IMG/VR virus record: IMGVR_UViG_3300031963_000179
Span: 1-56,801 of that record
Reading direction: 5' to 3' (one strand)
Length of the DNA stretch: 56,801 nucleotides
DNA from: a virus
Positions 1 through 56,801 of this stretch are shown here, piece by piece. The notes under the pieces are model-generated. The model had not been told where the DNA came from. It did not search any database and was given only the letters and a program-made list of their open reading frames with translations. A program made the translations under genes and the position numbers. The stretch's first letter is position 1, and every line of letters starts with the position of its first letter.

Positions 1-1302
1 ATCTTTACTAGTTAATAAATCAAGTAAAAACTTTTGATGTTCCATTATTCTAGTAAGTACATTAATATTATTAAAATCAATAGTTTGCAAAGCTTGATTT
101 TCCATATCAGCAATTTGTTCTAAATATGGATCAGTTTCTTCTGCTTTTTTTCTGATATAATCTTCTAAACTTGTCATCTTGTTGGCATGTTCAAATGCTT
201 GTTGTTCTGTGTCATAAAAACATTTAGGCATCACACCTATCTCACCTAAATCAGTAATTTGTTTACTAAGTGTTTCTATTTCACCTGATGTTGTCAGAAC
301 TTGCAAAGCTGTTTCTTGCAATGTTTTTTCTTTGCTAGCTAATACCTCTTCATGCTTAGTGTCGTGCATTTGCTGACCACAAGCATAACATTCGTGCTTT
401 CTAAGTGTTTCAACCTCTAACTTTAGTTTTTCTAATTGTTTATTTTCTTTAGCTAAGGTCAGTTCAGCACTAGTTAACCACTTTTGCAATTCTGTTTTTT
501 CTTTAACTTTTACATTATATGTTGCTAAGTCTTTGTGTGCCTGTAATTCAGCAGCAATATCTACGTTGTGTAGTTCTAACCATTGGTTCATGAGAGATTC
601 TGTATCTGCCTCATGTTTTTGTTTCCAAAGCGTTTGTCTACGTTTAAGTGCGTCAATCTGTTCTTTTACTCTTTTGTTAGCCTCTTCAATTGCTTTTATT
701 TTAAATTCTTCTTGCTGAATGTTATCTTTGGAATCTTTAATTAACTGTTTTATTGATTCTGCTTTTTCACTTAACAAAGTGATACCAAGTAACTGCTCAA
801 TAATGTTACGTTGATCATTTGCCTTCATTGCAAGAAAAGGTTCACTATATGTGTTTAAGGCAACAATGTGCTTAAACATATCTAGGCTCATGTGAATTAC
901 TTTTTCAATCGCTATTTGTGTTTCTTTATTCTCACCTTGTGCGTCATCTTTTGATATTTGTTCGTTGTTTGTATAAAAACGTAGTAGATTTGGTTTTCTG
1001 CCGCGTTCTATTTTATAATCAGTTCCATTGACAGAAAATTCAAGTGTAACTAACATGCCCTTACCATTAGTTCTATTCACTAAATTGTCTTTACGAATGT
1101 TATTGATAGGACTACCAAACAGTGCATAACACAGACCTTGTATTAATGTTGTTTTACCTGTACCGTTACGAGCACCGTCACCACCTAAATCTAAATTCTC
1201 ACCTAATATAAGAGTAAGGTCTGTGCGATCAAAATTAACAGCTTGAGTCACAGCACCTATGCTTAGAAAGTTACGTAATGTTATATTTTTTAATTGAATC
1301 AT
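1..1302 (-). CDS. gp46: Recombination endonuclease large subunit, gp46/SbcC-Rad50-like (C-terminus cut off by window edge)
   Basis: ATPase subunit of the phage Mre11/Rad50-type nuclease that resects DNA ends for recombination-dependent replication. The frame is open from an ATG at 1302 to the left edge of the window, giving 434 codons. The N-terminus (MIQLKNITLRNF) is typical of SMC-like ATPases. A Walker A motif, GARNGTGKTT, lies at residues 43-52. A long charged coiled-coil-like region follows, with a zinc-hook CxxC (CYACG, Cys 305 and 308; bases 379-390) in its middle. The second ATPase half (signature, Walker B) lies outside the window. The start codon overlaps the gp47 stop as ATGA, so the two subunits are translationally coupled. 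Seen: Walker A and zinc hook. Family knowledge: role with gp47. Confidence 0.93.
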   Translation of the reverse strand, partial: MIQLKNITLRNFLSIGAVTQAVNFDRTDLTLILGENLDLGGDGARNGTGKTTLIQGLCYALFGSPINNIRKDNLVNRTNGKGMLVTLEFSVNGTDYKIERGRKPNLLRFYTNNEQISKDDAQGENKETQIAIEKVIHMSLDMFKHIVALNTYSEPFLAMKANDQRNIIEQLLGITLLSEKAESIKQLIKDSKDNIQQEEFKIKAIEEANKRVKEQIDALKRRQTLWKQKHEADTESLMNQWLELHNVDIAAELQAHKDLATYNVKVKEKTELQKWLTSAELTLAKENKQLEKLKLEVETLRKHECYACGQQMHDTKHEEVLASKEKTLQETALQVLTTSGEIETLSKQITDLGEIGVMPKCFYDTEQQAFEHANKMTSLEDYIRKKAEETDPYLEQIADMENQALQTIDFNNINVLTRIMEHQKFLLDLLTSKD

Positions 1303-2315
1303 ATGTTTCTATAAATCTCCAACAACAATTTTTTATCGTAAAAATCACTTTCTATTGCACCAATTTGATCTAATACAATTTGATCAACTGATTCAAACTT
1401 TAATTCACCTGCATTAACATCATTTGACACTTGATCTAACTTCATAGGTATGAGTGCCATTTCACGTAAACTATGTTTAGGGATTAATGTTTCACGAATA
1501 AAATTTGCTTCTTCGTAACTTATATCTATATCTAAATGGACTCTTATATGAGAATCTTTTAAAAGTAGTCCTTCAGGGTTCTCTAAAATTTCACTTAATT
1601 TATAGACACGATATTTAGGTTGATCTGGCCAACTATGAAACTCCGGCTCACCTCCCCATTCAAGTATCATCATGCCCCGAGCATCATCACCTGCATCAGC
1701 GTAATTATGTGGGAAAGCATTCCCTATATACCAAACATTCTTTTTTGATTGACGTTTGTGAAAATGCCCAGTAAAAACTTTTTCAAATCCTGTCATATGC
1801 GTAGAATTAATTTCACCGTGATCCGGCATTTCTACCATAGCGTTCATGAAAAAGTTAGGCAATTCAAAATGACCAAACAAATATTTACCGCTAAGTTTTT
1901 GTAATCGTTTCCAATCTTCTTGCACTAGCCAAGGAGCGATTACAATATCTTTTGTGATATACCAGTCGTTAATTATTTCAACATTCGGTAAATGTTTAGC
2001 CCACTCAACACTATGAATGTCCCTACGGTCACGATAATAAAGATCGTGATTGCCTGGGATAAAATATACCCTATCAAAGTTATCATTTAATTTCTCCAGT
2101 GCCTTAAGACCATATTGCATGGTATGAATGTTGATACTAGCACGATGATGGTTATAATCTCCCAAGAAGAAACAAGTCTCACACCCTTCAATCTTTGCTT
2201 GAGAGATAAACCAATCTACAAATTTTTCACAGTCTTGGTTATGTTGCAAACTGTTTGATTTTAATCCAAAATGTATATCTGTGAATACTGCTGCCTTCTT
2301 AAATAAATTTGTCAT
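1299..2315 (-). CDS. gp47: Recombination endonuclease small subunit, gp47/Mre11-SbcD-like
   Basis: Nuclease subunit that pairs with gp46 at DNA ends; 338 residues, close to T4 gp47. It carries the calcineurin-like metallophosphoesterase motifs in order: DIHFG near residue 13, FFLGDYNHHR, IPGNHDLYY, then FGHFEL and TGHFHKRQ, which supply the Asp and His ligands of the two-metal centre. Its 3' end overlaps the gp46 start by four bases (ATGA). A sigma70-like promoter lies directly upstream (TTGAAA, 17-base spacer, TATACT), about seven bases before the ATG. This suggests early expression by the host polymerase and a very short leader. No motif residue looks missing. Confidence 0.95.
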   Translation of the reverse strand: MTNLFKKAAVFTDIHFGLKSNSLQHNQDCEKFVDWFISQAKIEGCETCFFLGDYNHHRASINIHTMQYGLKALEKLNDNFDRVYFIPGNHDLYYRDRRDIHSVEWAKHLPNVEIINDWYITKDIVIAPWLVQEDWKRLQKLSGKYLFGHFELPNFFMNAMVEMPDHGEINSTHMTGFEKVFTGHFHKRQSKKNVWYIGNAFPHNYADAGDDARGMMILEWGGEPEFHSWPDQPKYRVYKLSEILENPEGLLLKDSHIRVHLDIDISYEEANFIRETLIPKHSLREMALIPMKLDQVSNDVNAGELKFESVDQIVLDQIGAIESDFYDKKLLLEIYRNI

Positions 2316-2321
2316 AGGTTA

Positions 2322-2350
2322 AGTATAGCAATTTATGTAAGTCTTTTCAA
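2322..2350 (-). promoter_or_regulatory. Sigma70-like promoter of the gp47-gp46 operon
   Basis: On the minus strand a TTGAAA -35 (2345-2350) and TATACT -10 (2322-2327) are separated by exactly 17 bases. The -10 lies only six bases before the gp47 ATG, so the transcript would start at or near the start codon. Inferred from sequence only. Confidence 0.6.
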
Positions 2351-2359
2351 TACATATGG

Positions 2360-3256
2360 TTATTCTTCGTATGTTGAAAAGCCTTCACTATTTTGACGAC
2401 TCCAGCTTGGGTTTAGTCCATTTATTTCTAATATATCGTCACGTATATTTTGATTTCGTTTTTCACTGTTTAATACACGGCAGAAACTATTTGTTATTGC
2501 TGCAGTATAATATGCGAACGGGTTTTGACTTTTGGCTTCGTTAAATCGTAATCCAACATATGTCAACTGTAAAATAGCACTGTTGCGCATTTCATCGTTA
2601 TATGTGTATCCACGCCAGTTAAATTTCATAGCATATTTTTCACATAACATAATGTACATTCTGGCTAGCTTGTCAGTTATATTTCCATGATCTTTATTGA
2701 ATGATCCCGTTTTTAAATCACCACTCCAGTGACTCTTTCCTATACAATGAAAGGTTTTGTTCTCGTCCATGCGAAAATGTTGGAAGGGAGGAAAGTTGAC
2801 ACGAACATGAACCATATCGTCTACTTCATCTTTTGTTGTAGGATCATCCAAATCAACAAAAATATCTTCTATCGTATCTTCAAATTCAAATATGTCTTTT
2901 GCTGATTTTTTCTTTTCTACTTTTCTAGGTTGTTTAGGGGCTACAGGAATATGATCCCAAGTCATTATCCTGAATACTAAATCAGAAGTAGGAATCTTTT
3001 TTGGATTTACTGTTTCACCGGTTTCTATGCTAAGTCTAGTTGCTCTAGTTTCTTTTGCTTCTTTTATAATTTTAGGTTTTGCAGCATACTTAAGGCTTTC
3101 TTCGATACTAGCATGCGGCATATCTACTATAAAATCATATCTATGATCACTAGTTTTGTCTAGATATGTGCAGTATGTGTTCTTGCTTGCATGTATTTCT
3201 TTGAGAATATCTTTGTTGTTTAGGTAATTTACTGGTTTTTTAGGTGTTATTGTCAT
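2360..3256 (-). CDS. gp55: Late-transcription sigma factor, gp55-like
   Basis: Phage sigma factor that directs host RNA polymerase to late promoters. The last ~110 residues carry the family signature: a CEKYAMKFNWRGYTYNDEM block, then the sigma region-2-like NPFAYYTAAITNSFCRVLNSEK helix and a C-terminal basic tail ending near NPSWSRQN. At 298 residues it is over 100 residues longer than T4 gp55 (185). The extra N-terminal part has Lys-rich and acidic stretches (around residues 120-160) and no domain I recognise. The TAAATA-type motifs before the virion genes fit its activity. It is transcribed away from the virion block, which starts 125 bases away. A weak sigma70-like promoter and an inverted repeat lie upstream. 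Confidence 0.85.
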   Translation of the reverse strand: MTITPKKPVNYLNNKDILKEIHASKNTYCTYLDKTSDHRYDFIVDMPHASIEESLKYAAKPKIIKEAKETRATRLSIETGETVNPKKIPTSDLVFRIMTWDHIPVAPKQPRKVEKKKSAKDIFEFEDTIEDIFVDLDDPTTKDEVDDMVHVRVNFPPFQHFRMDENKTFHCIGKSHWSGDLKTGSFNKDHGNITDKLARMYIMLCEKYAMKFNWRGYTYNDEMRNSAILQLTYVGLRFNEAKSQNPFAYYTAAITNSFCRVLNSEKRNQNIRDDILEINGLNPSWSRQNSEGFSTYEE

Positions 3257-3273
3257 AAGTTAGGTTAATAAGT

Positions 3274-3310
3274 TATCACTATAGTAACATCAAAAGTGAT
3301 AGAAATGCAA
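3274..3310 (-). promoter_or_regulatory. Candidate sigma70-like promoter of gp55 with an overlapping inverted repeat
   Basis: Minus strand: TTGCAT (3305-3310), 18-base spacer, TACTAT (3281-3286). A perfect 7-base inverted repeat, TATCACT (3274-3280) and AGTGATA (3295-3301), overlaps the -10 and spacer, as an operator might. The -10 matches consensus at only four of six positions, so the promoter call is tentative. Confidence 0.35.
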
Positions 3311-3352
3311 GTTTTTTTAAGAGAAAAGGTAAAAAACGTCATATTATTTAGC

Positions 3353-3360
3353 GATAAATA
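3353..3360 (+). promoter_or_regulatory. Late-promoter motif GATAAATA before the tube-cap gene
   Basis: GATAAATA sits 21 bases before the ATG at 3382, followed by an AGGAA ribosome site. It matches the T4 late -10 (TATAAATA) and recurs before other virion units in this window. Confidence 0.65.
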
Positions 3361-3381
3361 TGTAAATAACAGGAAACAACT

Positions 3382-4662
3382 ATGGCATTTGTAAATGGAT
3401 TTGACCCAGAAAAAGCACAGGCTTACAATGAATTACGCCAATCCAGCCCCAATTTAAGTCAGGAACAACTATTAAGTCAAGCAGGAATATCCAGTGCTGA
3501 AGCAGGGTATTACCGTCCGTCCCCAATTGGATTTTTAATTCAAAACCCTACTCCAACAAATGTTAATACCACACTTTTTGCACCATCTGGCACATCAGTG
3601 ACCGCTGCAAACTTTCCCGTACCTGCTCCTTTAAGAACAGTCGGTGATGAACCAGTTAATAATGAAAGCAGCGGATATGATTTCCAATCACAAGCACAAC
3701 GAACAGTAACCGACGAACCAGTCAACGAGTTTGAAAGACCACTGAACTTTGAACCAAGTAATCTAGAAGATCCTGCAAGCGGCGTAAATTTAGGTGGTTT
3801 AATCACTACACAAGAACAATCTGTTCAAAGACAACAGGCGCAGTTTTTGGCACAGCAAGATTGGAGATTTAGAATTAGTTTAGCCCCAGGATCTACCTAT
3901 TTATATAATGACCCAGAAGCAAGACAAAGTGCCGATCATATATTAAATCCATTGTTCACAACGCAAGGAGTTATATTTCCCTATGTTCCTCAGGTATCAG
4001 TATCATATAATGCAAACTATGAACCAACAGACTTGGCTCATACTAATTATAGGATATATCAATACAAAAATAGCAATGTAGGAGATATTAATATTACTGG
4101 TGATTTCACTGCACAAGATACACATGAAGCAAACTATTTACTAGCAGTAATACACTTTTTCAAATCAGTAACTAAAATGTTTTATGGTGCTGATAGTAAT
4201 CCTCTTAGAGGTACTCCGCCACCTTTATGTTATCTGTCAGGATTTGGTCAGTATCAATTTAACTATCATCCAGTTGCAATAACTTCATTTAGCTATACTT
4301 TACCTACAGATGTTGATTACATTAAAGCGGGCGTAATAAGCAACACAGGAGGACAAAACATTGAATCACAAACTAATACACCAAAAAATATATTAGGTGG
4401 TTCATCTATCGGAACTTTATTATCATCTTTTTTTAGATTGAAAAATGCAGGCTTAACTCCCGGTGCAAGATCAACCCGACCTGAATTTAATATTGCAGAA
4501 GTTTCAAATCCAACCTACGTACCTACTAAAATTCAAATTCAAATAGGTTGTATTCCTATTATTTCTAGATTTGCTATGGCAAATGCATTTAGTCTTAAAG
4601 AATATGCTACAGGAAGATTATTAGTTGGAACTGGAAAATCAGATATTGGAGGAATTTGGTAA
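3382..4662 (+). CDS. Baseplate/tail-tube cap protein, gp48-like
   Basis: Structural protein of 426 residues at the head of the baseplate block. The N-terminal ~150 residues are low-complexity (Gln, Pro, Asn-rich), with a short repeat, RTVGDEPVN and RTVTDEPVN, near residues 85 and 108. The C-terminal part resembles marine T4-like tube-cap proteins: VIFPYVPQVSVSYNANYEPT, then the HEANYLLAVIHFFKSVTKMF helix, a GFGQYQFNYHPV segment and a late YVPTKIQIQIG strand. These would sit between tail tube and baseplate hub. The call rests on remembered family pattern plus position directly before gp53. gp54 is an alternative. The stop overlaps the next start as TAATG. Confidence 0.6.
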   Translation: MAFVNGFDPEKAQAYNELRQSSPNLSQEQLLSQAGISSAEAGYYRPSPIGFLIQNPTPTNVNTTLFAPSGTSVTAANFPVPAPLRTVGDEPVNNESSGYDFQSQAQRTVTDEPVNEFERPLNFEPSNLEDPASGVNLGGLITTQEQSVQRQQAQFLAQQDWRFRISLAPGSTYLYNDPEARQSADHILNPLFTTQGVIFPYVPQVSVSYNANYEPTDLAHTNYRIYQYKNSNVGDINITGDFTAQDTHEANYLLAVIHFFKSVTKMFYGADSNPLRGTPPPLCYLSGFGQYQFNYHPVAITSFSYTLPTDVDYIKAGVISNTGGQNIESQTNTPKNILGGSSIGTLLSSFFRLKNAGLTPGARSTRPEFNIAEVSNPTYVPTKIQIQIGCIPIISRFAMANAFSLKEYATGRLLVGTGKSDIGGIW

Positions 4663-4961
4663 TGCTATATCCAACAACTAGTCCTTATTATGCAACAGAC
4701 ATTGTTAACAATCAATTTTTAGACATTATGGTAGATAGACCACTACCAAAAAAAGCAGATGATGTATATTGGGAAATTACACCAACATATAATTTGCGAC
4801 CTGATTTATTAGCTTATGACTTGTACGGAAACCCATCGTTATGGTGGGTGTTTGCACAACGTAATCCAAACAGATTAAAAGACCCTCTTTTCGATTTTAT
4901 CACAGGGGTAGGAATTTACTTACCTCAACAAGAAACACTAACAGCAGCATACGGCATATAA
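4662..4961 (+). CDS. gp53: Baseplate wedge protein gp53
   Basis: Wedge subunit that joins wedge and hub, 99 residues from the ATG at 4662. An upstream TTG at 4656 would add two residues, but the TAATG overlap with the previous stop favours the ATG. The core pattern YYATDIVNNQFLDIM, then DVYWEITPTYNLRPDLLAYDLYG and NPSLWWVFAQRNPN, ending with a GVGIYLP LysM-like strand, is the usual gp53 signature. It is shorter than T4 gp53 (196 residues), as in many marine relatives. One base separates it from the next gene. Confidence 0.85.
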   Translation: MLYPTTSPYYATDIVNNQFLDIMVDRPLPKKADDVYWEITPTYNLRPDLLAYDLYGNPSLWWVFAQRNPNRLKDPLFDFITGVGIYLPQQETLTAAYGI

Positions 4962-4962
4962 T

Positions 4963-7338
4963 ATGGCAGATCAAAATCAGGCACAAGATGATGGCTTTAT
5001 TCCCGCAGGTGAAACGGTAGGTTCAAGACCTATTGAAGTAACAGGAGAAGAAAATGATGGTTACCTAGTTGCTTTATATGGCGGTAGACCAAAAAATCCT
5101 CTTAACGAATATGCTAGTTTTACTTATAAACTTATTCTGTACATGGTCACTGCTGAAGCATATATTAGATTCATAGAATCTGGTATGACATACATAGGAA
5201 CAAACGAAGGATTTTTTACGGTTGCTGAATCAGGTGGCACTCCTTCTCAAAGCGATGCTCCTAGAATTAATGAAAACGCTGAGTACTTTATTGATGATTT
5301 GACCTTTAAGACTTTTTGTAATACAAAGGCAACTGAATCAGCGACTAATTCAATAAATTTTGAATTTAAAATTTATGAGCCTATGGGCTTCAGTTTTACA
5401 AGTGTTCTTAAACAAAGAGCATTAGAAGCAGCGTTGAACAGCGGATTACCTGGTATACAAGACAATAAAGATTCAATAAAACAATTTTATGTTCTTTCAA
5501 TAAGTTTTTTAGGGTACGATGATGCAGGAAACGCAATTAAAGAAATAATTCCAGGTAGAGAAAGCGGGTTGTATTCAGGTACCGGATCAGGTCAAACAGG
5601 AACGAAGGTAGGTAGTAATGCTAGTTTCTTTCCTCTTTCAATAACTGATTTTTCATTTAGGCTTGATGGAAAAAGCACAGTTTATACTATTAAGGCTACA
5701 CCATTATCTGTGCAAGAAGCATATGGTGTTAAAAGAAATCAAATTCCAGAAGATAGACAAGTATCGGGTACAACAGTGGGTGAAGTTTTGGTTGGTAATG
5801 AAATTGACGCTGACAATCCAAATGCAAGAGGTATTGTTCAAATAATGAATGAGAGAGAACAACAACTTTATAATAATGGTAAAGCCAAATATACCAACTC
5901 ATATCATATTGAAATTGATGATGCAATTAAGTATGCAAAACTTACATCACAGGAACGATATGATAAAGTCAAAGCAGAAATGGGTTCCCCTACCACTAGC
6001 GGTCAAATAAGTGCTAAAGATAGTAGAAAAAACTTAACTTATAATCCTAATACAAGAACATTGGCGATAGCAGGGGGAATGACATTAACTAAATTTATTG
6101 ACAATGTTATTTTACAAAGTGAGTATATAACAAAGGCACTTGATACTGTTTATACAGAGGATGGAATTTTAGAAGATAAGCCTGCAAGTGGAAATAAAGG
6201 ATCAAAAATTTTAGATTGGTATTCAATTAATCCTGTAGTAAAACCTAAAGGTTATGATTCGTTAAGAAATGATTATGTATTTGACATAACTTATTATGTA
6301 GCTCCTTATAAAATACCTTATGTAAAATCAGTTTTTATAGAACCTGAAAGTAGGTCAGATTATTATGGACCATATAAAGTATATAATTATTATTTTACAG
6401 GACAGAATACAGAGGTTTTAAATTTTGAAACAAGTTATAATGCATTATATTTTTTACCCGGAGGATCCGACGATCAGAAAGAAAAACCAAATGACGGATT
6501 AGGCAACACCCCTATTGTTCCTGGAAGTAAAAACATTGGGTCGGAATTAAATGCAAGCAAAGGCGGTATTCCTATTGGTTCTATAAAAACAAATTTGTAC
6601 AGCCCGGGTGATCAAATTAAAGCTAAATTACAAATAATGGGTGATCCTGATTATCTAATGACAAGTATAGGAACTGCTAAAAATGCAAGCACACCTAGAG
6701 AAGCCGCTTACACTGATAATTTACAAATAAATCCTTTAGGAGGGCAAATTTTTATTGAAATAAACTTCTACGAAGGATTAGATTATAACATTAGCACTGG
6801 TTTATTAACCATTAATAAAAATATTACTTTTTATGATAATGGCTCGCAACCTCAAAATGCATTAATGGAACAAGGTAAACAAAATGTTTCAGGTTTAGTT
6901 TATATGGTTTTATCTGTAACTAGTTCATTAACTAAAGGAAGATTTACACAAGATTTGGATCTTGTGTTGTGGACAGATCCAACAGTTCGTAAAACCACAT
7001 CGGTAACTGCAGAAGGCAGAGAAACAACTACAAATCAAGCAGAACAGTTAGGAACTAATACATATGGTTTTGGGAATCAAGAATTCCCAGTCAATTCATC
7101 ATCACAATCACAACAAACCACGCCAGATACATATTGGCAACCAACTGAGCAATCAATAACCAATAGATTGGTGACTGACGATGCGACCCCTGCTGAATCA
7201 ACAGTTGGATCAAATGTTGGGGTTGCCTTTAATCAACAACGAGCATTTAATTCAAGTGTAGTCGATGATGACTCATTACAATCAAGTAATTTAGTAAGTG
7301 ATTTTATACGTGTAAATCAAGAGGGAAGAGCAGTTTAA
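4963..7338 (+). CDS. Large conserved virion protein in the baseplate-hub position
   Basis: A 791-residue protein between gp53 and gp5. The N-terminus holds a NEYASFTYKLILYMVTAEAYI block and a FKTFCNTKATESATNSINFEFKIYEP block. A similar pair (NPLxxYxSYTYxLSL, then IEPYSM) occurs in large structural proteins of marine myoviruses that I remember. No enzyme motif is visible. The last ~120 residues are Gln/Ser/Thr-rich and probably flexible. T4 has hub protein gp27 next to gp5, so a gp27-like hub role is plausible by position, but I see no gp27 signature and leave the name open. Confidence 0.6.
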   Translation: MADQNQAQDDGFIPAGETVGSRPIEVTGEENDGYLVALYGGRPKNPLNEYASFTYKLILYMVTAEAYIRFIESGMTYIGTNEGFFTVAESGGTPSQSDAPRINENAEYFIDDLTFKTFCNTKATESATNSINFEFKIYEPMGFSFTSVLKQRALEAALNSGLPGIQDNKDSIKQFYVLSISFLGYDDAGNAIKEIIPGRESGLYSGTGSGQTGTKVGSNASFFPLSITDFSFRLDGKSTVYTIKATPLSVQEAYGVKRNQIPEDRQVSGTTVGEVLVGNEIDADNPNARGIVQIMNEREQQLYNNGKAKYTNSYHIEIDDAIKYAKLTSQERYDKVKAEMGSPTTSGQISAKDSRKNLTYNPNTRTLAIAGGMTLTKFIDNVILQSEYITKALDTVYTEDGILEDKPASGNKGSKILDWYSINPVVKPKGYDSLRNDYVFDITYYVAPYKIPYVKSVFIEPESRSDYYGPYKVYNYYFTGQNTEVLNFETSYNALYFLPGGSDDQKEKPNDGLGNTPIVPGSKNIGSELNASKGGIPIGSIKTNLYSPGDQIKAKLQIMGDPDYLMTSIGTAKNASTPREAAYTDNLQINPLGGQIFIEINFYEGLDYNISTGLLTINKNITFYDNGSQPQNALMEQGKQNVSGLVYMVLSVTSSLTKGRFTQDLDLVLWTDPTVRKTTSVTAEGRETTTNQAEQLGTNTYGFGNQEFPVNSSSQSQQTTPDTYWQPTEQSITNRLVTDDATPAESTVGSNVGVAFNQQRAFNSSVVDDDSLQSSNLVSDFIRVNQEGRAV

Positions 7339-7347
7339 AGGTACAAA

Positions 7348-10248
7348 ATGGATAATATTATAAAAACTTCTGGTACTACGGAACAATATAAATTAAATCC
7401 GGGAGGATCAATTTCATATCCTTTCGCAGTAAAAGGAATAGTTAAACAAAATGTTGATAGCATCCGTACTGGAAGAATTAAAGTTTATATTGCAGATTTT
7501 GGTGCTACCGATCCTAATGATTCAAGTTCTTGGGTAGTTGTAAGTTATCTATCTCCCTTTTATGGATTTTTACCGGGTGATTATGCTCCTAACACTGCAA
7601 GTGATTCTTCTTATGGTACGTTTTTAGAAAATCCTACTAGTTATGGATTTTGGGCAACATCGCCAGATATAGGTTCAGAAGTCGTATGTTTGTTTTTGTA
7701 TGGTAAAAAGGATTTTGGTTATTACATAGGATGCATTCCGCAACCAGGAATAACACATATGGTTCCTGCAATTGGATCTACTAATGATGTAATAATGGAA
7801 GAAGCTGAGGCAGAAAAGTTTGGTGGATCTTCAAATCTACCTACAGTTGAAATGAATGTGCAGAATAATCAACTTTACAATACTCCAACTTTTTATGATC
7901 AGGCTAAACCAGTTCACAAAATAGTTGCTGCGCAACTTTGGCAACAAGGGCTACTTAGAGATTCTGTACGAGGAACGATTACAAGTAGTTCTACTAGAGA
8001 AAGTCCATCTCAAGTTTTTGGTATATCCACTCCAGGTAGACCAATTTATAAAGGTATTACCGGAGGTAGTGAAGGGGAGTTAGGAAAAAACGTAGACTCA
8101 GGGACTGCTGAGCAGGCTAAATTAATAGGTCGCAGAGGTGGACACACGTTCGTTTTAGATGATGGTGATTTTTTTGGACAAAACAATTTAATTAGATTAC
8201 GTAGCGCATCTGGACATCAAATCACAATGAGTGACGATGGTCAAACTCTTTTTATAATACATAGCAATGGTCAAAGCTATATTGAATTAGGTAAAGAAGG
8301 TACAGTAGATATCTATGCTACTAATAGTATAAATGTAAGAACCAAAGGTGATTTAAATTTACACGCGGATAATAATATTAATATTAATGCTAAGAAAAAA
8401 TTTAATATTTTTGCAGAAGAACTGAATATTAATAGTGATAAAAATACAAATCTACGAGTTGGTGAAAATTTTAGTCAACAAACTTTAAAAAATCATACTG
8501 TAAAGGTTGATGAAGCAATGAGTTTTTTATCAAAAAGCACTTCATCATTTAAAAGCGATGCAGTAACTTATATTAACGGAAGTAAAATTAATCTGAATAC
8601 AGGTAGTTCGCCAACAGTTCCTGCTGAGATTAAACCTATACCAGTAGTACAACACACTGATACATTTTTTGACGAAACACAAGGATGGGTTCCTGCCCCT
8701 GCTAAATTGCCTAGCATAAATTCACGTGTTCCTGCTCATACACCTTGGACTGATGCGAATAAAGGAGTTGATGTTAAAATCGATGATAGTGCAGCCGGCA
8801 ATTTCCCCTCACCTCCGTCACCTGCAGTTCAAAATACAAACGCTGCAACTGCAAATGTTCCTGTTAAAGTGACTACTCCTGCGGTTGCATCAACGGTTCC
8901 TAGCTCTAAATCTGCGAAAGGTAACTTTGATAAAAATACAACATCTGCTGCGGTGTCCCAAGCAGCCGTTTCTGCCGGCACTGATCCAGTTAAAGGCTCA
9001 GCAGCTTTAGCAGGAGGAGGAATCGTAACTAACAACGGAAGTAAAACTGCTGTTTTAGGAAAACTAGGACATTCACCAAATCAACTTGAAGAAGCTGGAG
9101 TCCTTAAACCAGGTGCAAGCACCGTTGCAAATAATTTAATTCAAAATAATAAATCATTAGATCAATCTATACCACCTAATTTGCTCACAGGTAAAGACGG
9201 TATTAACAATATAAATGATTATAACAAAAGTAGCACTGCACAAACTTCTACGCAAGTAAATTTAATGAATAGCAGTTACAATCAATTAAAGAGTAACGGT
9301 ATTATTCAAGGGAATGAAAGCCCAACTCAAATAACAGGGTTAGTTAATAGTACATCATCGTATGGAATAGGACCAGTAAAATCATATGTAAATGGTGCAT
9401 CCGGTTCTAATACTACACCATCAGCTCAAAGTAATAATGGAGCAATCGCATCTACAATATCTTCAGGGAACTATGCGGCAAATATGGCTGAAAAATTACT
9501 TAGCCCAGTTGGTTCAATGGTTTCTTCTGTTATATCAACAGGAGCTGCGATTGGAGCTGCAGTTGTAGGTGCAGCCTCTGCTGTGTTTAATGCTATCAAA
9601 GGCAGTTATACTAAATTAACCGCTGGCAAGCCTCAAAATTTATCAGCGTTGAATAGTAAAAATAGTCAAAATGGTGGCAACGCAGTTGGTGGATTGTACG
9701 GCGGCGACAATGCAATTAGCAATAACGTTAGTTCATCTTATTTTACTTCGCCTACCACTGTTAATCCGTCTCAGATAACACAATCTGTGGATGCATCAAC
9801 TAATGGTTTAGTAAATGCTACAGTATCAAATGTACCATCAGACGAGTTAGCAAGTTTACAAAGTGCGTCTAAATCTATATCTTCAAATGGTCCTGCAGCG
9901 ACTAAAATGCCAACTGCTGCAGTAAATACAGTTGATAGATCCTCAATAAAAAGCGCCACTACAGAAATCTATAGCGATAAAAGAATTTCTCTACCATACT
10001 CAGATAGTGCCGAATCTAAACCTCCTAAGGCAGAGGTTTTAGAACAATATAATGATTTAAGGGGAGAATTGGATGTCGCAGTTAATAATAGAAGGCAAAA
10101 CAAAATTAAATGGAAAGAAGCTGTTTCTACATACGGTGGCGAATCTGTTCAAGCCGTAACTGCATTACGTGATTATAAAGATTCAATCCGTGAAGTTGAA
10201 AGTTTAGAAACAGCAGTAGAGTTGGCATACAAAGAATTATATGGTTAA
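7348..10248 (+). CDS. gp5: Baseplate central spike protein, gp5/VgrG-like, without lysozyme domain
   Basis: Trimeric membrane-piercing spike, 966 residues. Residues ~20-160 form a gp5-type OB-fold region (SYPFAVKGIVK, GRIKVYIADFGA, PDIGSEVVCLFL). At ~265-390 is the spike region: GRRGGHTFVLDDG, then RLRSASGHQITMSDDGQ and a run of short strands (INVRTKGDLNLHADNNININ) forming the VgrG-like beta-helix. T4 gp5 carries a lysozyme domain between these parts; none is visible here. Instead there is a ~570-residue Ser/Thr/Asn/Ala-rich C-terminal extension with a hydrophobic Ala/Val/Gly stretch near residues 720-750 and a charged helical end (from ~890). A ribosome site (AAAGG) precedes the ATG. Confidence 0.85.
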   Translation: MDNIIKTSGTTEQYKLNPGGSISYPFAVKGIVKQNVDSIRTGRIKVYIADFGATDPNDSSSWVVVSYLSPFYGFLPGDYAPNTASDSSYGTFLENPTSYGFWATSPDIGSEVVCLFLYGKKDFGYYIGCIPQPGITHMVPAIGSTNDVIMEEAEAEKFGGSSNLPTVEMNVQNNQLYNTPTFYDQAKPVHKIVAAQLWQQGLLRDSVRGTITSSSTRESPSQVFGISTPGRPIYKGITGGSEGELGKNVDSGTAEQAKLIGRRGGHTFVLDDGDFFGQNNLIRLRSASGHQITMSDDGQTLFIIHSNGQSYIELGKEGTVDIYATNSINVRTKGDLNLHADNNININAKKKFNIFAEELNINSDKNTNLRVGENFSQQTLKNHTVKVDEAMSFLSKSTSSFKSDAVTYINGSKINLNTGSSPTVPAEIKPIPVVQHTDTFFDETQGWVPAPAKLPSINSRVPAHTPWTDANKGVDVKIDDSAAGNFPSPPSPAVQNTNAATANVPVKVTTPAVASTVPSSKSAKGNFDKNTTSAAVSQAAVSAGTDPVKGSAALAGGGIVTNNGSKTAVLGKLGHSPNQLEEAGVLKPGASTVANNLIQNNKSLDQSIPPNLLTGKDGINNINDYNKSSTAQTSTQVNLMNSSYNQLKSNGIIQGNESPTQITGLVNSTSSYGIGPVKSYVNGASGSNTTPSAQSNNGAIASTISSGNYAANMAEKLLSPVGSMVSSVISTGAAIGAAVVGAASAVFNAIKGSYTKLTAGKPQNLSALNSKNSQNGGNAVGGLYGGDNAISNNVSSSYFTSPTTVNPSQITQSVDASTNGLVNATVSNVPSDELASLQSASKSISSNGPAATKMPTAAVNTVDRSSIKSATTEIYSDKRISLPYSDSAESKPPKAEVLEQYNDLRGELDVAVNNRRQNKIKWKEAVSTYGGESVQAVTALRDYKDSIREVESLETAVELAYKELYG

Positions 10249-10261
10249 GTGAGATATTATT

Positions 10262-10717
10262 ATGGTTATATACAAAGGATTTAGCACATTATTCACTAAT
10301 GCACAGAAACCTTCAATTATTCCACCTGGAATAAGTGGTGGTCCTGGATCAATTATTGCTCCTGTTTTACCAAACAAAAAGTTCAGTCTTTATGATGATC
10401 AACTTGTGATAGTCGATTTTTTAAACGCTCTTAATACTCCACAAGGACAAAAAGTAGGGAATCCTGCATATGGGACCTCTATTTGGACATACATATTCGA
10501 ACCAAATATTCCTGAGATTCAAATTCAGATTGACAACGAAATTCGCCGCATTGCGGCTCAGGATCCTAGAATAATATTAAACACTATCACAACTTATCCC
10601 TATGAAAATGGATTTTTGACAGAAATTGAAATGGCAGTATCTCCTCAGAACAAAGTTCAGCTATTACAACTTAATTTTGATAAAGGGAGTAGCACAGTAT
10701 CATTAAATAACCGTTGA
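10262..10717 (+). CDS. gp25: Baseplate wedge protein gp25
   Basis: Wedge protein that triggers sheath assembly, 151 residues, near T4 gp25 (132). The conserved core is present: VDFLNALNTPQGQKVGNPAYGTS, then EPNIPEIQIQIDNEIRRIAAQDPRI, where the QDPR motif corresponds to the family EPR motif, and an amphipathic C-terminal strand. The N-terminal ~40 residues are Gly/Pro-rich and extra to the family core. It sits 13 bases after gp5 and before gp6, the usual order in T4-like genomes. Its stop lies just before a late-promoter motif, so gp6 may be transcribed separately as well as by read-through. Confidence 0.92.
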   Translation: MVIYKGFSTLFTNAQKPSIIPPGISGGPGSIIAPVLPNKKFSLYDDQLVIVDFLNALNTPQGQKVGNPAYGTSIWTYIFEPNIPEIQIQIDNEIRRIAAQDPRIILNTITTYPYENGFLTEIEMAVSPQNKVQLLQLNFDKGSSTVSLNNR

Positions 10718-10738
10718 AAATAGTGGGTTTTTAGCAAA

Positions 10739-10746
10739 GATAAATA
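10739..10746 (+). promoter_or_regulatory. Late-promoter motif GATAAATA before gp6
   Basis: GATAAATA in the 47-base gap between gp25 and gp6, 18 bases before the gp6 ATG, followed by an AAGAGAT ribosome site. Same form as the motif at 3353. Confidence 0.65.
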
Positions 10747-10764
10747 TAAAAAAGAGATAAAAGT

Positions 10765-13700
10765 ATGGCTACAAGTTCAAGACAGGCAACAATTTTTGGT
10801 GTGAATGACTGGAAAACAGTCTATAAAACCTATAGTCAAGCAAATTTTCAAAGCTATGACTATGAAACTTTGCGAAAAAGTTTTATAGATTACCTGCGTT
10901 TGTACTACCCAGAAACTTTTAATGATTATGTTGAGAGTAGTGAATTTATAGCACTACTAGATGTTATTGCATTTATGGGTCAGGCTGTCTCATTTAGGGA
11001 TGATCTGAACACACGTGAAAATTTTATCGACACCGCAGAACGTAGAGACAGTGTAATTAAACTAGCAAATTTAGTAAATTATAATCCAAAAAGAAATAAT
11101 GCTGCTCAAGGATTTTTAAAAATTACTAGTCTAACTACAACAGAAAATGTTGTAGACATCAATGGTTTAGGTCTTGCAGGTATACCTGTATTTTGGAACG
11201 ACCCTGCTAATCCAAATTGGTTAGAGCAATTTTATTCTATAATAAATGCCACATTAGTTGATGCACAACGAGTCGGGAGACCTGGTAATACACAAGAAAT
11301 TTCAAATATTAAAACTGAAGAATATTCTTTGCGTATTCCAAATACTGTTTTACCTGTTATACCTTTTAATGCAACAGTTGGTGGTGTAACTATGAATTTT
11401 GAAGGGGTGAGTGCTACAAGTTTAAATCAAACCTATGTGTACGAAATTCCTCCTAATCCAAAAGGCACATTTAATATTTTATACAGAAATGATAAATTAG
11501 GTTACGGTAGTTTAAACACTGGATTCTTTTTATATTTTAAACAAGGTTCACTTGTAAATTATGATTTTACATTAAATCAACAAATTGCAAATCAGGTAGT
11601 TCCAATAGGAGAAATACAAGGAATTAATAATACTGATACATGGTTGTATAAAATTGATTCAACTAATAATAATTTAAATTATTGGCAACAAGTAGATAAT
11701 TTATATGCAAATACTTATTTAAGGGAAGAAAATTCACGTAAATCAGTATTTTCTGTAACTTCTAGATTTAACGATCAAGTAAATTATATTTTTGGGGACG
11801 GTGTTTTTAGTGAGATTCCTGTTGGTTCTTTTAGAGCATATGTAAGATCAAGTAATGGATTGCAATATTCAATCGATCCCGCTGAACTAACAAATACTAC
11901 ATTAACTTTCAGTTATGTAAGTAAATTTAATCGCATTGAAACTTTAACTATGACGGTTGAGCTAACACAGCCTGTTAATAATGCCCAATCAAGAGAGTCT
12001 ATACCAGATATAAAAGCAAAAGCACCCGTACACTTTTATTCTCAAAACAGAATGGTAAATGGTGAAGATTATAATAATTTTCCATACACACTTTACAGTT
12101 CTATAATAAAAACAAAAGCTTTAAATAGAAGTTCTATTGGAATTTCAAGAAATTTTGATTTACTTGATCCAACTGGCAAGTATTCAAGCACAACTAGTTT
12201 TTCTGATGACGGAGCATTATATTTTAACAGCAATGATAAGTTCTACGACTTTAATATAAGTGAGGCATCAGGATCCGCTAATAGGTTATTTAGTAATCAA
12301 ATTCTAGAAATTATCTCAAATAGAAATCTGTATCAATATTATGTTGTAACCTGTGCTAGATATCCTATTAATGTTGCTTCAGGCGATGGCATTACAACAT
12401 GGAATCAAACGAGTTATGATGGTACACTAGTTACTGGTTATTTTGAAAATGTAGCAGGACCTGTTGCAGCGGGTATTTATAGTGCATATAATATGAAATA
12501 TTGCACACCTGGTTCTTTATTAAAATTTGTTGCTCCATCTGGATATTACTTTCTTAATGATAGATTAGTAGCAGGAGCTGCACCTTCAATTAATAATACG
12601 TTTATGTGGGTAAATGTTTTAAACGTTGTTGAGGATGGGTTTAACGGGGGTGAGGGCAATTTATATAATGGATTAGGTCCAGTAAGTTTAAGTAAGTTTG
12701 TTTCAACTGGTGCAATCCTTGAAACTATTATTCCAGTTTTTGATAATATCTTACCGAATCCAATATTGCAAGAAGTTCTAACTTATTTTGAGAATTTACA
12801 AAGTTTTTCTTTATATTATGTGAATATTCTGCCGGTTAATGTTAATAGATGGTTTATAGGAAGCTATAATAGACCAGACGCTCTTATAAAATTTGAAAGT
12901 TTAGGAGAGGGTGCATATAGAATAACAAGTAAAGCTATCACATATTATTTTGGAAGTGTTAAGAATACAAGGTTTACTTTTGATTCAGAAAAAATTATTT
13001 TTGATCCTCTATCAGGAACCTTAGCTTATGATACGGTCAAAGTTTTAAAAACTAATACGACACCTAATTCATTATCTATTTTAGGAGAAGATTTTAGACT
13101 TAATGTGGTAGGACAAACAGTTGAATCAGACGGTTACCCTGATGATTATGCGATTGAGGTAAGTAGTCTAGACTCAAAAAATTCTTCTTTAATTGATAAT
13201 CCAGATTTTTTTACTACCATTACAGGTTATACTTTTGGTTCAACAAACACCTCAAATTTTGTTTTTATTGAGACTTTTACTGATATTAATTATCTTACAA
13301 AAAATGGATTAACTGAACCAACTTTAATTAATTATTCTTATGGAAATAAAAACGATGTTGAAGTAGTTAAATATGAATTTCCTGTAGGACAAATTTTTTA
13401 CACATACGTAGAAAATAAATTTTATAAATCTGTTGCTGACACAACATCATTAAACATCGTAAATTTAACAGAAGTAACAAATTATTCCTCACAATCAGGA
13501 AGACAAAGTTTATTTTTTCAATACAATCATTTAAGTAATAACACTACAAGAATTGATCCTGGTACAACAAACATCATTGATTTATATGTAGTAACTTTGG
13601 CTTATTATACTTCTTATAACAACTGGATTAAAGACACAACGGGAACTGTATCTGAACCACTGAGACCAACAGTAGAACAATTAACACAAGAATATAACAA

Positions 13701-14121
13701 AGTAAATGACTACAAAATGATGAGTGACACAATTGTTTTAAATAGCGTCACTTTCAAACCTCTTTTTGGTAACAAAGCTTCTCCTCAGCTACAGGCTACT
13801 ATTAAAGTAATAAAGTCTAGTCTGACAACAGCGAGTGATAGTGAAGTTCGTGCTGCAGTTATTACTGCAATGAATAATTATTTTAGTATTGATAATTGGG
13901 ATTTTGGAGATACCTTCTTTTTTAGTGAACTAAGCGCATACTTACATTCAAATTTAGATGGACTTATAAGTTCTGCGATCTTAGTTCCAAAAGACCCCTC
14001 TTTGACTTTTGGTGATTTATATGAAATAAGGTGTGCGCCGTATGAGATTTTTGTGAACGGTGCTCAATCAAACGATATAGTTATTATTTCAGCGATTACT
14101 CCTGAACAACTACAACCTTAA
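10765..14121 (+). CDS. gp6: Baseplate wedge protein gp6
   Basis: Wedge subunit that forms the inner baseplate ring, 1118 residues against 660 in T4. The N-terminus is a clear match: FGVNDWKTVYKTYSQANFQS, then DYLRLYYPETFNDYVESSEF, IALLDVIAFMGQAVSFRDDL and NTRENFIDTAERRDSVIKLA, followed by YNPKRNNAAQGFLKI. The C-terminus keeps the family ending, with TFKPLFGNKASPQ near residue 995 and the NYFSIDNWDFGDTFFFSEL helix-strand near 1043. The middle is enlarged, with many Asn/Tyr-rich strands and no enzymatic motif. It has its own late-promoter motif and is followed after 11 bases by the giant gene. Confidence 0.92.
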   Translation: MATSSRQATIFGVNDWKTVYKTYSQANFQSYDYETLRKSFIDYLRLYYPETFNDYVESSEFIALLDVIAFMGQAVSFRDDLNTRENFIDTAERRDSVIKLANLVNYNPKRNNAAQGFLKITSLTTTENVVDINGLGLAGIPVFWNDPANPNWLEQFYSIINATLVDAQRVGRPGNTQEISNIKTEEYSLRIPNTVLPVIPFNATVGGVTMNFEGVSATSLNQTYVYEIPPNPKGTFNILYRNDKLGYGSLNTGFFLYFKQGSLVNYDFTLNQQIANQVVPIGEIQGINNTDTWLYKIDSTNNNLNYWQQVDNLYANTYLREENSRKSVFSVTSRFNDQVNYIFGDGVFSEIPVGSFRAYVRSSNGLQYSIDPAELTNTTLTFSYVSKFNRIETLTMTVELTQPVNNAQSRESIPDIKAKAPVHFYSQNRMVNGEDYNNFPYTLYSSIIKTKALNRSSIGISRNFDLLDPTGKYSSTTSFSDDGALYFNSNDKFYDFNISEASGSANRLFSNQILEIISNRNLYQYYVVTCARYPINVASGDGITTWNQTSYDGTLVTGYFENVAGPVAAGIYSAYNMKYCTPGSLLKFVAPSGYYFLNDRLVAGAAPSINNTFMWVNVLNVVEDGFNGGEGNLYNGLGPVSLSKFVSTGAILETIIPVFDNILPNPILQEVLTYFENLQSFSLYYVNILPVNVNRWFIGSYNRPDALIKFESLGEGAYRITSKAITYYFGSVKNTRFTFDSEKIIFDPLSGTLAYDTVKVLKTNTTPNSLSILGEDFRLNVVGQTVESDGYPDDYAIEVSSLDSKNSSLIDNPDFFTTITGYTFGSTNTSNFVFIETFTDINYLTKNGLTEPTLINYSYGNKNDVEVVKYEFPVGQIFYTYVENKFYKSVADTTSLNIVNLTEVTNYSSQSGRQSLFFQYNHLSNNTTRIDPGTTNIIDLYVVTLAYYTSYNNWIKDTTGTVSEPLRPTVEQLTQEYNKVNDYKMMSDTIVLNSVTFKPLFGNKASPQLQATIKVIKSSLTTASDSEVRAAVITAMNNYFSIDNWDFGDTFFFSELSAYLHSNLDGLISSAILVPKDPSLTFGDLYEIRCAPYEIFVNGAQSNDIVIISAITPEQLQP

Positions 14122-14132
14122 CGGAAAAATAT

Positions 14133-17100
14133 ATGGTAGCGCAAGTAAGAACAATTGATTTTCTTCCAGAAATTTTTAAAACAACACCTAATGAAAATTT
14201 TCTATCCGCCACATTGGATCAACTTGTTAAACAGCAAGATTTAGAAAAATTACAAGGTTATATTGGAAGAAGATTTGAATATGGTCTTACTCCTAATTCC
14301 TATTACGTACCTGAAATTAATAAAACAAGAACAGATTATCAATTAGAACCAGCTATCATTTTTAAAAAAAATGAGACTAGCCGTGCTATAGATTTTATAA
14401 GTTATCCTGAAATGATTGATGCGCTAAAACTACAGGGCGCACCAATTACTAATAACTCTTTATTGTTTGATAATCAATTTTATAGTTGGGATAGTTTTGC
14501 AGATTTAGATAAACTGTCAAATTATAGTCAATATTATTGGTTACCGTTTGGTCCTGATGTTGTTAATGTCGAACCTTTACCGGTAAATTTAACTTCATTT
14601 TTTGATGTAATAAGTCAGACAAATGAATTTTTGTTCATACAAGATAATTTTAAAATAGAAGAATTTAACCCGGTTATAACACTCTTAAGAGGCGGAACAT
14701 ACTATTTTAATGTTAAACAAAATTCAAAATTTTGGATTCAAACAATGCCTGGATTGTCTGGCACTGTACCTAACAGAACAAATGTTAGCACCAGAGATAT
14801 TTTTGGATTAGAAAATAACGGAACAAACGAGGGAGTAATTACTTTTAATGTCCCTAGATCAGATGCACAGAACGAAACTACATATCAGGGGAATATAAAT
14901 GTAGACCTAGTAAGCGATCAAGCCTTTACTAACATACATGGTCAACGATTAAGCACAATTGGAAATATTGATGGTGCAACCAATTTACTTGACAAAACTA
15001 TTTTGTTTTATGGATCATCTGCTCTGCAAAATGCATCGGTAGAAACATTTTTTGATGAGCTTCCTTTTGATCAGGATACAATAAATCCTGTAGGATTTGA
15101 TTCTACTACATTTGTCAACGTAAATCAATTTTTCTTCAAAGTTAATTATAATGAAACTGATATACCAGGTGACCCTATAATAAGTCTTACTCCACTAACT
15201 GTTATCCCACAAGATACGAATATAACAGTTTTATCAGGAAACAAATATATTTCTAAAAAGTTTGTTCGTTTACAAACTGGTGAGATACAAATTATTCCAG
15301 AAATAACTGCTCCTTTAGATGTTTTGTATTATCAAGATAGTTCTAATTTAAAAAAATTCGGCATAATAAAAATAGTTGATAACAATACTGAAAATTTTAT
15401 AAATGTAGAAACTGAAATTTTAGGTAAGTTAACTTATACTTCTCCTAATAATGTAAAATTTACTAATGGTTTAAAAATTAGTTTCTCAGGAGATATTATT
15501 CCTGAGAAATACAAGAATGACCAATATTATGTAGAAGGTGTAGGGACAGGAATTAAATTAATACCAAATTCATCACTTGTAACTCCAGAATCATATTCTC
15601 AAAGTGTATATTATCCATACGATATATCGCCATATGATATAGCACCATACTCTGATATTGTTGAATCACCAATTGCACAAGATTATATTACAATTAGTAG
15701 AGCAGCAAATAATTTAAATGCATGGTCACGCGGAAATAGATGGTTTCACTCACAAGTAATACAAGAAACTATTAAACACACTAATAGTAGTAATTTATTA
15801 AACGTAATTAACAGTAATGAAGCCAGAGCAAAACGACCAATTATTGAATTTTATCCTAATTTAAAATTATTTAATTTAGGTACTGAGGCTAGAGGACCAG
15901 TCGATTATTTTGATGTAACCGCTACAGACGCCTTTACACAAGTTGCAAATCAATTGCAATATTATCCAGACGGATCAAGTTTTGGTTTATTTGACGGCTG
16001 TCGGGTCGTATTTTCTGCGGACACAGACGTTAATGTTAGAAACAAAATTTTTAGAGTAAATTTTGTTTCAACTGCGGAGGCACTACAAACATCAACTACA
16101 ATTGTTTCAACGTCTGCTTCCACTGATAGGTTAACTGTTTCTGATTCAACGAAATTTGTTGTGGGTAGTTTAGTTTCTTTGAATCAAAGTATAGGTGGAT
16201 TATCTGCATTTACCAAATATTATGTGTACGATAAACCTAATACTACTTCACTTAGATTAAGCACGGACCCTAATTTAAGTTCATTTATACAATTATCCAA
16301 TGATTCAGGGAACGTTCTTTTAACACAGGCACCACCAATCATAACATTTACAAAGATTGCGAACGGTGACATAGAAAATCTTGACCAAGTTGTTGTTTTA
16401 CTAGGACAAGTAAGAAAGGGATATACGTATTGGTTTGATGGAACAAATTGGATTCAGGGACAACTCAAAACAACAGTAAATCAGCCACCTTTATTTGATG
16501 TATTTGATACTAATGGTTTAAGTTTTGGTGATACAGATTATTATAATAGTTCTAGTTTTATTGGAACATCTTTATTTCAATATGCAACTGGAACAGGGAA
16601 TAATGATCCCGTACTGGGATTTCCTTTAAAATATAGTTCAGTAGATAACATAGGAGATATTCAATTTGATGTTTCTTTTAATACGGATCAATTTACCTAT
16701 GTATTAAATGGAAACCCAACTACACAAAATGTTAATGAAGGATACGTATATAATTATAATTCACGTGACACATATAATCGAGAGTTAGGATGGCAAACAG
16801 CTATATCAGAAAGTTTTCAATATCAGGCGTTCACATTTAACTACAATCCTTTAAACGGAGATGCTAAATTTATTTGTGATGTACCAGCAAATTCATCAGA
16901 ATCTACTGCATGGCCTGTAATTAAAGTTACTGTTAGAGATAATGTATTATTTGACAGTGAATTTAGTTATGTAGTAGAAAATAATACTACAATTGTAACT
17001 TTAAATGCTAATCCAATTTTAGAAACACCAGTGCAAATTTTAATTTATAGTAATCAAGTTAGTAAAAATGCATATTTTACTATTCCCACAAATTTAGAAA

Positions 17101-20100
17101 ATAATATTTTCAACGCACAAATAAAAAATTTAAATTTAGGAGATTTAAAAAATCACTACTTAAGTATTTGCACAAACAGCAAAAGAATTACAGGTCAAAT
17201 TTTTGGTTCCAACAATTATAGAGATTTGCCCAATCTAGTTAGATACGGAACTAAAATTATTCAAAATAGTGCTCCACTGTCATTGACAGGAGCTTTGTTA
17301 AAAAATGCAAATTATAATTTAATTGATGCTTTAAACTTTAATGCAAACGAATATGTTAAGTATAAAAGTTTGTTGATAGATATCGTAAATAAAACTCCTT
17401 ATGAAAGTTATCAAATAGCATCTACTATTTTAGATAACGCTATTAATGAAATTACCTCTTTTAAAGCTCAAAATAACTCATTCTTTTGGTCAGACATGCT
17501 TCCAAACAGAGGAGCGTATATTACTAATAGATATACTTTTAAAGCGGATGTACAACAAGCACAATTTTCTTTAAGTAAGATTTATAATTTTAGCTCTGCC
17601 AATTATAATGGTGTACTTCTTTATGTGTTGAGAGAGGTAGAGGGAGTTCTAGTAGAAAAACAATTAATCAGAAATGTCGATTATACTGTGAGTGCAGACG
17701 AACCTTTAGTAACAGTTCAAACAGATTTAATCGCAGGTGATGTAATAGTCGTTAATGAATATAACCAAACTTATGGAAGTTATGTTCCAAACACACCAAC
17801 TAAGTTAGGATTTTATCCTGCAACCGTACCTGAGGTTGTTTACGATTCTTCTTATCTAACACCAACGTGGTTTATTAAAGGACATGATGGTTCGTTAACT
17901 ACGCTATACGGAAGTTATACAAATGGTAATCTTACTGATTATAGAGATCAGGTAATTTTTGAGTTCGAATGTAGAATTTATAATAATATAAAAGTTAGTT
18001 CTAGAATTCCTATATCAAGTGATGAAATTTTACCTGGACAGTTTAGAAAAACAAATTATAATTACGATGAAATTTTACAATTATATTCTTTATCCTTTTT
18101 AAATTGGGTAGGACAAAATAGAATAGATTACAAATCACAATACTATATTACAACCGATCCATATACATATAATTATTATCAAGCTACAAATAAATTAGAC
18201 AACACAATTGTAAAAAGAGGCAATTGGAAGGGTCTTTACAATTGGTTTTTCGATACTGCAACTCCAAACTTAACTCCATGGGAACTAATTGGATATACTA
18301 ATAAACCAGTTTGGTGGGATGGCTATTATGGCGCAGCACCTTATACTAAAAATAACTTGGTGTTGTGGACTGATATGGAAAATGGCTATGATTATAATGA
18401 CGGTAATCCTATAATAATTGAGTCTAGAAAAAGACCAGGTTTGTTAAAAGTTTTGCCAGTAGATGATTTAGGTAACTTAGTAGATCCATTAAATTCCGTT
18501 ATAGGTAATTATGATGAATTAACCTTTCAAACTCAATGGAAAGTAGGTGATTGGGGGCCTGCCGAATATAGTTATCTAAAAAGTAGCACTTGGCCTTTTG
18601 ATTTAGTTAAAATTTTAGCGTTATGTAAGCCAGCAAAGTTTTTTGCATTGGGTGAAAATTTAGATACCTACAAATATAATACAGAATTTAATCAATATTT
18701 GTTAAATGATAAATTTAGATTTACTACAACAGGCACCGTTGTGTATGGTAGTGGAACAGCACAACATAGTTATATAAATTGGATTGTAGATTATGTACAG
18801 AGTACTGGTAACTCAGGTTATGATCTACTTACAAATTATTTAAACAATCTAGATGTTCGTTTGGTATACAGATTAGCTGGATTCAGTGACAAAGAATTGC
18901 TGAAGTTTTATGTAGACAAAGGCTCACCGAATAGCAAAAATAATACTCTACTAATACCAGATGAAAGCTATAGTGTTTTATTACATGAAAATCAGCCGTT
19001 TGACACAATAATTTATAGTTCAATTATAATTCAAAAAACTGATACAGGATATCAGGTTTATGGAAATAGCCAAAACAAAATTTATTTTAAAGCATTGGCT
19101 CCATTAGTAAATGGTAAATACGAAACAATTACGTCTGGATCTTTATCAGTAAAAATATCAAAAAATTCTAGTGATAGAGTGATAATTGTACCTTACAGTA
19201 CAGAGTTTAGTACGCCGCAGGCTTTAGCAGAATTTATAAATGGGTATGGAAACTATTTAAGTTCTCAGGGACTCTTATTTGATCAAGTAGAAAATAATGT
19301 AATTCTCAATTGGAACACTATGATTCAAGAAGTTCTTGCATGGATACAAGCAGGGTGGGAAACAGGTTCAATACTAAATATAAATCCTTTAGCTAAAAAG
19401 ATTGTTATAGACAAAGAAAACTCTATTGTACAACCTCTTACTATTCAAGAACAAAATTACATTTTGAATCAGAATTTGATTCCTATACAAATTAAGGATA
19501 TGTCAGTTATTCGTAATGGTGTTGAATTCTCTGCGATTCCAATCAAAGTTGATGATACTATTGCATACCTTAATGCTAACCTTAGTAATATGGAACATGC
19601 GATTGTGTTTGATAACGTTACACTTTTTAATGATTTAATTTACGATCCTAATACAGGTCTACGACAGTATCGTATGCTTTTAAAAGGAGCAAAAACTGCT
19701 ACGTGGGACGGCACAGTTGATACTAAGGGTTTTATTTTAAATCAAGACAATGTTTTGGAATGGCAAATCAATACCAAATATACTAAAGGTATTATCGTCA
19801 AATATAAAAATAATTATTACGCTGCTAATGAAATAATCCAACCGTCAGATACCTTTCAACAAGGATTTTGGACAAAAGTAGATTATGATGAAATACAAAA
19901 AGGGTTATTACCGAATGCAAGTAGCAGAGCATATGAAAGCACTTTATATTATAATTCATACACTGCAAATTTGGAAAATGATGCGGATTTATTAGCATTT
20001 TCTCTTATTGGATATAGACCAAGAAATTACCTAGTCGCTGCTAATTTAGATGATATATCTCAAGTAAATTTATATAAAACTATGATTGTAGAGAAAGGAA

Positions 20101-23100
20101 GTAAACAAGCCACTTCTGCAATTCAAAATATAAGTTTGCCTACAGGAGGAATAAACTATACTGTTTATGAAAATTGGTCTATAAATGTTGGAAACTACGG
20201 CGGTGTATTAGATCAAAACTTTATTGAATTTAAGCTTGAAGAACAAAAGTTAAACGGAAATCCCTCAATCATTAGTGTAATAAATGGTGAATCTGAACCA
20301 GGGTCGATGCAAGAAATACCTCTGTATGGACTGACTAACTATGGTCGTGTCCCGCAAAATATAAGAATTTTACCTTTATTACCATCTTATAAAATGAATC
20401 AGTTGCCTTCAGCTGGATATGTAAATTTTGAAGATGTCAAAATGCATTCATATAAGGTAACGAATTTAAATCAAAATCTAGTTTCAATTAATGATGTTTA
20501 TAAAAATGAATATGTATGGATAGCTGATTTTAAGGGAGATTGGAAAGCTTATGCAACCATTTCTCTAAGTAATTCTACTGACGTAATTTCTATTGTAAAT
20601 GTTGTTAATAATTTAAATGATACATGTACAGTATTTTTCAGCAAACCTCACGGCTTAACAGTTAATTCTGTAATATTAATTTTGAATTATGCAAGTGCTG
20701 TAGACGGTTTTCACGTTGTTGTAAAAATAGGTAATGCAAACTCAGTTGTGATTGATTTGAGCTTACCGTTATCTATACCAAATATAGAATCAACAGGTAT
20801 CGTTTCTAAATTACAAAATCAAAGAGTAAATTCACCAAAAGATATTATAAATTTAAATTTATTAGATACAGAATTTGTAAAAAATACTGTTTGGGTAGAC
20901 GAAAATATAGATGGTACATGGGCGGTTTATAGAAAATCAATTAACTATTTAGGTACAACCACATTTACTAAGCCATCTCCTACTACAACCTTTGGAAGTA
21001 GTGTTGCTTATGACACTAAGCTTGGATATTTTATAGCTGATTCGGGTGCAGGAAACATTTACAGATACAAGTATATTTCAAATGTAAACTTTTGGAATTT
21101 AGAAGAAACAATAACACTATCGTCAAGCCCAACTGGTTTTGGTACCAGTATGGATAAGCAACAAAACTTTTTAGCAGTGTTAAAATCTGCAGCGACAAGC
21201 ACAGTGTACATTTATGAGTTAGTTCAAACAGAAAAAATTGAAGCTGTTGCTTTACAAAATTCTTTTAACGTAAGCGGACTTACAGATAAAGTAGTAATGT
21301 CAGATGATTGTAATTATTTCTTTGTTGGAAAAAGTTCAACCAGACAAGTTTTTGCATATAGAAGAAATACGTTTTTAACCTATACAAGCATAGGCTATTC
21401 TTTAACAACAGCTATACAGCAGAATGGCACACAATTTACTGTAAGCGGTGATAGAAGGTCATTATTGTTAGAAGGACAAATGGTTAGTTTTTCTAATGCT
21501 GATACTGCTCAAACTTATAAAATAATAACTGGTACATATAGTTCTTCAGCAAACACCACAACCTTTACAATTGATGGTTACTTTTTTGCAGGCGTTACTG
21601 CAGGTACTATAGTTTATAGAGCATATTACAATTACACTAATGTAGCAACAATTACTGGTGCTGGATCGGCAACAAATTTTGGATCAAACATTGCTACCAA
21701 TTATAATGGAACTCAATTATTTGTAAGCGCACCAAATCAAGATTTTAATGCTGTTACAGATACAGGAGCCGTGTATGTTTACAATAGAATTAGACAGGTT
21801 TTTGAAAGCAATTTCAATTCAATACTTACATTAACTACAAGCTTCACATTAGGATGGACTCCTGTAAATTCAGTGACAGTATTACGAAATGGTGTTGTGT
21901 TAAGCACAAGTAACTATACTATTTCTACTAATATACTGACTATTAATATTCAAATTAACGCCGGCGATTTAATCACAGTTGAAGGAAATGATTTTGTTTT
22001 ATCTCAGACACTAATTGGTCATAGCCAAGTTTCTAATCCTAGAATCGGAATGCTTTATGGTAAAGGATTGGATATTAATACGTTTGGTAATGAACTATTA
22101 ATTGGTGCTCCGTTCGACATAGTTGATGCTACAGGTACTGAAGGAAGCGTTTACCGTTATACTAATGCAGGCAAAAAATTTGGAATAATAACTGGCTCAA
22201 CTGCGTATTCACTTTCAACGCAGCAAAATATTTTAATAAATGGTTTTCTTGTAACATTACCTAGCACAGGTATAGATGGCGCTGTAAGTGCTATAATACA
22301 AGCGAATATACCAAACGTAACTGCTTCAAAAACAATAGATAATAAATTAGTAATTCAACTTATAAATCAAAATCTCAATACATCCGGAGATAAACTTAAT
22401 TTAACTGTTTTTGCCGAAGCTGATTATGCTAGTTTGGGAATCACATATTATCAAAAAACACAAGAGTTTCACGATCCTAATATTCAAAACGCAACGCAAT
22501 ATGGATCCGCACTTAAATTCAATGAATTTAATTCTTTTGTAGTTACTGCTCCTACGAGCAATAGGTACACTCAAACAAATTTTGATTTTACTGACGATGA
22601 AGATTACACAAACGATACCATATTTGATAATAATTTTACTATATTTGTAGATATTTTAGTTGAAGCAGGTTCTGCTTACATGTACGATTATTTAGGAGCA
22701 TACAATGAAAGTATAAACAATATAGGAAATTTTGTATTAGCGCAGCTCCTTAACGATACTTCTACTAATATTGGTAGTGTACCATATTATGGAACCTCTA
22801 TAGCATTTAATGACTATAAGGTTATTATTGGTTCTCCGAACTATTTAACAGGAAGTGAAAATGGTCGTGCGAACATTTTTATAAACAACTCTAATGCGTC
22901 TGACTGGAGTGTTTATAGAAATCCTAATCAAAGTGTTGATATTGACTCATTACACATAGTTTCTATTTACAACAATCTTAATAGCCTAAATATTGTAAAT
23001 TTAGATTATATTGATCCTTTGCAGGGCAAACTATTGGGAGCTGTAAGAGAAAATCTTGATTATATTTCAAGTGTAGATCCTGCAGGATATAACAATAATA

Positions 23101-26100
23101 GTTCTACAAAAGTTGTTTGGGGACAACAGTATGTTGGTAAGCTTTGGTTCGACACCTCTCAAACAAGATTTATTGATTATCATCAAAATGATATAGTTTA
23201 TAATAGCAAATATTGGGGTAGTGTATTTCCTGGCAGTATTGTTTCGGTTTATACTTGGATAGAAAGTGATGTGTTGCCTATCGATTATTCCGGTGTTGGG
23301 ACAGTATATGATATTGATTCTTACACTACTCTTTATGAGGTAATTAATGGCGGCACAATTGTTACAAGATATTATTATTGGGTAAAAAATATAGGCAATG
23401 TAATAAGTGCGAACAAGACGCTTTCTGATAATATCATTTCATCATACATATCCAATCCTATTAGTTCAGGCATAGCATTTTTAGCACCGTTAAAGCAAAA
23501 CGTATTTGGTTTGTATAATGTATCTGAATATATTAGTTCAAACTTTACTAGCTTACACTTAGGATTTAAGTCTAACTTAGGTAATGATGTTGCACACACT
23601 GAATTTAAATTAATAAGAGATGGTTATGCTGAAGATTTCTTACCAGGACTGCCAACACTATACAACAATCTTGTAAGACCAGACGGACTATACAGAAAAT
23701 TACTAGATAGTTTTGCTGGTGTTGATGCACAAGGTCAAGCAGTACCTAACCCATTCTTGCCTAGATTATTACAAACTGGAACTAATTTAAGACCTAATCA
23801 AAGTTTTTTCTATAATAGATTAAAAGCTTTACAAAATTATGTTCAATTTGCAAATAATGTAATGATAAAGTTTCCAATAACAGAATTAAAAAATCCAAGT
23901 TTCTTATCATTAGGCGGATCCGCAATAACAGGTGTAAATGCCCCTGCATTCTTTACAATTTCGGGTGATAATTTTGATACAAATAATTATTGGGAATATG
24001 TGAATTGGTGGGAGGAAGGTTATTCAGACTCAACAAAAACTGATATTGATGTTGCCAAATATTACGATTTAGAAAAACTAACTCCGTATGAAAATATGAT
24101 AGTCGGAGTAAATTCTAACAGTAACGGAAAACGTGAGGTCTATATTTACAGAGTAAATTCTTGGCAGAGAATAGGGTTAGAATTAGGTACAATTCAAATT
24201 AAAGACTCGCTTTGGAATTACAGCATTAATGGTATAGGATTCGGTGATAGCTTTTTTGATAGCGATCCTTATGATACGTTTCCCTCTGTCGAAACATATA
24301 ATATAATTCGTGGATTAAATGAAGAAGTATTTACTGATGATTTGCTGATTTATAGAAATCAAGGTTTAATTTTATTGTTTAATTATATAATCACCGAAAG
24401 TGATGAATTTGGTAATTACTTGCCTTGGTTAAACAAAACATCATTCTTAGATGTTGAACATACCTTAAGAGAATTGGAACAAATTAAAAATTTCCAAAGA
24501 GACAATGAAGATTTTCTATATGGATACATTAATGAAGTTAAACCATATAGAGTAAAATTAAAAGAATTTAGTTTAAAATATACAAAAACAAATATCTATG
24601 ATGGTAATATAACTGATTTTGATTTACCTTCTCAGTGGAATGCTGAATTAAATTCATTCGTAACACCTGAGCTAGTTTTTGGTGATACAACAAAAGACTC
24701 ACAATATACTACTACTGATCCTATATGGGATGAAACTCAATACAATCAGTGGTTTAATAATTATGGAGTTAAATTACAAGGAAGACCAAATTATTTTATT
24801 GGTTTGTTAAAAGCATATGTGCCAGTCGCAACTAAAGTTATTATCGTAGACAATGCATTTGGCTATCCTGTAACAGGTGTTATAAAAATAGATAACGAAT
24901 TCATCGGATATAATCAAGTTGATAGAGATTTAGGTATATTATCAGGACTGACACGCGGAGCATTTGATACCGAAGTCGTAGAACACATGCCGGGTACTAA
25001 AATTTATATTGACTTACCTGCTGTAACTGTATTGTATGCAGGCAGAGCCTATACCGAACCACCTAATATAATCACATATGTTGATACTTCAATTTTTCCT
25101 GCTCCTAAGGTTCAAGCTGCGATCAAAGCACAAATGTCAGGAGATGAAGTCATTGCAGTTACTATTTTAAACTCAGGTGAAGGATATAAAGTTCTACCAG
25201 AACTCATTATTGAACCAGCGATAGAACATAAATTTGACTCTACTGATATTAATTTTACAAATAATACCGTAAACGTTCCTTTCAAACTTTTTGAAACAGG
25301 AGACTTATTACAGTATAGAAAAGGTGATAATGTAACTCCTATTTTAGGATTGATTGATAAGCAATATTATTACATTAGACTAATTGAATATGGGCTGCAA
25401 AAACCCACAGTTACTTTAGCTAACGAAAACAGACCAACTGCAATAGCATTTTACATTTCAAAAATTAATGCTATAAATGATACGTATCGATTAAGTTTAG
25501 TTCAAAGTAAAACACCAAGTGATAATCATATTCTATCACTGGGAGCTAGATTAATCCCAATATCAAGTAATGCTCCTACAAGACAAATTACTCCTATCTT
25601 GAAGTTTGATAGAACAAGTTATACCCCAGTAGTTCAACCTTGGGCCCCTAATCAATTCTACATCTCTGATTATAACAGTATTGGAAATGATGCAAGTTAC
25701 GGAAGTAGATTAGCAACTGCAATACCTTATAATTCTGTTTCTGGTTCTGTAGCCCCGCCGGGAGGAAACGGTGCTATATTCAATGTGTACGCTTGGATAT
25801 ATGGAAATGAAGATGAACCACCTAATTTTAATTCATCAGGAAATACTTATGGAGTCTATACTGCAGACCTTAATAGTGGTGGGTTAGGCTATCAAGTTGG
25901 TGACGTAATTACTATACCTGGTACTTCTTTAGGCGGAACCGCACCTCTCAACAGTTGTACAATCACTGTTGCGCAAGTTACACTTCCTGGATCAATAACT
26001 CAGTATGTAGTAGAAGGAATCCCTTCTACTGTTTTTAGGTCCAGTTTACAAGGTGCAACAGTTCCTATTACTAACGTTACGACTGAGACAGGTACTAACA

Positions 26101-29100
26101 ATGTAATTGTTACTTTTAACTATGCTGCTAGTACATTAAGTGCAGGATATTTAAATAAAACAAAATTATATTTCTACAAGACTAGTAGATTAACAACTCC
26201 ATACATATATGATAATTCTGGATCAGGTGGTGCAATTATTTGGGTCACTAGTCCTAAGATTTATGGACAAACTGTGCTTAATGAGTACTTTATTGATATA
26301 AAAGATTTTGGAAATATTTACACAACCGGTGATAAAATTACTATTTCAGGATCGTTATTAGGAGGTACTAGCCCTGCTAATGATTTGATAATAACAGTTA
26401 CCTTCGCTCAATCAGGAGGCATAGTATTTTATTCACTTAGTGGAATCTGTGCTAACGCTTATGCCGAATACTATACTGTGCCCATAACAGCTACTCAGTG
26501 CAGATTATATTACAATTCAATATTAACAGATCCAGTAAAGAATACAGTTGGAACTCCGTTTATATTTACCACAGGGGATATCGGATTTTATCCGGAACCA
26601 TTTACAACACCATCAGCTTCGCTAGTAGCCTACAATAATAAATTGTATAAGTGCATCGTTGCAAATAGCGATAGCACATTTGATTTTACAAAATGGGAAC
26701 TGTTGCAAAGTGACTATTTAGGAATTAATGCACTTGATAGAATAGTTACATACTATCAACCTACAGGTAACATGCCAGGTAACTATTTACCTTTGTTATT
26801 GTCAGGCTTAGAATATCCTAACGGAACTAATTTAGGTAATAAGTTTGATGAAGATTTTGAATTAGATGTTAATTTACAGGGGCAGCCATTTTATCCAAAA
26901 GAAATTGATATAAAGAGTATAGTGTACGATGGAATGAAATATGTCGCTGTAGGTAATACACCAAATCATGCTACAGTTTTATATAGCACGAACGGAAGAG
27001 ACTGGTTATTCAAAAAGATTAGTGATGTTCCTTTAAATGTAACAAGTATAATTTATTCAGGTTCTTTTTATGTGATTTCCGCTCAAAATTCTAGTGCACC
27101 TTTACTTATTAGTTATGATGGATATAATTGGGTAAGTGTTGGGTCTTATACTGTTTTTGATGACGCACCTTTTGATGTTACAGGGTTCGATACACTTTCT
27201 GTAGAAACTCCGAACGATGAGCTTTATAGTGTTGCATATTACAATAATAACTATGTGGCGGTAGGTAGCAACCTCTTAACCAGTATTAATGCAACAAGTT
27301 GGGGAACAGGGTTTAGTTTTCAAAGTAGATTGCCAAATGTTTTAAAATCTGTAAGTTATATTTCTGGATCAGGCCTCATATTTGAAGGATTTGTCGCAGT
27401 TGGTAGTGGTACTTCAGTCATTGAAGGGGCAAATACTCCTTCACCAGTTTTTGAGGAACAATCAAGAGTAATTATAAGCTATGACGGTATAGAGTGGACA
27501 AACACAAATCAAACAATTGACGCAAAATTTAACACAGTTTTTAATTCACCCACAAAAATTATTGCAGCAGGGGAGTTAGGTAAAATATATTGGTCAGTCA
27601 ATGCTAGTAACTGGAATCCTGCAACGATATTAGGTCCTGTGTTTACTACAGAAATTAATCATGGTATATTTGCATTAAACACTTACGTATTAGTTGGAAA
27701 TAACGGTATTGTGTTATACAGCGGTGATGGTCAAGTTTGGAACCAAACAGCTACAATTACAGTTAATACTTTAAATGAAATAAGTTTTGATGGTACTTAT
27801 TTAATAGTAGTCGGTGAAAATTCAACAATTTTAAGAAGTAGAAATATAATTGATTGGGAAAATATTTCATTTTTACTTGTAGAAGAACCTCAATACACTA
27901 TTCAGGGAGAAACGTTCCTGTCGGGTTATGGACCAGAAGAAATGGTTCCTGCTGTGATTTCTGATAATTTACAAATGATTGTCAAAACTACACCAGGCTC
28001 ACTTTGGGACCCAGGCGTATATGATAATTTTGGTTTTAATATGGTAGGAGTGACTATAGAAACTGAAAATATCACTCAGTTTTCATTTGCAGGTATATCA
28101 CCATTTGTGACAGAAATTGCGGTATATATTATATCTTCTTCAAACACCAGAGCGACTAGAATCTATAAAGTAAGTGATGTACCAACCGCAACTAGCCTAA
28201 CAAAAATTCAAACAATTAATTGGGTAAACAAAACTGTTACTTTGACATCTCCTATTTCTCCAACGGAAAAAATTTATTTTGAGTGTTATGATATTGGTGG
28301 AGGAAATCAACAATCAAAAGGAACATCAGACACTATTCCTATCAAATTAGATACTGAAAAAAATGAAAGTTATATTGACACAGAATATCCATTTAGATCA
28401 GGAGTTTATTTATTTTCTGTGGTTTATATAAATGGAGTAAAACAAACATTAAACACTGATTACAGAATAGAGCCAAATAAATCAAATTCAATTAGAATAA
28501 TTTTTGATTCAATAGTAGATTCTACAACACAATATGTAAGTTTTGCTATATTTGGTCCTACTACTACAAATTCGTACCAATATTGTATGCCAGAAACTCA
28601 GGTATTTCAATACACTAGTGGGCCACAAGTGTTTACTTTAACTAACTTTATGGGAGGTAGCAATGCTACTAATGCAGTAGTTGAAGTAGATGGTATTCGT
28701 GCAAGAAACACGATTGATTATACTATTGTAGGTAACACCTTAACTATACTACCTTCTATACCTGCTACAACTATAGTGAGTGTAACATCATTTAACGATA
28801 CGCAAAATCAATATTTTGTGACGCAAACATCTACCACTATACGAGTTACTCCTATATATTATGTAAATACCCCTGCAACTCCGGTGATAATTACTACAGC
28901 AACTAATCCCAATTTTGTTGATCAAGATCAAGTTTTAATCGACGGAGTTCAAAACATACCAGAAATTAATAATAATATTTTTTATGTAAGACCTTTACCC
29001 ACATATGTTGAAAACGCAGTAACGTATTATCCATTTGAACTGTATTTAGATTCAACCATGTCAATACCTGTAATTGGAAATACTTTTGGTACTTATTTTA

Positions 29101-29972
29101 TTAATGGGGTAGGATCAGGTGGGTATATTTGGAAATACACAAATACTATTCAGTTGACTCAACCAACATTTGATGTTGTTGATGTGAATAGATTGTTTGT
29201 ACATATCAACGGTACTAGAGTTACCCCAGACAATTTAAGAATAAATCAGCCTAACAATAGATTAAGTATTATGTCTCCTATCAGTTTAGGTAATACAATT
29301 ATAGTTACGAGTTTCATGCCTTCCCCGACCCCAAATGAACTTTGGTATTCACTTCAGGTTGATAGGAAAGGTAGTATGACTATTAGTAATAGTAACCTTC
29401 AAAATAGAACTTGGTTAGTTGACCCATTGTACCCGACTGATACTGAAATTCATGTTAATGACATAACTACATTATTAGACGATGAAACAACAAACGCTAT
29501 TGTTCAAAATGTGAATAATCAACTACTTGTCTATTTAAATTATAGTATAGTTGATATTGTGTTACTATCAATTTATAACGAAACTACTGAAATTATATTA
29601 AACCAATCCAAATATTATTTGGACACTGTAAATTCTGTTACTAAGATAGTTTTCACAGATGATGTAAGTTTAGGGGATAATTTGGTAATTACTTTGCGAT
29701 TTGGTAAGGCGATTCTTATAAATGGGGAAAAAATATCATTTAAACTCGCAAATATCAGTACTAATACGTTATCTGGAATAACAAGAGGGGTAGATGGGAC
29801 AGCAGCCCTTCCTGTTCATGACACCTATTCTTATGTGTTTAGTCTATCTACTAAAGATATACTAGATTCTTTCTATAATAACAAAGTTTGGAATTCTGAT
29901 GACTATGCAGCCTCAGGGGATCCATTACAGATAAGTAACTCTGTACCAGCTAATTTCTTAAAAAGCGACTAA
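14133..29972 (+). CDS. Giant virion protein of 5279 residues, baseplate/tail-associated
   Basis: One uninterrupted 15.8 kb frame, the largest gene here. The N-terminus (FLPEIFKTTPNENFLSATLD, GYIGRRFEYGLTP, TRTDYQLEPAIIF, NYSQYYWLPFGPD) resembles the start of very large structural proteins of other marine myoviruses that I remember. The rest is a chain of beta-rich modules. Several copies of a ~50-residue strand module with the pattern VxVNGVxL, DYxI, GDxIxV lie near nucleotides 17600, 21850, 28400, 28650 and 29170. An FG-GAP-like propeller is near residues 2280-2920, two GYxxGDxITIxGxxLGG repeats near 3900 and 4060, and a second propeller near 4255-4580. It sits where T4 has gp7/gp8, neither of which I recognise here, so it may replace wedge or fibre-attachment proteins. 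No catalytic motif seen. Structural role: inference from position. Confidence 0.8.
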   Translation: MVAQVRTIDFLPEIFKTTPNENFLSATLDQLVKQQDLEKLQGYIGRRFEYGLTPNSYYVPEINKTRTDYQLEPAIIFKKNETSRAIDFISYPEMIDALKLQGAPITNNSLLFDNQFYSWDSFADLDKLSNYSQYYWLPFGPDVVNVEPLPVNLTSFFDVISQTNEFLFIQDNFKIEEFNPVITLLRGGTYYFNVKQNSKFWIQTMPGLSGTVPNRTNVSTRDIFGLENNGTNEGVITFNVPRSDAQNETTYQGNINVDLVSDQAFTNIHGQRLSTIGNIDGATNLLDKTILFYGSSALQNASVETFFDELPFDQDTINPVGFDSTTFVNVNQFFFKVNYNETDIPGDPIISLTPLTVIPQDTNITVLSGNKYISKKFVRLQTGEIQIIPEITAPLDVLYYQDSSNLKKFGIIKIVDNNTENFINVETEILGKLTYTSPNNVKFTNGLKISFSGDIIPEKYKNDQYYVEGVGTGIKLIPNSSLVTPESYSQSVYYPYDISPYDIAPYSDIVESPIAQDYITISRAANNLNAWSRGNRWFHSQVIQETIKHTNSSNLLNVINSNEARAKRPIIEFYPNLKLFNLGTEARGPVDYFDVTATDAFTQVANQLQYYPDGSSFGLFDGCRVVFSADTDVNVRNKIFRVNFVSTAEALQTSTTIVSTSASTDRLTVSDSTKFVVGSLVSLNQSIGGLSAFTKYYVYDKPNTTSLRLSTDPNLSSFIQLSNDSGNVLLTQAPPIITFTKIANGDIENLDQVVVLLGQVRKGYTYWFDGTNWIQGQLKTTVNQPPLFDVFDTNGLSFGDTDYYNSSSFIGTSLFQYATGTGNNDPVLGFPLKYSSVDNIGDIQFDVSFNTDQFTYVLNGNPTTQNVNEGYVYNYNSRDTYNRELGWQTAISESFQYQAFTFNYNPLNGDAKFICDVPANSSESTAWPVIKVTVRDNVLFDSEFSYVVENNTTIVTLNANPILETPVQILIYSNQVSKNAYFTIPTNLENNIFNAQIKNLNLGDLKNHYLSICTNSKRITGQIFGSNNYRDLPNLVRYGTKIIQNSAPLSLTGALLKNANYNLIDALNFNANEYVKYKSLLIDIVNKTPYESYQIASTILDNAINEITSFKAQNNSFFWSDMLPNRGAYITNRYTFKADVQQAQFSLSKIYNFSSANYNGVLLYVLREVEGVLVEKQLIRNVDYTVSADEPLVTVQTDLIAGDVIVVNEYNQTYGSYVPNTPTKLGFYPATVPEVVYDSSYLTPTWFIKGHDGSLTTLYGSYTNGNLTDYRDQVIFEFECRIYNNIKVSSRIPISSDEILPGQFRKTNYNYDEILQLYSLSFLNWVGQNRIDYKSQYYITTDPYTYNYYQATNKLDNTIVKRGNWKGLYNWFFDTATPNLTPWELIGYTNKPVWWDGYYGAAPYTKNNLVLWTDMENGYDYNDGNPIIIESRKRPGLLKVLPVDDLGNLVDPLNSVIGNYDELTFQTQWKVGDWGPAEYSYLKSSTWPFDLVKILALCKPAKFFALGENLDTYKYNTEFNQYLLNDKFRFTTTGTVVYGSGTAQHSYINWIVDYVQSTGNSGYDLLTNYLNNLDVRLVYRLAGFSDKELLKFYVDKGSPNSKNNTLLIPDESYSVLLHENQPFDTIIYSSIIIQKTDTGYQVYGNSQNKIYFKALAPLVNGKYETITSGSLSVKISKNSSDRVIIVPYSTEFSTPQALAEFINGYGNYLSSQGLLFDQVENNVILNWNTMIQEVLAWIQAGWETGSILNINPLAKKIVIDKENSIVQPLTIQEQNYILNQNLIPIQIKDMSVIRNGVEFSAIPIKVDDTIAYLNANLSNMEHAIVFDNVTLFNDLIYDPNTGLRQYRMLLKGAKTATWDGTVDTKGFILNQDNVLEWQINTKYTKGIIVKYKNNYYAANEIIQPSDTFQQGFWTKVDYDEIQKGLLPNASSRAYESTLYYNSYTANLENDADLLAFSLIGYRPRNYLVAANLDDISQVNLYKTMIVEKGSKQATSAIQNISLPTGGINYTVYENWSINVGNYGGVLDQNFIEFKLEEQKLNGNPSIISVINGESEPGSMQEIPLYGLTNYGRVPQNIRILPLLPSYKMNQLPSAGYVNFEDVKMHSYKVTNLNQNLVSINDVYKNEYVWIADFKGDWKAYATISLSNSTDVISIVNVVNNLNDTCTVFFSKPHGLTVNSVILILNYASAVDGFHVVVKIGNANSVVIDLSLPLSIPNIESTGIVSKLQNQRVNSPKDIINLNLLDTEFVKNTVWVDENIDGTWAVYRKSINYLGTTTFTKPSPTTTFGSSVAYDTKLGYFIADSGAGNIYRYKYISNVNFWNLEETITLSSSPTGFGTSMDKQQNFLAVLKSAATSTVYIYELVQTEKIEAVALQNSFNVSGLTDKVVMSDDCNYFFVGKSSTRQVFAYRRNTFLTYTSIGYSLTTAIQQNGTQFTVSGDRRSLLLEGQMVSFSNADTAQTYKIITGTYSSSANTTTFTIDGYFFAGVTAGTIVYRAYYNYTNVATITGAGSATNFGSNIATNYNGTQLFVSAPNQDFNAVTDTGAVYVYNRIRQVFESNFNSILTLTTSFTLGWTPVNSVTVLRNGVVLSTSNYTISTNILTINIQINAGDLITVEGNDFVLSQTLIGHSQVSNPRIGMLYGKGLDINTFGNELLIGAPFDIVDATGTEGSVYRYTNAGKKFGIITGSTAYSLSTQQNILINGFLVTLPSTGIDGAVSAIIQANIPNVTASKTIDNKLVIQLINQNLNTSGDKLNLTVFAEADYASLGITYYQKTQEFHDPNIQNATQYGSALKFNEFNSFVVTAPTSNRYTQTNFDFTDDEDYTNDTIFDNNFTIFVDILVEAGSAYMYDYLGAYNESINNIGNFVLAQLLNDTSTNIGSVPYYGTSIAFNDYKVIIGSPNYLTGSENGRANIFINNSNASDWSVYRNPNQSVDIDSLHIVSIYNNLNSLNIVNLDYIDPLQGKLLGAVRENLDYISSVDPAGYNNNSSTKVVWGQQYVGKLWFDTSQTRFIDYHQNDIVYNSKYWGSVFPGSIVSVYTWIESDVLPIDYSGVGTVYDIDSYTTLYEVINGGTIVTRYYYWVKNIGNVISANKTLSDNIISSYISNPISSGIAFLAPLKQNVFGLYNVSEYISSNFTSLHLGFKSNLGNDVAHTEFKLIRDGYAEDFLPGLPTLYNNLVRPDGLYRKLLDSFAGVDAQGQAVPNPFLPRLLQTGTNLRPNQSFFYNRLKALQNYVQFANNVMIKFPITELKNPSFLSLGGSAITGVNAPAFFTISGDNFDTNNYWEYVNWWEEGYSDSTKTDIDVAKYYDLEKLTPYENMIVGVNSNSNGKREVYIYRVNSWQRIGLELGTIQIKDSLWNYSINGIGFGDSFFDSDPYDTFPSVETYNIIRGLNEEVFTDDLLIYRNQGLILLFNYIITESDEFGNYLPWLNKTSFLDVEHTLRELEQIKNFQRDNEDFLYGYINEVKPYRVKLKEFSLKYTKTNIYDGNITDFDLPSQWNAELNSFVTPELVFGDTTKDSQYTTTDPIWDETQYNQWFNNYGVKLQGRPNYFIGLLKAYVPVATKVIIVDNAFGYPVTGVIKIDNEFIGYNQVDRDLGILSGLTRGAFDTEVVEHMPGTKIYIDLPAVTVLYAGRAYTEPPNIITYVDTSIFPAPKVQAAIKAQMSGDEVIAVTILNSGEGYKVLPELIIEPAIEHKFDSTDINFTNNTVNVPFKLFETGDLLQYRKGDNVTPILGLIDKQYYYIRLIEYGLQKPTVTLANENRPTAIAFYISKINAINDTYRLSLVQSKTPSDNHILSLGARLIPISSNAPTRQITPILKFDRTSYTPVVQPWAPNQFYISDYNSIGNDASYGSRLATAIPYNSVSGSVAPPGGNGAIFNVYAWIYGNEDEPPNFNSSGNTYGVYTADLNSGGLGYQVGDVITIPGTSLGGTAPLNSCTITVAQVTLPGSITQYVVEGIPSTVFRSSLQGATVPITNVTTETGTNNVIVTFNYAASTLSAGYLNKTKLYFYKTSRLTTPYIYDNSGSGGAIIWVTSPKIYGQTVLNEYFIDIKDFGNIYTTGDKITISGSLLGGTSPANDLIITVTFAQSGGIVFYSLSGICANAYAEYYTVPITATQCRLYYNSILTDPVKNTVGTPFIFTTGDIGFYPEPFTTPSASLVAYNNKLYKCIVANSDSTFDFTKWELLQSDYLGINALDRIVTYYQPTGNMPGNYLPLLLSGLEYPNGTNLGNKFDEDFELDVNLQGQPFYPKEIDIKSIVYDGMKYVAVGNTPNHATVLYSTNGRDWLFKKISDVPLNVTSIIYSGSFYVISAQNSSAPLLISYDGYNWVSVGSYTVFDDAPFDVTGFDTLSVETPNDELYSVAYYNNNYVAVGSNLLTSINATSWGTGFSFQSRLPNVLKSVSYISGSGLIFEGFVAVGSGTSVIEGANTPSPVFEEQSRVIISYDGIEWTNTNQTIDAKFNTVFNSPTKIIAAGELGKIYWSVNASNWNPATILGPVFTTEINHGIFALNTYVLVGNNGIVLYSGDGQVWNQTATITVNTLNEISFDGTYLIVVGENSTILRSRNIIDWENISFLLVEEPQYTIQGETFLSGYGPEEMVPAVISDNLQMIVKTTPGSLWDPGVYDNFGFNMVGVTIETENITQFSFAGISPFVTEIAVYIISSSNTRATRIYKVSDVPTATSLTKIQTINWVNKTVTLTSPISPTEKIYFECYDIGGGNQQSKGTSDTIPIKLDTEKNESYIDTEYPFRSGVYLFSVVYINGVKQTLNTDYRIEPNKSNSIRIIFDSIVDSTTQYVSFAIFGPTTTNSYQYCMPETQVFQYTSGPQVFTLTNFMGGSNATNAVVEVDGIRARNTIDYTIVGNTLTILPSIPATTIVSVTSFNDTQNQYFVTQTSTTIRVTPIYYVNTPATPVIITTATNPNFVDQDQVLIDGVQNIPEINNNIFYVRPLPTYVENAVTYYPFELYLDSTMSIPVIGNTFGTYFINGVGSGGYIWKYTNTIQLTQPTFDVVDVNRLFVHINGTRVTPDNLRINQPNNRLSIMSPISLGNTIIVTSFMPSPTPNELWYSLQVDRKGSMTISNSNLQNRTWLVDPLYPTDTEIHVNDITTLLDDETTNAIVQNVNNQLLVYLNYSIVDIVLLSIYNETTEIILNQSKYYLDTVNSVTKIVFTDDVSLGDNLVITLRFGKAILINGEKISFKLANISTNTLSGITRGVDGTAALPVHDTYSYVFSLSTKDILDSFYNNKVWNSDDYAASGDPLQISNSVPANFLKSD
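20985..22890 (+). repeat. FG-GAP-like beta-propeller repeats inside the giant virion protein
   Basis: About five repeats of a (F/Y)G(S/T)xxA/D...(V/L)xxxAP/GSP pattern: TFGSSVAYDTKLGYFIADSG, TNFGSNIATNYNGTQLFVSA, DINTFGNELLIGAPF, QYGSALKFNEFNSFVVTAP and YYGTSIAFNDYKVIIGSPN. Each is followed by a strand such as GAVYVYNR or GSVYRYTN. The pattern is that of integrin-type FG-GAP propeller blades; binding function is inferred. Confidence 0.55.
26895..27870 (+). repeat. Sialidase/YCF48-like beta-propeller repeats inside the giant virion protein
   Basis: Repeated YVAVGxxxxxLYSTNGRDW-like blades: YDGMKYVAVGNTP with YSTNGRDWLF, FYVISAQNS with ISYDGYNWVSV, NNYVAVGSN, GFVAVGSGT with ISYDGIEWTNT, KIIAAGELG with WSVNASNWNP, TYVLVGNNG with YSGDGQVWNQ, and YLIVVGENS. 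Six to seven blades fit a complete propeller. The Asp-box-like S/N-x-D/N-G-x-x-W pattern is clear; no sialidase catalytic set is visible. Confidence 0.6.
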
Positions 29973-29980
29973 AAACTGAT

Positions 29981-29988
29981 GATAAATA
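29981..29988 (+). promoter_or_regulatory. Late-promoter motif GATAAATA, six bases before a start codon
   Basis: GATAAATA lies just after the giant gene and six bases before the ATG at 29995. With T4-like spacing the transcript would begin at or next to the start codon. Confidence 0.6.
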
Positions 29989-29994
29989 CATATT

Positions 29995-30141
29995 ATGACT
30001 GAAAAAGATAACACGATTGACACAAAAATAAAAGAGGAGCAAAGACCCGATGAAAATGCGGGATTCATTTTTAGCTCAGCTATTAAGATTTTTGATCCTA
30101 AAACTAATGAAGTTTTAGTCCAAAAAAGAGGCGATGATTAA
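29995..30141 (+). CDS. 48-residue protein, partial copy of the N-terminus of the next gene product
   Basis: Short ORF MTEKDNTIDTKIKE... ending in QKRGDD. Its second half, IKIFDPKTNEVLVQKR, aligns without gaps with VKISDPNTGEILVDKK near residue 16 of the protein encoded by the next gene. The stop overlaps that gene's start as TAATG, so the two are coupled. The first 20 residues are charged and unlike the neighbour. A late-promoter motif lies six bases upstream and no good ribosome site is visible, so it may be translated from a near-leaderless mRNA. It could be a remnant of tandem duplication or a small structural partner; I cannot tell which. Confidence 0.6.
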   Translation: MTEKDNTIDTKIKEEQRPDENAGFIFSSAIKIFDPKTNEVLVQKRGDD

Positions 30142-30761
30142 TGTCTACAATAAATTATCAATTAAAAATAGAAGGTTTCGTCAAAATTTCTGATCCTAAT
30201 ACAGGAGAGATTCTTGTTGACAAAAAAAATGCAATACATTATGAAAATATGTCAGAATCCATCGCTGATACATTAAGTAGTAGGGGATATGGTGGTATTT
30301 TTAAAATGGCGTTTGGAAACGGCGGAGCAAGCATCGATAGCACCGGAATTATTACATATTTACCACCTAATACGACAGGTCAAAATGCAGCATTATATAA
30401 TCAAACTTATGAAAAAATTGTAGATGACACCAGTGTTCTAAACACAGATCCTGCAAGAAATAAAATGGTCGTGTCGCACATAATAGGAAAAGTTTACAGT
30501 GATATAGTAGTTCAGTGCTTACTCGACTACGGAGAACCAGCTGGCCAAGCAGCATTTGATAATAGTACCCAGTTAGAATCTACTTATACGTTTGATGAAA
30601 TTGGGCTTTTAGCAGATTATGGCACTGACCCAGCCGGAAACGAAACCACAAGACTATTGACCCATGTCATTTTTCATCCGGTTCAAAAAAGTCTTAATAG
30701 ACAGATTCAAATAGATTACACAGTGCGTATTCAAAGTTTAACAAACCTTGTTACCATATAA
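30141..30761 (+). CDS. Conserved phage structural protein (206 residues)
   Basis: A 206-residue protein beginning YQLKIEGFVKISDPNTGEIL, followed by NAIHYENMSESIADTLSSRG and GGIFKMAFGNGGASIDSTGI. The same pattern occurs in structural proteins of other marine myoviruses and vibriophages that I recall, usually next to tail-fibre genes. No enzymatic or membrane motif is visible; the composition suggests a compact beta-rich protein. It lies between the giant virion gene and two fibre genes, so a role at the baseplate edge or as a fibre adaptor is likely. The start is fixed by the TAATG overlap. A late-promoter motif begins immediately after its stop. Confidence 0.65.
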   Translation: MSTINYQLKIEGFVKISDPNTGEILVDKKNAIHYENMSESIADTLSSRGYGGIFKMAFGNGGASIDSTGIITYLPPNTTGQNAALYNQTYEKIVDDTSVLNTDPARNKMVVSHIIGKVYSDIVVQCLLDYGEPAGQAAFDNSTQLESTYTFDEIGLLADYGTDPAGNETTRLLTHVIFHPVQKSLNRQIQIDYTVRIQSLTNLVTI

Positions 30762-30769
30762 GATAAATA
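30762..30769 (+). promoter_or_regulatory. Late-promoter motif GATAAATA before the fibre genes
   Basis: GATAAATAC starts at the base after the preceding stop codon and 29 bases before the ATG at 30799, which also has a GGAGTAAA ribosome site. Confidence 0.65.
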
Positions 30770-30798
30770 CTAAAGTTTAAAAAATGGAGTAAAAACAC

Positions 30799-31992
30799 AT
30801 GGCATATACAATTATACGAAGCGACGGTACTGTACTAACAACAATTCAAGACGGTACAATTAATACCAATAGTACATCATTGGGACTTCCTGGACGAAAC
30901 AAGTCTAATTACGGACAAGTTTTAGATACAAACTTTGTTAGACAGCTTGAAAGTTATGCCTCAAGTTCTCCTCCCCCTAATCCTCTGAGAGGACAACTAT
31001 GGTTTAATACAACCACAAACACATTAAGTATATGTCCAGCTGATGGTACCCTTGTAGCAAGTAATTGGATTACATTAACATCTACAACAGCAGCAGGTAA
31101 TGCAACCTTAGCTAACGTTAATGCAACTGGTAATATCATTGCAAACAATATTACATCTAATAACGCTATAATCGGTAATTCAATTACAGTAACTACAGCT
31201 AATGTTACAGGTAATTTATTTGCAGCAAATGCAAATTTAACAGTCGCACGATTAGGATCAGCCAATACTACTTCAATTACAACAGGTGGTGCTACAACAG
31301 GTGGTACTATTGTAGGGGCATGGTCAGCACAAGGTAACTGGACTATGCAAAATGGTAATATATCATGGACATCTAATTCATTTGGTATAAAATGCGATAG
31401 GTACATGTATGGTAATGGTGTACCATTTAATCCGGCTGGTACTTATACTAATGCAAATGTATTCGATTATCTTACCGGGGCGAATGCAGTGACACAATTT
31501 ACTGGAAACATTGCACCTAACAAAGTTACAACTAGCGAGTTAGCAGGTGGCGGCAATATTACTGGTATTTGGCAGCTTAGTCCTAGTGCTAGATTGCAAG
31601 CTACATATGCTGACTTAGCGGAACGTTTTGAAGCGGATCAACCTTACGATGCTGGGACAGTGGTTGAACTGGGCGGTGTTGCTGAAATCACAGCGGTAGT
31701 TGATGAATTGAGTAATAATGTATTTGGAGTAATCAGCACAAGCGCAGCGTATATGATGAACAGTGCAGCAGGAGATGATAATACACACCCTGCAGTTGCT
31801 ATTAGTGGTAGAGTTCCAGTAAAAGTAAAAGGTAAAGTTAAAAAAGGTGATCGTCTTGTTAGTGCTGGAAAAGGTTATGCAAGAGCAGCAAAAGACGGCG
31901 AAGCAGGTTCATTTAATGTCATAGGAAGAAGCCTTACTACAAAAACATCAGAAGGCATCGGTGAAGTTACAGCAATTGTTGTGATTAAGTAA
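30799..31992 (+). CDS. Tail-fibre-like protein with YADLAE-type C-terminal domain
   Basis: A 397-residue fibre protein. The N-terminus (IIRSDGTVLTTIQDGTINTN, then TSLGLPGRNKSNYGQVLDTN and a RGQLWFNTTTNTL strand) is a common attachment domain in marine myovirus fibres. Residues ~95-160 are a shaft of Asn/Thr/Ala-rich ATLANVNATGNI-type strands. The C-terminal ~135 residues start with QATYADLAERFEADQPYDAG and continue with GVISTSAAYMMN and GRVPVKVKGKVKKGDRLV, a domain found at the tips of phage fibres and sometimes compared with self-cleaving peptidase-G2 chaperone domains. I cannot show cleavage from sequence. A second fibre gene follows after 10 bases. Confidence 0.75.
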   Translation: MAYTIIRSDGTVLTTIQDGTINTNSTSLGLPGRNKSNYGQVLDTNFVRQLESYASSSPPPNPLRGQLWFNTTTNTLSICPADGTLVASNWITLTSTTAAGNATLANVNATGNIIANNITSNNAIIGNSITVTTANVTGNLFAANANLTVARLGSANTTSITTGGATTGGTIVGAWSAQGNWTMQNGNISWTSNSFGIKCDRYMYGNGVPFNPAGTYTNANVFDYLTGANAVTQFTGNIAPNKVTTSELAGGGNITGIWQLSPSARLQATYADLAERFEADQPYDAGTVVELGGVAEITAVVDELSNNVFGVISTSAAYMMNSAAGDDNTHPAVAISGRVPVKVKGKVKKGDRLVSAGKGYARAAKDGEAGSFNVIGRSLTTKTSEGIGEVTAIVVIK

Positions 31993-32002
31993 GGGGAATA
32001 TA

Positions 32003-33001
32003 ATGACTTACGGACAAAATCAAAGAATTGATGCTTCTGACTATAATGGATATGTTGGTGCAAATCCAACCGCTACAGCTAACACATTAAATGCAGTTTT
32101 GGCAATAGGTAATGGTAGATCCGGATTAGGACAAACTGCAGTCGATCAAGTTACTGCGAACAATTCGCTTTTTAAAGTAACAAACGAACAGTGGAATTTT
32201 TTGATTAATAATATACAGAATATTGCATCTCACCAAGGCAGTACAATTACTCCTATTTCAATAACGTCAGATGGTCAATTAATTAGTGCATACATGACAG
32301 CAAGTGTGCCTGCAACATCTATATTCGCAAACAATTTAAATACTATTTTTACAAACAGAAATAATGCAGCAGCGCAAGGATCAACCTCTACAAATACTCG
32401 CACTTATGCTTCTTCATGGAGTACTAAATTAACATTTACGCATACTATATCGTTTGATTCAGGTGATAAGGCAAGATATTTCTTTAATGCAGGCGGGCAA
32501 TTAGCCTTAAGTTTTTCACACCCTAGTGGAACGAATATGAATAATTTGTGGAATACTCTTGCCTCAGCATGCGGTACAATCACAATAAGTGCAGTAAACA
32601 GCGGTACACAAAATATTGCAGGCACAAATTTTAGCGGAGTTACACGAACAGGTGGGAGTGGAACACCAACTACAATAGCTTCAAATAATGGTTATTATGC
32701 GCTTACTAGTACTAATGCTACTCTTTTTAAAATGAGTGCAACTGTAGGTCCAACTGGATATCTTTCTAGTTTTATTGAAGTACAAGCTAGAACAAATGGT
32801 GCTCAAGGTACAAATGGTGATACTGGAAGTATTTTAACAATTACTACAACTTGGGATTCATTACCGGATGGCGGTACTACTTCTTTAGGTTTATCAGGAC
32901 CAAACTCAACTGTAACGTGTGTCGCTAGACTTCCTAGCAGTTCATACCTATCACCCAGTTGGGGAAATGTTTCCATAAGCAGCACAGTTTCAGGCAGTTA
33001 A
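32003..33001 (+). CDS. Second fibre/virion surface protein
   Basis: A 332-residue protein with a strong ribosome site (AAGGGG). The N-terminal half is helical (YNGYVGANPTATANTLNAVL, then a WNFLINNIQNIASHQG stretch). The second half is Ser/Thr/Gly-rich and beta-like, with an FDSGDKARYFFNAGGQLALS motif that I associate with marine phage tail proteins, and a Gly/Ser/Thr-rich end. No catalytic motif. It ends the plus-strand virion block; the gene after it has its own late-promoter motif. Function as an adhesin or decoration protein is inferred from composition and position. Confidence 0.6.
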   Translation: MTYGQNQRIDASDYNGYVGANPTATANTLNAVLAIGNGRSGLGQTAVDQVTANNSLFKVTNEQWNFLINNIQNIASHQGSTITPISITSDGQLISAYMTASVPATSIFANNLNTIFTNRNNAAAQGSTSTNTRTYASSWSTKLTFTHTISFDSGDKARYFFNAGGQLALSFSHPSGTNMNNLWNTLASACGTITISAVNSGTQNIAGTNFSGVTRTGGSGTPTTIASNNGYYALTSTNATLFKMSATVGPTGYLSSFIEVQARTNGAQGTNGDTGSILTITTTWDSLPDGGTTSLGLSGPNSTVTCVARLPSSSYLSPSWGNVSISSTVSGS

Positions 33002-33023
33002 TTTTTTCATAGTCGCTCTGTAT

Positions 33024-33031
33024 TCTAAATA
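33024..33031 (+). promoter_or_regulatory. Late-promoter motif TCTAAATA, five bases before a start codon
   Basis: TCTAAATA followed by TTTTG and the ATG at 33037. Five bases between motif and start predict a leaderless or nearly leaderless transcript. Confidence 0.6.
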
Positions 33032-33036
33032 TTTTG

Positions 33037-33342
33037 ATGAATACAGATGAACTAATTAAAGAATCAAAAGCCAAATTTGATCATAATTTGGCTAAACACT
33101 ATCTCAAAGAAAAATATCAAAGTAAATTAATTTTTGCAGATCAGGGCGGGCTTTGGAAAGCCACACCTGATTTCTTAAGTTTTCTTTCTTCCCTTACACT
33201 TATTGAAACTGTTATATTAGATTTGCATGAAAATCCAATTAAGGTTAATAAAGAATCATTAAGTATAAAAGCCCATTCTATATACCATAATGTTATGACT
33301 GAATGGCATGAAGAATGGACTGAATTAAGAAAAAAACGATGA
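33037..33342 (+). CDS. Conserved small phage protein (101 residues), function unknown
   Basis: A 101-residue soluble protein. A TTG three bases upstream is in frame, but the ATG at 33037 is the natural start. Features are an N-terminal charged helix (KAKFDHNLAKHYLKEKYQSK), a LIFADQGGLWKATPDFLSFL segment, an ILDLHENPIKVN strand and a Trp-rich C-terminal helix. Similar small proteins occur among tail genes of marine T4-like phages I remember, without a known role. The stop overlaps the next start as ATGA, so it is coupled to the transferase genes. Confidence 0.6.
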   Translation: MNTDELIKESKAKFDHNLAKHYLKEKYQSKLIFADQGGLWKATPDFLSFLSSLTLIETVILDLHENPIKVNKESLSIKAHSIYHNVMTEWHEEWTELRKKR

Positions 33343-34100
33343 AGGGCGTATTACTATTTGCCTTTAACAATGATGAAATAGATTATGTTAAAATGGCAAG
33401 CATTACCGCTAGAAAAGTCAACGATTATTTAAATTTACCATGCACTCTTATAACAGATGCAGAAACAACTTTTAAATTTGATAATATAATTTATTTAGAA
33501 AAAGACAGTTCAAATATTAAAAGACAAAAAGTTTGGAATAATAAGGGAAGGTATAATGCATATAATCTTTCTCCCTACGATGAAACACTTGTATTGGATG
33601 TAGATTACGTCATAAACTCATCAAAATTACTGAAAGTATTTGATTTTTATGATGATTTTTGTATTCACAACACTAGTAGTTTTTTAATGTATCCTAATTT
33701 TGAACAAGAAAAATTAGGATCTTCAAGTTTTAACACGTTATGGGCTACAGTTTTATTTTTTAAAAAAACTGATAGATTAAGGCATTTGTTTGAATCTGTT
33801 AAAATGGTTCAAGAAAATTATCAACATTATGTAGATTTGCATGGAATGTGGTCTACTACATTTAGAAATGATCATGCTTTTGCAATAGCAAATAGGATAA
33901 TAAATGGTCACATAGAAAATATTTCAAATTATATTCCTTGGAATCTACTTCATATTGGTGAGAATACGTTTGTCGAAAAATTATCCGAAACAGAATATAA
34001 AATTATTTTACGTGAAGAAAAAACAAAATATATTTTGATAAAAGATACGGATTTTCATATGCTAGATAAAAATAACTTTATGGAAATATTCAATGACTAA
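33339..34100 (+). CDS. GT-A-like glycosyltransferase family protein
   Basis: A 253-residue protein with a nucleotide-sugar transferase layout. The N-terminus is GVLLFAFNNDEIDYVKMASI, then a strand LPCTLITD, and at residues ~78-90 the segment SPYDETLVLDVDYV with a DVD (DxD-like) motif preceded by hydrophobic residues, the usual metal and sugar-nucleotide site. The next gene encodes a paralogue with the same SPYDxTxxL block. Both gene ends overlap neighbours (4 bases upstream, 8 bases downstream), so this is a tightly coupled operon. The acceptor could be virion, cell surface or DNA; nothing in the sequence decides. Confidence 0.6.
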   Translation: MKGVLLFAFNNDEIDYVKMASITARKVNDYLNLPCTLITDAETTFKFDNIIYLEKDSSNIKRQKVWNNKGRYNAYNLSPYDETLVLDVDYVINSSKLLKVFDFYDDFCIHNTSSFLMYPNFEQEKLGSSSFNTLWATVLFFKKTDRLRHLFESVKMVQENYQHYVDLHGMWSTTFRNDHAFAIANRIINGHIENISNYIPWNLLHIGENTFVEKLSETEYKIILREEKTKYILIKDTDFHMLDKNNFMEIFND

Positions 34101-34890
34101 AGGATATGTTGTTTTAGCACAAAATACAAAAACTATAAATTATGTAAAATGTGCAGAAATGCTTGCACTAAGTATAAAAAAGGTAATGCCTAACGCAAGT
34201 ATAGCACTTATTACTGATGATGTAGAATACAGTAGATATTTTGATTACGTTATAGCTTTACCCTACGGTGATTTGGACAAAGATTCATCTTGGAAATTAT
34301 CTAACGATTGGCAAGTCTATGAGGCTAGCCCGTATGATCAAACTATCAAATTAGAAGCAGATATGTATGTACCAATTAACATAGATTATTGGTGGGATAC
34401 ATTACAGTTAAATGAAGTCGTTGTATCATCAACTATTAGAAACTTTAGAGGAGAAATTAGCGATAACCTATTTTATAGGGGTTTTATCACAAATAATAGT
34501 CTTCCAAATGTGTATAACGCAATGACATATTTTAAAAAAGGAGAGTTTGCAGAAAACTTTTTTAAAACGATTAAACATTGTTTTGAAAACTGGGAAAGTT
34601 TAAAGCCTATGTTAAAATGTAACATTAATGAGAAAGCAACTACTGATTGGGTATATGCTATAGCCTGTCATATACATGGGGTAGAGAATACCACCCTACC
34701 AAAATTTGATTCTTTTAGTATGGTTCACATGAAACAATACATAAACGATTTGCAATCTGAAGATTGGACAAAAGAATTAATTTATGAGGTTAACCATAAT
34801 AACATAAGAGTAAGCACATATCCGCAACTATATCCATTTCATTATCATATAAAAAACTTTTGTAATATAATAGAGAATGAACTTACCTGA
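34093..34890 (+). CDS. GT-A-like glycosyltransferase family protein, paralogue of the preceding gene
   Basis: A 265-residue protein. It opens with GYVVLAQNTKTINYVKCAEM and NASIALITDD, and carries SPYDQTIKLEADMYVP, aligned with SPYDETLVLDVDYV of the previous gene. The DxD site therefore reads EAD, still acidic-x-acidic and compatible with metal binding. A Trp-rich segment (NIDYWWDTLQL) follows. It overlaps its upstream neighbour by 8 bases and its downstream neighbour by 14. Gene duplication within the cassette is the simplest explanation for the pair. Substrate unknown. Confidence 0.58.
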   Translation: MTKGYVVLAQNTKTINYVKCAEMLALSIKKVMPNASIALITDDVEYSRYFDYVIALPYGDLDKDSSWKLSNDWQVYEASPYDQTIKLEADMYVPINIDYWWDTLQLNEVVVSSTIRNFRGEISDNLFYRGFITNNSLPNVYNAMTYFKKGEFAENFFKTIKHCFENWESLKPMLKCNINEKATTDWVYAIACHIHGVENTTLPKFDSFSMVHMKQYINDLQSEDWTKELIYEVNHNNIRVSTYPQLYPFHYHIKNFCNIIENELT

Positions 34891-35167
34891 ATTTAGATTA
34901 TACTATGATGATGCTGGAAAAGCATTATTTTATACTTGTGAAAAGTTAGATGGTAATTTTATCGTCATTGATTCTGATACATATTTTCAATCAAGATTTG
35001 ACATTAAAATAATTGATAAAAAAATTGTAAGTATATATGATAAAAAGCTAATTGCTAAACTTAACCCTAGTCAAAATGGAACAAGTTGCCATATCAATGA
35101 TATTAGCATAATTCATAATGGACCTAATTCAAAAAAATGGAGCTTAACTTTAAATGAACGTAATTGA
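34877..35167 (+). CDS. Conserved phage protein (96 residues), function unknown
   Basis: A small soluble protein starting MNLPEFRLYYDDAGKALFYT, with a DGNFIVIDSDTYFQSRFDIK segment and ending DISIIHNGPNSKKWSL. I recall similar ~90-residue proteins with the LPEFRLYYDD opening in marine T4-like phages, without a known function. It lies between two transferase-like genes and overlaps both (14 bases at each end), so it is made together with them and may act as a partner. No catalytic or membrane motif is visible. Confidence 0.6.
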   Translation: MNLPEFRLYYDDAGKALFYTCEKLDGNFIVIDSDTYFQSRFDIKIIDKKIVSIYDKKLIAKLNPSQNGTSCHINDISIIHNGPNSKKWSLTLNERN

Positions 35168-36083
35168 TATTGCAGACTTAGATTGCATTTACCTAAGTTA
35201 TGATGAACCACAAAAAGAAGAATTTTGGGTTAAAATTCAAAACATGATACCTTGGGCACGTAGAGTTGACGGAGTTAAGGGTAGTGATGCTGCACACAAA
35301 GCTGCGGCAGAAGAAAGTGATACAGAAAGATTTATTTTAATTGACGGAGATAATTTACCTGATTTTAATTTTTTTAACTTAACATTAGATTTTACAAATA
35401 AGGACGAAAGTTATCAACACGCACAGTATCGATGGAAAGCTAGAAATGTAATTAATGGATTGCAATATGGCAATGGCGGCTTAAGTAGCTGGACTAAAAC
35501 TTATGTAAAAAATATGAAAACGCATGAAAATAGCGGTGGTAATGTTACTACAACTATTGATTTTTGTTTAGATTATTTAAATGGTTCTTATTGGAGTATG
35601 TATGATTGTTATTCTACAACATATCCAAACTATACTCCCTTTCAAGCATGGCGTGCTGGATTCCGTGAAGGTGTAAAAATGTGTTTGGTTAGTGGACAAA
35701 AACCTGATGTAGATTTGTTTAAGAAAAATGTTGCTACACGAAATTTAAACAACCTTACTATATGGCATAACGTAGGCATGGATGTTGAGAACGGACAATG
35801 GGCTATCTATGGTGCAAGATTGGGAACATACTTAACTATGTTAACTGATTGGGATTATAATAAAGTTCAGGACTTTGATGAACTATTAAAGTTATGGGAA
35901 ACATTTGAACACCACGAACCAAAACAATTATCTGAGCTTTTATCAGACAAGTTAGGACTCTCTATGTGCGTGTTAAATGCCGAACAGTCAAAGTTTTTCA
36001 AACGGCATTATAACACTGATAAACACAATTTAGGACCTTTAGTAAAAGAAATAGACATTATCAGAAAAATAGAAAAATGGTAA
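35154..36083 (+). CDS. Transferase-like protein with DGD motif, related to the C-terminus of the 723-residue protein
   Basis: A 309-residue protein. Near residue 60 it has ESDTERFILIDGDNLPDFNF, in which a hydrophobic strand runs into DGD, as in GT-A enzymes. It then has NGLQYGNGGLSSWTK and a AWRAGFREGVKM helix followed by NLTIWHNVGMDVENGQWAI. The same order (NGLEYGH, TWRTSFREVIKL, LTTWLTIAEGAYAEWSI) ends the protein encoded at 41956-44127, so the two share a domain. Here the acidic motif is intact; there it reads NGK. The stop at 36083 directly abuts the stop of the convergent radical SAM gene, with no terminator between. Confidence 0.55.
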   Translation: MNVIDIADLDCIYLSYDEPQKEEFWVKIQNMIPWARRVDGVKGSDAAHKAAAEESDTERFILIDGDNLPDFNFFNLTLDFTNKDESYQHAQYRWKARNVINGLQYGNGGLSSWTKTYVKNMKTHENSGGNVTTTIDFCLDYLNGSYWSMYDCYSTTYPNYTPFQAWRAGFREGVKMCLVSGQKPDVDLFKKNVATRNLNNLTIWHNVGMDVENGQWAIYGARLGTYLTMLTDWDYNKVQDFDELLKLWETFEHHEPKQLSELLSDKLGLSMCVLNAEQSKFFKRHYNTDKHNLGPLVKEIDIIRKIEKW

Positions 36084-38513
36084 TCATTTACTAATAGGAA
36101 TTACTTTTTTCTTTGTGAAGTTACGATACTGTTCATGAATGGTTTCTTTAACTTGTATTTCAGAACTTACCCAATCATTGAAATTACCTTCATCAAAATA
36201 AGTTTTTTCAAAACTTTTATCTTCTTTTTTTCTTTCACTTTCATAAATTGACTCTGAATTTTTGTCCAAAGCCATATGATTAAATTTATGAGTTAAGAAT
36301 AGTTTATAGTCCCCGTCTTTATTTTTGCTTATAGTAAATTTGCATGAATAATCATTTACTAATGTGTTGCCAAAAATTGCTAAGTCAGATTGTGGATCAC
36401 ATTCAAAGCTATATTCAAAATCATCAAAATATAAATGTAAGCCGTATGCAAATGCAAAAAATTCATTAGCAATAGAGTTTCCAAAATCTTCGGAACTATA
36501 TCTTTCTAAATTTACGTAATAATCTTGTTTTACATATTTTTTTTCTGATTTTTTGCTAGTTACGAATGTGTATGAATCTTTTATAGCTAACGAATTAGCC
36601 TTATCTACACGTAAACTTGTACGTACACCTTCTTCTATTTCTTCTCTTGTGGCGTCTTTATTAAAACTGTCTGTGTTTGATTTTTTTGTATGTTTATATT
36701 GCTGACTATTTCTGACTGTTGCTTTAGCGTGTTCTGACAAAATATTTAACCAAACGTGAAATAGTTTTATTCTAATAAATCTATGTAATATTGTATTTTT
36801 GTAGTCGTGAGTATACCAAGTATTGCAAAATGTAATATCTCCTGGATAATTGTTTCCTAAAATACCATAAACGTGCCAGTCAGTTTGCATGTGACTAAAC
36901 TGTGCTGGTCCTGCACCGAACCCAGGACTTATAATGTTTATACTTTTCCTTAAATTTGCTATTAACTGCATACTGTGTAAGTAGTCAATTGGTTCTTCTG
37001 TAGGAAATCCTATCATATAGTTCACGTGATTAAAAAGATTTACCTCAGCACCATCATTTAAGTTATTTTCTATCTCCCAAATTTCAATTTTTTTTCTCAT
37101 GTCATTTAAAACTTTTTGACTACCTGATTCAACTCCGTAACTAATTGCTGTACAACCACTGTCGGCTATCTTCTTAATAAATTCTTTCGTCATTCTGCCG
37201 TCACATCTAGCATAACTATTCCATTTAATTTTTAGATTTTTTTCAATTATGAGGTCGATTAGTTTTTCGAAATTTTTAACATTACCGTTTACTAAACTGT
37301 CTACAAACCAAAATCTTTTAACACCGTAATTTTTGATTTGATATTCCATTTCTTCAACTACACGTTCAGGACCATTACTTCTAAACTTCCAAAAGTAAGT
37401 TTCTGCACAAAAACTACATTGTGCAATACATCCTCTAGAAGTTTCTATACTTACACCGTCTTGATGCATGTAGTTTGATAGGTTATAATCACTATAATCA
37501 GGAAAAGGATACTCATCTAGCTTTAATTTGCTATCAGTAGAACCTATTTTTTGATTTGTCGGATAAATATCGGGTAAATTTTCAAGAACATATGGAAGCG
37601 TTTCTTCCGCTTCACCCACAAACAAATAGTTAAAATGTGATGTTAATGAAGTAAAATCAAAATTTGTTATGACTTCAGGACCTCCTGCAAGTAAACATGC
37701 GTCAGGTAAAAGTTTTTTAATTTGACTTACCATATACTTAGTTGCAAAAGTATTTGTGTTGTATATACTAAATCCTATAACCTTAGGGTTAGACTTTACG
37801 ATATCGTCGATTGCCTTATCTAATACAGGTTGAATGTAAGGTAAAATAAATTTAACAAAATTTTGTCTTTTTATCCATAGAAAGTATCTTTCCCCTCGCC
37901 AATAATCTTCACCATGCAACTCTTTTAATGCATGATAACACTCTACATTCAAGTCATATACTTTGGTACTATAACCGTGCTTTCGTAAAACAGCAGTAAG
38001 TTTAGCCATGTTATAGGGCGGAAACAAAATACCCCAAGCAGGGGCGATAACCATTGCAACTTTAAACTTGTCTGTTGATTCCCATGCAATGTTTGGATTT
38101 TTAAATTTATATTGATAATCTTTCGTAAACTTGCCTAAATGAGAATTAGCATGATTAATTTCGTTTTCTAAATTATCTTCTTTGTAAATATGTTTAAGAA
38201 TTATTTGATCTCTGTCTCCGCTAAGTAATTGTCCACCTTCGGATTCCATTTGATTAATAATTTTAATTTTTATTTCATGTCTTTTTTTATAAATTTCTTG
38301 TTGATTAAAATCAGGAAATCTCTCTAATGCTTTTTCTACCCAAGGTTCTTCAGTATTTGGGTTAAGCATAGCTTCTTCTACTACCATTGGGTCTAAATCA
38401 TATAGACAAAAACATTCTAATAATTCAGGATCTGTGTTGATGTTTTGGGCTAATACTGCTCTGTCGATGTTATCTTTGCAAGCTTCAAGTAATAATTCGG
38501 TTTCTCTTTTCAT
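36084..38513 (-). CDS. B12-binding-domain radical SAM enzyme (809 residues)
   Basis: Cobalamin-type radical SAM protein. An unrecognised N-terminal region (~1-145) precedes a B12-binding-like Rossmann domain at ~150-330 (VAMVIAPAWGILFPPYNMAK, then a VIGFSIYNTN strand, LLAGGPEV and VGEAEETLPYVLE). The radical SAM core has ETSRGCIAQCSFCAETY near residue 355, with the CxxxCxxC iron-sulfur motif, then RFWFVDSLVNGN and a YGVESGSQKVLNDM motif. About 250 extra C-terminal residues follow. The DxHxxG cobalamin ligand is not visible. Class B enzymes of this layout methylate inactive carbons or rearrange substrates; the substrate here is unknown. It is last in a minus-strand operon behind the GT9-like and two other radical SAM genes. 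Confidence 0.8.
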   Translation of the reverse strand: MKRETELLLEACKDNIDRAVLAQNINTDPELLECFCLYDLDPMVVEEAMLNPNTEEPWVEKALERFPDFNQQEIYKKRHEIKIKIINQMESEGGQLLSGDRDQIILKHIYKEDNLENEINHANSHLGKFTKDYQYKFKNPNIAWESTDKFKVAMVIAPAWGILFPPYNMAKLTAVLRKHGYSTKVYDLNVECYHALKELHGEDYWRGERYFLWIKRQNFVKFILPYIQPVLDKAIDDIVKSNPKVIGFSIYNTNTFATKYMVSQIKKLLPDACLLAGGPEVITNFDFTSLTSHFNYLFVGEAEETLPYVLENLPDIYPTNQKIGSTDSKLKLDEYPFPDYSDYNLSNYMHQDGVSIETSRGCIAQCSFCAETYFWKFRSNGPERVVEEMEYQIKNYGVKRFWFVDSLVNGNVKNFEKLIDLIIEKNLKIKWNSYARCDGRMTKEFIKKIADSGCTAISYGVESGSQKVLNDMRKKIEIWEIENNLNDGAEVNLFNHVNYMIGFPTEEPIDYLHSMQLIANLRKSINIISPGFGAGPAQFSHMQTDWHVYGILGNNYPGDITFCNTWYTHDYKNTILHRFIRIKLFHVWLNILSEHAKATVRNSQQYKHTKKSNTDSFNKDATREEIEEGVRTSLRVDKANSLAIKDSYTFVTSKKSEKKYVKQDYYVNLERYSSEDFGNSIANEFFAFAYGLHLYFDDFEYSFECDPQSDLAIFGNTLVNDYSCKFTISKNKDGDYKLFLTHKFNHMALDKNSESIYESERKKEDKSFEKTYFDEGNFNDWVSSEIQVKETIHEQYRNFTKKKVIPISK

Positions 38514-38518
38514 AGTTA

Positions 38519-39595
38519 TTATTTTACCAAAGAACCCATATTACCTAACTTAAGTCGTAGGCTTTTAAATTTTTTTTGTATGTTGGAAGGCTGCTGAGAT
38601 TGTATGGCAGCAAAAACTTCTTTTGGTGTTATATCATTTATACTACGCATAAAGCTAGCACTTTGTATTTTCCTTCGTATGTTTGTGGTGTATGTTACCC
38701 CCAATAACTTTACATCCCTATTATTGCATAAGCCAACTAAGTTAAATGCATCTTGTAATACTTGAGTCTCGTTTGGATGACAGTCAAGTTTGTGACACAG
38801 CAATATTTGTTTTCCATCTACCCATTTTCTTATATATTTAGAATAAGAGTCAGGTGCTATTAAAAAATCAACTTTTTGTATTAATTTAGCACACTGAACT
38901 ATAGAAACTTTCCCTACTAAATTTATTATTCTATCATCAAATAACATAGCAGGATCAACCATGTAGTTGGGTCGATCAATCAAAAAAATCTTTGATAAAG
39001 GATAATTGTCTAAAATCATTTTAAAAATTTCAATATGTTTTTCTTTATCATATTTTTTTTGAGCATTACTTCCTGAAAGTTGAAAACAAAAAGTTTTATC
39101 TGTTCCTTTCAATAATGAATTAATATAATCATCATCCTGTTTAAAAATTAGCCCACCCTTTTCTTTTATGTACAAACCTTTTAATTGTTTGTCTTTTCTA
39201 AACCCTGGATAGTCATTGCATCTATAATTAGCTAATTCGATAGCTTCAGAATTTGCAAAAGTATGTTGATCTATAAGATGAAAAAAAGGAAATTCTTTTA
39301 ACAGGTCATGCAATGCTTGATGTACGGGATAAGCACCTGAAACAGTTACGGTGTGACCGGTATTATAATCTTCAACCTTATCGTAGTCTCTAATATAGGC
39401 CCATTGTCCGTTTTTTATTTTTGATCCATAAAATCTACTATAAACCAATTCTACAATATTTGTATCAGAATAAACCCAGTATATTGAAATTCCATAATTT
39501 TGGTAGGCCTTATAAAGTGAAGTTTGTTCAGTTATCATCTTTAAACAATCACCTAAACCACCAAAAAATCTAATTTTAAAGTGATTCGTCATCAT
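38519..39595 (-). CDS. GT9/heptosyltransferase-like protein with a shared C-terminal peptide
   Basis: A 358-residue GT-B-like protein resembling ADP-heptose:LPS heptosyltransferases. The N-terminus has FFGGLGDCLKM, like the GGxGD donor loop of GT9. The middle has FCFQLSGSNAQKKYD followed by a helix, and IINLVGKVSIVQCAKLIQKV with DFLIAPDSYSKYIR, the pattern of the GT9 C-terminal nucleotide-binding half, where the last motif is usually DSGxxH. That His is missing, so the acceptor or mechanism may differ. The protein ends LRLKLGNMGSLVK; the neighbouring radical SAM protein ends QLKLGNMSSLV. The start overlaps that gene's stop as ATGA. Confidence 0.6.
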   Translation of the reverse strand: MMTNHFKIRFFGGLGDCLKMITEQTSLYKAYQNYGISIYWVYSDTNIVELVYSRFYGSKIKNGQWAYIRDYDKVEDYNTGHTVTVSGAYPVHQALHDLLKEFPFFHLIDQHTFANSEAIELANYRCNDYPGFRKDKQLKGLYIKEKGGLIFKQDDDYINSLLKGTDKTFCFQLSGSNAQKKYDKEKHIEIFKMILDNYPLSKIFLIDRPNYMVDPAMLFDDRIINLVGKVSIVQCAKLIQKVDFLIAPDSYSKYIRKWVDGKQILLCHKLDCHPNETQVLQDAFNLVGLCNNRDVKLLGVTYTTNIRRKIQSASFMRSINDITPKEVFAAIQSQQPSNIQKKFKSLRLKLGNMGSLVK

Positions 39596-40698
39596 ACTAA
39601 TGAACTCATATTACCTAATTTTAATTGAGGATTTTTAAATATAGGATCTTTTAATATTTCAATTAATTTATTCCTATCTACATGATCCTCATGCCAAACA
39701 GCCATACCTTTAAATTTTTCATCACTTAAATGATACCACTGTGCTAATAAATTAGTCCAAATTTTAGGTTTAGATTTATATTGCAGCTGCCATTCAACAA
39801 ATTCTTTAAGTTCTTTATAATTATCACGTTGAACTATAAAATTAGTTTGCCAATTATATAAATTGGGGAAACGTTTTTGATGAATCATCTCATCTAAAAA
39901 TAACAAATTGTTTTTTAATTTTTTAAAGTTTCCGTTTTTTCTTACTATCTTATAAGTTTCTTCTGTGAATGCGTCTACGCTGACTTCAATGTAGGTTATA
40001 TATGGCCAAAGAGGTTCAATTTCTTTTAGGTGTTGTTCGGTCATTAGAACCCCGTTTGTTTTAAGAGTTATACGTAAATTATTAGGAATAGGATTTTTAC
40101 TTAGTTCTAGTAAATAGTTCCAGTATAATGGGCTAGCAAATGCATCACCGCTTCCTGTTATATTTAAACTTACGGTTGGGTGAAGTGTCAACAAAATATC
40201 AATAAGGTCTTTTACTTTTTCATGAATTTGTTTGATGTGTCTACCTCTACTGTCATCAGGGTTGAACGGATCATAATATATTAAATTATCTCTGCAGCTT
40301 GGACACTGTAAATTGCAACTAGGATCGTAGCTAAATCCAACGTGCATAGCAGTTTTCCTTAGTCTTTCATCCAAATTATTTTTATTAACAATATCCCAGT
40401 ATTCATTATCTCCAGTTAAAAACGAACTTAATTGGGGACATTGGTCATTGCAATAGGTAAAATTACCTTCTCGCATTCCTTCCTGTATTTCTAACCTAGT
40501 TACATTATTGATTATTTCTTGCGATGTTTCAGTAAGAACATTGCCTACCCATTTTGGTAACCAAGTATGGCAACATGCGCTAACTTGTCCTGATGTATGT
40601 ATTTCAATATGTTTAAAAGGGACGGTACAAGCCATTTTGCTTAACCTATTGTCAGCATCAAGGTAAAATGATTTTGGATGTATTTTGTATTCAGGCAT
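39592..40698 (-). CDS. Radical SAM protein with N-terminal SPASM-like cysteine domain
   Basis: A 368-residue enzyme. The N-terminus has the auxiliary-cluster pattern normally found at the C-terminus of SPASM proteins: MACTVPFKHIEIHTSGQVSA followed by CCHTW, then FTYCNDQCP. The radical SAM core follows with SYDPSCNLQCPSCRDN near residue 130 (CxxxCxxC), a VSLNITGSGDAFASP glycine-rich strand where most relatives have GGEP, and an ITLKTNGVLM strand. Such proteins modify peptides or sugars; the target is unknown. It ends in QLKLGNMSSLV, almost the same as the next protein's end. Overlaps: 8 bases with the upstream radical SAM gene, 4 with the GT9-like gene. Confidence 0.75.
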   Translation of the reverse strand: MPEYKIHPKSFYLDADNRLSKMACTVPFKHIEIHTSGQVSACCHTWLPKWVGNVLTETSQEIINNVTRLEIQEGMREGNFTYCNDQCPQLSSFLTGDNEYWDIVNKNNLDERLRKTAMHVGFSYDPSCNLQCPSCRDNLIYYDPFNPDDSRGRHIKQIHEKVKDLIDILLTLHPTVSLNITGSGDAFASPLYWNYLLELSKNPIPNNLRITLKTNGVLMTEQHLKEIEPLWPYITYIEVSVDAFTEETYKIVRKNGNFKKLKNNLLFLDEMIHQKRFPNLYNWQTNFIVQRDNYKELKEFVEWQLQYKSKPKIWTNLLAQWYHLSDEKFKGMAVWHEDHVDRNKLIEILKDPIFKNPQLKLGNMSSLV

Positions 40699-41914
40699 TT
40701 ATTAAATCTCTTAGTTCTGGAATTACGCTAACAAGACTTTCATTTCTGATTAAGTCAAGTTTTTTTGTATACCTTTTAAAATTTATTAGATTTTCTTCAT
40801 TAAATGGCTTGTCTAAATGCCAAAAAAGATGTAAGAATTTATTTTTTATATCAACATTAAATTTTGAATTATAATCACTTATAAATTTTTCTAATTTTTC
40901 TTTTATTTTTTCTCTTGTATAATCAGGTAACGCACTTACATGAAATTGCGGATTATATTCTACGACATTAAATGAAAAGTTTTGATAATTTTCATCATGT
41001 TCATTCACTGCTCCTATGTCAACTAGTCTCCAAATGATTTCTGGTATACGATGAACATTCATGTTACTCACTGTTATACCAGGTTTACAATGTATACCTA
41101 TTTGACTTACTGTTTTAAGATTTTCTTCGACATTTTTCCAATTCGTTCCGCTACGTATAAGTTCTGCTCTTTCATCAATTTCATCAATGCTCGGCCATAA
41201 CCATACACGTTTACCCCATTTTTTCCAATAATCAATTACATTTTTGTTTTTATATTTTAGTACACTTAAATTTGTATTATACGTTATGATTACATCATAT
41301 CTTTCTTTTTCATCAAGCATATCTAATATTTGCCAATGCTCGTCCATTAATAAAGGCTCTCCGCCTGCAAAGTATACTTTTTCTACAATGTCAACGTATT
41401 GTTTTAAAAAATCTACATTTCTTGATTCATCAACCGACTCGATACTAAAAACTTTTTTACTTTCATTGTAAGTAACCCAACCCATTTCTTTAGCATCAGG
41501 AATCCACGAACTTGAAAATTCGGGACCACAAGTTCTACACTTGTAATTACAAAGATTACTAAATCTAAAATCCCAGTATCTTAAATCAACTTTTTCAACG
41601 TGTCCGTCAGGCGATGTTATATTTGGTATTTCTTTCAGCTTTTCACTGAAATATCTATTATGATTTATTCGTGTACTAAAATTGGAACTATGTTCACTTT
41701 CAAAACATCTTCGGCACATGTTAGGTTCTTCGCCATTTAACATTTGTACACGAATACTTTTCATGTAATCGCTATTCCAAATTTCTTCAATGGTTTGTGT
41801 GTTTAAGTCACCTGCATAAGTTTTGTGTTCAGAAGTCATGCAACATGGATATACTTTTCCTCTTGGGATAATATTTAAATGTACCCAAGGAATTGAACAG
41901 ACGGTATTTTTCAT
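40691..41914 (-). CDS. Twitch/SPASM-domain radical SAM protein
   Basis: A 407-residue enzyme, first gene of the minus-strand operon. The N-terminal auxiliary-cluster domain has VCSIPWVHLNIIPRGKVYPC followed by CMTSE and later EPNMCRRCFESE. The core has RFSNLCNYKCRTCGPEFSSS (CxxxCxxC) and the SAM-binding VYFAGGEPLLMDEHW motif. It matches the 'N-terminal twitch' radical SAM group, known in marine phages and bacteria, whose substrates are largely unassigned. It is divergent from the 723-residue repeat protein, with 41 bases between the starts. I see no clear late-promoter motif on this strand. Confidence 0.82.
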   Translation of the reverse strand: MKNTVCSIPWVHLNIIPRGKVYPCCMTSEHKTYAGDLNTQTIEEIWNSDYMKSIRVQMLNGEEPNMCRRCFESEHSSNFSTRINHNRYFSEKLKEIPNITSPDGHVEKVDLRYWDFRFSNLCNYKCRTCGPEFSSSWIPDAKEMGWVTYNESKKVFSIESVDESRNVDFLKQYVDIVEKVYFAGGEPLLMDEHWQILDMLDEKERYDVIITYNTNLSVLKYKNKNVIDYWKKWGKRVWLWPSIDEIDERAELIRSGTNWKNVEENLKTVSQIGIHCKPGITVSNMNVHRIPEIIWRLVDIGAVNEHDENYQNFSFNVVEYNPQFHVSALPDYTREKIKEKLEKFISDYNSKFNVDIKNKFLHLFWHLDKPFNEENLINFKRYTKKLDLIRNESLVSVIPELRDLINA

Positions 41915-41930
41915 ATAATCTATATATCAC

Positions 41931-41938
41931 TCTAAATA
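41931..41938 (+). promoter_or_regulatory. Late-promoter motif TCTAAATA before the 723-residue repeat protein
   Basis: TCTAAATAC, 17 bases before the ATG at 41956, in the 41-base divergent gap. It places the promoter inside the longer frame that opens at 41893, which supports the downstream start. Confidence 0.6.
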
Positions 41939-41955
41939 CTTTGAAACTAAATTTT

Positions 41956-44127
41956 ATGATTACTGAACAAGAAATAAAAAAGCGTGAAGAACTTTGGGAG
42001 TTAGGATATTGGGAAATTCCTGATGGGTTAGATGTAAGTCATTTTAATTTTGCATGGCGCCCCTATAAATTCGATAGACCCTATATACATCAATTTGGTA
42101 CACAACATCAAAAGACAGGCGGCCCTAAATTTATCATTCCTAATAATGAAGGCATAAAATATCAAGATTTTCAACATGCAATAAAATTACCTGACCGAGA
42201 CAACAGATGTTGGAGACCTTTATTATCTAATGCTACAATAGATTTTAGTTGGCACCCTGATGAAACTGAGCCTCCTTTTATATATGTGTTTGGTAACCAA
42301 TGGCATGATGCACAAATTATGCCTACGTATCAATATAGAGTAAAAGGTGCTACAGAAAAAAAATATGTAGAAAACATAAAAGCCACATTGTTACCAAATA
42401 AATCTAACTGGAAAATTCCCGATGATATTGATGATAGTGCTTTCGACTATAGTTGGGTACCAAATCCTTATGAGCCACCAATTAATTGGGTGTTTGGCAC
42501 ACAATGGCAAAAAACAGGTGGTCCTGTTTTTTATAACGATAATGCAATTGGATCAAAGTATGTAGATTTTCAAAAAGTACAAAAAATTGCTAATAAAGAA
42601 AATAGATGTTGGCGAGTATTAAAACCTAATTTAGATTTTGATTTTAGTTGGCATCCTGATGAAACTGATCCGCCATACATTTATATATTTGGCAATCAAT
42701 GGTATGATGCAGAAACTATGCCTTCATTAATGTATAGAGTAAAAGGAGCAGTTGATAAAAAATATGTTACTGATTTAAAATGCGAACTTTTGCCAAACAA
42801 AAGTAAATGGAATATCCCAGATGATATCGAAAATGATTTTGACTACAGTTGGCTACCGCACCCGCACGAACCACCGTTGATTTGGCAATTTGGAACACAA
42901 TGGCAAAAAACAGGAGGTCCTCAATACATAGCTGATGGTGCAACGGTTCTAAAATACACTGATGAATTAAAAGCTAAACGCAAATCAAATATTAAAAAAT
43001 TTAGAATTATTGAGCCAGTTGATAAAGAAGATTTTGATTTTACTTGGCATCCAGATGATACTGAAGAACCGTACAATTATATTTTTGGCAACGACATACA
43101 CAGCTATGATAAAATGCCCACCCTAATGTATAAATCAAGTGAGGCAGTAGGTACAAAATATATTGATGATATTAAACCAAAACTAAAAATAGAAGAAGTA
43201 TTGGTAAATGACAGCATTTTTGATTCTGTCATATCTGACCCATTAAATTATAAATTTAATTTTTTTGGAATTGAAAAAATAGAATTTAGGCATTTGTTAA
43301 AAGATGATGAAGAATTAAATGTAATGCACATAATTGATAATGTAGCTGCTGTTATACCGAAAGAAGCAAAGACTTATGTTTACGATAAGCTTTATGACTA
43401 CCCATACATAAAATATCATAATTTGGGATACAGAAATAGACCGTTGGATATAATATTTTTGAGTAATGGTGAAAAGGGTTCAGAAGAAAACTACGAACAT
43501 CTACTTAATTTAGTAAGAGGTTTGCCTAACAATATTATAGGAATCAAAGATATACAGGGGCGTGTGGCAAGTCAGCATGAGGCGGCAAATATGGCATCAA
43601 CACCTTGGTATTTTTTAATTAACGGTAAATGCAAAGTAAATCCTAACTTTGATTTTAGTTGGCAACCCGATCGTATGTGTACTGCACGACATTATATATT
43701 TAGAGCGACCAATCCTGTAAATGGTCTTGAATATGGTCATATGGCTATTGTGGCAAATAACAAACGGTTAACACTTAATACAAAAGGAACAGGATTAGAT
43801 TTTACTTTAGAAAGCCCACACCAAGTAGTGGATATCAATTCTGGTATAGGTGTATTTAATACAAGTAAATGGGATACTTGGCGTACCTCATTCCGCGAAG
43901 TAATCAAACTTAAACACAATGTAGAAACGATAAATGATAAAGCTAGTTTGGAACGGCTTACTACATGGTTAACTATTGCAGAGGGTGCCTATGCTGAATG
44001 GTCTATTAAAGGATCACATGATGCTATAGAATATTATGAATCTGTGCATGGGGATTTTGAAAAACTAAAATTGAGTTATGACTGGGAATGGTTACATGTA
44101 AAATTTAATAGCATAAGACCAAAATAA
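41956..44127 (+). CDS. Repeat protein with alternating W/FGTQ-FGNQ modules and a degenerate transferase-like C-terminus (723 residues)
   Basis: Six half-repeats of ~65 residues alternate in residues ~25-400. Type A reads like FDYSWVPNPYEPPINWVFGT ending QWQKTGGP; type B reads like FDFSWHPDETDPPYIYIFGN ending QW and followed by MYRVKGA and KKYV. The C-terminal ~220 residues match the 309-residue protein at 35154-36083 (TPWYFLINGKCKVNPNFDFS, NGLEYGH, TWRTSFREVIKL), with the DGD motif replaced by NGK. A single FDFSWQPD echo recurs inside this domain. The frame opens at 41893, but that start lies inside the divergent gene and upstream of the late-promoter motif, so the ATG at 41956 is preferred. 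A carbohydrate-recognition role is a guess. Confidence 0.6.
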   Translation: MITEQEIKKREELWELGYWEIPDGLDVSHFNFAWRPYKFDRPYIHQFGTQHQKTGGPKFIIPNNEGIKYQDFQHAIKLPDRDNRCWRPLLSNATIDFSWHPDETEPPFIYVFGNQWHDAQIMPTYQYRVKGATEKKYVENIKATLLPNKSNWKIPDDIDDSAFDYSWVPNPYEPPINWVFGTQWQKTGGPVFYNDNAIGSKYVDFQKVQKIANKENRCWRVLKPNLDFDFSWHPDETDPPYIYIFGNQWYDAETMPSLMYRVKGAVDKKYVTDLKCELLPNKSKWNIPDDIENDFDYSWLPHPHEPPLIWQFGTQWQKTGGPQYIADGATVLKYTDELKAKRKSNIKKFRIIEPVDKEDFDFTWHPDDTEEPYNYIFGNDIHSYDKMPTLMYKSSEAVGTKYIDDIKPKLKIEEVLVNDSIFDSVISDPLNYKFNFFGIEKIEFRHLLKDDEELNVMHIIDNVAAVIPKEAKTYVYDKLYDYPYIKYHNLGYRNRPLDIIFLSNGEKGSEENYEHLLNLVRGLPNNIIGIKDIQGRVASQHEAANMASTPWYFLINGKCKVNPNFDFSWQPDRMCTARHYIFRATNPVNGLEYGHMAIVANNKRLTLNTKGTGLDFTLESPHQVVDINSGIGVFNTSKWDTWRTSFREVIKLKHNVETINDKASLERLTTWLTIAEGAYAEWSIKGSHDAIEYYESVHGDFEKLKLSYDWEWLHVKFNSIRPK
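42040..43160 (+). repeat. Three tandem A+B repeats (~400 bases each) in the 723-residue protein
   Basis: Type A modules start near 42043, 42446 and 42839; type B near 42240, 42648 and 43037. Within each type the protein identity is high (FGTQWQKTGGP, FGNQW, WHPDET), while the DNA copies differ at many silent positions, so the array is not a recent duplication. Confidence 0.7.
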
Positions 44128-44136
44128 TTGTTTTAG

Positions 44137-44144
44137 TCTAAATA
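44137..44144 (+). promoter_or_regulatory. Late-promoter motif TCTAAATA before small membrane ORFs
   Basis: TCTAAATA, 21 bases before the ATG at 44166, with TAGGATAA as a possible ribosome site. Ten bases after the preceding stop codon. Confidence 0.55.
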
Positions 44145-44165
44145 TTATATTAGGATAATACAAAT

Positions 44166-44306
44166 ATGGGCACTGAACAGTTATATTTTATCATTGGATT
44201 TTTAATTGGGGTGATATTAATGGGAAGTATTAGTGTGGCATTTTTTATTTTATATCATGAGTGGGTCAAGCCTTTAGATAAAGACAATGATAGCATCTTT
44301 GATTAA
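44166..44306 (+). CDS. Small single-pass membrane protein (46 residues)
   Basis: A short ORF, MGTEQLYFIIGFLIGVILMG..., with one hydrophobic helix (residues ~6-30) and a charged C-terminus HEWVKPLDKDNDSIFD. A late-promoter motif and a plausible ribosome site precede it. The layout (short outside, one helix, charged cytoplasmic tail) resembles many small phage membrane proteins, including some holins and antiholins, but size and sequence alone do not allow that name. No family recognised. Confidence 0.5.
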   Translation: MGTEQLYFIIGFLIGVILMGSISVAFFILYHEWVKPLDKDNDSIFD

Positions 44307-44406
44307 TTGGTTACAAATTATGCCCATACATATTGCAATAATATGCATTGGATGTATAATGTATACATGTTATTTGTGGTTTAAATTGTTGTATGAAGTT
44401 GAATGA
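44287..44406 (+). CDS. Possible very small membrane protein (39 residues)
   Basis: An ORF overlapping the previous one by 20 bases in another frame, MIASLINWLQIMPIHIAIIC..., with one Cys-containing hydrophobic stretch and an end WFKLLYEVE. It lacks a clear ribosome site, and its second half lies over the -35/-10 pair that probably drives the tmRNA gene. It may be a chance frame. Confidence 0.28.
   Translation: MIASLINWLQIMPIHIAIICIGCIMYTCYLWFKLLYEVE
44333..44360 (+). promoter_or_regulatory. Sigma70-like promoter of the tmRNA gene
   Basis: TTGCAA (44333-44338), 16-base spacer, perfect TATAAT (44355-44360). Predicted transcription start near 44367, about 55 bases before the tmRNA T-arm. Confidence 0.5.
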
Positions 44407-44700
44407 AAGGTGTTCTGGACGCGGGTTCGACTCCCGCCTGGTCCACCAGAAGTGTTGTTTAGGGTGGTAAGTATGAGTTTAACAAGACTCAGAGGACCGG
44501 AATCCCCGATCTGTGAACAGCAGAACACTTCTGATGGGCCAGACATGGTTTCGACAGGGCAATGAGTAAGGATATGGACAACACAGTAGGCGATGACTGT
44601 CAATCAAGCAAAACTATAACTGCAAACGCAGCTAACGATGAGGTATATGCTCTAGCAGCATGATCTCCGGGGGAACTATCCCTTGTTACCAAAAATAGTA
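44367..44700 (+). ncRNA. ssrA: Circularly permuted (two-piece) tmRNA, phage ssrA
   Basis: Ribosome-rescue RNA with halves in swapped order. The acceptor piece comes first: T-stem GCGGG/CCCGC with TTCGACT loop (44421-44437), acceptor strand CTGGTCC (44438-44444), then ACCA (44445-44448) encoded in the DNA. After an 87-base intervening segment comes the coding piece: acceptor strand GGGCCAG (44536-44542), which pairs with CTGGTCC over all seven positions (one G-U), then the tRNA-like GGTTTCGACAGGG. The tag frame at 44622-44663 reads ANAANDEVYALAA and stops with TGA; its ALAA end is the usual protease signal. Outer boundaries are approximate. Bases after the CCA and before the GGGCCAG strand form a hairpin continuous with the acceptor stem. 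Confidence 0.93.
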
Positions 44701-44722
44701 AAAGGGGCTTCGGCCCCTTTTT
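44701..44722. terminator. Rho-independent terminator after the tmRNA gene
   Basis: AAAGGGGC, TTCG loop, GCCCCTTT followed by more T: an 8-base stem with a UUCG tetraloop and a T-run. It ends the tmRNA transcript. The flanking A and T runs would also let it act on the convergent minus-strand operon, whose last stop codon is at 44721-44723. Confidence 0.88.
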
Positions 44723-44939
44723 ATTTACCTTTGAAACTTGAACACATCATTTCAAATTCTTGTTGTTTAGAAGTTATCTGACCATAACTTGCTTTAGGAT
44801 TTTTTTGTCTGTATTCCTCTTTTTCTTTTTCGACACATGCATCGTATTGATTAGTGCATCCGGTCAATATCGCACCAATTAAAGTCAGATACAACAAAAA
44901 ACATACATATGTAAGAAATTCAAATGCATAATCTTTCAT
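44721..44939 (-). CDS. Small putative lipoprotein (72 residues)
   Basis: The N-terminus has a hydrophobic helix (FLTYVCFLLYLTLIGAILTG) that runs into Cys, giving an L-T-G-C lipobox near residue 28. The mature part (~45 residues) is charged, with an EKEKEEYRQKNPKA helix and two more Cys. This fits an outer-membrane lipoprotein; outer spanins have this shape, but no inner-spanin partner is visible beside it. A good ribosome site (AGGAG) precedes the ATG. It is last in a minus-strand operon and ends in the tmRNA terminator. Confidence 0.55.
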   Translation of the reverse strand: MKDYAFEFLTYVCFLLYLTLIGAILTGCTNQYDACVEKEKEEYRQKNPKASYGQITSKQQEFEMMCSSFKGK

Positions 44940-44951
44940 AATATTCTCCTA

Positions 44952-45203
44952 TTAGTAAAATACCATTGGTCTAAAAGTTTTATCGATAGCAGCAGGTCTT
45001 ATGTTTTTTTCGGTACTTCCTGCATAATAAGTTGAATGTTCACTTTCGTAATTTATAGTGAAGCCTGTAACTTGGTTGTCTTTAATTACTGGAATAATTT
45101 CGCATATTGTTTTTCCTGTACGTTCTTCAATATACTCTGTAAGAATTTTTTTAATTTGATCTAAATCAATAGTTGAGTTCATATCAATTATAATATCTTC
45201 CAT
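44952..45203 (-). CDS. Hypothetical protein (83 residues)
   Basis: An acidic-start soluble protein, MEDIIIDMNSTIDLDQIKKI, with a helix EYIEERTGK, a strand pair and an aromatic end RPMVFY. I do not recognise a family. A ribosome site (AGGAT) precedes it, and it sits 12 bases upstream of the lipoprotein gene and 8 bases downstream of the Cys-pair protein gene, so it is probably co-transcribed. Confidence 0.5.
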   Translation of the reverse strand: MEDIIIDMNSTIDLDQIKKILTEYIEERTGKTICEIIPVIKDNQVTGFTINYESEHSTYYAGSTEKNIRPAAIDKTFRPMVFY

Positions 45204-45211
45204 TTTTTATC

Positions 45212-45397
45212 CTATAAGTATGATCTGTAACTACATGAGGTCTTGATTCTATTGTTTTTAAAACTTTGCAAATTATCAAATCTTCCCTTAGCCTCCATGC
45301 ATTCTTCTCTTGTTTGAAATCTTAATTCCATTGATCCTGTAGTTTTTGTATCTATTGGACTGTTTACAAAAATGCTTACAACTAATAATGCCCACAT
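45212..45397 (-). CDS. Small exported-looking Cys-pair protein (61 residues)
   Basis: The short N-terminus is hydrophobic (MWALLVVSIFVNSP). The rest contains MELRFQTREECMEAKGRFDN and ends in NNRIKTSCSYRSYL. The pattern of a strand, a Cys within a helix and a second Cys near the end recurs in the product of 46835-47008 (ITLEFTDQITCEQSLQS, then NNFKIEGKC), so the two are likely paralogues. Two Cys could form a disulfide in the periplasm. Function unknown. Confidence 0.5.
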   Translation of the reverse strand: MWALLVVSIFVNSPIDTKTTGSMELRFQTREECMEAKGRFDNLQSFKNNRIKTSCSYRSYL

Positions 45398-45398
45398 A

Positions 45399-46043
45399 TT
45401 ATTTCCTATATAAGTAGTTTACAAAATTTAACAATAGTTGTCCATGTGTATCACCATGATAATGTTTGCGCATCCAAGTGTAACTATCATACCAGTGCTT
45501 CTCACTTTCTGGATGACAACCAATTAATCCTACATTATCCTGTATAATCGCCATTGGGTCGTTGTTTCTATATACCGCAATAGTTTCAAATTTGTTACTA
45601 TCACCTTCGTAAGAACAACCATCATAAAAATACATACCCATTTCTTGACCTAACCAATTTACATAAATGTTTTTAGCGTGTGGTCGTTTCGTATCTGTAT
45701 TAGGTCTTTTGATATATTGTACTACTCTTACGCTATCAAGTAAACCTAAATAGTCTGTATCTGCCCAATATGCTCCCATGCATATGCCCAAATACTTGCC
45801 ACCTGATGCTACAAAGTTGCGAATTCTTTGCCCATTTACTCGCATCAAGTATCTAAATGTATCGCTATCCCCAATCCCGCCCGGAATCGCAACCATATCT
45901 ACATCGTCAAAAAAATCATCTTCAAGTTCATGTTTGGTAAACATTTTAAAACGGTAATGTGGGCTTAATGCTTTGATAATCCCGTTTCCGCTTTGAACCG
46001 AACATTTGGGTTGATGTAAAAATAGTGCTATTGTTGGGGGCAT
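45399..46043 (-). CDS. BPL_N-like class I glutamine-amidotransferase-fold protein (214 residues)
   Basis: The fold is shown by MVAIPGGIGDSDTFRYL, the nucleophile elbow GGKYLGICMGAYWA (Cys 88) and IGCHPESEKHWYDSY (His 177, Glu 179), a full Cys-His-Glu set. The match is closest to the biotin-protein-ligase N-terminal domain family (BPL_N), whose members often stand alone and have unproven reactions. The frame extends to 46085, but the longer form would start upstream of the late-promoter motif and inside the terminator of the previous operon. Starting at MPPTIALF (46043) fits better. That start lies eight bases after the motif, so its mRNA would be nearly leaderless. Confidence 0.7.
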   Translation of the reverse strand: MPPTIALFLHQPKCSVQSGNGIIKALSPHYRFKMFTKHELEDDFFDDVDMVAIPGGIGDSDTFRYLMRVNGQRIRNFVASGGKYLGICMGAYWADTDYLGLLDSVRVVQYIKRPNTDTKRPHAKNIYVNWLGQEMGMYFYDGCSYEGDSNKFETIAVYRNNDPMAIIQDNVGLIGCHPESEKHWYDSYTWMRKHYHGDTHGQLLLNFVNYLYRK

Positions 46044-46051
46044 ATTATACG

Positions 46052-46059
46052 TATTTATT
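46052..46059 (-). promoter_or_regulatory. Late-promoter motif AATAAATA, eight bases before a start codon
   Basis: Minus strand AATAAATAC followed by GTATAAT and the ATG at 46043. It lies between the upstream terminator and the BPL_N-like gene and sets its start. Confidence 0.55.
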
Positions 46060-46062
46060 ACC

Positions 46063-46085
46063 AAAAAAATAGCCCAATTGGGCAT
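46063..46085 (-). terminator. Rho-independent terminator after the GT2 gene
   Basis: On the minus strand, TGCCC AATT GGGCT followed by ATTTTTTT: a short GC stem (GCCCAATTGGGC palindrome, 46072-46083) with a T-run, 43 bases after the GT2 stop. Confidence 0.7.
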
Positions 46086-46127
46086 CTGGTTACGAGTTCC
46101 AGAGACACTCTATATTTGTGTCCGATT

Positions 46128-46838
46128 TTAACTCCAATATTTTGTATGATCAAGTTTATCCCAATATTTTTTATTATTTCGATTTATAAAGTTTTTAATT
46201 GTATACCAGCCCATACCAAAGTATCCCATCTTTTTAAATCTGCGTGAGTCCTGTCCAAAATGATGATCTATAATATCAAATTTTTTAGGATCATATTTTC
46301 GTGATAAAAAAAAATCCTCTGAGGTTGTAAACCGTGTATCAAACCCACCGTATTCGTCAAATTTATCTTTACGAGTCAAAAAGAAAGCACCTACAGCAAA
46401 TGGAGAAAAATATTTTAGCATGTTGTTGATGCAGTTAAAAATCATAAAGCTTAGTTCTGCTTTCCAATTATCTTCATAACATCTTATATTAGCGCCAAGT
46501 AAATCTAGTTTATCTAGTTCCATAATACATAATGCATCACGGATAAAATAATTATCAAAGAATATTACATCCGCATCTAAAAAAAGTATATAGGGTGTTG
46601 TTACTAATTTTGCTCCGTTGTTTCTTGCAACAGCAACAGGACCACCATCAATAATCTCAATATTTAAAAAAGCACGATTATTTTTTATTACTTCTCTAGT
46701 GTTATCTGTTGAACAGTCAGCAATAATAACTCTTGTGTCGCCTATTTTTTGTAATCGCAAAGAGTCAAGCAAATGACTTATATAATTTTCTTCATTCTTA
46801 CATGGAATCACTATAGTAATTTTGTCGCTCAGCTTCAT
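46128..46838 (-). CDS. Family 2 glycosyltransferase (236 residues)
   Basis: GT-A enzyme transferring a sugar from a nucleotide donor. Motifs in order: ITIVIPCKNEENYISHLLDS at the N-terminus, VIIADCSTDNTREVI, ARNNGAKLVTTPYILFLDAD with the DAD (DxD) metal site, GAFFLTRKDKFDEYGGFDTR, and TSEDFFLSRK (the ED acid pair before the acceptor loop). A hydrophobic segment near residues 130-150 may touch the membrane. The start at 46838 overlaps the upstream stop as ATGA; an upstream ATG at 46853 would add five residues. It is co-transcribed with the LpxH-like gene, so an envelope glycan is a plausible acceptor. Confidence 0.88.
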   Translation of the reverse strand: MKLSDKITIVIPCKNEENYISHLLDSLRLQKIGDTRVIIADCSTDNTREVIKNNRAFLNIEIIDGGPVAVARNNGAKLVTTPYILFLDADVIFFDNYFIRDALCIMELDKLDLLGANIRCYEDNWKAELSFMIFNCINNMLKYFSPFAVGAFFLTRKDKFDEYGGFDTRFTTSEDFFLSRKYDPKKFDIIDHHFGQDSRRFKKMGYFGMGWYTIKNFINRNNKKYWDKLDHTKYWS

Positions 46839-47008
46839 ATTTTTTTCACACACTTTCCCTCAATCTTAAAATTATTAAATTTTAACCAATATGTCATACT
46901 TTGTAAACTCTGTTCACACGTTATTTGATCAGTAAATTCAAGAGTTATCCGACCTGGTATGTCTTTTGGATCGCTCAGATGTACTGCTATCAATATCATC
47001 AAATACAT
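46835..47008 (-). CDS. Small Cys-pair protein overlapping the LpxH-like gene (57 residues)
   Basis: MYLMILIAVHLSDPKDI, then ITLEFTDQITCEQSLQS and an end NNFKIEGKCVKKI. The layout matches the 61-residue protein at 45212-45397, a likely paralogue with a hydrophobic start and two Cys. The frame opens at 47032, but the ATG at 47008 gives the hydrophobic start. It overlaps the 3' end of the phosphoesterase gene by ~70 bases and the GT2 start by four (ATGA). Both overlaps suggest a coupled, real gene despite its size. Confidence 0.5.
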   Translation of the reverse strand: MYLMILIAVHLSDPKDIPGRITLEFTDQITCEQSLQSMTYWLKFNNFKIEGKCVKKI

Positions 47009-47759
47009 TGTCAGACTCTTGTCTCCATGCAACTATTTCCCAACGACCGTTTGTGTGTTCTACTAAAGCAGTATAACTTTCTACCCAGTCTCCATCGTTC
47101 ATATAAACTATACCATCTACATCTTTTATTTCTGCATGATGAATGTGCCCACATATTACACCATCATAGCCTTTTTTCTTACAATACGCTGCTATATTTG
47201 TTTCAAATTGAAACATGAAATCTACAGCTTTTTTTACCTTGCGCTTAAGGAAACGACTAAGACTAAAATAGCCAATACCCATTCTATGTAGGATCCAATT
47301 GAACTTACTATTAATTGATAAAATGGCGTCATATGCTTTGTCTCCTAAAATTGCTAGCCAAGGGGCTAGTCTTGTAATACCATCGAATAAATCTCCATGA
47401 ACAACTAGATAGTGTTTACCATCAATACCTATATGTTCAATTTGATTATGCATTTCTACCATACCAAAATTTAAATTGTATTGTAGAAAAGGTCTTAAAA
47501 ACTCATCATGATTTCCTATTACATAAACTACTCTTGTGTTTCTTTTAGCATGACCTAAAATTCTACGCACTACGTTTGTGTGACTTTGTTTCCAACGCCA
47601 TTTATTTTGTTTTATTTTCCACGCATCAATTATATCGCCCACAAGATATAAAGTGTCACAGGTGTGATTTTTTAAAAAATTGTTTAAAGCCTCAGCCTTA
47701 CAATCTTTAGTTCCTAAATGTACATCAGATATAAAAATAGTGCGATAATGTGTTTTCAT
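46938..47759 (-). CDS. LpxH-like metallophosphoesterase (UDP-2,3-diacylglucosamine hydrolase family)
   Basis: A 273-residue calcineurin-like phosphoesterase. Motifs: TIFISDVHLGTKDCKAEAL (Asp 12, His 14), LYLVGDIIDAWKI, VYVIGNHDEFLRP, LVVHGDLFDGI and VICGHIHHAEI, a complete two-metal set spaced as in LpxH and its relatives. LpxH cleaves UDP-diacylglucosamine to lipid X in lipid A synthesis, at the inner face of the inner membrane. The specific substrate here is inferred. The frame extends to 47816, but the late-promoter motif five bases before 47759 and the family N-terminus place the start at MKTHYRTIF. Confidence 0.82.
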   Translation of the reverse strand: MKTHYRTIFISDVHLGTKDCKAEALNNFLKNHTCDTLYLVGDIIDAWKIKQNKWRWKQSHTNVVRRILGHAKRNTRVVYVIGNHDEFLRPFLQYNLNFGMVEMHNQIEHIGIDGKHYLVVHGDLFDGITRLAPWLAILGDKAYDAILSINSKFNWILHRMGIGYFSLSRFLKRKVKKAVDFMFQFETNIAAYCKKKGYDGVICGHIHHAEIKDVDGIVYMNDGDWVESYTALVEHTNGRWEIVAWRQESDNVFDDIDSSTSERSKRHTRSDNS

Positions 47760-47764
47760 AATAA

Positions 47765-47772
47765 TATTTAGA
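47765..47772 (-). promoter_or_regulatory. Late-promoter motif TCTAAATA, five bases before a start codon
   Basis: Minus strand TCTAAATA, then TTATT-like bases and the ATG at 47759. Five bases between motif and start predict a leaderless mRNA for the LpxH-like gene and its operon. Confidence 0.6.
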
Positions 47773-47805
47773 ATATATTGTGTGACAATACCATTACAAA
47801 CCACA

Positions 47806-47834
47806 AAAAAAGGCATTTAAAATGCCTTTTTTGT
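47806..47834. terminator. Bidirectional-looking terminator after the porin gene
   Basis: AAAAAAAGGCATT, TAA, AATGCCTTTTTT: a 7-base core stem extended by A/T pairs with T-runs on both strands. On the minus strand it ends the porin transcript 18 bases past its stop. Confidence 0.8.
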
Positions 47835-47851
47835 TTTATTATCAGATAATT

Positions 47852-49258
47852 TTAGAAGCTTAATTGACTTCTAAACATCACTGCTTTGTCACCAGTCACA
47901 CGACTACCTGAACTACCTACTAGGCTGTCAAACTTAGTGTCTACATAGTTTAACATAAAGCGCAGATTGTCTGTACAGAACCAAGTGACTCCATAGGTCA
48001 TAGCAGTGGCACGATTTGATTTACCAGTAGCAACACTAATGTCACTAGCATCAAACTCACTCATGCGCACACCAACTTGCCATGCACCCTTGCCACCTTT
48101 ATCTAAAGAATTGTTAGGTTTGATCCAATTAAAGATACCATCCTTATAATTGTGACTTTCGCCTGTCAAGTTATACAAAGCTTGTACATAGTATCCATTT
48201 ATTTTCTGATCGTTACCTGTAGTAGGATCATAATTGAATTGGAACTGTTCACCCTGTAACTTCAATCCATTATATGCAAAAGCTGCTTCAAGACCTTGGC
48301 GTGTTCTGGTCGTAGTGCCAGACAATGCAGGACCTGTGAACCAACCTGATTGTGTTCGTGCCTCAGTTCTACCACTAGCTGGGGTTACACCACCTTTAAT
48401 CTCACCTGTACTATATGCTGCTCCCAAATGCAATACATAAGCCTTGCTACCTTGTAACTCAGCAACGTTTGTTACTACACGACCGATGTAGTCAAAGCCA
48501 TCATTAGTTGCATCTTTATTGGCACGACCACGACTTAGTGCTATTTGGTAAAGTAAGCCAGGCTTAGGGATACCATGTAACATGAATCCAGTTTCTTTAG
48601 CAGGAATGAATTCACCGTCTGTATTACCAATTAAACTGCGCTCCATAAAGTCTATGTTATTAGAACTGGTCAACTGTTCAAGACTGAAAGGCATTTTAAA
48701 TAGTCCGAACTGAAACTGCATTTCAGGATTGGCTGCGTAATTTACCCACATTTCATCTGCTGTTGATGTAGTTGAACTTGATCCAGCATCATTACCGAAG
48801 TTTGCTAATAACTGATACTTAAAGTCTTTAGCAAATTGTCCACGAACACCAAAACGACTGCGACGAACTTCTGCTAGATTCTGATACGAATCTGTGGTTT
48901 GACCTGCACCATAAGTGGGTTCGTACTGACGATAGTCCATATGTAATCGACCTGTAAGTTGGATGGTATTGTTTCCGTCTTTACTTTTGAGTCCGATTCC
49001 GTTTTCGGTAACTGATCCGTCGTTGATTCTAGCGATTCTGTATTTGTTGTTGTCGCTAACATCTTTGTCGATTCGCTGTTCCGCAAACTTTTTGTTTTCT
49101 TCTTTTTCTTCATATGCTTGGATTTTAGAATTGTATTCTTGTTGAGTAAGAATTCCTTTATCTCTAAGAATACTTAATGTTTCTTTGTATTCATCAGCAA
49201 AAGCGGGGGCTGCAAAAGCCAAAGAAAGGGCTAGTGCAATTTTTGTAAATGTTTTCAT
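47852..49258 (-). CDS. Phosphate-selective porin, OprP/OprO-like
   Basis: Outer-membrane beta-barrel of 468 residues. A signal peptide (MKTFTKIALALSLAFAAPAF) precedes a helical segment, ETLSILRDKGILTQQEYNSK, typical of this family. The barrel follows: strands such as IQLTGRLHMDYRQYEP, EVRRSRFGVRGQFAKDFKYQ and FGLFKMPFSLEQLTSSNNID, the last a conserved OprP region. It ends with a terminal Phe (FRSQLSF), the usual barrel-insertion signal. It lies 62 bases downstream of pstS, behind a consensus sigma70 promoter. Together they suggest phosphate uptake through the outer membrane and capture in the periplasm. Bacterial origin is likely; the DNA looks less AT-rich than the fibre genes. Confidence 0.88.
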   Translation of the reverse strand: MKTFTKIALALSLAFAAPAFADEYKETLSILRDKGILTQQEYNSKIQAYEEKEENKKFAEQRIDKDVSDNNKYRIARINDGSVTENGIGLKSKDGNNTIQLTGRLHMDYRQYEPTYGAGQTTDSYQNLAEVRRSRFGVRGQFAKDFKYQLLANFGNDAGSSSTTSTADEMWVNYAANPEMQFQFGLFKMPFSLEQLTSSNNIDFMERSLIGNTDGEFIPAKETGFMLHGIPKPGLLYQIALSRGRANKDATNDGFDYIGRVVTNVAELQGSKAYVLHLGAAYSTGEIKGGVTPASGRTEARTQSGWFTGPALSGTTTRTRQGLEAAFAYNGLKLQGEQFQFNYDPTTGNDQKINGYYVQALYNLTGESHNYKDGIFNWIKPNNSLDKGGKGAWQVGVRMSEFDASDISVATGKSNRATAMTYGVTWFCTDNLRFMLNYVDTKFDSLVGSSGSRVTGDKAVMFRSQLSF

Positions 49259-49272
49259 TATTTTTCCTTATT

Positions 49273-49310
49273 AAAAAACCGTTAACATTATATATGAAAT
49301 ATTAACGGTT
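49273..49310 (-). terminator. Inverted repeat with T-run after pstS, enclosing the porin promoter
   Basis: Perfect 9-base arms AACCGTTAA (49277-49285) and TTAACGGTT (49302-49310) with a 16-base loop, followed on the minus strand by six T. It can act as a terminator for pstS. The loop and arms contain the porin promoter's spacer and -10, so it could also be an operator. Confidence 0.55.
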
Positions 49311-49315
49311 GTCAA
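49287..49315 (-). promoter_or_regulatory. Perfect-consensus sigma70 promoter of the porin gene
   Basis: Minus strand TTGACA (49310-49315), exactly 17 bases, TATAAT (49287-49292). Both hexamers and the spacing are consensus. A ribosome site (AAGGA) follows before the ATG at 49258. Confidence 0.88.
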
Positions 49316-49320
49316 GTTAG

Positions 49321-50346
49321 TTATTTCCAAATTGGATTGTTATCTGGGCCACGGAAATCCTTCTTCCAGTTTTCCTGCACTAGTTTGATTACATCTTGTG
49401 GCATGTGAACATATTCTAGTTCTGTTGACATTTGACCACCGTTCTTGTATGCCCAATCAAAGAACTTGAGAACTGCACGACCTGTCAATGTATCTGCTTG
49501 TTGCTTGTGCATAATGATAAAACTTGCACCTGTTGCTGGCCATGCATCCTTACCTGTCTGCCATGTCAGTAACAAATACATTCCAGGTGCATTGTTCCAA
49601 TCAGCATTTGCTGCGGCTGCTTTGAATGTAGTATCGTCAGGTAATACAAAGTTACCATCACGATTCTTTAGTGCTGCATATGGAATCTTATTACGTTTTG
49701 CGTATGCATATTCAACATAACCAAATGCACCCTTAAGTCTTTGCACTTGTGCTGCGACGCCTTCGTTACCTTTACCACCTACACCAACTGGCCACTTAAC
49801 TGCCGTACCTTCACCAACTACTTTTGCAAACTCTGCATTAGCTTTGCCTAAGAAATTTGTCCAAATAAATGTAGTACCTGAACCATCAGCACGATGAACC
49901 ACAGTGATGTTCATTGCAGGTAAGTTTACACCTGGATTTAATTCTGCAATTGCTTTATCGTTCCACTTTGTAATTTTACCTAGGTGAATGTTTGCAATTA
50001 CGTCAGGTGTTAATTTAAGTTTTCCTGCGTCAATACCATCAAGATTATAAACTGGTACAACACCACCAATGATTGCTGGGAACTGAACAAGTCCTTCTTT
50101 GTCTAGTTCATCTTTCTTCAATGGCATATCACTTGCGCCAAAGTCAACAGTCTTTGCTTTGATTTGACGAATGCCGCCACCACTACCAATTGATTGATAG
50201 TTTAAACCAATACCAGTCTGAGCTTTATATGCTTCTGCCCACTTAGCGTAGATTGGAAATGGAAAAGTCGCACCTGCTCCAGTAAACTCTGCTGCTGATG
50301 CGACTCCGGTTACTAATAGAGTTAAAACTGCAAATAGTTTTTTCAT
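49321..50346 (-). CDS. pstS: Phosphate-binding protein PstS
   Basis: Periplasmic phosphate receptor of the Pst ABC importer, 341 residues with a signal peptide (MKKLFAVLTLLVTGVASA). Binding-site segments are intact: TGAGATFPFPIYAKW, SIGSGGGIRQIKAKTVDFGA followed by SDMPL, VVHRADGSGTTFIWTNFLGK and GVGGKGNEGVAAQVQ. The end GPDNNPIWK is like proteobacterial PstS, and the whole protein reads as betaproteobacterial. The frame extends to 50385, but the signal peptide and the GGAG ribosome site place the start at 50346. Upstream are a PhoB-box-like site and a TAAATA motif at the -10 position. No pstCAB genes follow, so the phage protein must work with the host permease. Confidence 0.95.
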   Translation of the reverse strand: MKKLFAVLTLLVTGVASAAEFTGAGATFPFPIYAKWAEAYKAQTGIGLNYQSIGSGGGIRQIKAKTVDFGASDMPLKKDELDKEGLVQFPAIIGGVVPVYNLDGIDAGKLKLTPDVIANIHLGKITKWNDKAIAELNPGVNLPAMNITVVHRADGSGTTFIWTNFLGKANAEFAKVVGEGTAVKWPVGVGGKGNEGVAAQVQRLKGAFGYVEYAYAKRNKIPYAALKNRDGNFVLPDDTTFKAAAANADWNNAPGMYLLLTWQTGKDAWPATGASFIIMHKQQADTLTGRAVLKFFDWAYKNGGQMSTELEYVHMPQDVIKLVQENWKKDFRGPDNNPIWK

Positions 50347-50389
50347 AGTGTGTGTCTCCTTTTTAAGAAAATTTGTAATTTGCAATAAA

Positions 50390-50397
50390 TATTTAAT
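50390..50397 (-). promoter_or_regulatory. ATTAAATA, -10 or late-promoter motif of pstS
   Basis: Minus strand ATTAAATA, whose TAAATA core begins 11 bases after the PhoB-box-like repeat and lies 43 bases before the start codon. It can be read as the -10 of a Pho promoter or as a phage late motif, so the gene could be used at two stages. Confidence 0.5.
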
Positions 50398-50406
50398 GGC
50401 CGCAAT

Positions 50407-50424
50407 ATGACAATTCTGTTACAA
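50407..50424 (-). promoter_or_regulatory. PhoB-box-like direct repeat upstream of pstS
   Basis: Minus strand TTGTAAC AGAA TTGTCAT: two 7-base half-sites spaced by four bases, as in the Pho box (CTGTCAT, four bases, CTGTCAT). The second half-site matches at six of seven positions, the first at four. The candidate -10 follows 11 bases later, the normal Pho-promoter spacing. Confidence 0.6.
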
Positions 50425-50448
50425 AACTCTCTTTTTTGAAAATATTTT

Positions 50449-50703
50449 ATGGAAATTAAACTTGCACTGGACTGGCAGACCGTAAGTGCTAACCTACGTA
50501 AGCAACTAAAAACTATTAATTATAACCCAGATTTAAAACAAATGTTGGATAACATTGATAAAATGGTTAATGAATTAAGCAGGGCTGAAGTAGTAGCTAG
50601 ACAAACAAGACGCACTTATCATCTAGAAAGTCACAGAGAAAAAATAAACAAAGCAATCAATCATTTAGAAAAACTAATACTAATTGCTAAGGTAATGGAT
50701 TAA
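50449..50703 (+). CDS. Hypothetical helical protein (84 residues)
   Basis: A small, mostly helical protein: LALDWQTVSANLRKQLKTIN, then DNIDKMVNELSRAEVVARQT and a basic helix to the end (NHLEKLILIAKVMD). I do not recognise a family. An AAAATA sequence five bases before the ATG may be a weak late motif; no ribosome site is visible. It is divergent from pstS and its 3' end overlaps the convergent chaperone gene by 17 bases. Confidence 0.5.
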   Translation: MEIKLALDWQTVSANLRKQLKTINYNPDLKQMLDNIDKMVNELSRAEVVARQTRRTYHLESHREKINKAINHLEKLILIAKVMD

Positions 50704-51193
50704 CAGGCCAAACTACATCATCAAGTGTAGTATATTGGTTTGTAATATCTCTTAATTGCTGTCTATACGTAAGTAATTTAGTGAATTGATTTTCACTTAA
50801 TGTAGTATTCATACCTAATAATTTTTCTTCTGTATGGCGTGATACCAGCCAATCAGTTGAATTTAAACGCATATTACGCTCATCGGTTAATGTCCAAACA
50901 TCAAAAACAGTGTTTGCTGCATCTTCATTAATAGCTTCTTTAATTTTATTCCAATTTTTCAGAAGCCATTGTATTTCTTCAGTATGTTCTGTATGACTTT
51001 GTTTACCATCACCATAAACTACTGTGTAAATATTTCTTGATGGTTCTAAACTAATTGCTGATATCCCTGTTTTATACGGAAATTTGGTTAATGTGAAAAA
51101 TGCTTCCATCGATGAAAAAGCATGTTCATCTCCATCAATTCTTGCAGAAAAACTTTCGTTATCATAATCTAATGATATAAAATCGTGTGCCAT
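50687..51193 (-). CDS. Tail-fibre/tail assembly chaperone
   Basis: A 168-residue protein. The C-terminal half carries the tail-assembly chaperone pattern: ERNMRLNSTDWLVSRHTEEK, then LLTYRQQLRDITNQYTTLDD and VVWPVNP. Proteins of this kind help fold or trimerise phage fibres and usually follow the fibre gene, as here. The N-terminal half is a small mixed domain (ISLDYDNESFSARIDGDEHA). It lies three bases after the fibre-tip gene, with its own ribosome site (AAAGGAT). Confidence 0.78.
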   Translation of the reverse strand: MAHDFISLDYDNESFSARIDGDEHAFSSMEAFFTLTKFPYKTGISAISLEPSRNIYTVVYGDGKQSHTEHTEEIQWLLKNWNKIKEAINEDAANTVFDVWTLTDERNMRLNSTDWLVSRHTEEKLLGMNTTLSENQFTKLLTYRQQLRDITNQYTTLDDVVWPVNPLP

Positions 51194-51196
51194 TTT

Positions 51197-52345
51197 TTAT
51201 CCTTTGTATTGTATAAATGCTATTCGAATAGTACCCGGATCATAATTTACACTAGATAAATTAGGTGTAACAGTATGACTGTGAGATACAGTATTAGTAC
51301 CATGTGGTACACTGGCTAACGTTGCAGGTGTAGCACCAATAATACCTGATCCAATGTGACTGTGATTCCAAATATTTGTTGTAGTAGTACCTGAAACACC
51401 AATGTCGTTATTTGTTCCCGTGGATGTATTCCACGCAAGTTGGCTACCAAATCCAACAAAAAAATCTACCATGTTTATTGTACCATTATTTCCATCACAT
51501 ACATACCAACCTGCAGGTAAACTAGTTAATGATCCTTTATACATTATTATAGAATTTAATCCTAAATAACTTTCAAAACTATTTCCCCATGCACTAAGCA
51601 ATTTTGTTAAAATTGAATTAGCAACAATATTTAAAGTTATATTGTGATTGTGTGTTAGTGAAGTTACATAAGGAAAATTTGTAGATACAACAGTTGCAGG
51701 ATCAAATGGAAAATTTGTATCAATGTGACTATGTGTTCCACTAACTGCGGTAGTTCTTATATTTGTTATAGTTGTACCTGTACCAGTTGTATTATTTGAT
51801 ACCCCTCCGCGTATAGGTTGATTTTCTGCACCTAATAATGAAAACAAACTTCCAGGTGAATTTTGTGAAAACACAATGCTATTAGGAGGTAATCTTTTTG
51901 TTGGACTTATACATTCAATAATTATATATGTCGAATAACTAGCCGGAGTTGGTACACCAATAGTGGCAAGATTTAAACTTGCTATAGTATGGGCGTGTGA
52001 TCCCGCAGTTCCTAAATTAAACCATCCACCTGGAAACGCTGTGCCAGACGGATTAAATGCAGGACCAAATGAAACTTGACTAGGAAAATGTGATCCTGCA
52101 GTTCCTAATGTTGCATTAAGTGTGCCTGATAAACTTGGATTGGATATAGATTCAATTTGCAATTGAGTAGCTGTACCTCTTAAAAAATATCCATCAGCAG
52201 CACTATACCGTTGCCAACCTGGTATGCCTGTAAAAGTTTGATTATAAAAAACAAGAGCACCTACTGGAATCTCAGGGGGAGGTACAGGAGGAGGCGGAAC
52301 GAATGAAAATGTACTGAACGGTGAAGCTGCTGACATTCTTGGCAT
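51197..52345 (-). CDS. Fibre-tip protein with tail-collar domains and HxH motifs
   Basis: A 382-residue fibre protein with a Pro-rich N-terminus (SFVPPPPVPPPEIPVGALVF). Three collar-like units follow, each with a Gly-rich turn and an HxH motif: GWQRYSAADGYFLRGT with GSHAHT, a second unit with GTHSHI and LTHNHN, and LPAGWYVCDGNNGTINMVDF with WNHSHI and VSHSHT. In T4 gp37 the fibre tip uses HxH pairs to hold iron ions; similar metal binding is inferred here. It lies one base after the long fibre gene and is followed by the chaperone, so the three form one assembly unit. Confidence 0.78.
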   Translation of the reverse strand: MPRMSAASPFSTFSFVPPPPVPPPEIPVGALVFYNQTFTGIPGWQRYSAADGYFLRGTATQLQIESISNPSLSGTLNATLGTAGSHFPSQVSFGPAFNPSGTAFPGGWFNLGTAGSHAHTIASLNLATIGVPTPASYSTYIIIECISPTKRLPPNSIVFSQNSPGSLFSLLGAENQPIRGGVSNNTTGTGTTITNIRTTAVSGTHSHIDTNFPFDPATVVSTNFPYVTSLTHNHNITLNIVANSILTKLLSAWGNSFESYLGLNSIIMYKGSLTSLPAGWYVCDGNNGTINMVDFFVGFGSQLAWNTSTGTNNDIGVSGTTTTNIWNHSHIGSGIIGATPATLASVPHGTNTVSHSHTVTPNLSSVNYDPGTIRIAFIQYKG

Positions 52346-52346
52346 T

Positions 52347-55226
52347 TTATCCGCCGTAACTAGTTAATTGTCCTAACACAGTCCAGTTAGATGTAGTTCT
52401 AATTAATGTGAAACCTACCACATCAACTGCATTAGCTGTCCCAACAGGTATGACGTTTCCTAACCAGTTAATTGATTGAAATAATCCGTCAATTTGAAAT
52501 TGATTAGCTATATAAGCACTAACGCCTTGTTGAATTATAATTGGTACAACAATAGTTCTATTTGCTGTTGTAGGTACGTTAGTAAGATTTACTGTAAAAT
52601 TATTTGCTACATTTGTGTGATAAAAAATTGCCCCTGTCTGAAAGTTATGTGTAACCGTACCTGAAGCATTAACTTTTTGATTTAAAATATCAGTTGTTTG
52701 TTGGAACGTTGCTATGTTAGCAAAGTTAGTAACATTAAGATTTGTTGTTCCTGCTACTGATAGTGCGCTGGTTGTTGTAACATTACCGGTTGAAACATTT
52801 GCTGCGGTTAGATTACCCCCAATACTTAATGTCCCTGTAACATTTCCGCCAGTAGAAGTTACTATAAATTGTGTAATACCGTTCGCTGATATTCGTACAT
52901 TTGCATTCGCTTGAACTATTACATTACTATTACCATTTATAATTTGTGTGTTTGCCGGTACACTTACATTACTAAGGAATCCACCATCACCACTAAAGAA
53001 ATTAGCTACTGCGAGATTACCTAAATTAGCATTACCAACACGTAGATTTCCAGTGACATTTGCCGTTGATGTAACAGTTACATTAGTGAATATAGCACTA
53101 TTTGGTACATTAGCGCCAATGTTTCCGTTAAAAGCACCAAAGAAGTTTGCATACACATTTGGTGCATTAATATTGCCATTGACAGTAAGAGATAGTAAAT
53201 TACCAACACTTGTTATATTTGGTTGACTTGTTGTAGTGAGTGTACCAGCGATAAATGTAGTATTAATATTTGCAGCATTAGCAGTACCATTTTTAGTAAC
53301 ACTAAATCTACTTACATTGCCTACTTGTAAGTCAATTAATAAACTGTCTAAATTACTATTATTGTCTGTGATATTTTGACGTATGCCTGTAAATAATTGA
53401 TTTACATTATTCCATGTCTGTCTAAATTGAACAGGGCTACTTGAATTCAGTGCTGTAGTATTGACTATAAGATTAGTTAAGTTACCAACACTTGTTATAT
53501 TTGGTTGTGCATTTATAGTTACTCTACCTGCAAAGTTTGCGATATTTGCGGTGTTGGCTACACTCACAGTATTTGCAAAAGTTGCGAAGTTTGCTAGTGC
53601 AACTTCACTAACGTTCGCACCATTTATTGCAGATAATCTACTACCACTTCCTTGAAAGAAATTTGCAACAACTAAATTTCCTAATGTGGCATTACCAGCT
53701 GATACATTACCTGCAATAGTTACAGCATTGCTTACTGAATTAAATGTGAAACCATTTGTCGCACCCAATACACCATCATTGTTAAACAAAACATGTGTAT
53801 TACTACCAGGTAAATTTATATTACCAGTAACATTACCTGCAATATTACCAACGAACCAATTAGCACTTACAACATTACCTAATGTTGCGTTCCCTGAATT
53901 TATATTACCGGTAACACTTAAACTTGTTAAAGTTCCTACACTTGTTATGTTTGGTTGTGAACTATCGACTACTGTATTAGAGGTGGCAGCGTGTGTGGCT
54001 GAGGTGGCATTCTGAGCGTTGCCTGCATTATCAGCATAAAATGCGTTTGCTACTATTCCTGTTATATTTCCTGCTTGTATATTGCTTAAATTATTTCCAC
54101 TACCTATAAAGAAATTCGCACTTGCAGCATTACCTAAATTAGCATTATCTGATCTTATGTTTCCGCTTACACTAAGACTGGTCAACACTCCAACACTTGT
54201 AATGTTAGGTTGTGCATTAGTAATTACTGTACCTGCAGTAGTAGCATTACCTAAAAGATTAGCAGTGATAACGTTGGCTGAAAAATTATTATTACTATTG
54301 CGAACAACAATCGTGTTCGCTGTATTTGCTGAATCTGTTGCAAAGCCTTGTAATAAATTTGCATTCAAATTAGCAACTAAAGTATTACTACTAACTATGA
54401 AGGGTGCATTACCTGTAACTAGATTAGATATAAATCTTCCTGTAGTAAAAATATTACCATTACTAATTAAATTACCAGCATTTGAGTAAAGTGCCACATT
54501 GTTGATTAATGCACCATTAGCAGACAAATACAGATAATTATATGTTTGGTTACTAGCACCAAGATTAAATGTATTATTTGCGTTTGGTAGAATGTTACCA
54601 TTTATATTACCAAGTATTGAAAGTCCGGACAATATTCCTAAACTAGTAATATTAGGCTGTGATGCCGTTGTTAACGTCCCTGTAAAAAAGTTGGCTGCAG
54701 CAACATTGCCTAAACTAGCATTTCCAGAAGTAATATTACCTGAAACGCTGATATTTCCTGTATTCGTATTACCAGATACTGTTACACCGTTAAGTGTTCC
54801 TACACTTGTTATGTAGGGTTGGCTAGCAGTTGTTATGATTGCAGCGACATTGGTTGTTTGAAGTGTGCTATTGCCAGTAAAAAATCTAAGATTTTGATCT
54901 GCTGTAAAAACACCGCCTGTATTGAATTGTATTTCTGTAGCATTTCCTGCAGCAGACTGTGCAGCCTGAGCTACCCAAGTTAAATTTCCAGCACCATCAG
55001 TTTGAATTATATAATTTGCAGATCCGCCGGTAATCCTAACATTACCAATGTTTCCTAAATCTGCAAGATTGGTGACTGTTAAGTTGGGCGTTTGTAAAAA
55101 CGGAAGAGTGATTCCAGTAGGTACAAATCCTATTCGATTCCAGACCCCGTCGGTCGAATTATATTCATACAGAATACCATTGATTTCTACTTGCTGTCCA
55201 TTGGTGGGTGATACTGGCCAAGTCAT
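52347..55226 (-). CDS. Long repetitive tail fibre (959 residues)
   Basis: The N-terminus, MTWPVSPTNGQQVEINGILY followed by EYNSTDGVWNRIG, is a short attachment domain. The shaft is built of irregular repeats, with six copies of a QPNITSVGTL-like block separated by strands such as GNITSGNASLGN and ANFFTG. The C-terminal ~120 residues change to a mixed domain with NFTVNLTNVPTTANRTIVVP and end in LTSYGG. Repeats of this kind form a trimeric beta-helical shaft. It has its own late-promoter motif on the minus strand and lies ~19 kb from the plus-strand fibre genes, so the phage carries two separate fibre loci. Confidence 0.82.
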   Translation of the reverse strand: MTWPVSPTNGQQVEINGILYEYNSTDGVWNRIGFVPTGITLPFLQTPNLTVTNLADLGNIGNVRITGGSANYIIQTDGAGNLTWVAQAAQSAAGNATEIQFNTGGVFTADQNLRFFTGNSTLQTTNVAAIITTASQPYITSVGTLNGVTVSGNTNTGNISVSGNITSGNASLGNVAAANFFTGTLTTASQPNITSLGILSGLSILGNINGNILPNANNTFNLGASNQTYNYLYLSANGALINNVALYSNAGNLISNGNIFTTGRFISNLVTGNAPFIVSSNTLVANLNANLLQGFATDSANTANTIVVRNSNNNFSANVITANLLGNATTAGTVITNAQPNITSVGVLTSLSVSGNIRSDNANLGNAASANFFIGSGNNLSNIQAGNITGIVANAFYADNAGNAQNATSATHAATSNTVVDSSQPNITSVGTLTSLSVTGNINSGNATLGNVVSANWFVGNIAGNVTGNINLPGSNTHVLFNNDGVLGATNGFTFNSVSNAVTIAGNVSAGNATLGNLVVANFFQGSGSRLSAINGANVSEVALANFATFANTVSVANTANIANFAGRVTINAQPNITSVGNLTNLIVNTTALNSSSPVQFRQTWNNVNQLFTGIRQNITDNNSNLDSLLIDLQVGNVSRFSVTKNGTANAANINTTFIAGTLTTTSQPNITSVGNLLSLTVNGNINAPNVYANFFGAFNGNIGANVPNSAIFTNVTVTSTANVTGNLRVGNANLGNLAVANFFSGDGGFLSNVSVPANTQIINGNSNVIVQANANVRISANGITQFIVTSTGGNVTGTLSIGGNLTAANVSTGNVTTTSALSVAGTTNLNVTNFANIATFQQTTDILNQKVNASGTVTHNFQTGAIFYHTNVANNFTVNLTNVPTTANRTIVVPIIIQQGVSAYIANQFQIDGLFQSINWLGNVIPVGTANAVDVVGFTLIRTTSNWTVLGQLTSYGG

Positions 55227-55245
55227 TTAAAGTTCCTCATCTATG

Positions 55246-55253
55246 TATTTAGT
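55246..55253 (-). promoter_or_regulatory. Late-promoter motif ACTAAATA before the fibre operon
   Basis: Minus strand ACTAAATAC, 19 bases before the ATG at 55226, with a GAGGAAC ribosome site between. Confidence 0.65.
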
Positions 55254-55358
55254 GGTTTTATTTCTTAGACAGTTTTGGATTTCCCAAGTAAATTGTACTC
55301 TTACTGGACATATGCTAAGTATTAATTCGCTGCTAATATATGAGCATAGGAGAAAACA

Positions 55359-56525
55359 ATGGCTGGTCGTAATTTCTTGTTTGTACCTGGGCCTACAAAC
55401 ATCCCTGATCGTATTATGAGAGCAATGATGGTGTCTATGGAAGACCATCGCTCTCCAAAGTTCCCTGAACTTTCTGAACAATTATTTCCAAAATTAAAGA
55501 AGGTTTTCCGTACCCATTCAGGAACACCCTTTATCTTCCCTTCATCAGGCACAGGATGCTGGGAAGCCGCAATAACAAATACACTAAGTCCTGGCGACAA
55601 AGTTTTAGCTGCACGATTTGGTCAGTTTAGTCATCTATGGATAGAAATGTGTTTAAAACATGGACTAGACGTACAAGTGGTAGACTGTGAGTGGGGAACA
55701 GGTATTCCGGCTGCTAAGTTTGCTGAAATACTAGCAAACGATAAAAATCAAGAAATCAAAGCAGTGTTAGCATGTCATAATGAAACTGCTACAGGAGTCA
55801 CATCAAGTATCAGTGAGGTACGCTGGGCACTTAACGAATGTGATCACCCTGCATTATTGTTCGTTGATTGTGTAAGTTCACTTGGTTCATTAGATTTTAA
55901 ATTTGATGAATGGGGTGTTGACATGGCTGTGACAGGATCGCAGAAAGGATTCATGTTACCTGCTGGATTAGGTATATTATGTGCTAGTAAAAAGGCGTTG
56001 GATAAAACCAAATCTGCAAAATTATCACGCAGTTACTTTGATTTAACTGATATGGTTAATTCTAATGCTACAGGATACTTCCCATATACACCTGCACTTT
56101 CATTACTATATGGACTTGCAGAAGCACTTAATATGATCGAAGAAGAAGGTCTAGATAATATTATTAAACGCCATCACTATCTTGCAGAAGGTGTTCGCCG
56201 TGCAGTAATCGACGGTTGGCAACTTGAACTATGTGCTAAAGATCCTAAATGGTATAGTGACACAGTATCAGCAATTATGGTACCTGAAGGATTCAATGGT
56301 AGTGATGTTATTAGTAGAGCATACAAACGCTATAACCTATCATTAGGTGCAGGACTTAGTAAAGTAGCAGGTAAGCTTTTCCGCATAGGTCATCTAGGTG
56401 ATATGAATGAAGTACACTTGATGGCTGCTATAGCTGGAGCAGAAATGGCTATGCTTGATACTGGTATTAAAGTCATCCCAGGTAGCGGTGTCGCCGCTGC
56501 TAGTGAGTACTGGCGAAATAATTAA
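55359..56525 (+). CDS. sgaA: Serine-glyoxylate aminotransferase (class V, PLP-dependent)
   Basis: Enzyme moving the amino group of serine to glyoxylate, giving glycine and hydroxypyruvate; 388 residues, full length. The N-terminus is NFLFVPGPTNIPDRIMRAMM, followed by MEDHRSPKFPEL and FPSSGTGCWEAAITNTLSPG (phosphate-binding turn). PLP site: DCVSSLGSLDFKFDEWGVD and VTGSQKGFMLPAGLGIL with the Schiff-base Lys 196. The end (SLGAGLSKVAGKLFRIGHLG) is typical of SgaA; related alanine-glyoxylate enzymes look similar, so the donor is inferred. A good ribosome site (AGGAG) precedes the ATG, but no clear promoter is seen. A terminator follows. Probably host-derived. Confidence 0.88.
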   Translation: MAGRNFLFVPGPTNIPDRIMRAMMVSMEDHRSPKFPELSEQLFPKLKKVFRTHSGTPFIFPSSGTGCWEAAITNTLSPGDKVLAARFGQFSHLWIEMCLKHGLDVQVVDCEWGTGIPAAKFAEILANDKNQEIKAVLACHNETATGVTSSISEVRWALNECDHPALLFVDCVSSLGSLDFKFDEWGVDMAVTGSQKGFMLPAGLGILCASKKALDKTKSAKLSRSYFDLTDMVNSNATGYFPYTPALSLLYGLAEALNMIEEEGLDNIIKRHHYLAEGVRRAVIDGWQLELCAKDPKWYSDTVSAIMVPEGFNGSDVISRAYKRYNLSLGAGLSKVAGKLFRIGHLGDMNEVHLMAAIAGAEMAMLDTGIKVIPGSGVAAASEYWRNN

Positions 56526-56550
56526 CAATTTAGAAATGTTTCAATTTTGA

Positions 56551-56579
56551 AAATGTTGCTTTTTAGCAACATTTTTTTT
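56551..56579 (+). terminator. Rho-independent terminator after the aminotransferase gene
   Basis: AAATGTTGC, loop TTTTTA, GCAACATTT, then a T-run: a 9-base perfect stem 26 bases past the stop codon. Confidence 0.9.
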
Positions 56580-56581
56580 GG

Positions 56582-56620
56582 TTGACGATAAATCCGTTTG
56601 GTGCTATACTATCGGTATAG
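56582..56620 (+). promoter_or_regulatory. Sigma70 promoter with an inverted repeat over the -10
   Basis: TTGACG (56582-56587), exactly 17 bases, TATACT (56605-56610). A perfect inverted repeat CTATAC (56604-56609), five bases, GTATAG (56615-56620) covers the -10 and the expected transcription start, as an operator would. Confidence 0.75.
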
Positions 56621-56641
56621 TGATTGATAAGGAGTTATTAA

Positions 56642-56801
56642 ATGTTTAACTTTTTTATTGAGTTTGACGATGGCAATGCTATTATTAAGCATAATTTAAC
56701 ACAAGCGCAAGCCAAAAAGCATTACAAAAATTACAACAAAAATCCAGCAAATAACGCTAAATCTTGGGGCTGGGAAGAAAGCAATCCGTACAAACTCAGC
56801 C
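56642..56801 (+). CDS. N-terminal part of a hypothetical protein (runs off the window)
   Basis: 53 complete codons are visible: MFNFFIEFDDGNAIIKHNLT, then a Lys/Asn-rich stretch and WGWEESNPYKLS at the edge. A strong ribosome site (AAGGAG) seven bases before the ATG and a near-consensus promoter support a real, early-expressed gene. I do not recognise the family from this fragment. Confidence 0.6.
   Translation, partial: MFNFFIEFDDGNAIIKHNLTQAQAKKHYKNYNKNPANNAKSWGWEESNPYKLS

Follow-up and report, generated by a model that had tools for sequence, protein, structure and literature searches.

A circularly permuted tmRNA gene in a probable T4-like myophage genome fragment and its mosaic relatives in viral contigs

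The window, by which we mean the whole stretch of 56,801 nucleotides analysed here (positions 1 to 56,801 of IMG/VR virus record IMGVR_UViG_3300031963_000179), carries a complete circularly permuted tmRNA gene on the plus strand at positions 44335-44723. Two Rfam models match it over their full length with scores above the curated cut-offs, namely RF01850 (134.3 bits, cut-off 84, E-value 7.8e-41) and RF04321 (133 bits, cut-off 47, E-value 7e-26), and the former, the beta model, is the best covariance model for the gene. The independent ARAGORN prediction is likewise a permuted tmRNA, and its tag is ANAANDEVYALAA. The original prediction, made from the sequence without database searches, had placed the acceptor half before the coding half and had named a covariance-model search as one way to check this. 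The search returned both models in permuted form, and the order of the halves is the same in the Rfam alignments and in the ARAGORN call. The observation of a phage-encoded permuted tmRNA is confirmed. The predicted locus stands, with a correction to its start: position 44367 lies just past a promoter-like -10 box, and the gene as modelled by Rfam begins at 44335 and takes in the upstream stretch.

All features of the gene lie on the plus strand. The promoter-like site, TTGCAA-16-TATAAT (44333-44360), is a consensus match only, with 10 of 12 positions, and is the best such match within 1.3 kb. Sites of at least this quality are found upstream of 21% of the sampled phage tmRNAs (n=66), compared to 2.5% of mononucleotide shuffles. 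The candidate promoter is sigma70-like, and the suggestion that the RNA acts late in infection found no support. Of the two pieces, the acceptor piece is encoded first (44387-44448; RF04321 aligns from position 1) and represents the 3' half of the tRNA-like domain. It contains the T-arm GCGGG TTCGACT CCCGC (44421-44437), with all five stem pairs formed and placed by the RF01850 and RF04321 alignments, the 3' strand of the acceptor stem, CTGGTCC (44438-44444), the discriminator A73 (44445), and a DNA-encoded CCA (44446-44448), present as claimed. The 5' strand of the acceptor stem, GGGCCAG (44536-44542), opens the coding piece. Recomputation of the stem gives the seven pairs that had been counted, GC GC GU CG CG AU GC. 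The third of these is G3.U70 (G3 at 44538, U70 at 44442), the alanine identity determinant, which is conserved in tmRNA (PMC3985003).

Between the two strands lies an intervening sequence (IVS) of 87 nt (44449-44535), which is predicted to be removed, judging by its fold and a conserved basal helix. This helix, formed by 44447-44456 with 44524-44533, continues the acceptor stem. The segment comprising acceptor piece and IVS folds with -43.9 kcal/mol, compared to -27.4 kcal/mol for shuffled sequences (z -4.7). A search of the spacer for a glutamine riboswitch or any other riboswitch or ribozyme, at the gathering score and at a relaxed E-value, gave nothing credible.

In the coding piece, the RF01850 alignment identifies a conserved D-arm analogue, TGGTTTCGAC (44546-44555), which is (nearly) invariant in phages and bacteria. 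The tag frame (44622-44663) consists of the resume codon GCA, the tag ANAANDEVYALAA called by ARAGORN, also present as predicted (44622-44660), and the stop codon TGA (44661-44663). The resume context, TATAACT-GCA, contains UA and is common to the relatives. Compared to bacterial beta-type tags, the frame has a 9-nt in-frame insertion directly after the resume codon (44625-44633), seen as inserted columns in the alignments, which adds an extra ANA without disrupting AANDEVY or ALAA. The ALAA end, followed by the stop codon, is a ClpXP-type degron. Downstream, a hairpin ACTAT...ATAGT with loop CCCTTGTTACCAAAA (44675-44699) matches the 3' structured part of RF01850; the same type of hairpin is found in relatives L126, L128 and L004 but not in L092 and L049. 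The gene ends in an intrinsic terminator (44700-44721) with a 9-bp stem, a 4-nt loop and a T-rich tail. The region has 3 terminator-like sites, compared to 0.7 in shuffles.

The surroundings of the gene agree with the predicted phage location. The source is an IMG/VR virus contig with genes resembling those for the baseplate wedge proteins gp53, gp25 and gp6, and with genes for a baseplate hub lysozyme, a late sigma factor, a tail fibre chaperone and other tail proteins nearby. Copies of the gp6-like protein on contigs of 223 kb and 85 kb share 60% identity with that of the window, and a copy on a contig of 221 kb shares 58%. In isolate phages, its best match is to jumbo myophages, at about 32% identity. 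Because of the identities to the 223-kb and 221-kb contigs, the window probably derives from a larger T4-like myophage genome, of about 220 kb. The 223-kb relative (L004) has a syntenic tmRNA, with a repeat protein upstream and GATase, OprP (phosphoporin) and PstS genes downstream, as in the window. The upstream gene of the window (41893-44127, plus strand) encodes a 744-residue protein with internal repeats and without Pfam or PHROG match, immediately before the tmRNA; homologues are found directly upstream of the tmRNA in L004, L042, L033, L101 and L108. The pstS/phosphoporin cassette of the window (46938-50385) is on the strand opposite to the tmRNA. Elsewhere, pstS lies less than 400 nt downstream of the tmRNA, on the same strand, in at least nine loci (L002, L018, L024, L039, L044, L045, L092, L098, L117). 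Among the matches listed, 16 of 120 phage loci have pstS inside the fetched flank, often followed by phosphoporin and phosphoesterase genes. The window also contains a gene cluster (36084-41914, minus strand) for an uncharacterized 358-residue protein and three radical SAM proteins, of which two have SPASM domains and the third a B12-binding domain, and a single reading frame of 5279 codons that adjoins the baseplate genes (14133-29972, plus strand).

Related loci are common. Scanning viral contigs with the T-arm/acceptor/CCA pattern of the window yielded at least 120 loci, the window included, and for the 120 loci among the matches listed ARAGORN reported 113 tmRNAs, almost all of them of the permuted form. 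Nearly all sampled phage copies retain the complete seven-pair acceptor stem, G3.U70, A73 and CCA. This pattern already demands the acceptor sequence, so that a fairer test comes from copies retrieved through the tag pattern (L121-L130). They also keep seven of seven pairs, G3.U70, A73 and CCA, and pairs 4-6 vary with compensation. Of 57 distinct phage arm pairs, 55 form the basal helix of the IVS with 8 or 9 of its 9 pairs, and widely differing sequences show compensatory changes. Cognate phage arms bind with a median of -8.1 kcal/mol, compared to -2.4 kcal/mol for non-cognate arms. In the tag codons, relatives not selected on the tag differ from the window by about 23 synonymous and 10 non-synonymous changes, 7 of the latter at one Tyr/Phe site, against a random expectation of 26% synonymous; L039, mis-framed by a start one base off at the locus edge, was dropped from this comparison. 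Tags end in LAA in 83 of the 87 phage genes sampled. In these comparisons, phage permuted tmRNAs prove to be complete genes of constrained structure that occur commonly in viral contigs.

Phages with a permuted tmRNA are already on record: the gene of phage Melnitz has been published, and a count in 402 tmRNA-bearing phages gave 53 two-piece genes (PMC9004378). Melnitz, which infects Methylophilales of the OM43 clade, is the precedent to which the original prediction pointed; it has a two-piece ssrA, as do related pelagimyophages (PMC9004378). A 2025 database lists 79 unique tmRNA sequences from phages, permuted or otherwise (PMC11915505). Both Melnitz and the phage of the window are aquatic T4-like myophages whose ssrA is complete and circularly permuted. 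However, the Melnitz gene is of the alphaproteobacterial type with a glutamine riboswitch, whereas the gene in the window is of the beta type and no riboswitch was found. Above the RF04321 cut-off, permuted tmRNAs are also present in the isolate phages QDWS595 of Alcaligenes (L195, 1445-1821), X1 of Xanthomonas (L196), Marzo of Stenotrophomonas (L197) and BUCT628 of Acinetobacter (L198), with tags that differ from that of the window, such as VAANDDSYTVRIAA or ANDNVYAAAA. Three of these four records lack a tmRNA annotation. Three of the four phages have gammaproteobacterial hosts, whose own tmRNA we take to be of the one-piece form. Assignment of a host from the tmRNA type was rejected, as permuted tmRNAs also occur in gammaproteobacterial phages. 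The tmRNAs of mycobacteriophages Bxz1 and Wildcat and of Bacillus phage G are presumably one-piece as well. These phages share with the window a phage-encoded tmRNA, which PMC4131195 does not describe as permuted.

Among bacterial genes, the closest likeness is to the betaproteobacterial RF01850 type, a permuted lineage reportedly described by Sharkady and Williams in 2004. The order of the halves, the acceptor stem, T-arm, D-arm block, resume context and 3' hairpin are all shared, and in one bacterial gene (L193) the acceptor stem, CTGGTCC/GGGCCAG, is identical to that of the window. The encoded CCA is unremarkable, being found in 34 of the 43 permuted genes sampled from bacteria. Bacterial beta-type genes are characterized by a 10-residue tag, AND...(A/I/L/M)AA, and a short IVS; in the window, the tag has 13 residues and the IVS 87 nt, compared to a bacterial median of 32 nt. 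The bacterial set of 45 permuted genes is a limited sample, perhaps without some aquatic hosts. Searches by order and family were productive, and sampling by class and phylum gave mostly genomes without beta-type tmRNA. The tag has 10 residues in 42 of these 45 bacterial genes and another length in 40 of 87 distinct phage genes (Fisher p 2e-6), and the median phage spacer, measured by pairing, is 81 nt, compared to the bacterial 32 nt (p 6e-17).

Tags of the family ANAANDEV(F/Y)ALAA are present in many viral contigs, and the corresponding fully degenerate DNA pattern had no match in one genome from each of 84,980 GTDB species. The shorter ANDEV(F/Y)ALAA had 13 GTDB matches, and those recognized as tmRNA with this tag are one-piece. 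Much longer tags, of 23-33 residues, occur in phage loci L016 (7526-7966), L059, L061, L099, L113, L070, L078, L119 and L024; an example is ANADTFDFTALNFTGNTVANDSRFALAA. Their resume context is normal (TAAAT-GCA in most), and in most of them the extension precedes a host-like degron. Several contain a motif like F(D/E)F..(L/M)(N/S)F.GNTV. On the bacterial side, a permuted gene from the order of the sampled beta-type tmRNAs (L194, 1452-1812, minus strand) has a 5-nt spacer and an odd tag of 28 residues, GNQPSNLQVMQQFDVPTPANGDQYLNVA, with glycine as the first residue.

The halves of the phage genes appear to have different histories. Pairs were compared whose 180 nt upstream of the resume codon are more than 80% but less than 99.5% identical. 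Among these, the 3' modules (tag and downstream sequence) are less than 65% identical in 51 of 89 phage pairs and in 0 of 166 bacterial pairs, a contrast that is descriptive because the phage pairs are statistically non-independent. Two clusters of change points are seen, one near -88 to -84, just behind the D-arm block, and one from -10 to +11, where the resume codon lies. Both places are conserved blocks, which might direct homologous recombination. L086 and L049, for example, share 96% identity as far as the resume codon and show no relation beyond it. An identical 92-nt segment of acceptor and spacer is combined with three tags, ANDEVFALAA, ANDDYFYQDLKLAA or ANDEHFYQEFKLVA, over 15 contigs, and assembly chimerism was rejected as the source of the mosaicism for this reason. 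The window itself is a mosaic of this kind. Its acceptor half and spacer match L092, L088 and L103 with 7-12 mismatches in 105 nt, and the tags of these loci, ANDESYALAA or ANDERYALAA, are unlike its own. Its tag half matches L004 (97%), L121 (93%) and L126 (84%), which have unrelated spacers. The mosaic pattern of phage permuted tmRNAs is well supported, and it suggests that phages keep swapping the tag-coding half and that the sampled bacteria do not. No earlier report of module exchange was found in the literature searched, which covers few subscription papers, and the phage-only tag family and the exchange are probably new.

We consider it very likely that the gene is an intact phage two-piece ssrA that carries out trans-translation with host factors, and that its benefit is most likely the recycling of ribosomes. 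The two halves would pair within a single precursor via the seven-bp acceptor stem, extended by the IVS helix. Host RNase P and host 3'-processing enzymes would then excise the spacer, leaving an acceptor piece that ends in CCA and a coding piece, joined by base pairing. Processing by RNase P and tRNase Z has been proposed for the two-piece class (PMC3985003). The tmRNA would be charged by host AlaRS through G3.U70 and delivered by host SmpB and EF-Tu to ribosomes stalled on broken messages. Translation would restart at GCA 44622 and append A plus ANAANDEVYALAA, and the ALAA end would direct the tagged product to ClpXP. Degradation of messages during infection is expected to stall ribosomes, and the host ssrA may not suffice to release them. 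SmpB (PF01668) was recognized in none of 15 phage records and in 10 of 14 control genomes, with a model that a diverged phage SmpB could escape. Host SmpB is therefore presumably used; as the window is a genome fragment, smpB may also be encoded elsewhere in the phage genome. Compatibility of the RNA with host SmpB, AlaRS and proteases is assumed.

Other explanations appear much less probable. The gene could be a relic of a host ssrA, captured for instance by imprecise excision of a prophage from an ssrA attachment site, and have no function in the phage. ssrA is a common integration site (PMC9004378), and related genes exist in the sampled bacterial genomes. However, the gene is complete, with a terminator and covarying helices, it recurs in many phage contigs and at the same position in the 223-kb relative, and its tag family was absent from the GTDB genomes scanned, so that a relic is very unlikely. 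It is even harder to credit that the record, although derived from a metagenome, represents host contamination or a chimeric contig, since phage structural and regulatory genes flank the tmRNA together with genes shared, in similar arrangement, with the 223-kb phage contig, and the same combinations of modules recur in separate contigs.

Two further alternatives grant the RNA a function of another kind. It might inhibit host trans-translation as a decoy, like the TLD-only RNA of mycobacteriophage DS6A, which is thought to titrate SmpB (PMC4131195; PMC11915505). The DS6A RNA has no tag coding region. In contrast, the window keeps the tag frame, resume context, 3' hairpin and degron, all of them conserved, and the intact tag contradicts the decoy reading, to which we give very little credence. 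Alternatively, selection may favour the marking of host proteins, or of chosen ones, as a way to recycle amino acids or take over the host, and not the rescue of ribosomes in general. This is the least implausible of the alternatives, yet still improbable. Such marking was proposed for Melnitz (PMC9004378), and phage tags diversify by module exchange, which ribosome recycling alone does not require. On the other hand, tmRNA acts on any stalled ribosome, no targeting element was seen, and, because the C-terminal degron is conserved, no new destination for the tagged proteins is implied.

Ribosome rescue with host factors remains the preferred reading of the gene in the window. For the wider set of loci, we tentatively propose that the permuted tmRNAs of aquatic phages are a recombining family of their own, in which the exchange of halves is adaptive and gives rise to tags that are absent from the sampled bacteria, some of them extended to 13 to 33 residues, an idea that is possible rather than probable at present. 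Exchange may retune delivery to host adaptors and proteases, or it may allow escape from host nucleases. mRNA interferase toxins are host nucleases that cut the coding region of tmRNA, and a parallel can be drawn to phage tRNAs, which escape anticodon nucleases.

Phage tmRNAs are known, yet almost unstudied, and the phage tag family and its module exchange need a dedicated study. The locus and its relatives offer a means to test why a virus should need a ribosome-rescue RNA of its own, and whether selection during infection acts on the sequence of the tag as well as on the release of ribosomes.
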